From Hanleya hanleyi (lineage: Eukaryota > Mollusca > Polyplacophora > Lepidopleurida > Hanleyidae): a DNA stretch of 64,000 nt. Both the position numbers and the translations under genes were made by a program. Positions within the stretch are counted from its first letter, which is position 1; every line of letters starts with the position of its first letter. The stretch is taken from assembly GCA_036873755.1 (NCBI GenBank), contig JAVTVY010017326.1, forward strand, positions 1 to 64,000. Reading direction: 5' to 3'. Positions 1 to 64,000 of this stretch are shown here, in pieces. The notes under the pieces were generated by a model, which saw only the letters and a list, made by a program, of their open reading frames with translations, was not told the origin of the DNA and searched no databases.

Positions 1-513
1 AATCCTGGAACTTTACTTGCCTAGTCATGTACTATAAATGCCTGTATTGTACCAACTTTACCATGTTTAATAACACTTCCGCCATCAGCATGGCACCATC
101 ACATACATACAGGCAGTTGAGTTTACATTCAGCCAACAACAATAGCACCATCTCTAGATATGCATCTCACCATTACATGCCACTATCAGCAGTCTGACAT
201 TACGATGGCACATCTACAATACACGAGTCTGCCATTACGATGGCACATCTACAATAAGGAGTCTGCCATTACGATGGCACATCTACAATATAGCAGTCTG
301 CCATTACGATGGCACATCTACAATACACGAGTCTGCCATTACGATGGCACATCTACACTAAGGAGTCTGCCATTACGATGGCACATCTACAATATAGCAG
401 TCTGCCATTACGATGGCACATCCGACATTTCATCTGGCAGCCTAGCCTGCCCTGGTATTCACCAAAATTTAATAAATCAATACTCATTAATAATTGTGTT
501 GTGTTGTTTATAA
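1..513. repeat. Copy 1 of a ~0.5 kb duplicated block with a 35-bp minisatellite
   Basis: The block repeats with few changes at 959-1473. Inside it, from about 190 to 425, about seven units of 34-35 bases follow each other, each with the core gtctgccattacgatggcac. The block is cut by the start of the window. Open frames across it are a by-product of the repeat. No spacers separate the units, so it is not a CRISPR array. Confidence 0.9.
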
Positions 514-958
514 ATTAAGGCCTAAAGTATTTTGGGGCCAGTTTGTAAACACACAACCAATCCAAACTCCAAACCTGTCCTTCTCAATCATATTGGGCCC
601 TGGTACATGGATATTATCGGGCATATGTATATCGAGACATAGATATAAATATGAATATTCATAATCATATTTTGGGGAGCATGGCGGACGACGTTTAAAA
701 TTCCCACCTCATCCCACCCAATTTTGTAACATTGTGTCCTGGGCAATTGTAAACTCCTGACATCATTCTGCAAGTCAGAGTTTGCTTTCCCCAAAGAGAT
801 ATATATTGCATACCTGATCCATCTACAATTTAGGAGTGCTAATACATGTACGTCCTACTGTATCTGGTATATATTACTCCAAGTCAGTGTAATTTGTGCA
901 TCCGAACATTCATACTAGGGCATGTGCTACTGTCACTAAGTCCATGTACTGTACAGTA
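514..958. other. Unique spacer between the two duplicated blocks
   Basis: About 445 bases of AT-rich intronic sequence. I see no coding exon, RNA gene or repeat in it. Confidence 0.6.
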
Positions 959-1473
959 ATCCTGGAACTTTACTTGCCTAGTCATGTACTATAAATGCCT
1001 GTATTGTACCAACTTTACCATGTTTAATAACACTGCCGCCATCAGCATGGCACCATCACATACATACAGGCAGTTGAGTTTACATTCAGCCAACAACAAT
1101 AGCACCATCTCTAGATATGCATCTCACCATTACATGCCACTATCAGCAGTCTGACATTACGATGGCACATCTACAATACAGCAGTCTGCCATTACGATGG
1201 CACATCTACAATACACGAGTCTGCCATTACGATGGCACATCTACAATAAGGAGTCTGCCATTACGATGGCACATCTACAATATAGCAGTCTGCCATTACG
1301 ATGGCACATCTACAATTTAGCAGTCTGCCATTACGATGGCACATCTACAATATAGCAGTCTGCCATTACGATGGCACATCCGACATTTCATCTGGCAGCC
1401 TAGCCTGCCCTGGTATTCACCAAAATTTAATAAATCAATACTCATTAATAATTGTGTTGTGTTGTTTATAAAT
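959..1473. repeat. Copy 2 of the ~0.5 kb duplicated block
   Basis: It begins with aatcctggaactttacttgc as at base 1 and ends with the same ttgtgttgtgttgtttataa as copy 1. The 35-bp array (about 1149-1383) has a slightly different number and order of units from copy 1, so the array changed after, or independently of, the duplication. Confidence 0.9.
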
Positions 1474-1681
1474 ATTGTCAATGGTGATGATCTAGGTATT
1501 TAGTGGTTAGGTCTGAAAACGTGCCAGACAAGCACCATTGTCTAACACAAAAGTTTTTTCATAATCGGCATCAGTTTTTCTGCTGCTGGATCAGGGATGT
1601 GCCTGTCATTGTCTAATCTCACAAGATTGAAGTAATGACTTTATGTGTTGTGATGAGATAAGTGACTTTGTTATATTTCAG

Positions 1682-1842
1682 ACCTGAAGAAGCTGTATTA
1701 CCAGGCGGGTGTTGAGAACAAGCCCACTGTATTCCTGTTCAATGACACCCAGGTGGTGGAGGAGGGATTCCTCGAGGACATCAATAATATACTGAGCAGT
1801 GGAGAGGTCCCTAACCTCTATAAGGCTGACGAGTTTGAAGAG
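1682..1842 (+). CDS. DNAH2: DNAH2 exon 1 of window (AAA4)
   Basis: Acceptor tttcag, donor gag|gtattc. The first codon is completed by one base from an upstream exon. It encodes AAA4 sequence with [16 protein letters not shown] and FLEDINNIL, the Walker-B side of the module. Phase in 1, phase out 0. Confidence 0.9.
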
Positions 1843-4800
1843 GTATTCTCAGCACTGTTTATATGTGTGTGCCAACCTCACAAGTTAGGTTTTCCAAACT
1901 GTCCATTCACATGCACTGGTTGAACTGTCTTATTGATAATTGAGTAATTATATAAAAGTATAATAGTAACAGTATTTTCATTATTTTGGGATAACACTAT
2001 CTTTGTATAGCACAGATTCTAGTGCTGAAAATTGGTCGAGCCCCATGTAGAATTCGAACCAGCAACTGCCAGAATAAGGCACCAAACTGAGAGCACTAAA
2101 TGCCGGCGAAAACCACTTGACTAAAGGGCCTCCTACAAAAATACAAAAAAGGTAGCATACCGTTAGTTCCTCTCTGACGACCATAATAACACAGCTCCCA
2201 TAGCTGAATACATGAAGATATATATAATATAATAGTTGTATAACTGGGCAGAGGGATGGTGTGTAGTTGAGGTTGAGGTAACTGGCAAATTGGGATGGGT
2301 GAGTTTTTATATGCGTGAAGGTGTCGGGTGTTTGGTCTGTCATAGATAACATTTCAGACATGGTGATAATGGAATACTTCTGGAGAGTCTATCGATGGGT
2401 ATGGCATTGCTTGAGCATCCTATGCTTGTGGTTTGATCTTGGAAGGAGAAATGGTGCACTGGTGACATTGTGTCAGTTTCCAAGCACATCTGTTCCTTGT
2501 TATTGACCGGGATGGAGGGTCAGTTTCCAAGCACATCTGTTCCATGTTTTGACCGGGATGGAATATAGCCAATACATAGTGTAGGTTATTATCCTGAAAA
2601 GGTCTGAACTGTTCCACTGCACAATAAAACTCACTGACATGTACTATCACTCTATTTGTTTCCTGTTTGAAAATGTTTGCAATGGTTATATTCTTCACTT
2701 TCCTTCTTTAGCTTGAGTGATACATCATTCTATTAAAGATGTAATCAGCCTCAAATCTGGGCTGAAATTAATGTCTCTCAAACTCCGCGAAAGTGACATA
2801 TGTTACAACAGGTACAAAATGAAACACATTTGACCACAAAAAACTAAACTTGTTTCTACCATTCACGAGAAGAAAGAAGGAATTGATCTTTAAAAATAAA
2901 CGGCATGGCATGCCGTTTATTTTTCCACGGCCGTGTCAACAAGCGTATACACTTATGGTGCATTCTACCAACGTATGCTGTGCGACATTACCGAACCGTA
3001 GGCACGAGCCATGACGTTATCCCATGGCTGCAGCTGTGCAGCATTCAAATTCGTGAGCGTCGCTACGTCACTCATACGTCAAGCAGTGACGTCATTTTCC
3101 TCTCCGCGTACAACACACATTCAATGGCGGGACAGAAAAGCCGTCGAAGCGGGCAGAGTTACAAATTCCTCTGACAAGATATTCTTCCATTCGTTGTATA
3201 TGACGATGCCAGTATCATGAAATATAATACATATGATGCTTTGGTAATCTTCAATGCTGAAAAAACGCACAGGGAAAAGTTTACAAAATCCATCCATTTT
3301 GAGGCTGATTACATCTTTAAGTTAAACTTACATAGTTTTTCTCATGAATATTTCACTACCAGTACTCGGTTTACTTTTATTTTGAAGACACTGAAATTTA
3401 ACTGTAATATGAAAAAAGTCCTCAGATTTGGATTTTATTCTGATGGTTGTTCCAATAGACTTATTTCAATATTGTAGCTGCAAGATAAGAGTGACTCTAG
3501 CCCTTTGCATCAACACTGGAATTACCTGTTTTTGCACATGTTCCTATCATTGCCTTTGTAACAGGTCAGCCCAGGAGCTCATACATTTTATTATCCTCAC
3601 CTGAACTATGATTGCTTGTACAAGTTCATCAACTTCACTTAACTACCCAAGGCTACTGACCTTTCACCTGTTCAAACTTCTCTCTTTCTGTTTCACATAT
3701 CTGTTTATCTTTCCACCACTGACCAGTGAGCTCCTGGGCCATTCAATCAAACGATTACAACATATCATGGCTGATTTTAACCCAATCGCCTGTCATTTGT
3801 GCTGTACTGTAGTTCTGAAGAGAAGCAAGTATGAGACATGAAAAAAAAACTTTTTGCAACATCTTTGGATATCACGAGAATTGTTGACAAGAAAATAACA
3901 ATCTGGAATTCAAGGAATGATTTTATTTATTACATCACATTGTACTTGTCTGGTCCTTGTGGTCTTCAATCTGCAGTCCATGGCACTACCATTTCATCTC
4001 AGACACATAATGTACAACAGTCAGCTTGATCAGGAGAAGAGTTATCTTCTCTGTGCTGGCAGTGTATGTCCATTGTACATCATGTGACTGACTGTCACTT
4101 TGATTCGTGGCTACGCAGGTGCGAAATGCTCTGAGTGACGAGGCCAAGAAAGATGGCATTGATGATACGGCTCAGAGCATCTTCACCTACCTCATTGACC
4201 GTGTGCGGGCCAACCTCCACGTCGTTCTCTGTATGAGTCCAGTTGGCGAACCCTTCAGGTATGTACATCTATCCCAGCGATTCCACCAATTTCAACTCTG
4301 TTAAAACTGTCTGTCCCATATAGATCTCTAAAACAGTCACTGAAAGACATTTCGGGAGATAGGAAAAATATCTGCACTAAAATGCCAGGAATGAATAGGC
4401 CATCTTTAGTGTTTCAGACGTGTTTTCATGCTATTAAAGTCTAAAGATCACAAGAGTGCATGTTTTACCTCTCCATCTCTTGGACTTGTCTACCCCTTTG
4501 TTTTCAAGCAGACTCTTATGATGTTTCAGTTTTGCAATGTATCAAGTTGCTGCCTTTCACTATTCTGTTCCCAACTGATGTTATTCAGGCCCCTCCTTCA
4601 GATGATATTGCCAGCAATAACTTACAGTGTAGACATGAACTGGGATAGTGTACTCTATGTTCTCAATAAAGGTATCATTATGTGGGAGATCATAGTTTTA
4701 GTATATCAGTATGTGGGAACTCTTAGTATATAAACTCCAAAACTAGTTTGGATGAGAGACAATTCTTGTCTGATGTTTTGTATAAGTAGTCGGTATATTT

Positions 4801-7800
4801 CATGTGAAGAGCCGTTATTATACCCCCTTAACTAGAGAGGGGTCTATAGGAATCTCTGATTGCTTCTGTATTAATATTCCTTCATTATACACAATGAACA
4901 ACATGCTATGTTGAATCTTCCAGGAACCGTATCCGTATGTACCCTGCATTTGTTAACTGTACAACCATAGACTGGTTCAGTGAGTGGCCGGTGGAAGCCC
5001 TGTTAGAGGTGGCTGACAAGTATTTGGCTGATGTCAGCTTTGGAGGAGAAGAACAGGTATGACACAAACTTCTCAAATCTTGGGGTATTATCAATGACAC
5101 AGCCATCCTGTTTCCTATACGTATCTATGAAGTGGAGAATATCCTGGATTCATCCAAATGTCTAATATGAACCTACAACTGCATGTAGTTCTCCAAGCAT
5201 TCACGCCTTGATTGTGCGCTTGTGCTCAAGACTTGGGTTCATTATGCACTTCCATTGTTTCTCCAGGTTTGGAGATATGTTTGAACACACTCATTTGGAC
5301 ACTTGATTTGACATGTAAAGGCTAAGAGAAGCATCTATTTGCACACGATTAACTTGTCAGAATATTGTCTGAAACCCTTCTTTTCACTTAACAGGACAAA
5401 GTGAAGCCAAACCTAGCCAAGATTTTCTCAATCATGCACAAGTCTGTGTCTGAGTACTCCAGACGTATGCTGCTGGAAATACGCAGACATAACTATGTGA
5501 CACCCACAAACTACCTGGAGCTTGTGACTGGCTATAAAAGGTAAGTTACCACACCTCCCACATGTAAACTTATCTCTCTTTGGTGAGGAAATCAAGTATT
5601 AACAATTCAGTTCTTGTAGAATAATTCTTTAGAGGGATGATATCACTTCTGTTCATTGCAGATTAAGACAAAGAGCTTGGTGAGATTAGCTTTTGTCTGC
5701 AATAACACTGTTCTAGGGAATTTTAATGGCTTTTGTCATCAATATTTCAATGGTTTTTGTTATAAATATGAAACATTTATAAACAATGTTAGTATTTATT
5801 ATCAAATCAAACCTGCTATGATTTGCCCTAATCCTCCTTTGAGATTCTGCTGTAGATTAAAAATTCTCACCCTCTGGAGCCTCAGCCAATAGGTTACACT
5901 GCGCCTGCGCCCAAATCACTTTTCTTCTATGAGCCTATAGCGTGATACGTGCAAGGCCGAGAAGAGTGCGGGGCGGCTGGGTCGGGCAGTCAAGATTATA
6001 GCAGGTTTGATTTGATAATAAATAATAACATTGTTTATAAATGTTTCATATTTATTGCTCAAATCTACACCTGCTATGATTTGCCCACTACCAACAGTAG
6101 GAGGTGGGCCTCGGCTTTGTTGGAGTGTGGGTGTAACCGCTGAGATGATCAGAGATACATGGGACTGTAAATTGAACCCGTCAGTGGACCCTGGGCCTAA
6201 GAGCACTGTAGGGGCTAAGGGGCAATTTCTAGTGAGACGGTAAGAAGGGTATAATGGACCGAGGCTTCTGAACCCGAATACTAGTGGAACCAACTGACCA
6301 TGGTTGTGGTACGTTAATTGAACCCGTCAGTGGACCCTGGGCCTAAGAGCACTGTATGGGCTACGGGGCAATTACTAGTGAGACGGTAAGAAGGGTATAA
6401 GGACCGGGCTTCTGAACCCAAATACTAGGGTACCAACGATTGCTCCAATCGCCAATTTCTCTATGAACTTTTCTTGAATGTCCGACACTAGATTTACCTA
6501 GAAAAAATAAATACATTTATACTCACTGTATTTACTAGTGTCGGGGTCTTGATAGCTGACTTGGCTGGTATTGGCGATTACCGATATGCCGTGACTCTAC
6601 ACCATCTTGCAGACTGGTCGGTCAGCTTGATATCGGTACTGCCCCCCCCCCTTTTCCCTTGAAGACTAGGCGACTACATGTTGGGCAGCAGCGAGCGGCC
6701 CTAACATGGTCAGGTTGTCTGTTTGTACTGACAAGTCTCTCAGATAGAAATCTGTAAACGTGGAATTGGCACTCCAAGCACAGGTTTGGACAATGTCATC
6801 CAGTGATACGTTCTTCCATAAAGGCCATGATGATGCGATGGCTCGTATTTCATGAGAAGATGCAGAGGCTAGCAGTGGGGGGGCATCGAGGGATAGTTCG
6901 TATGTCCATTTAATGGTCTTGCTCAACCAAGAGGCCACCGTATTCTTGGTAATGTCTTGAGTAGCCCTTGGGAGAAGAGAGAGCAGTAGTAGTCGACGAG
7001 AACCTCTGATAGGATCGGTACGGCTGAGGTAGTGACGTATTGCTCGTACTGGACACAGTAAGATGTCGTTATCAAGTCCTTGAACAAAATCTGATAATGC
7101 AGGGATGGAATACAGACGTTGAGCACAAGGTCCTTGTCGTACAGTCTCATTCTTGGCGATGAACTCAGGAACAGGGCGGAAGGATATGCGTGACCAGTCT
7201 GCCGTCCAAGTCATCGATTTTCTTTCCAAGGCATGAAGCTCGGATACTCTGGACGCCAGGGCGAAGGCCGCTAGGAAGGCAGTCTTGTAGGAAACAGCTT
7301 TCATCGAGGCTGACTCTAATGGTTCAAAGGGTGGGCGAAGGAATGTGCTGAGAACCACTCCAATGTCCCACTTTGGTAATAGTTTCCGGGACTGTAGTGC
7401 ACAGGCATGTAGAAGAGCAGAGGTATTGGGATCCAGGCTAATGTCGATGCTAGCAGATAACCGTAGAACCCGGGCCAAGGCTGATCGATACCCTTCAATA
7501 GTGCTGCTTTTGTATTTCTTATCTCGGTGCAGGCGAAGAAGAAATTCCGCCACTATAGGAAGAGAGGCAGTGTCGGGATCGGAGCCTCGCTGTCGACACC
7601 ACGAGACAAAACATTTCCACTTAGCCTGGTAAAGCTGTGATGTGGACGGTCGGTTAGATGAAACCATCGTCTCTGCAACTTCTGCTGAAAATCCTTGCTC
7701 TGTGAGGGTATTCTGGATAATCTGCAGACGTGTAGGTTGAGCCACTGAGGGTTGTGATGGAGTATCCCGCCGGGTTGGCTTAACAAGTTGGCCCATACTG

Positions 7801-10800
7801 GTAGGCGACGTGGAGGGGCGGTGAGAAGAGGAATCAGAGCCGGAAACCACGGTCGACGAGGCCGCCACGGAACGACGACAAGAATGATGCAGTCGTGTTG
7901 AACAATCTTCTGAAGTACTTCCTGCAGTAAGGCAATGGGTGGGTAGGCGTATGCAAGGAAGTTGTCCCAGTTGATCGATAGGGCATCGATGGCGTATGCT
8001 CGAGGGTCCAGAACCGGGCTGACGAAAAGGGAAAGCTGTGCATTGTTCCTCGTCGCAAATAGGTCGATCAGAGGGTTCACCCAGATGCTGATGATATGTT
8101 GGAAGATCTCTGGGTGCAGTTGCCATTCCGTCTGTAGTACCGTGTCGGGACGAGATAGGCGATCTGCTAATACATTGAGCCGGCCTGGAACATGACGAGC
8201 ACGTATGTGGCAGTGATGTTGCATCGCCCAGTCGTAGAGGGTCCAAACCATACAGAATGTTGGGTAGGATCCGGTGGTACCCATCTTGTTGATATGAGCA
8301 ATGACAGTTGAATTGTCTGTTGCGATGAGAAGAGGCGAATTCTCCAGTAGATGACTCCACTGCTGGACTGCACAGATGACAGCTTTCATTTCCAAGAGGT
8401 TGATATGAAGTTTGGCATCCTCTGTTGACCATCTGCCGGACATCTCTAGATCGTCTAGATGGGCTCCCCAACCTGTCTCGGATGCATCGGTGTAGAGATG
8501 GTATCGAGGAACTGGTGGTACAAACGGTACTCCCCACATGACATTGTAACGGGATTGCCACCAAACCAGATGTGGGTGTAGTGACGTCAACACCGTTACT
8601 AGTGGTTTGAGAAGTGAAGTTTGAAGATACTGATGCAAGTGGTATTGCAGAGGACGAAATTGGAGACGGCCATAGTGAGTGAGGTCTTGAGTGGATGTGA
8701 GCAGGTCCACCAGTCTCTGCCATAACTTGAGGGGCTGTGCGGGTGAGGTCAAGAGTACTCGAACCATCGACTGAATGTTGGTCCAACGGTCTTCCGGGGG
8801 TCGTGCCAACTGTTGAAGTGTGTCGAATACTGCCCCGATGAACTGACGGCATTGAGCCGGTTCCAACTCTGACTTCTGAGGATGAGGAATGAAGCCGAGA
8901 TGTTGAAGTATGAGTAGAACGAATCGTATCTGAGCGTTGAGTAGAGACTTGTCCTGAGCCCAGATGAAAATGTCGTCTATGTAAACTTCTATGTGAATGC
9001 CCTGTAAATGCAGGAACGCTATGGCTGGTGCTGTGATGTGGGTAAAAAGCCATGGTGCGATGTTGACTACAAACGGGAGCACCTGCCACTCGAAACGACG
9101 ACCGGCGACGGTGAAGCGTCGATATCGACGGTGTCGAGGATGAATGGGTATGTGCAGATAAGCGTCTTGTAGATCGATGGAGGCCAGCCAATCCCTGTGA
9201 TGTAGACGGGCCCGGATCGATAAAATCGACGTCATCTTGAAATGCGGAGGTGGTGACAGGTACAGCTTGTTGAGACATCTCAGGTCGATAATCATACGCA
9301 TCTGGTCGGAATTCTTTTTCGGAACCAGGAAAACACGGCTGTAGAAACCGACTGTGTTCTCGGCCTGAGGTAACTCTCTGACTGCACCTTTTGTGATGAG
9401 AGAGGTGATGGATGAGAGAAGTGTCTGAACGTGTCCTGAAGGAACTGGTAGCAGTGATGGACGAGGACGGGATATGAGCACGGGATGGTCCTGGAAGGTG
9501 AAGCGAAATCCCTCTCTTAATGTCCTTAGAAACCATACATCGTCTGTAATGAGCTGCCAGTTTTCCCAGAAATGCTGCAGACGGCCTCCGATGACAGGAG
9601 GAGTGAAATGATGGAAGGCGGGCAGACGAAAGGAATGAGTACTGTCACTTGTTGGAGGCACCTCTGCCTCTACCTCTGGAGGGTCCGCGTCGACGTCCAC
9701 GGGGAGCTGAAGGTTTGGCAAAGGGACGAAAATAATCCGAAGTAGTCTCCCGTGCAGTTGTCTTCTGAGCTGCACCTCGATTCCTCTGGTTAGATGCAGT
9801 AGGAGCTGAGCGACGACAAGCAGCGGCCAAAAGTCTAGATGTTCTCTCTTCCCAAACCTCAGGCATGATAGACTGAATTGCGTTGTTGAACAAAAACTTG
9901 GAATTCAACGGCTGACGGATCAAGGTGTTTTGAGCAGATACTGGAACTTCGGCTTTAGTATTACGTAAGATTGCCTTGCGCTGAGATTGAAGAAGGTCAG
10001 CATACGAGAAGCAATTTGTCTTGTTCAGTGTATAAAAACATCCCCGTAGGTAGGCTTGATGATCGGGAGATAGGAGAATATCACCCTCTGGCTGGCGTAT
10101 CGACGGGTCAAATACTAGACGAGATGCAGCGGACAGGAACCAATCAGTATAGGACGTAATCCGTTGAATGGCGATGAACATCTCTTGAAAACGCTCCACT
10201 TCCTTGGCTGTAAGTGAGGTGGTAGTTTTTGTAGTTTTCACGATTTGGTCTAAGTTCAAATCCAAAATGGGAGGTTTGACTGGGAGTACGCCGTCGTGTA
10301 TCCTATAGAAGGAAAACTTGGGTTTCTGCAACTTATCCTGTTCTTGAAGTTGATTGTTGAGGTTAACCATTGTGGGGGCCCATGCCGGAGATGGCGCACA
10401 TGAAGTGGGAGCTTTTGCTACTACTGGTAAGGACGGAACGACGATGGATGCCATAGATACCGGTTCATGTCTAGTCATAGACGTTGAAGAGGAAATAGTA
10501 GGCTCCGGCATCTCAGGGAAAAGGGCCATCAGGGCCGCCATCTTGTCCGTAAACGGTAAATCTCCCTCCTTTGGTGTTGATTTCTGTATATGAGATGAGG
10601 ATGTCGATGAAGATCGGCGATCAGGAGATGTATAACGAAAATCTCGCAGAGTAGAAGAGTTGGCAGCCAACAATTTATCAAGTGGGTGGCATGGTCGATC
10701 AGCGTTGTTCGCAGCTGAAGATCCATGCGTGGACGCCCGATGACGTGATGACCGAGATTGGCATCGTGAAGAAATGGAATGACGATGTGAAGATGAAGAC

Positions 10801-13800
10801 GAACGTCGTGAACCCCGATGTCGACGAGAAGAGATGGATCGACGGCGTAAAGGTGACGGAGAACGTCGTGAATTTCTATGTCGCCGTGCAGGTGATCACG
10901 TCTGAAGATGTGGAGAACGAGATCGTTGAGTCAAACCTGGATCACGGTGTACTGGTGTGTGAAGACGGCGTGGCTGAGTAGGCATAGTGCGCAGTGGTTC
11001 ACGAGACCGGTGTAGACTTAGACGGGGTGGTGAACGGGATCGACGTTGATACCTATCATCACGTAAAGGTGAACGTGATGAATGATAATCTCGATGACGT
11101 CGACGTGAAGGAGATCGAGATCGGCGTTGGGAGGAACGAGATCGACGACGGGAATTACGGGAGCGTCGAGATGTTTTACTGTTCGACAGACGTGGGGAAA
11201 TTATGCGAGTCCCGGCAGATAATAGTCCAGCAGTCGCTACATTGGAAGGGGTCGCGGTGTCCACAATAATAGACGACACAGTAGGCTGTTGTTCTTCGCT
11301 AACAAAAGGCAGGTTTGGCTCAGTGGTCTTTCTCTTGCCTTTTGTTCTCTTGCCTTTGTTTCCCACTGCTTTAGTTGTACGTACAGCAGTGGGGACTGAT
11401 TGCGTAATTGGTATACCCGCTAACAGCTGGCCAGGTAGGTTTCCAACACGTATAGTGCCGCTTGGGGGAATTACAGGTGATATAGGTGACGAAAGATCTG
11501 TTATGTCTTCATTTATATTTCTATCCACTCCGAGATAAATTTCAGCTTGTTGTCGATCACTGGGTGCCAATTCCTCGTTTACTGCGGCATGCAGTAAGTA
11601 ACTCCGTCTGGCCTGTGCATAGTTGTACCAGGCTTGGTCGGGCCAAGCAATACAGTCAAGACACGTATTTTTCCTGTTACATATATGCATCTTACAAGAA
11701 AAACAAAGGGAATGTAAATCCAAACCAGACCAAGGTTGTCTGCAAGATGTGCAGAGCTTAGTATTCCTAGATGTTTTAGACATTGTTTTACAATGTAATA
11801 ATACTAGAGATAGACTGATTTCCCTAACAAGATAGGTAAAAAAAAATCAAATCTAATTCTTAGCAGAGCTTCTCTTAAACACGTCAGCACGCTGTGCTGT
11901 AGGAAGAAAAGTGATTTGGGTGAGTGTGTTTTGGGCGCAGGCGCAGTGTAACCTATTGGCGGAGTCTCCAGAGGGTGAGAATTTTTAATCTACAGCAGAA
12001 TCTCAAAGGAGGATTAGGGCAAATCATAGCAGGTGTAGATTTGAGCAATAAATACAACTGTTCTGGGAAATATTTTCACAGTTTTTGTCATTAATACCAC
12101 CATTCTTCTGGGGAATATTTTCACAGTTTTTGTCATTAATACCACCATTGTTTTGAGAAATATTTTCACAGTTTTTGTCATTAATACCACCATTGTTCTG
12201 GGGAATATTTCAGACTGTTGGGTTCCAAGGAGAAGGAGCTGGGTGATGCTGCCAATAAACTGAAGAATGGTCTGAGTAAGATTGACGACACACGAGAGAA
12301 GGTGGAGAAGATGTCCATAGAGTTAGAGGATGCCAAGGGCAAGGTCGCTCAATTCCAGAAACAGTGTGAGGAGTACCTGGTGATCATTGTGCAGCAGAAA
12401 CGCGAGGCCGATGAACAACAAAAGGTTACTACTATCTCTTTGAAGCTTCCAAAATGTTCACTACCTTCAGAGGTAGAATCCGATGGTCTGTTTCGAGGGT
12501 CATGTTCTGCAAGACAATGTCCATGTTGTATACTCTGGAGTGGAAGTCGGAAGAATTTTAGAAATATCCAGAACCTGTTTGGTCAAACTATTTATCCTGT
12601 AAATCGATGACTAATTTAGTACCTTGGCTTTAGTTGATAGCTGCGTGAAATACTAGGCTTGAATAGGAATATTGAGTGCATAAAATATGAGTGGTGCCAA
12701 GTTCATAGTTGTAGTTGTCATGGTTGTATTGTAGTCTGTGGCCCAGAAGAGTGAGAGGATTGCCGAAGAGGAGACCAAGTGTCAGCACATGGCAGACCTC
12801 GCTCAGTCTGACCTTAATGAGGCCCTGCCTGCCCTCGAGGAGGCTATCAAGGTATGCCCATCACCCTTTGATAATGTTCCCCTTATTGTCGTAGTTTTCT
12901 TCCTTGCTGTATCCATATAAATTAAGTATGCTGTCATTGATAATCAGGTCTTCAGAACAAAGTTTAGTTATTTTGGGAAAATATTTTCATTAGATTTGCT
13001 CATTCCGTTAAACCTTGATTCCCTCTCTCTCTTTCCTTTCTTGAACCTGGTCTATAGTAATTATTTGACTTGTATTCATTCCTTTGTCATCAGGCCCTAG
13101 AGTCCCTGAACAAGAAGGACATGACAGAGATCAAGTCATATGGTCGTCCACCCGCCTTGGTAGAGAAGGTCATGGAGGCTGTGATGATCCTCAGGGGTAA
13201 TGAACCAACCTGGGCAGAGGCCAAGAGACAGCTGGGTAAGTCACCTCATTAGTGGACATCCAGTTCAGTTTGTATCCTCTTTTATCACAGTGGCCAAAAT
13301 CGATGTGATACACTCATGTGATACGAAACCTGTATGACACCCTTACAATTTTAGTAAGTATCTTTCGATTAGTTTTCAATATTTCGATTTAAGAAATAAA
13401 TAATCATACTCTTGATCATTTATCTGATTTTTATAACATGCATATAAAACACGCTCAAGCTCATTCCATATTGGTTTTATCAATCTCGTGTGATAAAAAT
13501 CAGATAAATGACCACTCGTAGTGATAATCACTGTAACTGTTCATTTGTCGAAGAACTCAATTCACGCCCAGATTTCTTGATGACAATATGACAATGTTTA
13601 TTCGTGACAAGTGACATAGTTTGTGACCCATATTCATCGTTGCAGAATGCACGTGTAACACTAATATGTCCAGTTATACATGACACGATCGTTGAAAATA
13701 TTGTGAATTGTCCGAATGGCGAGCTGGCGAGATTGACTGAAAGAACCGCCATTTTTGCCACTGCGCGCTTGTACACACTGGCGAGACATGACAATACGAG

Positions 13801-16800
13801 TAATCTCCCTTAGACTGATATCACTCCATACAGACAAAAAAGGCATATACAATACTCAAAACATTACTGTTTGGCCGTTACATCCCGGCCCCCAAATTGC
13901 AGAGTTTCTAAACGTAGCAATTTTCAAATGAAAACATTTAGGTCAAACAGAATAATACGTAACAGTAGTAGGTTAATGATTACACAATCCTCAACTAAGG
14001 GTCCATAAGCAGAAGTTGTATTACGAAATCAATCCGTAGGTACCACTATGTGCTGGGGGTATCCCCATCAGCCTCCAGGATAAGGCACGTAGACTTTGTC
14101 TTCACTTTGACAGATCGCACTAAACCGTTCTGGTCTTTGGTAACTTCAAGTACCCTACCCAGACACCACGAGTTTCTGGGGGTACTGTCAACGATCAACA
14201 CAAGATCATTCACTTCAATGTTTCGGCGAGGATGGAACCACTTTTGTCTCTCTTGGAGAAGGGGGAGATATTCCTTGACCCACCTTCTCCAGAACATGTC
14301 GGCTAGATACTGTACTTGCCTCCATCGGCGATTTGCATAATTGTCAGATTTATCAAACTTGCCTGGAGGAAGAGTTTCACCTGCACACATCAGTAGCAGA
14401 TGGTTTGGAGTGAGAGCCTCCAAATCTGTATAATCGTTGGATACCTCTGTAATCGGTCGTCCATTTAGTATCGCCTCTACTTCACAGAAGAGAGTGCTCA
14501 AAGATTCATCATCGAGGCGCCCGGCTTGTTGGTGCAGAAGCGAATACAATATCTTGCGAACAATGCGGATAAGGCGCTCCCATACGCCCCCATGATGGGA
14601 CCCAGTTGGTGGATTGAATAGCCAGGTCACATTCTTCTGTCTTAGGGTCTTGTGGAGTTTCGATTGATTCCAGCGTTGTATTTCCTCGCGTAATTCACGC
14701 TCACTCCCTACAAGGTTTGTCCCATTGTCGGACCTGATGAGTCCAACAGGACCTCTTCTAGCAATCAGCCTGCGAATAGCATTGATGCAAGAGTCCGTAT
14801 CTAAGGAATGTGCTAATTCAAGATGAACAGCTCTCGTAGCTAGGCATGTAAAGACGACACCATATCGCTTCACCAGGCTACGGCCACGCTTTACCTCGAA
14901 AGGTCCGAAGTAGTCCATCCCAGTAGAAAAGAATGGGCTCTGATTGGGTATCAGTCGTTCTGGAGGAAGATCCGCCATCTTTTGTTCTACAGCACGTGCC
15001 TGGTACTTACGACAGACGACACATCCACGTACAAGTTTCTTTATTACAGCAGAAGCACCAATAACCCAATATTTCTGTCGAAGAGAAGCTAACATGGTAT
15101 TCTTCCCGAGATGTCCAACAGATCTATGAATGTACTCTAGGTATAGCTGCGACACACGAGATTCCTTTGGAAGGATAATTGGATGTCTGGCATCGAAAGG
15201 AACATTGGCACGACCAAGTCTACCACCAACTCTCAGAACACCATCAACTAAGACTGGATCGAGTTTGCGCAATGGGCTGGATTTGCTCAATTTCTGTTTA
15301 GTTGTTTTCCCTTGATTAGCTAGAGTGCTTATCTCCTTCTGAAAGTGTGTGCCCTGCACATACTTAATCAGGATCGATTCTGCCTGGTGAACGAATTCCA
15401 ACTTCAGGTGAGTATTGTTCAGCCGCTGTTTGATCCCCTCGCACTCAAGCGACTTCTTTTCACGAGATGAAGAGTCAGTCTTCAGTTTCTTGAACTTATC
15501 CAATGCAAGTAAGACCCAACCTAACACGGATCTCAGTTTCAGCCAATCAGAATGACGATTTATCAAGTCGTCTATCATAGACTCAGTGCGGTCTACCGTA
15601 GTGACATTTACCGTAGCTTTCTTAACTTCGGGATCACACACTGGGAAGGATTCTCTGTCCATCTTCACACTGTGGCCACCTCGATTCTGGCATCCAGAGA
15701 AACTGTGGACTGTGTAGCCATTCTGTATGGTGAAGAAACTGGTTCATATGAAGACCTCTTGAGGCACAGTCGGCAGGATTCATCCCGGATTCCACATTTC
15801 TCCACTGTTCTACTTCAGACCCACCACGAATAACAGTCCCGCGGTTCGCCACAAAGGTGTGGAATCTGGTTGATTCATTGGCAATGTAACGAAGGACCGA
15901 CATGCTATCTGTCCAATAACGCACACTGTCGATTGGATAATCAATCTCCTTGATGATCATCCGGCTCAGGCGAACAGCCACTGTCGCTGCAGTCAATTCC
16001 ATCCTTGGAATTGTTACGTTCTTCAATGGAGCAACCCTGGATTTTCCCATCAGCAGGGTGCAGTGATGACGTTGATCCTTATCTGTGAGTCGTAAATAGA
16101 TTGATACCCCATATCCACTTTCGCTCGCATCCAAGAACACATGTACTTGACAACAGGTAATCGCACCAAAGTCTCTTGGTCTGTAACATCTTTGAAGTTG
16201 AATGCTCTCAAGTAGGGGAAGTTCAGCTACCCATTGTTGCCAACTCTTCAAATTGTTGCCAGTGATTTCTTCGTCCCATCCGATGCATTGTCTGCATAAG
16301 TCCTGTAGAATGATCTTTGCAGTCAGCACAAAAGGCGCGGCAAATCCCAAAGGATCATACACTGAGCTTACCATGGACAATATCCCTCTTCTGGTTAGTT
16401 GTTGGTTCTGCAGATGGATGTTGAACCCTATAGTGTCAAGCTCTACTGACCAGTGCATTCCCAAAGCTCGTTCATTAGGAAGTGGCTCACAATCAAAGTC
16501 GAGGCTTCTAACCTCTTTGGCCCGCTCTTCTCCTGGAATGGATTCCAAAACGTTCTGGCTACTGCTGAGCCATTTTGTGAGCCGAAAACCTCCAAGTTGG
16601 CACATATCTGAAACGTCTCGAATGAGATTTATAGCCTTAGTTTCTGATTCTACTGAGGCTAAGCAGTCATCTACATAGAAGTTCCTTCACACTACATCTG
16701 CGACCTTGGGGTCGATTAAGTGACTGTTGTCATCGGCCGTTTTTCGCAATGCAGCGTTGGAGCAGGAAGGTGATGACACTGCGCCGAACAAGTGGACAAC

Positions 16801-19800
16801 CATTCTGTGTGGAACTGGCTCGTGTCTGGTATCTCCATTAGGCCACCATAGAAATCGGAGGCAATCCGTGTCTTCTTTGGGGACCCGAACTTGATGGAAC
16901 ATGGATTCAATATCGCCCATCACCGCAATTTTCTCCTGGCGGAAGCGTAACAATACTGCAATCAAGCTGTTGGTCATGTCCGGGCCTTGTAGAAGGAGGC
17001 TCTTTAGACAGGCACCTTGATACGTCGCAGTACAGTCAAAGACGACTCTAATCTTCTCTGGTTTATGAGGATGATACACCCCATGATGTGGAATATACCA
17101 TATCTTGTCATCCGACCGGTCTATCTCATGACGTGGGACCTGTTCTGCATATCCCTTGTCCAGAATAGATTTCATAAACAGCTTGTAGTCCTCTCGAAAC
17201 TTGTCGTTGGTCGCCATCTTTCTCCTTAAACTTCCAAGTCTCTGTCTGGCTTGAACCTCATTGTTCGGAAATTTGACATCATCTTTCCTGAAAGGTAAGT
17301 TTACGCAGTAGTGTCCGCCCTCAAGTTTGATCGTACTGTTGACCTTTTCTAAGAACCGTTTGTCTTCCTGGGAATGTTCCCTTTTGTCGTCAATAACATG
17401 CTCTGGGAAATCTAATCTCATGGATTGCTGCACTTTAGTATCAAGTCTCTTTAAGACTTCCAACTCCTGGATGGCGATGACGTCTGCTCGATCTACCGTT
17501 AAAGTATTCGAGCTTTCGGCATTAGCTGGTCGAACAACATTCCAAGCTACCCCGAGGACCTGTTCTCACGATTGTAGGGGTGTAAGCATCTGGCACATCA
17601 TTCCCAATCAATAGCCCGACATCGGATGATATAGTTGGTAGCACAATGTCGTTCAAATGTGGCCAGCGGTTGATATCCTCAGTGGTAGGTATGTGTCGTA
17701 CCGACACAGGCATCTTATCCTTTGTATACACTTTAGGTAACTTGACAAAGTTCTCCATGTTTAAGTCACCCACTTCCAGACCGTGAATGGCGTAAGTTTG
17801 CATCGTATGTGGAGTGCCCATGGTGTCTAGGGTTAACTTCAAAGGTTTACCACTACTTCCAAGTTTTCTAAGCAAACTGTCAGTACAAAATGATGCGCTG
17901 CTTCCCGGATCCAAGAAGGCATAGCTATGGACGGAGTTCATCCCATTTCTCATTCTGACCGTTACTGGGACAACGGCCATTGTACATTCCCCTGCAACAC
18001 TGGCATAAGTACTAGTTGCATTTGGTCTATTCACTATATATCCCCTATTTTGTCCAAAACTCTGAGGGAGTCTACTACATGGCACACCGATGGATGCCGT
18101 CCTCGGCAGTATTGGCAAGTAGCTTTATTGCGGCAAAGCTTCCGTTGATGCCCGTTCTTGAGGCACCCAAAACATAGCCCGTTGACTTTCAGAAAGTCCA
18201 TCGTTTCTTGATACGGCAATGCGGTTAGGGAATCACATTTCTCAAGGCTATGTACATTACTGCAGTAAAGACAAGGCATGATGAATGCTGATCTCTCTGT
18301 GTCACTGTCAGCATTAGAAAAGCTAGGGCGACTGGGAAGACCTCCCTGTTCAGCTTTCTTTTCATCCATTTGAGAATCGGAAACCTTTGTGGCATAGCTC
18401 GCCTTCCACTTTGTAGCTCCAGGCCATTTCCCCTTCACATTTCCTAGTTTCAGTTCCGTTCGCAGTGCTTCCTTTCCATAGGTAGGGTCATTGGCTTTCA
18501 CTGATTCTGTTTTCACAAATTTAACGAGCTGTGAGAACTTTATTTCCTGTGAGTTAACTCTGTTCTGTTGTACACTGTTTCTCCATTTATCATGGTAGTA
18601 ATAGGGCAGTTTACTGATAAGTTTCTTCATGTTATCAGGGTATTCCAGAACCCTGACTGCTTCTATGCTGTATATTGCATTTTCACACTCGACCAAAAAT
18701 ATGCTGAATTCGTCCAAAGCCTTGGGATTGTCTGGTTTTATCGTGGGCCAGTCAAGTGCACGTTTCACAAAGGCGTTCGCTACAAATTCGTTATTACCAT
18801 AACGATCCTCAAGCTCTTTCAAGGCACACTTGTAGCCAACTTTGGCATCCAAGTAACCAAATCCGCAAACAATCTTGTTTGCTTCATCACTTGTGTACTG
18901 TTCTAAAAAGTTCATCCGCTCTTCATCGTCATAATAGTGTGTTAACAACGATCTTGGTATTGAATTGCCGAATGAAGCATTTGTACTCAAGAGGATCTCT
19001 GGTAAATTTCTTAATTTCCGGTAACGGTTTACGTAGCTGACGGACAACAGAGGCCATTTGATCCTGACTCGCTGGAGTAAACTCGCGCATATTATCCAAC
19101 CCTGCTATGAAAGGGTCAGGGACTGATTGGATCACCGATACGTGTGGTGTGCGACGTATCGTCTGGCTTAAACCTGAAACAGGAGGGTTAATGACATGTG
19201 CACCAGAAACATTTTGAACATTTACACCAGATGTTTGAACATAAACCGGATTTGTACCAAATTCAACATTGCCATGGTTACCTGGCATAACTAATGAAGT
19301 GTTCTGATTGTTTCGGGCTACAGGAATGTCTGTAATATGGTTAGAAACATGGAAAGACTGAGAAATTCTATCCCGTGTCTGTTCACTCACATTTTCAATG
19401 TCATCCAACACTTTACTTTTAGCCTGACTAATTTCCATTTCAGTGTTCAACTGCAACTGTTCTTCCTGTAATTTAAGTTCAACCCTAGCCAGTTCAAGCT
19501 CACGTTTTTTGTCCAGTGCTTTCATTTTAGCATTAATTTCTGCCTTCCGTTGTTCTTCTTTAATCCTTGCTGAAGATATGGTACTGTGTGTAGAGTCCAC
19601 TCGGCTGGTACAAAACTGTTTCCCCTTGCTTCCGCGACTGGTATGAGAAACACTATCATTCGGAGAAACGACAGTCGAGATAAACAAACGAAGACACCAT
19701 TGTTCCACAGAAGACTTGAATGATGATTGCACGACGTCAAATTCCAGATAGACATGCATCTTCATCACCGGGTAGTAGCAGCTCTTTATACGTGCTTCGA

Positions 19801-22800
19801 ATGCTCAAATATTCTTCATAAAGAGCCATCCATTCACTATAGCTCTTTTGTACAACAGAGCTACTTGCGTCCTCCTTCATAAGCTGACTGATTATTTCAG
19901 CTTTAAACCTCAACTTTCTCGAAAGCGTATTCAATTGTTTCTCTTTAACATCTAAAAGGTACTCTCGTCCCTTTTCCGTCATTTGCTTAGGGCGAGCGCC
20001 AGAAGCTTCCTCCTTCTCTTGACGTGTGGGAGGTTTCATGCCCTCTGTTCCCTTGGGGCCACCCAGATTGGTCAAATCAGTTATCTTGTTTTCTTTCATA
20101 TTTTTGTCAAAAAACGTCAATGATGTAACTGTTCATTTGCCGAAGAACTCAATTCACGCCCAGATTTCTTGATGACAATATGACAATGTTTATTCGTGAC
20201 AAGTGACATAGTTCGTGACCCATATTCATCATGTTCATCGTTGCAGAATGCACGTGTAACACTAATATGTCCAGTTATACATGACACGATCGTTGAAAAT
20301 ATTGTGAATTGTCCGAATGGCGAGCTGGCGAGATTGACTGAAAATACAGAAATAAATTTACAAATAAGTTGTCTTGTTGTGTATAGTTTACAGTGCACAT
20401 AACTAAATATACCCTGCATATGGCTTACATTCAACAGAACAAAATGGGCATACATGAAATGTCAGAGTCAGAAACAAACCAATTATTTCTTTTAAAGTTC
20501 TGTATACTCGTATATACTTCAGAACATTTATCTGTCATGTTATATTCGGGGTTTATTTAGAACACAGAAATAATGCGGAAAACACGTCGTTTCTATCCAT
20601 GAAGGATGATAAAGAGCTATTGATATACCCCAAAACACAATATAGGCTGTACAGAGTTATGGACAAAGGGAGGCAACTTTGCACCTAACATGATCATGTA
20701 AACAATACGCCTATCGCATGGCTTAGCTTACGTTATGCAAAGAAACTGCTAAACTTTATAATACTTTTGTAGCATAAATGATGCTTACTAACACATCAAC
20801 GGTGCATCACTAATTCACCTAAACGTTTACCAAGATCATTACATATAATTCATACAACAATCAACCTTCAAACATACCGTTTTTGTAGACTTCGGTCGGG
20901 AGAGAAACTCAAACTGTACATTCAAAGAACCGCCATTTTTGCCACTGCGCGCTTGTACACATTGGCGAGACATGGCAATATGAGTAATCTCCCTTAGACT
21001 GATATCACTCCATACAGACAAAAAAGGCATATACAATACTCAAAACATTACTGTTTGGCCGTTACAATCACTATCTCAGAATTACGGTAATTTCCCTATT
21101 AATTCGCGATGTAGTGACTCACCACTCCAAAAATTGGCTACTTTCGAATTATTTGTTGAGCGAATTCCAGAAAAACGCGAGTGTTCGAATTAAATGTCGC
21201 GCCGACTTTCACGGAAGATCCAAAATGGCGGACCGCTTTGCCGTGGTCGTAGTGATCGTATTTATTACCGTGTATTAACTTTGATATCTCATCATAGTTT
21301 TCATAAAAGGCAGTGTATGATGTCAGAAAATCTCCTCTACCCTGATAAAGGCGCCTAATTTTATTCGAGGAAGTCAAGCATATTGATCGAGTGACAAGTT
21401 CAGCAGCTCGTTCAGCAAGATCATGCAGATTTTTGAGCTGACGTCCGTAAATTCGCGTCCATAATAACATCGTAAAAGTAGGCCAAAACATTGAACGTAT
21501 TCCTTCCTTTTTGTTCAGTATTAGCTATGATCTATATTATGAAACCTACCTGGCATGGAATTGAAAGAATATTCTGGAAATATAAAACTAAACATGTAAC
21601 ACATATTAGAGTATTCCATGTTCGAGTCGTTCGGTAAGTCAACGTTGTTGTTGTGAACCCTGAAAATGAACCAACGGCAAATTTGTGTAGGCCTGTATCA
21701 CGAAGCTTTAGACAGATAAGCGGACTGCCATAGTTCACTGTGCATGATTTTACACACACCATCATGGACTTGAATAAATATCCCGGACCTATATATGAAA
21801 CGAAATGAATGTAGAATTAATGGCGGATTGTACAAGAGAACCGAGTGTCAGTCGGCAATACAGGTTTCGATTTGTTTGTTTCAAGTATGAGAATATCTAT
21901 TACGGTACCGGTACTGTAACAGTTTACTAAAAGTATAGGTCGAAGAATGATATCGTTCTGAATATTAATTAGCTACTGGTAAGTTCTCATCTCAGAAACT
22001 TTACCTATTGAAGTTCAAATGTTCAGTTCGAATGGCGATAGCGATGTTTTGATTCTTAGTGTAAAAATGCGAGGTGTAATTCCAAAGAATTTTTATTGCT
22101 GGAATTTCGGTAAGTTCGTGGGTATTCATAAGAAGTATTTTCATTAACAATAAAATATTTAACTAAACGGGAAAGAGGTAAGTCTTTATGATAACTATAT
22201 TTGAACAAAACAGAGCACATGCAGAGATGATTGTTGTCGGCGCTTCACATCGCAAAATTTGTTTTTGGATAGGGAAAACTGTCAACTGTGTGATTTCCTG
22301 TCTATGTTGCGTTAAACGATAGGTGTATTTTGTTAAAACTTTATCATTTTAAGTTTATCTAATTATCTAAATAAGCCTTATGGCCAGTGTCACAACCCCA
22401 AGACTATCCCTGAGTTTCAGTTGGTCGACTCTGACGATCAAGACTTCCTTGGATTTTCTGCGGAAGATATTCCCCCCGGAAATGAAGATCGACTGAGACC
22501 AGTTTGTCCGCATCTGAATGTGCCGATTTGAAAACTTGTAGCTTTAATCTCGGATAAATTAAATCCAGTACACAGTGCCTCAGTAAATTACATATATGAT
22601 GCTTTTATTTCATGCCGTTTTATGTTATATATTGTTATCGTAGTGCTCCGGTAATAAAATAAAGTGCTGTATTCTCATATTCTCATGCCAATTAATGGTT
22701 CAGAATAATGGTTCTAATTTATATTTAAGCGAAAACGTTGAATCAACAGTGCTTTGTTGCCATATGGATGCCAATGTGCTGGCCAATGTCATTTAATGCT

Positions 22801-25800
22801 TTCTGTTCACCGTACCATAGTTTGTTTTAAAAATGTAATATATGGTTTTATGTATATGTTATATGTATATGTGTGTCTTTAGCCTTCGGGCATAATTGAA
22901 CAATAAATGATCTCTCTATATGCATCCGTTTTACACTTTGTATCAAATCGTCACCACTCACTTGAGCCTGTTGCCTGCCGTTCAGTTGTTCGTATTCCAC
23001 ATAAACTGCATGGTAATTTCAATAATATCACACGATTGAAAGTTCCTGCTTCACAATATATGACTGCGGACTCAAAATCAAGTCATTCCACAATGTTTAA
23101 TTCTTGAAAAGAAAAACTTTTACCTGCATCCGATCGTTTTTCTGGTTTGAGATTTGGCCCGACTGTAGCTTTTCCATAATTTATAAATATACACTCAGTA
23201 AATATAACCTGATCCACTTCAGGAAATATACAGAAATCGACATTTCAATTAACCGGTAAATTAGATCATCTACTAGTATGTAAGTTGTGATTGTATTCTG
23301 ATCGGAGAATCATGACGAAAAGCTCAGCAAATGTACAATCCCGTTTCTCAACGGTTTAGTGAAATTAATTCAGTCTTTCAGAGAATCTAGTTGAGGAAAG
23401 TTATAAAATATATTCGTCTGTTCAATATCATGATGATTTTGTCCGTGCAGTACTGAGAACCATATCGTGGATGGATTTATTCCATTTTTCTAAGAAAAAA
23501 AATCTAAACAACACTAATATCCAAATTATAACCGCGGCATGCGATTGTTGACTCCAGGTCTCGATAGCCGGCATCATCTGGCATAAAATATTCATTTAAT
23601 CACCAACGTATAAAAGTTAAAGGGGCCATGAATTAATGAGGGACGATGAATCACCGTAAAGACTTGAACAGAAAAGGAGCGCCATTAAAATTTCCTAAGA
23701 GCGTGTCCCGTCGACCATCGTTGTCGGTGATTTTTATGTTCCGTTCCAACAGAATTCATTCGCACGCAGTTCTGCTTTCTCGGAAAATATTCACCGTGTT
23801 TTTCAAATAAAGGAATGCTGGTTGAAAGAAAGATATTTGATATACGAACGCTGGAAACTGAAGAATGATTCAATAGCGGGCCGTGTGCAGACACTCGACC
23901 ACGTGCGGGGGACTACCGTATATATTTTTCCCGACTGCGGCGAAACGCGATCAAGTTAGGATAAAATTACAGGACTGCGGAGTTAATTGAATCCATTTTT
24001 TTCCTTATAGACTGTAAGTAATAGTAATTCAGTCTGATTATATTGTACCATACCCTGTTGTTTCTCTGCGTTTACAAATAATAGCATACGCCGATATACT
24101 ATACGAGATTCTAGTAACATATTCACTTTACTTTCATCGGCACGAACTCCGTGGCGAAAACGGGAGTGTTCGAATTTATTGTTTCACGGGTATATTGAAA
24201 ATGCTCCCGTTTTCGTTTTATTAGGATGGACAAAATCACGACAGGGGAAAAATCGGCTGTTTTCGAATTAAATTTGGAAGGTGAATTAATAGGGAAATTA
24301 CCCTAGCTCAGACTGTAACATTTTTATGTCAAGCAAGAGTAATTTTATAACATGATTAGCGACACAAAGAACCCAGCACTGTCATCGTTTGAATAGGCAT
24401 GGTTTGAATAGGCATGGTTTGAATAGGCATGGTTTTAGTGATTCATAAACTGAAGCTAATATATCATGATGAACACATTTTATATCACTATGATTGAATT
24501 TCCATCATACTATCAGTTCATCCATCCATCCGTCTGTCTGTCTGTCTGTCTGTCTGTCTAACCATCTGTCACACTTGTCATTTACATCGATGATGTAACT
24601 GTTCACATCAGTCCGTCTCTTGTTCATGCGATGCATGCGAGATATCTCAAGAACTATCTGGCCAGCTCAGCCCGACATAATCGGGAAGATGAACATGTAT
24701 TTGCTTTGCAAAACGAATGTGATTACTATTGTTGCCTTGAATGTGATGTCCTCCTCTGACACCGTGCCTCTCTCCATTCCTTATACAGGTGACCAGAACT
24801 TTATCAAACAGCTGATGAACTTTGACAAGGACAACATCACAGACCGAGTCCTCAAGAAGATTGGTCAGTATTGTACACAGGCAGACTTTCAGCCAGAGAT
24901 CATCGGCCGTGTGTCAGGGGCCGCCAAGTCGCTGTGTATGTGGGTCAGAGCCATGGAGGTGTATGGCCGGATATATCGTGTGGTTGAGCCCAAGAGACAA
25001 CGATTGAATGCAGCACAAAGTCAGCTAAAGGAGAAACAAGACGCTTTAAATGAAGCTAAGAGCAAACTGGCTGAGGTAAAGGCTCCATAAATCGTATCTA
25101 CTGTGGACAAGTTTTTATAGAAAATATTACCTTCACATAGTTTCAACTGAGATGTTTTTGTATTTCTATATGAGAACTCTTAATGTGAGCAACTTTGAGG
25201 TCCTGGGATCATCCCGGGCTGAGTCATACCAAAGACTTGAAAAAATGGAACTCGCCTGGGGCTCAGCATGTAGGAGATAGATCAAGGGCTGTTTGGTCCA
25301 GTGTCGGGATAATGTGCAGACTGGGTGGAGTATCAATGATAATCCATATCTGTTAGATACTTTATCTTTGCTATCATGTCAGCCTGCAGGATGTATTGTA
25401 AAATGGAAGCATTGGGACCGCTCTGTCATGTGTAGGAACTATCGTGATATGATTGAAAATGATGTTAATCCTACTCCCTCGTTCCCTCCCTCTGTCACTC
25501 ACATAATGTGAACCATAGATTGTGGAATAAGGTCACAGCTCTTGTCCTTAACTTCTGTGACAGGTGGAGGCTAAGATGGCTGAACTGAAGCAGCAGTATG
25601 ATGAGAAACTGGCCCAGAAAGAGGAGCTCAAGAAGAAGGCAGAGCACACTGAGATGATGTTAGACCGTGCCCGAAAACTCGTCTCTGGTTTGGCTGGTGA
25701 GAGGGTCCGCTGGGAGGAAACCGTCCAGGTTGGTTTCAGTAATAATATAATAATAATAATTCTTTTTTTTAGACTCTTAGATTTGGCGAGATCAGTGATA

Positions 25801-28800
25801 AACTACATTCCAAGTCTGGGACAAAGCAGTGAAAAGCAAGGTTGAAAGCAATAAGTAGTTAGATGACATAAGTCTGTTCCTTAATGAATTAATCTGACAT
25901 CGAATAACCTCATTAAAGCTGGGTACAGAGTTAATCCCAAACAAAGTAGCACCACAGTTACCTGGGAAGTGCATTAACCACGTTCAGTGAAATGCATTGT
26001 ATGTCACACATTTTTTTCAAGTTACAAGTAGAGTACAAAGACCACAGATGGCTGCAGTAGATGTTATATAAGAATATGATAAGAATAGTTGCTTGTTGAC
26101 ATCTTGAGAAATCATAGAACTTGTGAGCCAAAATATTGGCCGGAATGGATAATTTTCTAATTTGCACAGACACATCATAGCTGTCAATGAGATCAGTGAA
26201 GATAAATGGCCCAGCTATTTGGTATTTGGCCAGACAGTTTAACAGAGGTGTTTTCAGGTCTTTTAACTTTTATGGATGAAACACGTGAATAAAGACAATA
26301 TCATTGTCAATTCCAAAACTGTCACATTTATCAAGTAGAGCATGAAGACCCTGGAACGCAACATGGCTAGGTGGTGCTTAGTTGGTTTGTCACAATATGA
26401 CTGAAATAATTTTGAAAGCTACATTAAATCCTATTCACTCACTCACTGACAGAGGGACTAACATGACTAATGGGGCATAAATAGTCAGCATATATTAGGT
26501 CATTAAAGAAGACTCCAGATATATTACATCTATGTTGGACCAAGATAAGATGTTTATGTTGAGTTCAGACATTAAATAATGGGGACAGAATTCCACATTG
26601 GCGGGCGCCCTTTCCGGCAGGGACTCTCAGTTTCAGGCCAGACAATAAGATAATAACTTTACCAATTGACCAATGTACACCCTGTGCATAGTAGGGGGGT
26701 TTACTGCATTCCGATTGTCCATCCGTCCATCCCTCTATGTGTCCGTGCAGCCATCTGTTTGCCCGTCTGAAATTTGTTTCCGTGCTTGAGCACCGTTCAG
26801 CGGATTCTTCTCAAAATTTTGACCACTGCATTTTGACCACTTTTGCAAATAGGTGGCCCCACCTGGTGGTTATACCCTACATGTATCTGCATTTTTGTGC
26901 TATAACTTGAGAACCTTTCATCAGATTCTTTATAAATTTGGTATGATGTATACGATGCCACGAGATGTTGCTTGGACTGGACTGTTAAGGGACTGAGGGG
27001 TGTAGCACCTCTGGTGCCTCATGTTTAAAACTTCCAAATATGACAGGAAATTCACTGTATGAAAGTTCATACAAATTAATATATAAATATTGTATGTGCT
27101 CTGCTATGGAGAGGAGATTGCACTATTCACATCAATGTAAGAAAGTTATTCACATGTCTAATCAGTGGTTATAGTGCTGAACTTGTTTATAATGTATGAA
27201 GTGTAATAATACAATTGATCATTGTGACTTCAGGATTTGGAGGAGCGTATGGGTTACCTAGTAGGAGACTGTCTGATCGCAGCGGCATTCCTCTCCTATA
27301 TGGGGCCATTCCTCTCTAACTACAGGGACGAGATTGTGCAACAAAAGTGGATGCAGGAGGTGGGTATACTGCTTTTTGATTGGACAGCTTTCTCACTGAT
27401 TGGCTGGACAATGTTAACACTTTATTACCTGAAAACTGCATCTCTGAATGATTAATTAAACAATAGCCTTTTTGCAGTTGAAATCTTTTTCTATAATTCT
27501 AATTTGATACAGACTGCTGCATTTCTCCCCATACTGCAAATTTAATGTTATCTTGCTAGAATCCTGAAGGGGTGGAGGAAAAACAATAAATTGTCTGAGA
27601 TTTGCACGTCAGTCAACTTTTGCCCATAATTATGCCCCCCCCCCTCCAATTAGACGGACGGACGGCATGATATTTCAGTGGGACAGCACTATAAAATGGC
27701 AGCATTAGATCTGCTCTGTTACAAGTAGGTACCCCTGCCCCTCCCCCTCCCTTCCCTTCCCCGTCGTGATATAGCTGAAAAAATGTTGAAAGCGACGTTA
27801 AACCCTATTCACTCACTCACTCCAATTAGACGGGGGGCATATAGCGATCGCTTTGTCCGTCTGTCCGTCCAAATTTCTTGTCCGCCCAATATCTCGGTTA
27901 ATATTTGATGGACAGGATTGAAACTTGCATGGAATGTGGCCAGTGCCTCGTAGTTGTGCAGCGTAGATTTTTCCGAGTTCCGGTATAATTTTCAAGAGTT
28001 ATGGCCCTTTTTCTGAAATCTCTGTGAATGGGGCTTGTCCGGGCTGGATCTTGGTTAATATTGTATGAACAAGTATGAAATTTGCATGATATGTGGTCAG
28101 TGCCCCACGGTTGTGCAGCGTTAAGTTTATTCCCATTTCGCTGATATTTCAAGAGTTATGGCCCTTTGTTCCTGAAATCTCCATGATTTGGGACTTGTCC
28201 GAGCTGGATCTCGGTTAATATTGTAGAGACAATTATGAAATTTGCAGAATATGTGGTCAGTGCCCTGTAGTTGTGCAGCGTGAAGTTTCTCCACGTTTCG
28301 CTTATATTTTCAAGAGTTATGGCCCTTTTTTTCTTCAGATTTTTGTGAATTGGGACTTGTCCGAGCTGGATCTCGGTTAATATTGTATGGACAATTATGA
28401 AATTTTGCAGGGTATGTGGTCAGTGCCCTGTAGTTAAGCAGCGTGAAGTTTGTCGACATTTCGCGTATATTTTCAAGAGTTATATCCCTTTTTTCTTCAA
28501 ATCTTTGTGAATTGGGACTTGTCCAGGCTGGATCTTGGTTAATATTGTAGGGACAATTATGAAATTTTCAGGATATGTGGTCAGTGCCGTGTAGTTGTTC
28601 AGCGTGAAGTTTCTCTACGTTTTGCGTATATTTTCAAGAGTTCTGGCCCTTTTTTCTTTAAATCTTTGTGAATTGGGACTTGTCCAGGCTGAATCTCGGT
28701 TAATATTGTATGGACAATTATGAAATTTGCAGGATATGTGGTCAGTGCCCTGTAGTTGTGCAGCGTGAAGTTTCTCTGCTTTCGGTTATATTTTTAAGAG

Positions 28801-31800
28801 TCCTTTGTTTATCAAACCTAAGTGAATGTGATATATTTAGTTGTCCAGGTTAAATCTCAGTCCATGAGCAAAATTCAAAGTTCACTGATCGCTTCATAAT
28901 TTCACCACAATTTTCTCCCAAGGAATGTAGGTCTCATAACCAGATCTCATAATCAGATTTTGTGAAAGCCCCGGCGACCATCTTGCATCAAAACATTGTA
29001 TTATCACTTGTTGGTCGATACTTGGAATATGTATTATGCGAGGCATGGCAAAAAAATTAATGGAACAGGGGGCGGGTGGGTCATACAATTGAGCAATCTC
29101 TGATTGCTTCCTTCCTGTGTTTCACTTGTTCATGGTATATCTTCACAGATGCATTTTATGATCAGTTACATACATTATGTGAAACCTGAAACATTTCCTT
29201 GACACAGGTGAGGAAACTAGGGGTTCCGTGTGCACCTAACTTCAATTTCTGTGAGTTTATGGTGAAGCCGACGCAGGTTCGAGACTGGAATATCCAGGGT
29301 CTGCCCAGCGACAGCTTCTCCACGGAGAATGGAGTTATTGTAACCACTGGCAACCGTTGGCCCCTCATGATTGATCCGCAGGGACAGGCCATCAAGTGGA
29401 TCAAGAATATGGAGTACTCAAAGGTATGATGTTCAGTGTTTAGCTGTTCCTGAATAATGTACATGGGATGGCGGGGGGGTGGGAAGACTATTCCGTTCTA
29501 TGGTATATGTGTGACGGGTGGTTACAGTCATTCAACATTAAGAAGATAGGATACATGAAATATGAGTGATTGTGGTCAGAAACAGTTATCTCCTCCCCCC
29601 TCCCACCCCATGTTCTTGAAACAGTCTTCAGTGACATGGCCAGAATTTAGAAAAGGGGGGTGTGAATTTTTTCAGCCAGATATGGTATTAACATCAACAA
29701 GCTTTCGATATCAAGAAATATTTGATCAAAGAGCTTTTATTGGGAGTATCTCATGAATTTCTTTATGATTTCTATCATTGTCACACCTATAGTTTGTTAA
29801 ATGTTTGTCAGTCTTCCATGGATATAGAATAGATACATATAAGATCTTTTCAGTATATTCCATGTTAATTTGTACCGTAAATAAACGGGATAAAGTAATG
29901 AGTTAAATCAGCACGAAACAATGTTGCCATATTATAACACGAAAACATTGACACCTTGGACTAAACAAATATATATACAATGTATGGTAGGTGAATGTGT
30001 TGTGTATTTTAGGACAGGATACACAAATATCCTGACTGCTAATGTTTTATGTTCTTATAATGTCAGACTCCAGATAAAGATTATTGTGTTGTTTTCTATA
30101 GGGTTTGAAGGTGATAGATCTCCAGCAGTCAGATTACATGAGGACCCTGGAGAGTGCCATACAGTTTGGTCTGCCTGTCCTCCTACAGAATGTTCAGGAG
30201 AAACTGGACCCCTCACTCGACCCCATCCTTAACAAGGCTATCATGAAAATTGGTCAGTTTTACAGTCTGTCCTATGTTCCTGGCCAACCATTGCAGCTTT
30301 TCACTCTCTGTTATCACACAGCGTTAAACCTTAATTCTCTCTCTTTCATTCTCTGTTATCACATGTTTCTGAAATTCCTGCATAGATATATTGTTAAGAT
30401 GTTTTTGTGTAATAAATTTTAAAGCTGAACTGCAAAGGGTTTTAGATTCTCCTTTACTTGTCTTATATAGGTTGAATAATGAAAGAAATACCACAATCAT
30501 GAGAGACTGGTGACCAGTTACCAGTGCACATCGTTCCAGGGTATCTGGGACGTCTGGTTAAACTCACAAATTGTGCTCTGACTTATAAGAGATTTATAGC
30601 TGGTATAGACATGATCTGCCTGGGAGACAAGGAGGGTAGATACTTAATGTAGGAAGCTATTATTGTCTGAGTCTTTGTGCAGTTGAAAAGACTCAAGTCT
30701 AGACACATTGTTGTCCCAGACTTGGCTATTGTATGCATTGTCTCATGATTCTTACATGGAGTATGAACCACAAGGAGGGGGGTATAACATTGATTATATT
30801 ACATGTATTAATGGAGTTCTGACTGAGGGAGTGTCGTTTGTTATTAATAGGGGGTATCTACATGATCCGTTTGGGAGACAAGGAGGTGGAGTATAACAAT
30901 GACTTCAGGTTCTACATCACTACCAAGCTGAGTAACCCTCATTACACACCTGAGATTGCCACCAAGGCCACTCTTGTCAACTTTGCTGTCAAGGAAGTCG
31001 GTAAGTCTGTCATTCTGGGCGAGAGAAGTACATAACATCTCATTGTACCACTTCAACCACTTACATTTCAATGGAATGGATTCTATGGGCTGTTCTGCTC
31101 ATATCGACAAAATACCTACATCTGGAGTGATCTATTCTGTGTTAACATTGTGAGGAAGACTACTGAGTTAAGTGCATAAAAATGTTGTAACGATGGGGAT
31201 TGGGATCAAAGCAAATGTTCATCTGTGAAGAGTTGTTAATACAGAGTATATGATTGTAGCTTTGGAGGCCTAGTTACTAGGTATAGTGGTTAATTCTGAG
31301 TATATGATTGTAGGTTTGGAGGCCCAGTTACTGGGTATAGTGGTTAATACTGAGTATATGATTGTAGCTTTGGAGGCCCAGTTACTACGTATAGTTGTTA
31401 ATACTAGGTTTGAACCGTCGTGATATGACTGAAACAGTGTTGAAAACGACGTTAAATCCTACTCACTCACTTGTAGGTTTGAAGACCCAGTTACTAGGTA
31501 TAGTGGTTAATACAGAGTATATGATTGTAGGTTTGGAGGCCCAGTTACTAGGTATAGTGGCTAATACAGAGTATATGATTGTAGGTTTGGAGGCCCAGTT
31601 ACTACGTATAGTTGTTAATACAGAGTATATGATTGTAGGTTTGGAGGCCCAGTTACTAGGTATAGTGGTTAATACAGAGTATATGATTGTAGGTTTGGAG
31701 GCCCAGTTACTAGGTATAGTGGTTAATACTGAGTATATGATTGTAGGTTTGGAGGCCTAGTTACTAGGTATAGTGATTAATTCTGAGTATATGATTGTAG

Positions 31801-34800
31801 GTTTGGAGGCCCAGTTACTAGGTATAGTGGTTAATACAGAGTATATGATTGTAGGTTTGGAGGCCCAGTTACTAGGTATAGTGGTTAATACTGAGTATAT
31901 GATTGTAGGTTTGGAGGCCTAGTTACTAGGTATAGTGGTTAATTCTGAGTATATGATTGTAGGTTTGGAGGCCCAGTTACTAGGTATAGTGGTTAATACA
32001 GAGTATATGATTGTAGGTTTGGAGGCCCAGTTACTAGGTATAGTGGTTAATACTGAGTATATGATTGTAGGTTTGGAGGCCCAGTTACTAGGTATAGTGA
32101 TTAATTCTGAGTATATGATTGTAGGTTTGGAGGCCCAGTTACTAGGTATAGTGGTTAATACAGAGTATATGATTGTAGGTTTGGAGGCCCAGTTACTAGG
32201 TATAGGGGTTAATACTGAGTATATGATTGTAGGTTTGGAGACCCAGTTACTGGGTGTAGTTGTTAATACAGAGTATATGATTGTAGGTATTTGGAGACCC
32301 AGTTACTGGGTGTAGTTGTTAATACTGAGTATATGATTGTAGGTTTGGAGACCCAGTTACTGGGTATAGTGGTTAATACAGAGTATATGATTGTAGGTTT
32401 GAAGACCCAGTTACTAGGTATAGTGGTTAATACTGAGTATATGATTGTAGGTTTGGAGGCCCAGTTACTTTGTATAGTGGTTAATACTGAGTATATTATT
32501 GTAAGTTTGGAGGTTCAGTTACTGGGTATAGTGGTTAATACTGAGCATATGATTGTAGGTTTGGAGGCCTGGTTACTAGGTATAGTCGTTAATACTGAGT
32601 ATATGATTGTAGGTTTGGAGGTCCAGTTACTAGGTATAGTGGTTAATACTGAGTATATGATTGTAAGTTTGGGGGCCCAGTTACTAGATATAGTGGTTAA
32701 TACTGAGTATATGATTGTAGGTTTGGAGGCCCAGTTACTAGGTATAGTGGTTAATACTGAGTATATGATTGTAGGTTTGGAGGCCCAGTTACTGGGTATA
32801 GTGGTTGATACAGAGTATATTACTGTAGGTTTGGAGACCCAGTTACTAGGTATAGTGGTTAATACTGAGTATATGATTGTAGGTTTGGAGGCTCAGTTAC
32901 TGGGTATAGTGGTTAATACCCCCCGACACGTAGTGTAGGGGGCGTATACTGGTTTCAGCTTGTCCGTCCGTCTGTCCGTCCGTCCGTCCGTCCGTCCGTC
33001 CGTCCGTCCGTCCGTCCTTCCGTCCGTCCGTCCGTAACATTTCGTTTCCGGAGCATAACTTGACAACCGCCAGTTGGATTCCTCTCAAATTTGGTATGCA
33101 GCTACCATACCATGAGACCTTGCTTGGGATTGCGTTTGGCGCATGTGCGTCTACAGGTGGCGCCACCTAGGGTCATTCCGTAACATTTCGTTTCCGGAGC
33201 ATAACTTGACAACCGCTACTTGGATTCCTCTCAAATTTGGTATGTAGCTACCTTACCATGAGACCTCGCTTGGGATTGCGTTTGGCGCATGTGCGTCTAC
33301 AGGTGGCGCCACCTATGGTCAAAAGTTTCTCATGTCAGTCCGTAACATTTCGTTTCCGGAGCATAACTTGACAACCGCTACTTGGATTCCTTTCAAATTT
33401 GGTATGCAGCTGCCATACCATGAGACCTCGCTTGGGATTGCGTTTGGCGCATGTGCGTCTACAGGTGGCGCCACCTAGGGTCAAAAGTTTCTCAAGTCAG
33501 TTCGTAACATTTCGTTTCCGGAGCATAACTTAACAACCGCTACTTGGATTCCTCTCAAATTTGGTATGTAGCTACCTTACCATGAGACCTCGCTTGGGAT
33601 TGCGTTTGGCGCATGTGCATCTACAGGTGGCGCCACCTAGGGTCAAAACTTTTTCTTGTCGGTCCGTAACATTTCGTTTCCGGAGCATAACTTGACAACA
33701 GCTAATTGGATTCCTCTCAGATTTGGTATGTAGCTACCTTACCATGAGACCTCGCTTGGGATTGCATTTGGCGCATGTGCTTCTACAGGTGGCGCCACCT
33801 ATGGGCAGAATTTTCTCAGTTGGTCCGTAACATTCCATTTCTGGAGCATAACTTGACAACGGCTACTTGGATTCCTTTCAAATTTGGTATGCAGCTGCCA
33901 TACCATGAGACTTCGCTTGGGATTGCGTTTGGCGCATGTGCGTCTACAGGTGGCGCCACCTAGGGTCAAAAGTTTCTCAAGTCAGTTCGTAACATTTCGT
34001 TTCCGGAGCATAACTTAACAACCGCTACTTGGATTCCTCTCAAATTTGGTATGTAGCTACCTTACCATGAGACCTCGCTTGGGATTGCGTTTGGCGCATG
34101 TGCATCTACAGGTGGCGCCACCTAGGGTCAAAACTTTTTCTTGTCGGTCCGTAACATTTCGTTTCCGGAGCATAACTTGACAACAGCTAATTGGATTCCT
34201 CTCAGATTTGGTATGTAGCTACCTTACCATGAGACCTCGCTTGGGATTGCGTTTGGCGCATGTGCGTCTACAGGTGGCGCCACCTATGGGCAGAATTTTC
34301 TCAGTTGGTCCGTAACATTCCATTTCTGGAGCATAACTTGACAACGGCTGATTAGATTCTTCTCAAATTTTGTATGTAGCTGCCATACCATGAGATCTAG
34401 CTCAGGATGTTGCATATGCGTCTACAGTAGTAAGTTTAATATTTCACTTCCCATTTACTTCCTTTTCCTCTTCAATGTGGTTATCCAGATGACAGTAATT
34501 CGCCTATCTGTTGCAACAGCCCATTTCAAGTCTACACGGTTCTAGTGGTAACAACAGTTAGGTAAAACACAATATGCCTGCATAACCCCATTCTCAACAA
34601 TCATTATTAACATCAATTTTCTGAACAATCCATTAAACTCATCTGAGTATCGTCACGACACATGCATAGACAATCCGTTAACCGCACTCCAACCGAGCGA
34701 GGTCTCATTGTCAACTAGTTACATACTGTGCCGCCACTCATAACATGTATACTTATATTCCTCTACAAATACTCGTCAATTTCTATCAAATGTGCATCCG

Positions 34801-37800
34801 GGGGGTATCTTGTAAGCATGCTTACTGATGATTTCCACTGCCACAATCCCATTCAGCTTACTTGTGAAACGTTAACCACCCCCATGTATCTATGCCCTTA
34901 CGGGGGGTATCTTGTAAGCAGACTTACTGATCATTTTGATCAAATGTGTGCATCCCTCAGACTATGCTCTAGTTGCAGGTTTGGGGACCCAGTTACTGGG
35001 TGTAGTTGTTAATACAGAGTATATGATTGTAGGTATTTGGAGACCCAGTTATTGGGTATAGTGGTTAATACTGAGTATATGATTGTAGCTTTGGAGACCC
35101 AGTTACTAGGTATAGTGGTTAATACTGAGTATATGATTGTAGCTTTGGAGGCCCAGTTACTGGGTATGGTGGTTAATACTGAGTATATGATTGTAGGTAT
35201 TTGGAGACCCAGTTACTAGGTATAGTGGTTAATACAGAGTATATGATTGTAGGTTTGAAGACCCAGTTACTAGGTATAGTGGTTAATACTGAGTATATTA
35301 CTGTAGGTTTGGAGGCCCAGTTACTGGGTATGGTGGTTAATATTGAGTATATGATTGTAGCTTTGGAGGCCCAGTTACTAGATATAGTTGTTAATACTGA
35401 GTATATGATTGTAGGTTTGGAGGCCCAGTTACTAGGTATAGTGGTTAATACTGAGTATATGAGTATATGATTGTAGGTTTGGAGGCCGAGTTACTGGGTA
35501 TAGTGATTGATACAGAGTATATTACTCTAGGTTTGGAGACCCAGTTACTAGGTATAGTGGTTAATTCTGAGTGTATGATTGTAGGTTTGGAGGCCCAGTT
35601 ACTGGGTATAGTGGTTAATACTGAGTATATTATTGCAAGTTTGGAGGTTCTGTTACTGGGTATAGTGGTTAATACTGAGTATATGATTGTAGTTTTGAAG
35701 GCCCAGTGACTGGGTATAGTGGTTAATACTGAGTATATTATTGTAAGTTTGGAGGTTCAGTTTCTGGGTATAGTGTTTAATACTGAGTATATGATTGTAG
35801 GTTTGGAGGTTCAGTTACTGGGTATAGTGGTTAATACTGAGTACATTATTGCAGGTTTGGGGACCCAATTACTGGGTGTAGTTGTTAATACAGAGTATAT
35901 GATTGTAGGTATTTGGAGACCCAGTTACTGGGTATAGTGGTTAATACTGAGAATATGATTGTAGCTTTGGAGACCCAGTTACTAGGTATAGTGGTTAATG
36001 CTGAGTATATGCAGGGATTCATAGAAGTCCAAATTTTTTACAGTCAAATTGAGTTAAAATAAAATTTATCGGCATTTTTTCACCTAAAATTGAGTATATA
36101 AATTTTTTACAAACCAGGGTCATTTTTTCCCCCTGAAGTTGAGTATATATTTTTTTCACAAACCAGGGTAAATGTTATCATCTTTGAACCTTGTCTACTG
36201 TTACCAATTCATGTATTTTTAACCTTTTGTGTAATTAAAATCATTTTGTGTTGTTGATTGCTTTTACTCATTTTCCATCATTATGTTGTCAGCAAGAAAT
36301 GATGAAAAACAAAATCATACTGGTTTATAAAATAGTTACACTATGATTGTATTGGATTCCACAAATAATAGGAAACTTGATGATGATATTGTTTTCATAG
36401 AATATTGTTAACAAAAAAACGAAACACTTCAAAAACGCTTGCAAATCGACCGTCTATGTCGCGGCAGGAAGAGTTCACTCCCTTGTCATGTGCTCAAAAC
36501 GCACGCTGTACGGTCGTGTCAACTTAAGTTTGATCAAACCAAAGTGAAAAAACTATTTTCTCAAGACAGACCACACAGAATACACGAAGAAATACTTACG
36601 ATTGGCATTCTACGAAAACAACGTGTGTTTATTCAGTTTCGTTTGTATCTCCCTGCGTTGGAACTTGGAAGGAACGAAAACGAAACCAAACAAAAATGGC
36701 GACTCGTCGATTGTTCGAGTGAAATTACGGTTAGTAAGTATTCGGAATTCTTTCACGGAAATATACGTCGATGTAACTAAAATTACCTCGGATAAACCAG
36801 TCTCAAATGAATATATCCCGTTAACAGACTAAGTCGCCCGAGGTAAATTCAGAGCAGTTGACGGTGTTTACATTTGACGTTGTTGTTGCTGCCGACAGAT
36901 TCACATGTGCTTCCACGACCATGAGACGATTTCCCGACAACCGGGTATTGAAATTTCGAATTTACGAAGCTTGAAAATTCAGTTTCCGAAGCTTGAAAAT
37001 TCAGTTCCCAACACACAAATTGAGTATAAATATTTTTTGGAAAACTGTTGATTTTTTACTAAAAAAATTGAGTTTTGAACTGAAAAATTGAGTTTTAAAA
37101 CTCAATCTACGAACCGAAATTCGGTACGTAAAACTGACGTGTATGAATCCCTGATATGATTGTAGGTTTGGAGGCCCAGTTACTAGGTATAGTGGTTAAT
37201 ACAGAGTATATGATTGTAGGTATTTGGAGACCCAGTTACTGGGTGTAGTTGTTAATACTGAGTATATGATTGTAGGTTTGGAGGCCCAGTTACTAGGTAT
37301 AGTGGTTAATACAGAGTATATGATTGTAGGTTTGGAGACCCAGTTACTGGGTGTAGTTTTTAATACAGAGTATATGATAGTAGGTATTTGGGGACCCAGT
37401 TACTGGGTGTAGTTGTTAATACTGAGTATATGATTGTAGGTTTGGAGACCCAGTTACTGGGTGTAGTTGTTAATACAGAGTATATGATTGTAGGTATTTG
37501 GGGACCCAGTTACTGGGTGTAGTTGTTAATACTGAGTATATGATTGTAGGTTTGGAGACCCAGTTACTGGGTGTAGTTGTTAATACAGAGTACATGATTG
37601 TAGGTATTTGGGGACCCAGTTACTGGGTGTAGTTGTTAATACTGAGTATATGATTGTAGGTTTGGAGACCCAGTTACTGGGTGTAGTTGTTAATACAGAG
37701 TATATGATTGTAGGTATTTGGGGACCCAGTTACTGGGTATAGTGGTTAATACTGAGTATATGATTGTATGGTTGGAGGCCCAGTTACTATGTATAGTGGT

Positions 37801-40800
37801 TAATACTGAGTATATGATTGTAGGTTTGGAGACCCAGTTGCTAGGTATAGTGGTTAATACTGAGTATATGATTGTAGGTTTGGAGGCCCAGTTACTAGGT
37901 ATAGTGTTTAATACAGAGTATATGATTATAGGTTTGGAGGCCCAGTTACTGGGTATAGCGGTTAATACAGAGTATATTACTGTAGGTTTGGAGACCCAGT
38001 TACTAGGTATAGTGGTTAATACTGAGTATATGATTGTAGGTTTGGAGGCCCAGTTACTTTGTATAGTGGTTAATACTGAGTATATTATTGTAAGTTTGGA
38101 GGTTCAGTTACTGGGTATAGTGGTTAATACTGAGTATATGATTGTAGGTTTGGAGGCCTGGTTACTAGGTATAGTCGTTAATACCGAGTATATGATTGTA
38201 GGTTTGGAGGTCCAGTTACTAGGTATAGTGGTTAATACTGAGTATATGATTGTAAGTTTGGGGGCCCAGTTACTAGATATAGTGGTTAATACTGAGTATA
38301 TGATTGTAGGTTTGGAGGCCCAGTTACTAGGTATAGTGGTTAATACTGTGTATGTGATTGTAGATATTTGGAGACCCAGTTACTGGGGATAGTGGTTAAT
38401 ACTGAGTATATGATTGTAGCTTTGGAGACCCAGTTACTAGGTATAGTGGTTAATACTGAGTATATGATTGTAGCTTTGGAGGCCCAGTTACTGGGTATGG
38501 TGGTTAATACTGAGTATATGATTGTAGGTATTTGGAGACCCAGTTACTAGGTATAGTGGTTAATACAGAGTATATGATTGTAGGTTTGAAGACCCAGTTA
38601 CTAGGTATAGTGGTTAATACTGAGTATATTACTGTAGGTTTGGAGGCCCAGTTACTGGGTATGGTGGTTAATACTGAGTGTATGATTGTAGCTTTGGAGG
38701 CCCAGTTACTGGCTGTAGTGGTTAATACAGAGTATATGATTGTAGGTATTTGGAGACCCAGTTACTAGGTATAGTGGTTAATACAGAGTATATGATTGTA
38801 GGTTTGAAGACCCAGTTACTAGGTATAGTGGTTAATACTGAGTATATTACTGTGGGTTTGGAGGCCCAGTTACTGGGTATGGTGGTTAATACTGAGTACA
38901 TTATTGCAGGTTTGGGGACCCAGTTACTGGGTGTACTTGTTAATACAGAGTATATGATTGTAGGTTTGGAGACCCAGTTACTGGGTATAGTGGTTAATAC
39001 TGAGTATATGATTGTAGGTTTGGAGACCCAGTTACTAGGTATAGTGGTTAATACTGAGTTTATGATTGTAGGTTTGAGGGCCCAGTTACTGGGTATAGTG
39101 GTTAATACTGAGTATATTATTGTAAGTTTGGAGGTTCAGTTACTGGTATAGTGGTTAATACTGAGTATATGATTGTAGGTTTGGAGGCCCAGTTACTAGG
39201 TATAGTGGTTAATACTGAATATATGATTGTAGGTTTGGAGGCCCAGTTACTGGGTATAGTGGTTAATACTGAGTACATTATTGCAGGTTTGTGAACCCAG
39301 TTACTGGGTGTACTTGTTAATACAGAGTATATGATTGTAGGTTTGGAGACCCAGTTACTGGGTATAGTGGTTAATACTGAGTATATGATTATCGGTTTGG
39401 AGACCCAGTTACTAGGTATAGTGGTTAATACTGAATATATGATTGTAGGTTTGGAGGCCCAGTTACTGGGTATAGTGGTTAATACTGAGTACATTATTGC
39501 AGGTTTGGGGGCCCAGTTACTGGGTGTACTTGTTAATACAGAGTATATGATTGTAGGTTTGGAGACCCAGTTACTGGGTATAGTGGTTAATACTGAGTAT
39601 ATGATTATAGGTTTGGAGACCCAGTTACTGGGTATAGTGGTTAATACTGAGTATATTATTGCAGGTTTGGGACCCAGTTACTGGGTAGTGGTTAATACTG
39701 AATATATGATTGTAGGTTTGGAGGCCCAGTTACTGGGTATAGTGGTTAATACTGAGTATATTATTGCAGGTTTGGAGGTACAGTTACTGGGTATAGTGGT
39801 TAATACTGAGTATATGATTGTAGGTTTGTAGGCCTAGTTACTGGGTATAGTGATTAATACTGAGTATATTATTGCAGGTTTGGAGGCCCAGTTACTAGGA
39901 ATAGTTGTGAGGAAGGAGAGACCAGAGCTGGAAGAACAGAAGGATAGTCTGGTAAAGAGTATCGCGGCAGGCAAGAAAAAACTTGTCGAATGTGAGGATG
40001 AGATTCTGAGGTAAGTATAGTTCACACCAGCATAAATGATACTTTGGTGACATATGTTAACAACATCAATGTGAATCACAGGTGATTACAGAAGTCTAAT
40101 TCATGAGTGGGTGTCATTAAAAAGGGACCAGTTTCAAGTTGACCGGCCGATTTAAAAGGAAATGAAAAACTTCATGATCGGTCAGAAATACGGCAATGTA
40201 GGATTTTCAAGCAATTGCGGATTTTATAAGAAGGCCCATTGAAAATGAGATGATAAATGCATGTTGTTGGGTTCATAAACATCATCCCGGCCTGAAAACA
40301 ACAGGATGTCTCTTATCACTTTTGAGTTCGAGTTGCATTGAAGTGGACAGATATAGTGCGAATCCCAGCTTTGCTATAATTGAAGTTAATCCGTAGACAA
40401 AACTATCTTGCCCTGATAGCAGCGGGCGGTGCACTGACATGTTACTGATCACATGAGTTCTTGTTCATTATTCGGGTTGCACTGCTATCTCTTTAACCTA
40501 GGAAATTTATTTGATGAATGATAACACGACTATTTTCGATCGGAACTTGTCAAAATTATCATTAATGTAAACTTAAAGGTCCAGGTTTCTTGGAAGTAGG
40601 CCGATAATTTGGTCCATATCCATCATATTTACTCCAGTTGTCAAGTTACACCCCTCCCCTCCCCTCCCTCCCCCCCATGTTAAAGAGATAGGAAAGAGAG
40701 AGGTTGAATGAACTGCTATCTTAATGCACCTGTCAAAGGATTAACTTGAATTTTGTACAAGTCGAGAATTGTTGTCAATTCTAGGTTGCTGAATGAGACG

Positions 40801-43800
40801 AAAGGCTCATTGTTAGATGATGAACAGCTGGTGAACACCTTACAGACCTCTAAACTCACATCCCAAGAAGTATCTGAACAGTTACAGATCTCAGAACAAA
40901 CAGAAGCCAAGATTGACGCAGCCAGAGAAGTAAGTGCTATATATTGTTGTTATTGAATGAATGAATGAATGAATATTTATTCACCACACAGCAAGAGAAA
41001 ACAGATATGCAGAATATACAGGAATGAGTAGTTAGCCGCATATGTGGCGGGAATAAAACCCCAGACATGCCAGAGGGCTTGTTCTATCCCGAATTAACAA
41101 GTGAATATACATAGGCTAATTTCAGCGACAGGACTATATATAGTTTTTGTGGAAATAAAATTATATACAAATCATGGAAATGTTATTATATATACAGAGG
41201 CGGTGAATAAGATATAAGCACCACTATTGCTAATTTGTCGAGATATCAATGCTTAGGACGAGAACATTTAGTTGTTGCAAAATTACATAAATAGACGTGA
41301 CGCGCTGGATAGACAACCGAGCATGCTTAACTAGTGATAAAGAAGGTCGGATGAATACTCACAGATTGCAGGAGAGTACAGAGTAAATAAATAACTAGTA
41401 CGACATCGGTTACAATGAATTTACGTATACCAGGTTACCGTGTCACAAACTGTTTAACAGGGGTTTTTTTTAGGCGAGATTTAAAAACAGACTTGGAGGC
41501 GCAAGATTTCAGGCTGAAGGGTAGTGAATTCCATAATCGGGGTCCCTTTATTTTACAAGAATAGAATGAGAGTTGCAATTTATAAAACGGCCTGTATAAA
41601 TTAAGGTTGGCCTGTCTGGTTGGATAGTTGTGTATAGCAGATAGCTTAGTGAAGTAATTTTGCAAGCTGGAGGGAAGAAAGACTGAATGATAGAAAAATT
41701 TGTGCGCAAATATCAGAATAAGATAATCATTTATTGCATGTATAGGAAGAATATTTAGCTCCAGGAATAGGTTTCCGGTATGTGCTAATCTGGTACTGGA
41801 TGTTACAATGTGAATAAGCCTTTTTTGCAGAATAATTAATGGCTGGAGGTGTGTCGGGTATGTGTTGGCCCAGACCATGCTGCAATAGGAGACGTAAGAG
41901 TAGAATAATGAGTAATATAAAATTATTAGGGTCTTTCTGTTTACACAATTTTTAATATTGTTTAAAATACCTATATTTCTAGATAATTTTGAGCATAATG
42001 ATCCAATATGTGACTGCCACGTTAACTTGTCGCTAAGGCGTGAAAAAAAAAGACCTGTGTTTCCGGTAACCCGACCGACCCTAGATTTTTCTGCCAACCC
42101 TAATATTTTTTTTCTTTTTTTCTGACTGATAATTCTCGCAAATGGCCTCAACAGATGGGTAGACGGTAGAGAGATTGAGACGGACCAAGTTACAATATAT
42201 ATTATCCAATAATATAGGCGGGCCAATGCTTGGATAGCCTTTTGATCGACATGGGCTTACGTTTATTTCAAAATCATCCTCGTCCGGCATCTCTCGCCCA
42301 CCAACGCCATGTTTTTTTTGCATTCTGGGAATCCACGAAGTCGGACTCCGTCACCCATAGTGCGATTACTGCTGGCGCGAGGGTTCCCGATTCTCCAGCG
42401 AACTCTCCCGTGAAGCAACAACCACAAATGCAAAAAGACGACTGTCCGACGATTTTGCCATTGTTGAATTTGATCGATTGATGCTCGTTCTCCTGATAAG
42501 TAAAGACAAATTGGGCGTTCTCCTGACAAGTAAAGACAAATGGGGATGAAGGAATACTACCAACTGCTGCCTTTTCGTGGCAGTTTCATAACGCGACTTG
42601 CCTACGCTGAACCACGCTGAACATGTTGTGCACGGGGCACTGCAGGCAGCCAGTGCCATAGACGATCTATTCTATACGTTTTTGTCGAGATTTCGAACTG
42701 AATTTTTCGTAAAACATTAAAATTTCACACAGTATATCAACTCAATTATAGTAATTATATCCCCAGAGTATCATGTGAAGAGAGCATTTCTCAATTAGAT
42801 GGGGGTTTTTTTTAAATTTATTTTTGAACATCACGGACAGCATGTTATACTGTACAGATTAGATAGACTATTGTCATCCTGGCCCTGATAACATGGTAGC
42901 CTATGGTGATGTGTTGTCCTTACATAAAAAAGCTAGACTTTTTAATGTCTTTTTATCTAGCAAGTAAATCAATGAAAACCCGAGAAGATTCTGGTTGAGG
43001 CCATGGGCCATTAACTCCAAATCTTTTGGACATTATGATTATATCTCAAGAACAAAACATTCTCGCAAACTTTAACTGGGCTCACATCAACTAGAGGATG
43101 AATGGATTTGTTTGTTCTTCTACCCACCTAAATCCAAAATGACCATTTACCTCAATTTTTCAGGCCATGGTCTTACTTGACAGAAGAGAAATATTTAACT
43201 CAATCACTTATGTATATATTTACACAATATTTAATTCATAAACATTTATGCATAAATGTCATTAGTTCAAAATGGAACTCTTTCTGGTTGTGTAGTACAA
43301 AGAACAGCGTAAAATAATGCTTATTCCATTAGCCCCCATATAAAAAAAAATTCCAAAAAAAAAAAATTCTCTACCTACCTACCCTATTTTTCCTGATGCA
43401 TGTTACCGGAAACACAGGATTTTTTTTTTTAGGCCTAAAGATGATTCCGAGAAATTTGAATGTGTTGACGCATTCAAGTTCATTGCCATCAATGATGAGT
43501 TTAGGTGAAACATGAATAGTAGATCTAGCTGGTTTGATTAGCATATATTTGGTTTTCTTCACATTGAGAGACAATAAATTGCATGAGAACCAGTCGTGAA
43601 GTTTAATGAGTTCGTTTGACATTGTTTCGATTAAATGTTCATGATTAGTGTCGGAAAAGATGGCGCTAATGTCGTCGGCGAAAAGAATAATATCTAGGCA
43701 GTTAGATGCGTTACATATATCATTAATGTAGATTAGGAAGAGAATAGGGCCAAGAATCGATCCCTGAGGCACGCCACACTTTATGTTTCTGGAAGTAGAT

Positions 43801-46800
43801 AGTACATTGTTGTAACAGACGCATTGAGATCGGGATGACAGATAGCTTCGAAACCAGTCGTTAGCGATTCCACGAAATCCATAATGTTCAAGTTTATCTA
43901 ACAGTATATCATGATTGACCGTATCAAATGCCTTAGATGAATCAAGAAACATAGCGACGGTAAATTTTTTGTCTTCTTTAGCATTAATTAATTTATTGTA
44001 TAATGAGGACACTGCATCACAGGTGGAATGATTAGCCCGGAAACCAAATTGGCTGGGAGAGATAATTTCATATGCTTCCAAATAAAATGTCATTCTAATA
44101 GCAACTAATTTCTCGAAGATTTTACTAAGACAGGGAAGAACAGATATGGGTCTATAATTACTGGCTAAGTTTTTGTCCCCAGATTTGTACACAGGTGTGA
44201 CTTTGGCAACGTTCAGGATGTTCGGGATTGTTCCTAGTTCAAATGATAAATTTACAAGATGTGACAGGGAACTGGCTATAATGTTAGAGACAGGCTTGAG
44301 AAGTGACATGCGGAAACCGTCTATACCGGGTGATCCAATCTTTAGCTCCGCGATAACTGTTTTAATTTCGTCAGGCGTGCAGGGATTAAGGAAAAATTGC
44401 TCCGGATGATCCCGTGTAAAAAAGGTTCTGAAATCAGTCCGAGATGGAGGTATTCTAGTGGCTAGTTCAGATGCGATTGAACAGAAATAGTCATTAAAAT
44501 AGTTAGCTATCTCCGATGAGTTAGTAGTTTCGTTTCCGTTAATGATAAAATTGCTAGGTAGGGTATTTTGTTTTCGGCGTTCCATTAAGTTATTTATCAC
44601 CTTCCATGTTTCTTTGATATTATTGTTGTGTTTGTTAAATTCATCTTCATAATACTTTTTCTTGGCGTGCCTCAGTGTATGGTTCAGTTTGTTCCTATAT
44701 AGCCTATACTGCATAGTATTTTCAGGTTGTTTATTGGTTAAATGTAGGCGATATAATTTGTTTTTTTCGTGTATTGATTTAATAACTCCGGGAGTTATCC
44801 AAGGTTTGTTTATTTTTTGTTTGGGAGTAGATTTTGTGCGGACAGGGAAGCACTCATCGTAAATTGGGGTAAAATTGTCAATGAAAGTACCCATAGCCTC
44901 ATCTACGTTTAAAACTTCCTCAGTAACATTGCTCCAATTAATTTTCTCTAGCTTTTCTTTAAATAAACATTGTTGATTCGAATTGATAAGACTGTATACT
45001 ATAGTTTGTTCTTCAGTAGTAAAGGTATGGTCACATTGGCTGATATGGAACACTGGAAAATGATCAGAGATGTCGGACAGGAGTATGCCAGAACAACGGT
45101 CATCCTCATGGAAATTAGTGAATATATGATCAATTAGGGTCACAGAACGTGATTTGACACGAGTTGGTTTAGTAATTTTTGGAAAAAGATAAAACGATTT
45201 GATAGTTTCGTAAAAATTTTTAGATGGTCCATGTATAGATGTCTTAAAAAGGTCAATATTCAAGTCTCCCATGAGGACACATTTCTTTTTTTCTGGTTTT
45301 AATGTATTGAGGGTATCCAGGATCCTGGTATTAAAGTAATCTACATTTTTCCCAGGGGGTCGGTAAATTATACCTATTATGTAAGAATTGTGAGTATCTG
45401 TAGCTTCAACAAAAAGTGATTCAAATTCTCCATTAGGATCAATAGTGGAAAGGTCATCTCGAACTGAGCATTTCATAATGTCGTCTCTAATATATAATAT
45501 GACCCCACCTCCTTTACGTTTTCGCCTTGATAGAGGAAACGGTGTATAACCAGGAATGATATAAAGTTCTTCCGTGGCTGGGTCCAGCCAACTCTCGGAA
45601 ATTCCAATTGCGGTGAAGCGAAAATTCAAGTTCTGTATGAGCGCAATGATTTCTGTATAGTGTTTTTTTAAGCTTCTAGCATTGAAGTGGATAACAGATA
45701 ATGTTGAAGTGATTTTGTGTTATTTTGCTACCCTGATGAAATACCTGTCATTTGCGGTATAATTGAAGTCATCAGTCTTGTTGGAATGTTGTGGTTCCAT
45801 TTATTTAACCTGATTGATTTATTTCTCCTTTGAACATGTAAAAGATGGTAAAAGACGTTATTGATATTGATCTGCTCTTAGAGTTCATTCTCGTGTAGAT
45901 GGATGAAATTGTTCTACATTACATCACATGCGTATTATTTTTGTGCAACATATTCTTTTCTGTTTCTGAGATTTAACAAAGCTGTCAAATCATTTTTTTT
46001 AGGGTTACAGGGCATGTGCTCAGCGGGCCTCCATCCTCTTCTTTGTACTGAATGACATGGGTCGTATTGACCCCATGTACCAGTTCTCACTGGACTCCTA
46101 CATAGATCTGTTCATCATCTCTATAGACAAGAGTCAGCGCAGCTCTAAACTGGAGGAGAGAATCACCAATCTGAATGAGTACCATACATTCTCTGTGTAC
46201 AGGTAAGATCAGTCCTGACTGTCACTTAATTGGTTAACTGTCTATCCATTGGCCATATAAGTCAAATAGAAGGTTGATTCTGGTGCTGACATGGATAACT
46301 TCAAATGCATTCTCTCTTTGTCAGAGGTGTAACCTTGTACTATCAGTGTGACACCCTCTGATGGATTTCTCCCAGGAAAATGTTCATCGGTATAGATGAG
46401 CAAAGTCTGATTAATAACTATTTGAAAAGAGCAAAGAAAAAGATATTTCAGCGGCAATATCATGAACCCATTTCATTTCATTTGGTAACGGGCAATGTTG
46501 AATGGCTGAGAGCTATGCGCACATAAACTGTGTGTCTCTTTCATTGGCACAAATCAGTCAGAGGGCAGTACACAATATGATGCAATGAGAATGTTTCAAA
46601 TGTTGCACCCATCATGGACAGAAGGATCAAAATGTTAACATGTGGTTGTATAATGTAGATTGACCTTAAATGCTAACAGTAATGTCCGTATGGAGATTTC
46701 TGGCCATATAGGTATGAAGTAGCTGTTTCTGTTTTATGAGGCACTTAATGTTTTGTTTAATACACAGAAAATTCACATTCAACTATTTTTAGAGAAAAAA

Positions 46801-49800
46801 AATGGAGATGAAACATTGTAACAAATATGACCATGATTTTCTTGCACTATCTTTTTCTAGATCAACTTGTCGAGGTCTATTCGAGAGACACAAGCTCCTG
46901 TTCTCCTTCCAAATGTGTGCCAAGATCCTGGAAGCTGCTGGTAAACTCAACATGGATGAGTACAACTTCTTCCTGAGGGGTGGAGTGGTAAGTTTACACA
47001 CTCTTCTCTCCTGTATGATCCTGTGTATCCAACATAACTCCTAGTTTCTCCTCCAGACTTCTCCACTTATCTGTATGGAGATTTTGTGGTACTATCCAGA
47101 AAGGATCAATATTCAGAGTACCACTTCGTGATTTGTTGCAATTAATTCATGTGGTAGAAATCTGATCTAATGACACATTGTCATTGTGGGCCATGCAAAC
47201 TGTTCATGACAGGAACATTGCAGGATCACCGACAGACAACTAAATTTTACAGCAACCAAGAGGTGGATGGTACAGTCCAATAATAACTGTTTCTGTTTAA
47301 TGTGCAGGTATTAGACAGAGAGAACCAGATGGATAACCCATGCTCCACCTGGTTAACTGATGTGGCTTGGGATAATATCACAGAGTTAGATAAACTGGCT
47401 AACTTTCATGGTGTCATCACATCGTTTGAGCAGTACCCCAGAGATTGGAATATCTGGTACACATCTTCTGAGCCAGAGACTACCGCACTTCCAGGTATTG
47501 TCCATAGGCACCTTATATTCCACCGTTATAACTGATTAGTGGAGTTGGGGGGGGAGAGTATATACAATCACATTGTCCTTAGGTATGCATGAATGGATGT
47601 TTGTATGTATGGAGTACATATGTCAGGCCAATGAAACGGTTGATCCTGAAATTTGTACATGAGATAACATGTATCTAGGTAGATGTGCAGTGACCTATAT
47701 TTTCATCCATATGACCATTCCCTGTGCATATAGCAATCACATTGTCCATCCATTTGTCTGGATGCAACCAATCTTGTCAGAACAGGATCTCATTTGCTTT
47801 TAATAATAATAATAATCTTTCTTTTACCCTCGGTAGCCAGTTTGGCTATAAGCCAATCTTCCACTGGGCCGAGCACATTCATACACAGAAACATATCTCA
47901 CAATCATACATCTGGTTTTGCGGTGTGGGAGGAAAGCCGGAGTACCCGGAGGGAAACCCACGAGCACGGTCTGGGACCAGAAACCCAATCTCACATACGA
48001 CCGAGTCGACGCCATGCGGAATCGAACCCGGGCCGCATTGGTGAGAGTCCGAGATGTTAACCACTGGACTAACCGTGCCCCCCATATATTGTATCTCTTT
48101 TACTAGGAAGATTCGGAAACTTGGGCAGGAGATACCTTGTGTGTAGATGTGAACCAGCTTACTTTTTGTTCTGTTTGCCTGTTTTTCACCCCCATCCAAC
48201 GTTTTATAAGTTTTTCACTGAAGATACATGTAGCCACCAGTAAAACCGAGTTCCTACTGGTTTATTCTTTCTTAGACCAGATCAGTTGTACTTCATCATG
48301 ATGGCAGACTCTTGCGTGCGTATATAGTCATTGGCGATAGATACTCGTTTTAGTATTTTTACTTAAGATGTCAAATTAATATGCACTAAAGTATGGAAGA
48401 CTGTAATGGTCACTCTTCCACAGACTGGCCTCAGAAAAGTGAAAGAGTTCAGGAGGCTACACATACATGTATAAGAGACCCTCTACGTATACCATACATG
48501 GCTTTAGCATGGTGTGTACATGAAGGCCTACATGAACATGTATTCAGTGATTCACAAGGGTAGGCCGAGGTCAGCACAGGAACCGGGTCAGGGATATATT
48601 GCCAGTGGAGGTTTACTGGTGAAGTTGTAAATCTATGCAACGTTATACACAGGTTATCGATTGGACATGCTGAATAACCCCAATCCATGGAGTTGTCTTG
48701 TTACATTTCCTGAAAATATTTATTACAGTTTTACTTGTGAGCTTTCTGACTCTTGAATGAGGTTTCAATGTCTTGATCTCCACACCAGCATGATGATTAT
48801 ATTTGATGGGCTCAATGAGCTATCATATTCCAAACACTGTGATTGACCTGTTTAATCAGTTCAATGCCGTCTCTTGTGACTGAGTCTGAAGAAAGTTACT
48901 ATATTGTTCCCGTTCTTGACCACTTTTCTTGATATGCCCATGATGGGTCTAGTTAAATATGCAACTCTTGAATTAATATCCTGTCATATATTGTATCTCA
49001 TCTTCAACCCTGTTCTGTGTTGATGCGGTGGTGTGGCCATATATCCAAACAAGCTGTAGAAATGCATCAGAATTGAATGACACTTGCCACTCATAGAACT
49101 GATTTGAGCTTGAGCACATTGCTGGGTGTAATCACCTGTAGAATGAAGCACACTTCATTGGTCTCTTTTCTGCACCTAGGTGAATGGGATAATGCTTGTA
49201 ATGAGCTCCAGAGAATGCTGATTGTCCGTTCTCTTCGACCTGATCGTGTATCCTTCTGTGTCACTTCATTCATCATCAACAACCTGGGATCCAAATTTGT
49301 GGAGCCACCAGTCTTAGACATGCAACAGGTTGTGGAGGACTCGACCACTAGAACACCACTCATCTTTGTCCTCTCTCCTGGAGTGGTAAGTTACCTCCCT
49401 TGGTCTTGACTGTAAAACAGACCTAGCAAATGATTTAGTCACAGTCCAGGCTTTATGAATTGTGGAATTCAATTTACTGTCTCCTGTTAAACTGCAACAG
49501 AGCAACATTTATATAACCTATGTTGGTGATAAATTACTGGCAGAAATGTCAAATCAAGCAAGATAGAGTGTAAAGGCAAGGTAAATTTATTGAATGAAGA
49601 TGTATATACAATAAAATGCTGTCTTAATTCCCCATCAGGATCCCACCAGTGGACTACTCCAGCTGGCCGACTCAAGTGGCATGGCGTCACGGTTCCACGC
49701 TCTCTCCTTGGGACAAGGTCAAGCTCCTATTGCAACTAGGATGATCAAAGAGGGTGTCAGAGAGGTAAACATATCATTGTAAAACAAATGAATCCAAATT

Positions 49801-52800
49801 TTACACAAATCTCAGCATTTGTAATTCGAACAGAGTTGAAGCAGTAAATTTATAGTATATTTGTAAACTTGTCTATCGAGCTTTAAAATTTTGCAAACAC
49901 TCAGACACTGGGGAAGCATATCTGTTCTACGGAAAATTGTACTAAATAATACAATGCAATACACAATTACAATGACAGAACAGTGAGCTAAGAACTAAAT
50001 TCATTAGAGATGAATTGGTAGACAAGGACGTATTCTAAAGACTACCTGAGTCATTATGTTTTCTTGGTGACTGGGTATTACATTGTGACTTACTGCTTGT
50101 TGTTAGGGTAACTGGGTGTTCCTGGCCAACTGTCACCTGTCACTCAGTTGGATGCCTCAGTTAGATAAGCTGGTAGAACAGTTACAAGTGGAGGAGCCAC
50201 ACCCTGACTTCCGTCTCTGGCTCAGTTCTAGCCCTCATCCGGAGTTCCCTATCTCCATACTACAGGCTGGTATCAAAATGACCACTGAGCCGCCAAAGGT
50301 AAATCTTTTCCAGACTTCCTCTCAAAGTTGCAAGCAAGCTTTATTGGAATTGACCGTGATTGCTTGAATTCAACTTGGAATGCGATTTGCAATCAGTACT
50401 TGACCATAGATATAATGTAATGCTTACGTCTATATAAATATCCTCATGTCTAAAGTTTCCAGTGTTTTAAACATGCAAGCTCTAACTTGAGCAGTTCAAT
50501 TTATATTGATTGATGAAGATGGAAACAAAATTTGTCAAAAATGGGAACCATCAACATAAGATTACTGAGTTTATTCAGTGTGATATAGGTAAGTCGATTG
50601 TTTTCATTATCAGAGTTATTTATGATTGAGATGTTACTCGTACTGATTGTGTTCTATTGACTGCAGGGTTTGAAGGCTAACATAAAGAGGCTGTATAACC
50701 TGGTAACAGAGCAGCAGTTCAGTCGCTGTCATCGTCCAGACAAATACAAGAAACTGCTCTTCTGTCTCTGCTTCTTCCACTCCATTCTACTGGAGAGGAA
50801 AAAGTTCCTCATGCTTGGCTGGAACATCGCCTATGAGTTCAATGACTCCGACTTTGAGGTATTTGCTTTGATAGTTAAAGGTGAAATGCAAAAGTTTTAA
50901 GATTCTTCATTTTATATTTTATTTAGGTTGAATGATGCTAGAAATATCGGTCTGCCTACTTCGCTTGGTATAATTTGAAATAGTTTGTCTCCTAATAGCT
51001 TTTAAAAAGTTGGTACTCAAAACCAGCATTATTTATCTTTCCTTGAATTTGACATCATGTCAGACCAGCCTCCCAAAAATGAAACATTACAAGTACTGAC
51101 ATCCGGCCATGTGGTCTGATGTGACATAAACCAGCGTCAAACAAGGGCAGATAAGCGATGCCGATTTCATTTCTGAAATTGGCCATGCTTAAAATACCAA
51201 CTTTGAGCACTTTTTACCTCGGCCATTTTGGCTCTGGGTATTGTCGCCATGTACATCCGTCTGTGCGTTATCCCATTTCAGGCAAAACCGCTTGAGACAC
51301 ATTCACCAGATTTTGAACACTTATTTATCTAGTGCTAAGTCAGACGCCTATCGAAAATGGCTCCCCTCGGCCCATATTTTAAAGAGTTATGCCCATTTAG
51401 AGATATATTGAATGTAACCAACTATATCTGCAGAACTGTGTTCGATACAGCTACTATATTTTGGAAACTTATTTATATTGTTGTATTCTAGAAGCCAATA
51501 AAAAATTAATCACCTCGACCCTTATTATGCCCCTTTACTCACCTCGCCCCTTTTCGAGTGCAGTTATCTCTGATTTTGTGATATATGCTTGAATGCAACC
51601 AGTTGTGTTTGGTACAGCTACCAAATTATGAGGAAACTTTTTACTCCTCAGCCCTACGGGCTCAGGAGTATTGTTGTGGCCCTGGGGATGTGTCTGTCCG
51701 TCTGTCCGAGCCGTATCTCGATAACTATTTCTAGGAAGTTCATGAAACTTACAGGTTATGATCCTTTTATTTTTTACTTGTGCCTTTGAGACTTTCAGGT
51801 CTAACCGGTCGTTAATTATTTTTTTACAATTTCTTTTATTTTTCTACCATTTTCCAGTCTCCTAAAAACGGATCTACAAGTATGCATACATTAGCCCTAC
51901 TTTTATATTGATTTACATACTCTTACTAGCTTGTAGCCAATCAAGAGCTCCATAGCAAAGTTGTATTTCAGCCATTGGTTCAGTGTAGTGAATGACTGGT
52001 CATTGGTTTGGTCTAGAAGCCTATATTCCTCTGCATATTCAGTAGTACGGTATTGCCAGACTAATTGTCGTATCCCTACGCTGTTGAGAAAAAAATAGTC
52101 CGACATTAAAACTGTGAAAATCGACTTGTTATTTCGTCTAAAGTTCTCAGAATGGATTTGAACGATAATAAACGCCTGTTTTATCGGAAAAGGGCAACTT
52201 GTACTTTGTCTTGTAACAGAATTGTAGGAACCTGTGAGATTCTGTCAAAAACGAAAGTAGTCAAAAACGAAAGTAGTGCCCATGTGTTTGTGCTTCCTGC
52301 CAACACATCCGATGATGGAGTTGAGTTTTCAGTTGTAAAATGAACTGGGGTCGTCGGCCAGTACAAGCGGTGTCTCGCATAACAAGTCCTCTAAAATATA
52401 CTTCATGGAAGACAGCGAAAGGTATGGCCAACCCAATAAATCAACACCAACATCATCGTCGTTGTTGTTGTTGTTGTTGTTGTTGCACTGACGCTAATGC
52501 ATTACCAACAGAGATTCGTCAGGGGAGTTTCTATCTCACATTATGATGGGATGTGATTTTCGGCTATCGGAGCCAGTTTTTCTTAGAGAAGTGAAATTCT
52601 CCACAGTATCTATATGTAGTTTGTGTATTTTTATTCTGAAATTTGAAGGAAATCCGTTCAGGATCAAAGAAAATCTCCAATACCTCACGTGGGTTTTTTT
52701 TTTTTTTTCAAAGCACAATGACGTTGGGCTTGCAATGTTGTAACATTGTGACTAGGCACTATTAAAATAACATGTGAGGTATTGCAGGTTTGTTTTGATT

Positions 52801-55800
52801 CTGAATAGATTTCCTTCGAATTTCAGAATAAAAATGCACAAATTACATAGAGATACTGTGGGGAATTTCACTTCTCTGAGATGAACTGGCTCCGATATTT
52901 AGCCGAAAATCCCATCCCATCGTGATACAGCTCAGTAACTCTAGCCGGTTGTAGTTATTTCTTTCATCCCATGGGCCATGTGTAACATTTAAAAAAATTA
53001 TATTTTTTTTCTTAAAAATATATAAAACAGGGGTTGAATTGTGAATAATATTGTGAATATTTTTTAATAATAATTGTTTGTTTCACGTTAACATCAACTG
53101 CTTGACAGGATATGGGGCAACAGATAAACAGAGGACAAATGGACAAAAGGCCCGTCCGACACTTAGTTTCAGGCCAGGGCAATAATATCACAAATGTACA
53201 TGTTTTTTCCCCCTGTAGATATGTGGATACCTGGTCACTTTTTACCCCTCGGCCAAAATTTGGCCGAAGGGTATTGTCGACGTCATGTACGTCCGTCCGT
53301 CTGTCTGTCCATCCGTCTGTCCGTCCCACCTTTCTCGTTACCGAAATATCTTTAGAACGACTCACCCTAGGCACCCCAAACTTGCACTGCACATCCATAT
53401 GCTCATGACCCAGAACCCTATTGAATCTGGACCTGATTGGTTGGAAACTTTGGTGGCCATATTTAATTTATGCGAAATCATTAATCTTGTGTATCTTAGG
53501 TACCATTTCACTGTTCCGTGTGTGAACTTGGTATAGATCATCGATGCATCAAGAAACTTCAAAGGAATGACCAACCCAGTTTCCCTGATTCGGTGGAAAC
53601 CTTGGCGGCCATCTTTAATTTATGCAAAATCTTTAATGATATATATCTTTGATACCATTCAAGTGTTCTATACGAAACTTGGTATACAGCATCGATGTAT
53701 CAAGAGACCTGCAATGTATAACCACATCAGTTCCTCTGAGTGGCGGGAAGGATGGGCGGCCATCTTCAATTTATGCGAAATCATTAATGATCTCTATCTC
53801 TGATACCGTTCGAGTGCTCGATGTAAAATTTGGTATATATCATCGATGCATCAATAGACTTACGATAAATGACAGTTCTGGTGTTTCTGATTGGGCGGAA
53901 ACCTTGGTGGCCATCTTTAATTTATGCAAAATCTTTAGTGATGTATATCTTTGATACCATTTCAGTGTTCTATATGAAACTTGGTATACAGCATCGATGT
54001 ATCAAGAGACTTGCAGTGAATAACCACATCAGTTCCTTTGAGTGGCGGGAAGAATGGGCGGCCATCTTTAATTTATGTGAAATCATTAATGATCTCTATC
54101 TCTGATACCGTTCAAGTGCTCGATGTAAAATTTGGTATAAATCATCGATGCATCAATAGACTTACGGTAAATGACAGTTCTGGTTTTTCTGATTGGGCGG
54201 AAACCTTGGTGGCCATCTTTAATTTATGCAAAATCTTTAATGATGTATATCTTTGATACCAGTTCAGTGTTTTATATGAAACTTAGTATACAGCATCCAT
54301 GTATCAAGAGACTTGCAATGAATAACCACATCAGTTTCTCTGAGTGGTGGGAAGGATGGGTGGCCATCTTTAATTTATTCGAAATCATTAATGATCTCTC
54401 TCTCTCTGATAACTTTCAAATGCTCGATGTAAAATTTGGTATACATCATCGATGCATCAAGAGACTTATGTAATGAATACCGGTTTCTCTGATTGGACAA
54501 AAACTTTAGAGACCATTTCTAATTGCAAAAATTTTCATAATCTGTATATTTGTCACTTGATTGCTTGGTGTTCCTGAAGTCTTGGTTCAAATTGAATATA
54601 TTATGAATGGCTGGTGCCCAGAGCCGAGGGGTTTTCAGATGCGCAGCTTCGTATTATACCCCTGTACATAGTTGAGGGTATACTGGATTCGGACTGTCTG
54701 TCCGTCCGTGTGTCAGTGTATCCATCCATTCATTTGTCTGAGTTCTGGCTTGGGTTTGCTTTTCGCATGCCATAACTCACTGCTATTTATCCAAACTTCT
54801 ACACCCATAAAAACATCTTGGTCTAGACTGTTAAGGGGCTGAGGAGTTGTAGCACCGCTGGTGCCTCATGTTTATCCAGTTGTAGTCTAGATGCCTAAAA
54901 CAAATTAGTTGTCTCGGCCCATATTTTATGGAGTTATGCCCCTTTCGGATGTAATAATCTCCGATTTGGTGATCTGTAGTTGAATGTACAAGTTATATCT
55001 TCAGATCCGTGTTCGGTACAGCTGCTAAATTTTGGAAACTTGTTTATCTGGTTGTATTCTAGAAGCGTACAAAAAAAAAAACAACGTCTCGGCCCTTTTT
55101 ACCTCTCAGCCCATAGGGCTGTGGGGTCTTGTCGTTGCCATGTACGTACGTCCGTCCGTCCGTCCTAGCGTCCGTCCGTCAACATGTTCTTGTCCGCTGA
55201 ATATCTGTAGATCTATGAAGTCGGGCCTGACCAAACTTTGGTGAGAGCTTCCTGAATGTTGACTGATGAAATGATTAGATTTACAGATGGCTATGATGAT
55301 TTCATGATTTTTAATTTTTTTTTTATTATTTATTGATGGCTCAGCTTTTGCACTGTTATCTATGCCCATCAACATGCTCTTGTCCGCTGAATATCTGCAG
55401 ATCTATCAAGTCTGGCCTGACAAAACTTTGGTGAGAGCTTCCTGAATGTTGACTGATGAAATGATTAGATTTTCAGATGGCTGTGATGATTTCATAATTT
55501 TTAATTTATTTTTTTATTATTATTTATTGATGGCTTAGCTTTTGCACTGTTATCTATGCCCATCGGGAACCCCTGGTTGCATGTTTCAGTGTGAATTTTA
55601 AAGCTTCCCTGATACAAGAAAGCCTGGTCCATTCAAGATTCTCATTCAATGAAGGACAACATTTTTCTTTAATTTTGCTATTAAATCATTCTATTCTACA
55701 TCATATGATTTATCCTAAAACTTTTGCATGAACCATATTTGTGTCCACACATTCAACTGGTACAACATAATGCTTCAATTTTTGTCACCAAACATGTTAC

Positions 55801-58800
55801 TGTACCTTGGAAATTATTTAAAACGAGTGATTAGGAGAACCCATTTTTAGCCTGACTCTGGGCAATTTTGAACCAGTTTGCATACCTGGAGCTTATGCCC
55901 CCCCCCCCCCAAATAATGATAAGGGTGGGCCTGTGTCAATCAGTGTGTTTACTTGTTATCACACTTGTGCAATGCATAAACTGCCACTGATAGAGCTACA
56001 CTTTCTTGCATGCTGTAATCCCAGCACACCACTCGCGTGAAACTGAAGTCTGTTATATACGGTATCCAAGGATTTTTTGCAGGTTCCGATCCCAAACTCC
56101 CAGTTCCTTTTCTTAATTCATTATTGAGGGTCCAATTTTTTTAAGTGAATTTCGGCGCAAAGAAACTGTGATCAATCACAAAACAGAGGTTTATTAACAT
56201 GAAATTCAATACACAGCTATGCAATCAGATCGATATTGAGGTTCCCAGAAGCTTTTCTAGGAGTATTTCCTTCAGAAATCCTTTCAAATTGAACAACAAC
56301 AACACTTTCGATTTTTTGTTTCATTTGAGTTTTGGGCGCCCATATGTTTTCCGAAACTAAATTGGCTCTAGATGCAGCCCTGATCCTACTTGACTAAAAA
56401 AAACAGGCTGAGGGGTCCACGCACCTTTTAGGTGCTTGCCTGCAATTCATGTTTTATGGAGTTCTGCCCCTTTTCAGGTGTACTAATCCTGGATATGCTG
56501 GAATATAAGCAGTTATATTTGAAGAACTGTGCTACCAAATTTTGGAAACTTATTAATCTACTTGTATTGTACAAGCTTACAAAAAATTATTCATCTCGGC
56601 CCTTATTTTACAGAGTTATGACCCTTTTTTGTGTATTAATCTAGATATGATTTTGTGATATATATTCTTGAATGTAGCTGTTATATCTGCAGAATTGATG
56701 ATATTCTCTAAAAAGAATAATTCCGGATGATTATATAGCCATAATATGTTGCACATTCTCAGCATATTTCTCATATGCTTGAGGGAAGCCGAGGGGTTTT
56801 GTGAGTCAAGCCCTCATGTCTAAAGCTACCGGGAGACAAATTACTTCAAATAAAACCAAAAGAAGTCAATAAGCTGATAGTTCCAACATTCATTAACTCA
56901 TGTAGAACATGAAAAGGAAAAAATGAAACATTTGAATTTCACATTTAACCAATAATAAATGATGGCTTTTACTCATAGCTTTTTGTTGGTCTTTCATGTA
57001 AGGTTCTATTGTTCAGGCCTTTATATTAAGCATCCCATCTAGACTCATTCTTGTACTTAGACTATTGACAGACTATTGTTCTTCTTTGTCTATGGCACTC
57101 GCATGGAAGATGGACCTAGCTTTATTTTTGTTTAGACTTGTTTGAACGAATTAATTGTCATTCCAAATGAATGAAAACACTAGAATAAAAATTAATTAAT
57201 CCGGCATAATCTACCTTTGATGACTGAATTGTGTGTGTAATGTTGATTTTGATTGTGATCTGGTTACAGGTATCTGAGAACTTGTTGAGTATATACCTGG
57301 ATGAATACTTGGACACTCCTTGGGACGCCCTCAAATATCTCATCGCAGGTATCAACTATGGAGGTCATGTAACAGATGACTGGGACAGACGTCTCCTCAT
57401 GACCTACATCAACAGCCTGTTCTGTGAGCCTGCCATCTCCGCAGCCTTCTTCAAGTGAGTCCTCCCTGACCGTATATTGTACTTGATATCACAATTTAAT
57501 GTGGCATGAGGATCACCCTCAACCAATGCATTGTAATAGCTTACATTAGTCAGCTAAACCTTTACCACCTCAAATCGACTCAAATAAATGGGAAAACCAA
57601 CAAAAACCAATCTTTGAATGTTTTGCCTCAGTCTATGGAACCTGTTCTAATTAATGTTCATGTTTTACTATTATTGTTCACACTTGAAAGGACACTTATA
57701 TCCCAGATGATCAGACAATGATATTTGAATGCCTGTCAAAAGACAATCTCCCCATCCATTGAGTTCACTGATTCACATAGTTTGTTGATTTGTATACTGT
57801 ATTTTAGCTCAGATGGGCACTTCCAGCATACTCTCCCGCTCATCACAGATATGTTGAAACCTGCACTTGTATGCTATTAGTTCAAACCGAAATGTGGTCT
57901 TTGGAAATCGGTTATAAAGAATTCACTGCAGCTAGATTTCAAACCGGAATGAAGTCTTTGGAAATTATTATGCCCCTCCTCTAATTAGAGGGGGGGCATA
58001 TAGCGATCGCTTTGTCCATCCGTCCGTCCGTCTGTCTGTCCGAATTTCTTGTCCGCGCGATATCTCGGTTAATATTTGATGGACAGGATTGAAACTTGCA
58101 TGGAATGTGGCCAGTGCCTCGTAGTTGTGCAGCGCAGAGTTTTTTCGAGTTCCGGTATAATTTTCAAGAGTTATGGCCCTTTTTCTGAAATGACTTGTCC
58201 GGGCTGGATCTTGGTTATTATTGTATGGACAAGTACAAAATTTGCATGATATGTGGTCAGTGCCCAACAGTTGTGCAGCAGAAAGTTTCTCCCCATTTTG
58301 CTTATATTTTCACGAGTTATGACCCTTTGTTCCTGAAATCTCAGTGAATTGTGACTTGTCCGGGCTGGATCTTGGTTAATATTGTATCGACAATTTTGAA
58401 ATTTGCAGGATATGTGGTCAGTGCCCTATAGTTGTGCAGCGTGAAGTTTCTCCATGTTTCGCATATATTTTCAAGAGTTATGGCCCTTTGTTCTTCAAGT
58501 CTTTGTGAATTGGGACTTGTCTGGGCGGGATGTCGGTTAATATTGTATGGAACAGTATGGAATTTGCAGGATATGTAATCGGTGCCCTGTAGTTGTGCAG
58601 CGTGAAGTTTCGCGTATATTTTCAAGAGTTATGGCCCTTTGTTCTTGAAATCCTTGTGAATTGGGATTACTTGTCCGGGCTGGATCTCGGTTAATTTTAT
58701 ATGGACAAGTATGGAATTTGCATGATATGTGGTCAATGCCCCATAGTTGTGCAGCGTGAAGTTACTCTGCTTTCGGTTATATTTTCAAGAGTTATGGCCC

Positions 58801-61233: not shown

Positions 61234-64000
61234 GTAAGTACCACATTAATTCTCAGATGGGCTGGTGCATGTATTTATTCTGGTGAGACACTCAGGTGGA
61301 ACAGGGTCTGTATTAGGTCTAGCAAGGTACCCAAGTCGGATAGTGTATGTACTTAGTCTAACCGGATACTTGAGTGGGACAGTGTATGTACTCAGTCTAA
61401 CCAGATGCTTGGGTGAGACAGTGTATGTACTTAGTCTAACCGGACACTCGGGTGGGACAGTGTATGTACTCAGTCTAACCAGATGCCTGGGTGAGACAGT
61501 GTATGTACTCAGTCTAACCAGACAATTGGGTGAGACAGTGTGTTATGTATGTACTCAGTCTAACCAGATGCTTGGGTGAGACAGTGCATGTACTTAGTCT
61601 AACCAGACACTCGGGTGAGGCAGTGTATGTACTTAGTCTAACCAGATACTTGGGTGGGACGGTGTATGTACTAAGTCTAAGCAGGTACTTGGGTGGGACA
61701 GTTCATGTACTTAGTCTAACCAGACACTTGGGTGGGACAGTTCATGTACTTAGTCTAACCAGACACTTGGATGAGACAGTTCATGTACTTAGTCTAGCCA
61801 GACACTTGGGTGGGACAGTTCATCTACTTAGTCTAACCAGACACTTGGGTTGGACATTGTATATACTTAGTCTAACCAGACACTTGGGTGGGACAGTGTA
61901 TGTACTTAGTCTAACCAGATACTTGGGTGGGACAGTGTATATACTTCGTCTAACCAGACACTTGGGTGGGACAGTGTATGTACTTAGTCTAACCAGATAC
62001 TCGGGTGGGACAGTGTATATACTTAGTCTAACCAGATACTTGGGTGGGACAGTGTATATACTTAGTCTAACCAGGCACGTGGGTGAGACAGTGTATGTAC
62101 TTAGTCTAACCAGATGCTTGGGCAAGATAGTATATGTACTTAGTCTAACCAGACACTCGGGTGGGACAGTGTATGTACTTAGTCTAACCAGACACTTGGG
62201 TGAGACAGTGTATATACTAGACACTTGGGTGGGGCAGTATATGTACTTAATCTAGCCAGACACTTGGATGGGACAGTGTATGTTTTTAATCTAACAAGAC
62301 ACTTGGGTGGGACGGTGTATGTATTAAGTCTAAACAGACACTTGGGTGGGACAGTTCATGTACTTAGTCTAACCAGACACTCGGATGGGACAGTGTATGT
62401 ACTAAGTCTAACCAGATACTTGGATGGGACAGTGTATGTACTTAGTGTAACCAGACATTTGGGTGGGACAGTTTATGTACTTAGCCTAACCAGACATTTG
62501 GGTGGGACAGTTTATGTACTTAGTGTAACCAGACAATTGGGTGGGACAGTGTATGTACTTAGTGTAACCAGATACATGGGTGGGACAGTTTATGTACTAA
62601 GTCTAACCAGACTTTTGATTGAAGCAGGGTTTGTACTTAGTCTAACCAGACTTTTGAGTGAAGCAGGGTCTGTACGTAGTCTAACCAGACACTCGGGTGA
62701 GACAGTGTATCTACACTTAGTCTAACCAGACACTTGGGTGGGACAGTGTATGTACTTAGTGTAACCAGACACTTGGGTGAGACAGTGTATGTACACTTAG
62801 TCTAACCAGACACTTGGGTGGGACAGTGTATGTACACTTAGTCTAACCAGACACTTGGATGGGACAGTGTATGTACTTAGTCTAACCAGACACTTGGGTG
62901 AGACAGTGTATGTACACTTAGTCTAACCAGACACTTGGGTGAGACAGTGCATGTACACTTAGTCTAACCAGACACTTGGGTGGGACAGTGTATGTACGTA
63001 GTCTAACCAGACACTTGGGTGGGACAGTGTATGTACACTTAGTCTAACCAGACACTTGGGTGAGACAGTGTATGTACACTTAGTCTAACCAGACACTTGG
63101 GTGAGACAGTGTATGTACACTTAGTCTAACCAGACACTTGGGTGAGACAGTGTATGTACACTTAGTCTAACCAGACACTTGGGTGAGACAGTGTATGTAC
63201 ACTTAGCCTAACCAGACACTTGGGTGAGACAGTGTATGTACTTAGTGTAACCAGACACTTGGGTGAGACAGTGTATGTACACTTAGTCTAACCAGACACT
63301 TGGGTGAGACAGTGTATATACTTAGTCTAACCAGATACTTGGGTGAGACAGTGTATATACTTAGTCTAACCAGACACTCGGGTGAGACAGTGTATATACT
63401 TAGTGTAACCAGACACTTGGGTGAGACAGTGTATGTACTTAGTCTAACCAGACACTTGGGTGGGACAGTGTATGTACTTAGTCTAACCAGACACTTGGGT
63501 GAGACAGTGTATGTACACTTAGTCTAACCAGACACTTGGGTGAGACAGTGTATGTACTTAGTCTAACCAGACACTTGGGTGGGACAGTGTATGTACACTT
63601 AGTCTAACCAGACACTTGGGTGAGGCAGTGTATGTACTTAGTCTAACCAGACACTTGGGTGGGACAGTGTATGTACACTTAGTCTAACCAGACACTTGGG
63701 TGAGACAGTGTATGTACTTAGTGTAACCAGATACATTGGTGGGACAGTGTATGTACTTAGTGTAACCAGACACTTGGGTGGGACAGTTTATGTACTTAGC
63801 CTAACCAGACATTTGGGTGGGACAGTGTATGTACTAAGTCTAACCAGACTTTGGATTGAAGCAGGGTTTGTACGTAGTCTAACCAGACACTTGGGTGAGA
63901 CAGTGTATGCACTTAGTCTAACCAGACACTTGGATGGGACAGTGTATGTACTTAGTCTAACCAGACACTTGGGTGAGACAGTGTATATACTTAGTCTAAC
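61229..64000 (+). repeat. 39/41-bp minisatellite starting at the exon 27 donor
   Basis: Roughly 70 units to the window end. The 39-base type contains acagtgtatgtacttagtct then aaccagacacttgggtggg; the 41-base type has tgtacactt and dominates from about 62700 to 63700. The first units are the most diverged and begin in the last bases of exon 27: acagt|gtaagtacc there against acagt|gtatgtact in the units, 12 of 14 bases. The 39-base type is open in several frames on both strands, so long frames here are artefacts. Confidence 0.93.

Follow-up and report, generated by a model that had tools for sequence, protein, structure and literature searches.

To our knowledge, the choice between 3′ splice sites has mostly been tested with few competing sites in constructs; in the cis-competition constructs with duplicated splice sites of Reed and Maniatis (1986), near-identical sites reportedly compete and the exon sequence decides between them. 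At the locus described here the competition is natural, with 88 decoy acceptors in one gene. The closest known case is intron 7 of human coagulation factor VII (F7), where 37-bp repeats carry the 5′ splice site, the likeness being that of a tandem repeat which bears the splice site itself, and where normal use is said, in the available part of that report, to be confined to the most upstream, exon-proximal site (PMC6627357). The F7 repeats, as described in the same part, hold a donor, whereas those treated here hold an acceptor together with 31 nt of coding exon, which makes the two arrangements mirror images (PMC6627357). Tandem genomic duplication of AGGT, a model of intron gain, likewise multiplies AGGT-type sequence, but in the portion of the source available it makes a new intron inside an exon, whereas here an old intron has grown (PMC3443670). 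Repeats also enlarge introns of axonemal dynein heavy chain genes in Drosophila, namely the satellite-containing giant introns of kl-3 and kl-5, as far as the available part of the account goes (PMC6508621). At just 8.9 kb, the intron considered here is small in comparison with those giant introns. The kl-3 and kl-5 satellites are not known to be built from the gene's own splice sites, and the repeats of F7 intron 7 number a few copies, as opposed to ~100 units at the present locus. No report of an acceptor-side array was found in the literature searched, a search with most subscription journals outside its coverage.

The window, i.e., the whole stretch of 64,000 nt of Hanleya hanleyi DNA that was analysed (contig JAVTVY010017326.1, all features below on the forward strand), carries the cilia motor gene DNAH2, which encodes an axonemal dynein heavy chain. 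Twenty-seven exon peptides are co-linear with DNAH2 residues 2799–4297 of chain 9fqr_D0, and the exons flanking the array also have DNAH2 chains as their best matches, which shows that the exon after the array is coding. The 13th exon located in the window (30851–31000) ends in ...AAG GAA GTC G and is followed by a gtaagt donor. It is separated by an array-holding intron of 8,877 nt (31001–39877) from the 14th located exon, the live exon of 133 nt (39878–40010), which ends in GAG before a GTAAGT donor (40011–40016) with the top score among 23 donors. The intron closes with a 23-nt tail (39855–39877, TAATACTGAGTATATTATTGCAG), and the exon opens with the 31 nt (39878–39908) that have been copied into the repeat units.

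A period of 54 was found by TRF at 31231–32919, 34973–36011 and 37154–39905, and the 54-bp units were assigned to three blocks, A (31231–32919), B (34973–36011) and C (37154–39877), the last ending at the live acceptor; the periodicity itself excludes a chance origin. Alignment of the units gave 104 rows (96 full units, five partial rows, two rows broken by a SINE-like piece and the live exon) and agreed with the original prediction that each unit joins the last 23 nt of the intron to the first 31 nt of the exon, that there are roughly 100 of them, and that the array ends exactly in the functional exon, whose start at 39878 lies directly 3′ of the last unit (39824–39877). Exactly 54 bp are found in 81 of the 96 full units. 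Other parts of the prediction had to be corrected. The array is ~8 kb long as a span but not as repeat content, with 5,452 nt in the three blocks together and 3,195 nt in the two large inserts (32920–34972 and 36012–37153); instead of the claimed match of 29/31, the consensus agrees with the live exon at 28/31 positions, with a mean of 27.1 for single units and 14 of 96 units reaching 29/31. No rooting with the exon is seen for the units around 39.8 kb; the 5′ block is slightly more exon-like, and the correlation of unit position with exon identity (Spearman −0.33, p 0.001, n = 96) is the opposite of a 3′ gradient.

The first of the large inserts, which splits the array, contains (GTCC)n and 162-bp internal repeats. 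Inspection of the second by eye showed inverted ends (CAGGGATTCATA...TATGAATCCCTG), and ATATG is a candidate for a 5-bp target duplication. Two block A units are broken by a shorter fragment with approximate limits (31395–31472), presumably SINE-like. The window is also rich in other arrays and inserts. Such abundance would suit the idea of a dispersed satellite or mobile element, one that acquired the exon border and spread either out of this locus or into it, as the source of the 54-bp repeat, an idea made quite improbable by the lack of any other 54-bp copy on either strand of the 64-kb window (at up to 6 substitutions per 27-nt half), and by the fact that 31 of the 54 bp correspond to conserved DNAH2 exon, which implies that the exon came first.

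It could also be asked whether the units are coding, i.e., an 18-residue repeat included in some DNAH2 isoforms, as 54 is divisible by three and long open stretches are present. This is barely credible, and a coding repeat was rejected on account of frame shifts (12 units have 56 bp), stops (19 of 96 units have one in their own phase) and the codon-position pattern, the minor-base fractions of 0.091, 0.039 and 0.090 at positions 1, 2 and 3 showing no third-position excess. When the translated array served as a query, none of the 7,995 candidates scored reached E 0.001, and none of the 240 dynein proteins retrieved shows the repeat. Among these 240 listed relatives, 60 have both the upstream exon's end and the GLxxQLLG motif that opens the next exon, and in all 60 the two are joined directly, with no insert; because of this conserved protein join, the last AG can be taken as the live acceptor. 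In a second set, 84 of 118 GLxxQLLG records have the motif preceded directly by at least six unrelated residues, apparently intronic translation, so the intron position is old, and intron gain by tandem duplication was rejected for this intron on that ground.

The two edges of the array are in the same phase and both have AGTTGT, which lies at the left breakpoint (31231–31236) and, in the exon, at the right breakpoint (39903–39908). The shared six-mer points to a single tandem duplication of the microhomology type, in an ancestral intron of ~259 nt. An origin by tandem duplication across the intron–exon border followed by amplification, as first proposed, is supported by the make-up of the units, by the same-phase edges sharing AGTTGT, and by the relatives that keep the intron position without an adjoining repeat. 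Two AGTTGT six-mers, the first with its end 23 nt upstream of the acceptor and the second with its end at exon position 31, would have bounded the duplication, in which the terminal part of the DNAH2 intron would have been copied along with the opening of the exon that follows. As read from the sequence, the 54-bp unit was then amplified to ~100 copies, received insertions of mobile elements and is now drifting as non-coding DNA. A 6-nt microhomology across a splice junction may thus seed a repeat that enlarges an intron about twentyfold and leaves the coding exon intact.

The number of decoy acceptors, put at ~100 beforehand, came to 88, as 89 of the 101 unit borders keep AG and one of these is live. 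In two decoys the 23-nt intron tail is identical to the live one at every position. The decoy at 39770, which follows a unit (39716–39769) with this identical tail, ties with the live exon at a splice score of 22.2 each, on a scale derived from a single gene (26 acceptors, 23 donors), and exon length alone differs (241 versus 133 nt). Counting the live site, 12 of the intron's 679 AGs (1.8%) reach its score, versus 0.6% of 1,268 in other introns. Use of any of the 88 decoys would bring in a premature stop at least 55 nt before the exon end; 28 share the exon's frame, and nine run into their first stop within the last unit, which has two in the exon frame (TTG TAG GCC TAG). The two decoy AG columns have 2 and 8 variant units of 96, versus a column mean of 5.8, and the decoy AGs look neither purged nor protected.

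These numbers bear on the hypothesis that the array is an active regulatory device, with decoys that bind U2AF/U2 or feed unproductive splicing to nonsense-mediated decay and a copy number that sets DNAH2 output. The AG kept in 88 decoys, the two exact live tails, the tied score and the premature stop in every decoy product would all fit it, as would the finding, in the available part of the source, that two alternative 3′ sites can be bound simultaneously on one RNA and that splicing is then inhibited (PMC5389562); such concurrent occupancy might make many decoys costly, which counts against an array that is simply tolerated. That the AG columns vary like the others and that the repeat was not seen in the retrieved relatives means, however, that nothing suggests preservation of the decoys, and the hypothesis is unlikely. 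Similarly doubtful is a splicing rheostat, in which a decoy bank of variable copy number would send a fraction of transcripts to decay through its near members and occupy early splicing factors through its distant ones; if true, the array would be a tunable device and not inert debris.

The AG/GT unit borders also invite the reading of a staircase of recursive splice sites that would allow stepwise removal of the intron, AGGTTT being present 68 times in the array and TAG/GTATTT at 11 sites. The regenerated donors are weak, however, with scores of 2.0 for TAGGTTTGG and 5.5 for TAGGTATTT versus a lower quartile of 6.2 for real donors, and recursive splicing is highly improbable here, although a real donor with GTATTT at 50859 (score 6.0) tempers the case against it.

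What favors the live exon may lie in its uncopied body (39909–40010), where 11 purine-rich hexamers were counted in 102 nt versus 10 in 5,442 nt of array, and five purine runs of at least 6 nt versus none. The decoys have an acceptor without enhancer-like sequence or donor because the duplication would have stopped short of this purine-rich body. GTs that reach at least the lower quartile of real donors amount to 2 of 688 in the array versus 2.2% of 1,452 in other introns, both of them (39287 and 39824) in the last 0.6 kb. Among 19,280 candidate exons of 50–300 nt, the top five all end at 40011, with the live exon joint first; a candidate wholly inside the intron scores 17.0, within the range of 15.2–23.3 of 23 real exons, itself inflated by the presence of most exons in the training set. 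RNA folding gave no convincing structure for the last units plus exon (z −1.84) or for inner units (z −0.02), and no Rfam family reached its gathering score in 30900–40100.

The puzzle originally posed, how splicing picks the last of so many acceptors, shrinks when distance is considered, as just 3 of the 88 decoys are no more than 300 nt away from the live exon's donor. Exon definition would start at the strong donor at 40011 and reach back to the acceptor closest to it, leaving only about three decoys in competition. On this account the array would be tolerated because the copied piece brings a branch-point-like UUAAU and the AG and lacks both a donor and the purine-rich body of the exon, and transcripts using any decoy would be removed by nonsense-mediated decay through their premature stop. 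An origin by duplication and amplification, combined with a tolerance that we infer from exon definition and decay, is therefore regarded as the probable explanation of the array. In the available parts of the published work, the sites closest across the exon are preferred in human large introns, which gives context for exon definition, but among human 3′ splice sites the upstream one is preferred overall, a tendency that exon definition does no more than weaken, which counts against it (PMC9225289). Also counting against it, oriented scanning and not exon definition is credited for F7 in the accessible part of that report (PMC6627357). A simple 5′-to-3′ scan would pick the first decoy here. 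The tied decoy at 39770, the intronic AGs that reach the live score, the two donor-like GTs near the array end and the well-scoring candidate exon inside the intron speak against it as well.

With head-to-tail units of tens of bp in many copies, a splice site carried by the units and a live exon-terminal copy, the array has the features of a splice-site-spanning minisatellite, and it is filed as a mirror variant of the F7 intron 7 type and not as a member, the repeated site being an acceptor. The 88 decoys share with the live site a branch-point-like sequence, an acceptor and up to 31 nt of exon, and differ from it in what lies beyond, i.e., the exon body, the donor and the distance. The array separates the local splice signal from its exon context in one natural pre-mRNA, and offers a natural test of site choice.

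A 39-bp array that begins at 61262 is a possible donor-side twin, which is not claimed as such. Whether its unit resembles the donor at 61234 is equivocal, the similarity being reached by 2 of 500 shuffles and an equal score being obtained with one of the 22 other donors.

A 3′ part of a DNAH2 gene lies on the + strand of the window. Twenty-seven exon peptides, chosen by eye out of open frames and then joined for alignment, were co-linear with residues 2799-4297 of 9fqr_D0, a DNAH2 chain of 4,424 residues (2490 bits), with 8j07_k9, likewise DNAH2, as the runner-up; an AG acceptor was assigned to all 27 exons and a donor to 23 of these. The intron between exons 30851-31000 and 39878-40010 is 8,877 nt long and holds three blocks of a 54-bp repeat (31231-32919, 34973-36011 and 37154-39905). 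The peptide around this array falls within Pfam AAA_9, and its top matches are again 9fqr_D0 (E 6.9e-99) and 8j07_k9 (E 5.5e-97).

Read from its border, the unit consists of GTTTGGAGGCCCAGTTACTGGGTATAGTGGT (31 nt, the exon start) and TAATACTGAGTATATGATTGTAG (23 nt, the intron end), the composition given in the original prediction; the 29 of 31 exon matches claimed there did not hold, the consensus being identical to the live exon (39878-40010) at 28 of 31 positions and single full units at a mean of 27.1, with 29 reached by 14 of 96. Among these 96 full units, 81 are 54 bp long and 12 are 56 bp through two additional border bases. AG is kept at 89 of the 101 unit borders examined, and the last of the 89 is the live acceptor directly before 39878, i.e., the array does end in the functional exon, as had been proposed. 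The unit looks like a complete acceptor module, because TTAAT upstream of its AG agrees with a branch-point consensus. The 23-nt live tail (39855-39877) recurs exactly in two decoys, 39665 and 39770 (array borders with AG other than the live site, named by the first base after it), and the third full unit carrying it ends at the live site.

The six-mer AGTTGT marks both the left array edge (31231-31236) and the point in the exon where similarity ends (39903-39908). One duplication between two such six-mers, spaced 54 nt in the ancestor, would account for the unit as well as for its being in phase at either end, in line with the tandem duplication across the intron-exon border first suggested; an intron of about 259 nt is then expected in the ancestor. 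Two protein searches supplied the relatives, some of which are other dyneins: the best 120 of 413 matches in the first and the best 120 of 221 in the second. The motif GLxxQLLG was present in 185 of the 240 listed, and in none of the 240 was it found twice or an NTEY-type tail seen. In the second set, 118 of the 120 listed had the motif: in 13 it is joined to the upstream exon, in 21 the sequence is too short to judge, and in 84 it is immediately preceded by at least 6 residues (median 16) of translation that is unrelated and apparently intronic. This argues for an old intron position, and for a lack of the repeat beside the exon in those 84, in open reading frames cut at stops, where arrays lying deeper in introns, or having stops close to the border, would escape. 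The residue at the exon junction before GLEAQ (30998-31000/39878) is V in this gene; in joined relatives it is Q in 36 of 47 and 7 of 13, and V in 4 of 13 (second set).

The array contains a SINE-like piece (about 31395-31472) and two elements unlike each other, all presumably inserted after its amplification. The 1.1-kb element (36012-37153) has inverted ends CAGGGATTCATA/TATGAATCCCTG and a candidate 5-bp target duplication, ATATG. The other (32920-34972) is one of several stretches in this gene whose internal repeats measure about 151-162 bp (also 27891-28801, 53443-54467 and 58191-58824), reminiscent of molluscan pearl/Helitron-like elements.

Neighbouring units are weakly more alike (mean 4.9 differences at lag 1 vs 5.2 overall), and block copying was seen twice, once of 5 units and once of 6. 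Whether units near 39.8 kb root with the exon was one of the checks first suggested; the trend is the opposite, the 5′ block being slightly more exon-like (27.9/31 vs 26.9/31 in the last 24-unit block; Spearman -0.33 between position and identity, p 0.001, n=96), which is at odds with recent seeding by the live exon. In the exon-like part, minor-base fractions at codon positions 1, 2 and 3 were 0.091, 0.039 and 0.090, and the array is therefore not evolving in the manner of coding DNA. At the two AG columns, 2 and 8 units carry variants (column mean 5.8), and selection seems neither to preserve nor to purge the decoys, a pattern that between-unit exchange could blur. In six units (32501, 32663, 35743, 38090, 38252 and 39122; none beyond 39122) a G to A change at the last acceptor base gives exact GTAAGT, so that a site resembling a donor (score 6.0) replaces the decoy acceptor.

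A weight matrix trained on 26 other DNAH2 acceptors gave the live acceptor a score of 8.9, and 24 of the 26 training acceptors scored lower when left out. The median of the 89 unit-border acceptors was 6.3. Four decoys equal or exceed the live score, as do 12 of all 679 intron AGs, live site included, and therefore local strength does not set the live site apart. It is instead marked out by what the duplication left behind, i.e., the exon body (the uncopied 39909-40010, 102 nt) and its donor. The body is purine-rich directly after exon position 31, with five purine runs of at least 6 vs none in 5,442 nt of array, and the donor (40011) scores 13.4, top of 23 DNAH2 donors. Of 688 array GTs, 2 (39287 and 39824) attain the lower-quartile score of real donors, vs 2.2% of 1,452 in other introns. 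When 19,280 candidate exons of 50-300 nt were ranked, the top five all ended at 40011, one of them beginning at an AG within the last unit (39832), and the best entirely inside the intron scored 17.0. The live exon is joint first with 39770-40010 (22.2 each), which leaves the final choice to length or proximity. Upstream of the live acceptor, 15 AGs lie no more than 300 nt from the live donor, including the unit-border decoys 39824, 39770 and 39716 (187, 241 and 295 nt). According to PMC9225289, sites closest across the exon are preferred in large introns, but its 3′ data show an upstream preference that large introns reduce without abolishing; two occupied 3′ sites on a single RNA inhibit splicing, according to PMC5389562.

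Use of any of the 88 decoys (28 in frame with the exon, 60 out of frame) is predicted to meet a stop at least 55 nt ahead of the exon end, so that mis-spliced RNA would be expected to enter decay and not to yield an altered motor protein. The last unit reads TTG TAG GCC TAG in the exon frame, and 9 decoys meet their first stop there; stops occur in 6 of the 81 units of 54 bp, this being the sole one with two, and one unit is too few to speak for selection on these stops.

The array is far longer than the repeat of human F7 intron 7, with about 100 units compared with a few there. As described in the review PMC6627357, the F7 intron has 37-bp repeats with the donor in the first of them, the most upstream is normally used, and the choice is attributed to oriented scanning. 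Compared with F7 as so described, the DNAH2 array is a mirror on the acceptor side and takes in coding exon.

Other repeats lie at or near splice sites. A 45-bp repeat (3.4 copies, 12059-12213) directly abuts the exon at 12214 by running into its live acceptor, three copies having ...AATATTTTCACAG vs the live ...AATATTTCAG, with no exon sequence copied; similar-looking sequence near 5700-5769 suggests a dispersed element. A 39-bp array (61262-64000; 69 rows from 61301, running past the window end) begins some 28 nt downstream of the donor at 61234, with units containing ACAGTGTATGTAC, close to the live ACAGTGTAAGTAC; it may have originated from the donor side, though the evidence is equivocal. 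Elsewhere, two open frames that are nearly identical (3-194 and 960-1151) point to a direct duplication, about 957 bp in size, within 3-1500, each half of which carries a 35-bp array (191-422 and 1144-1380).
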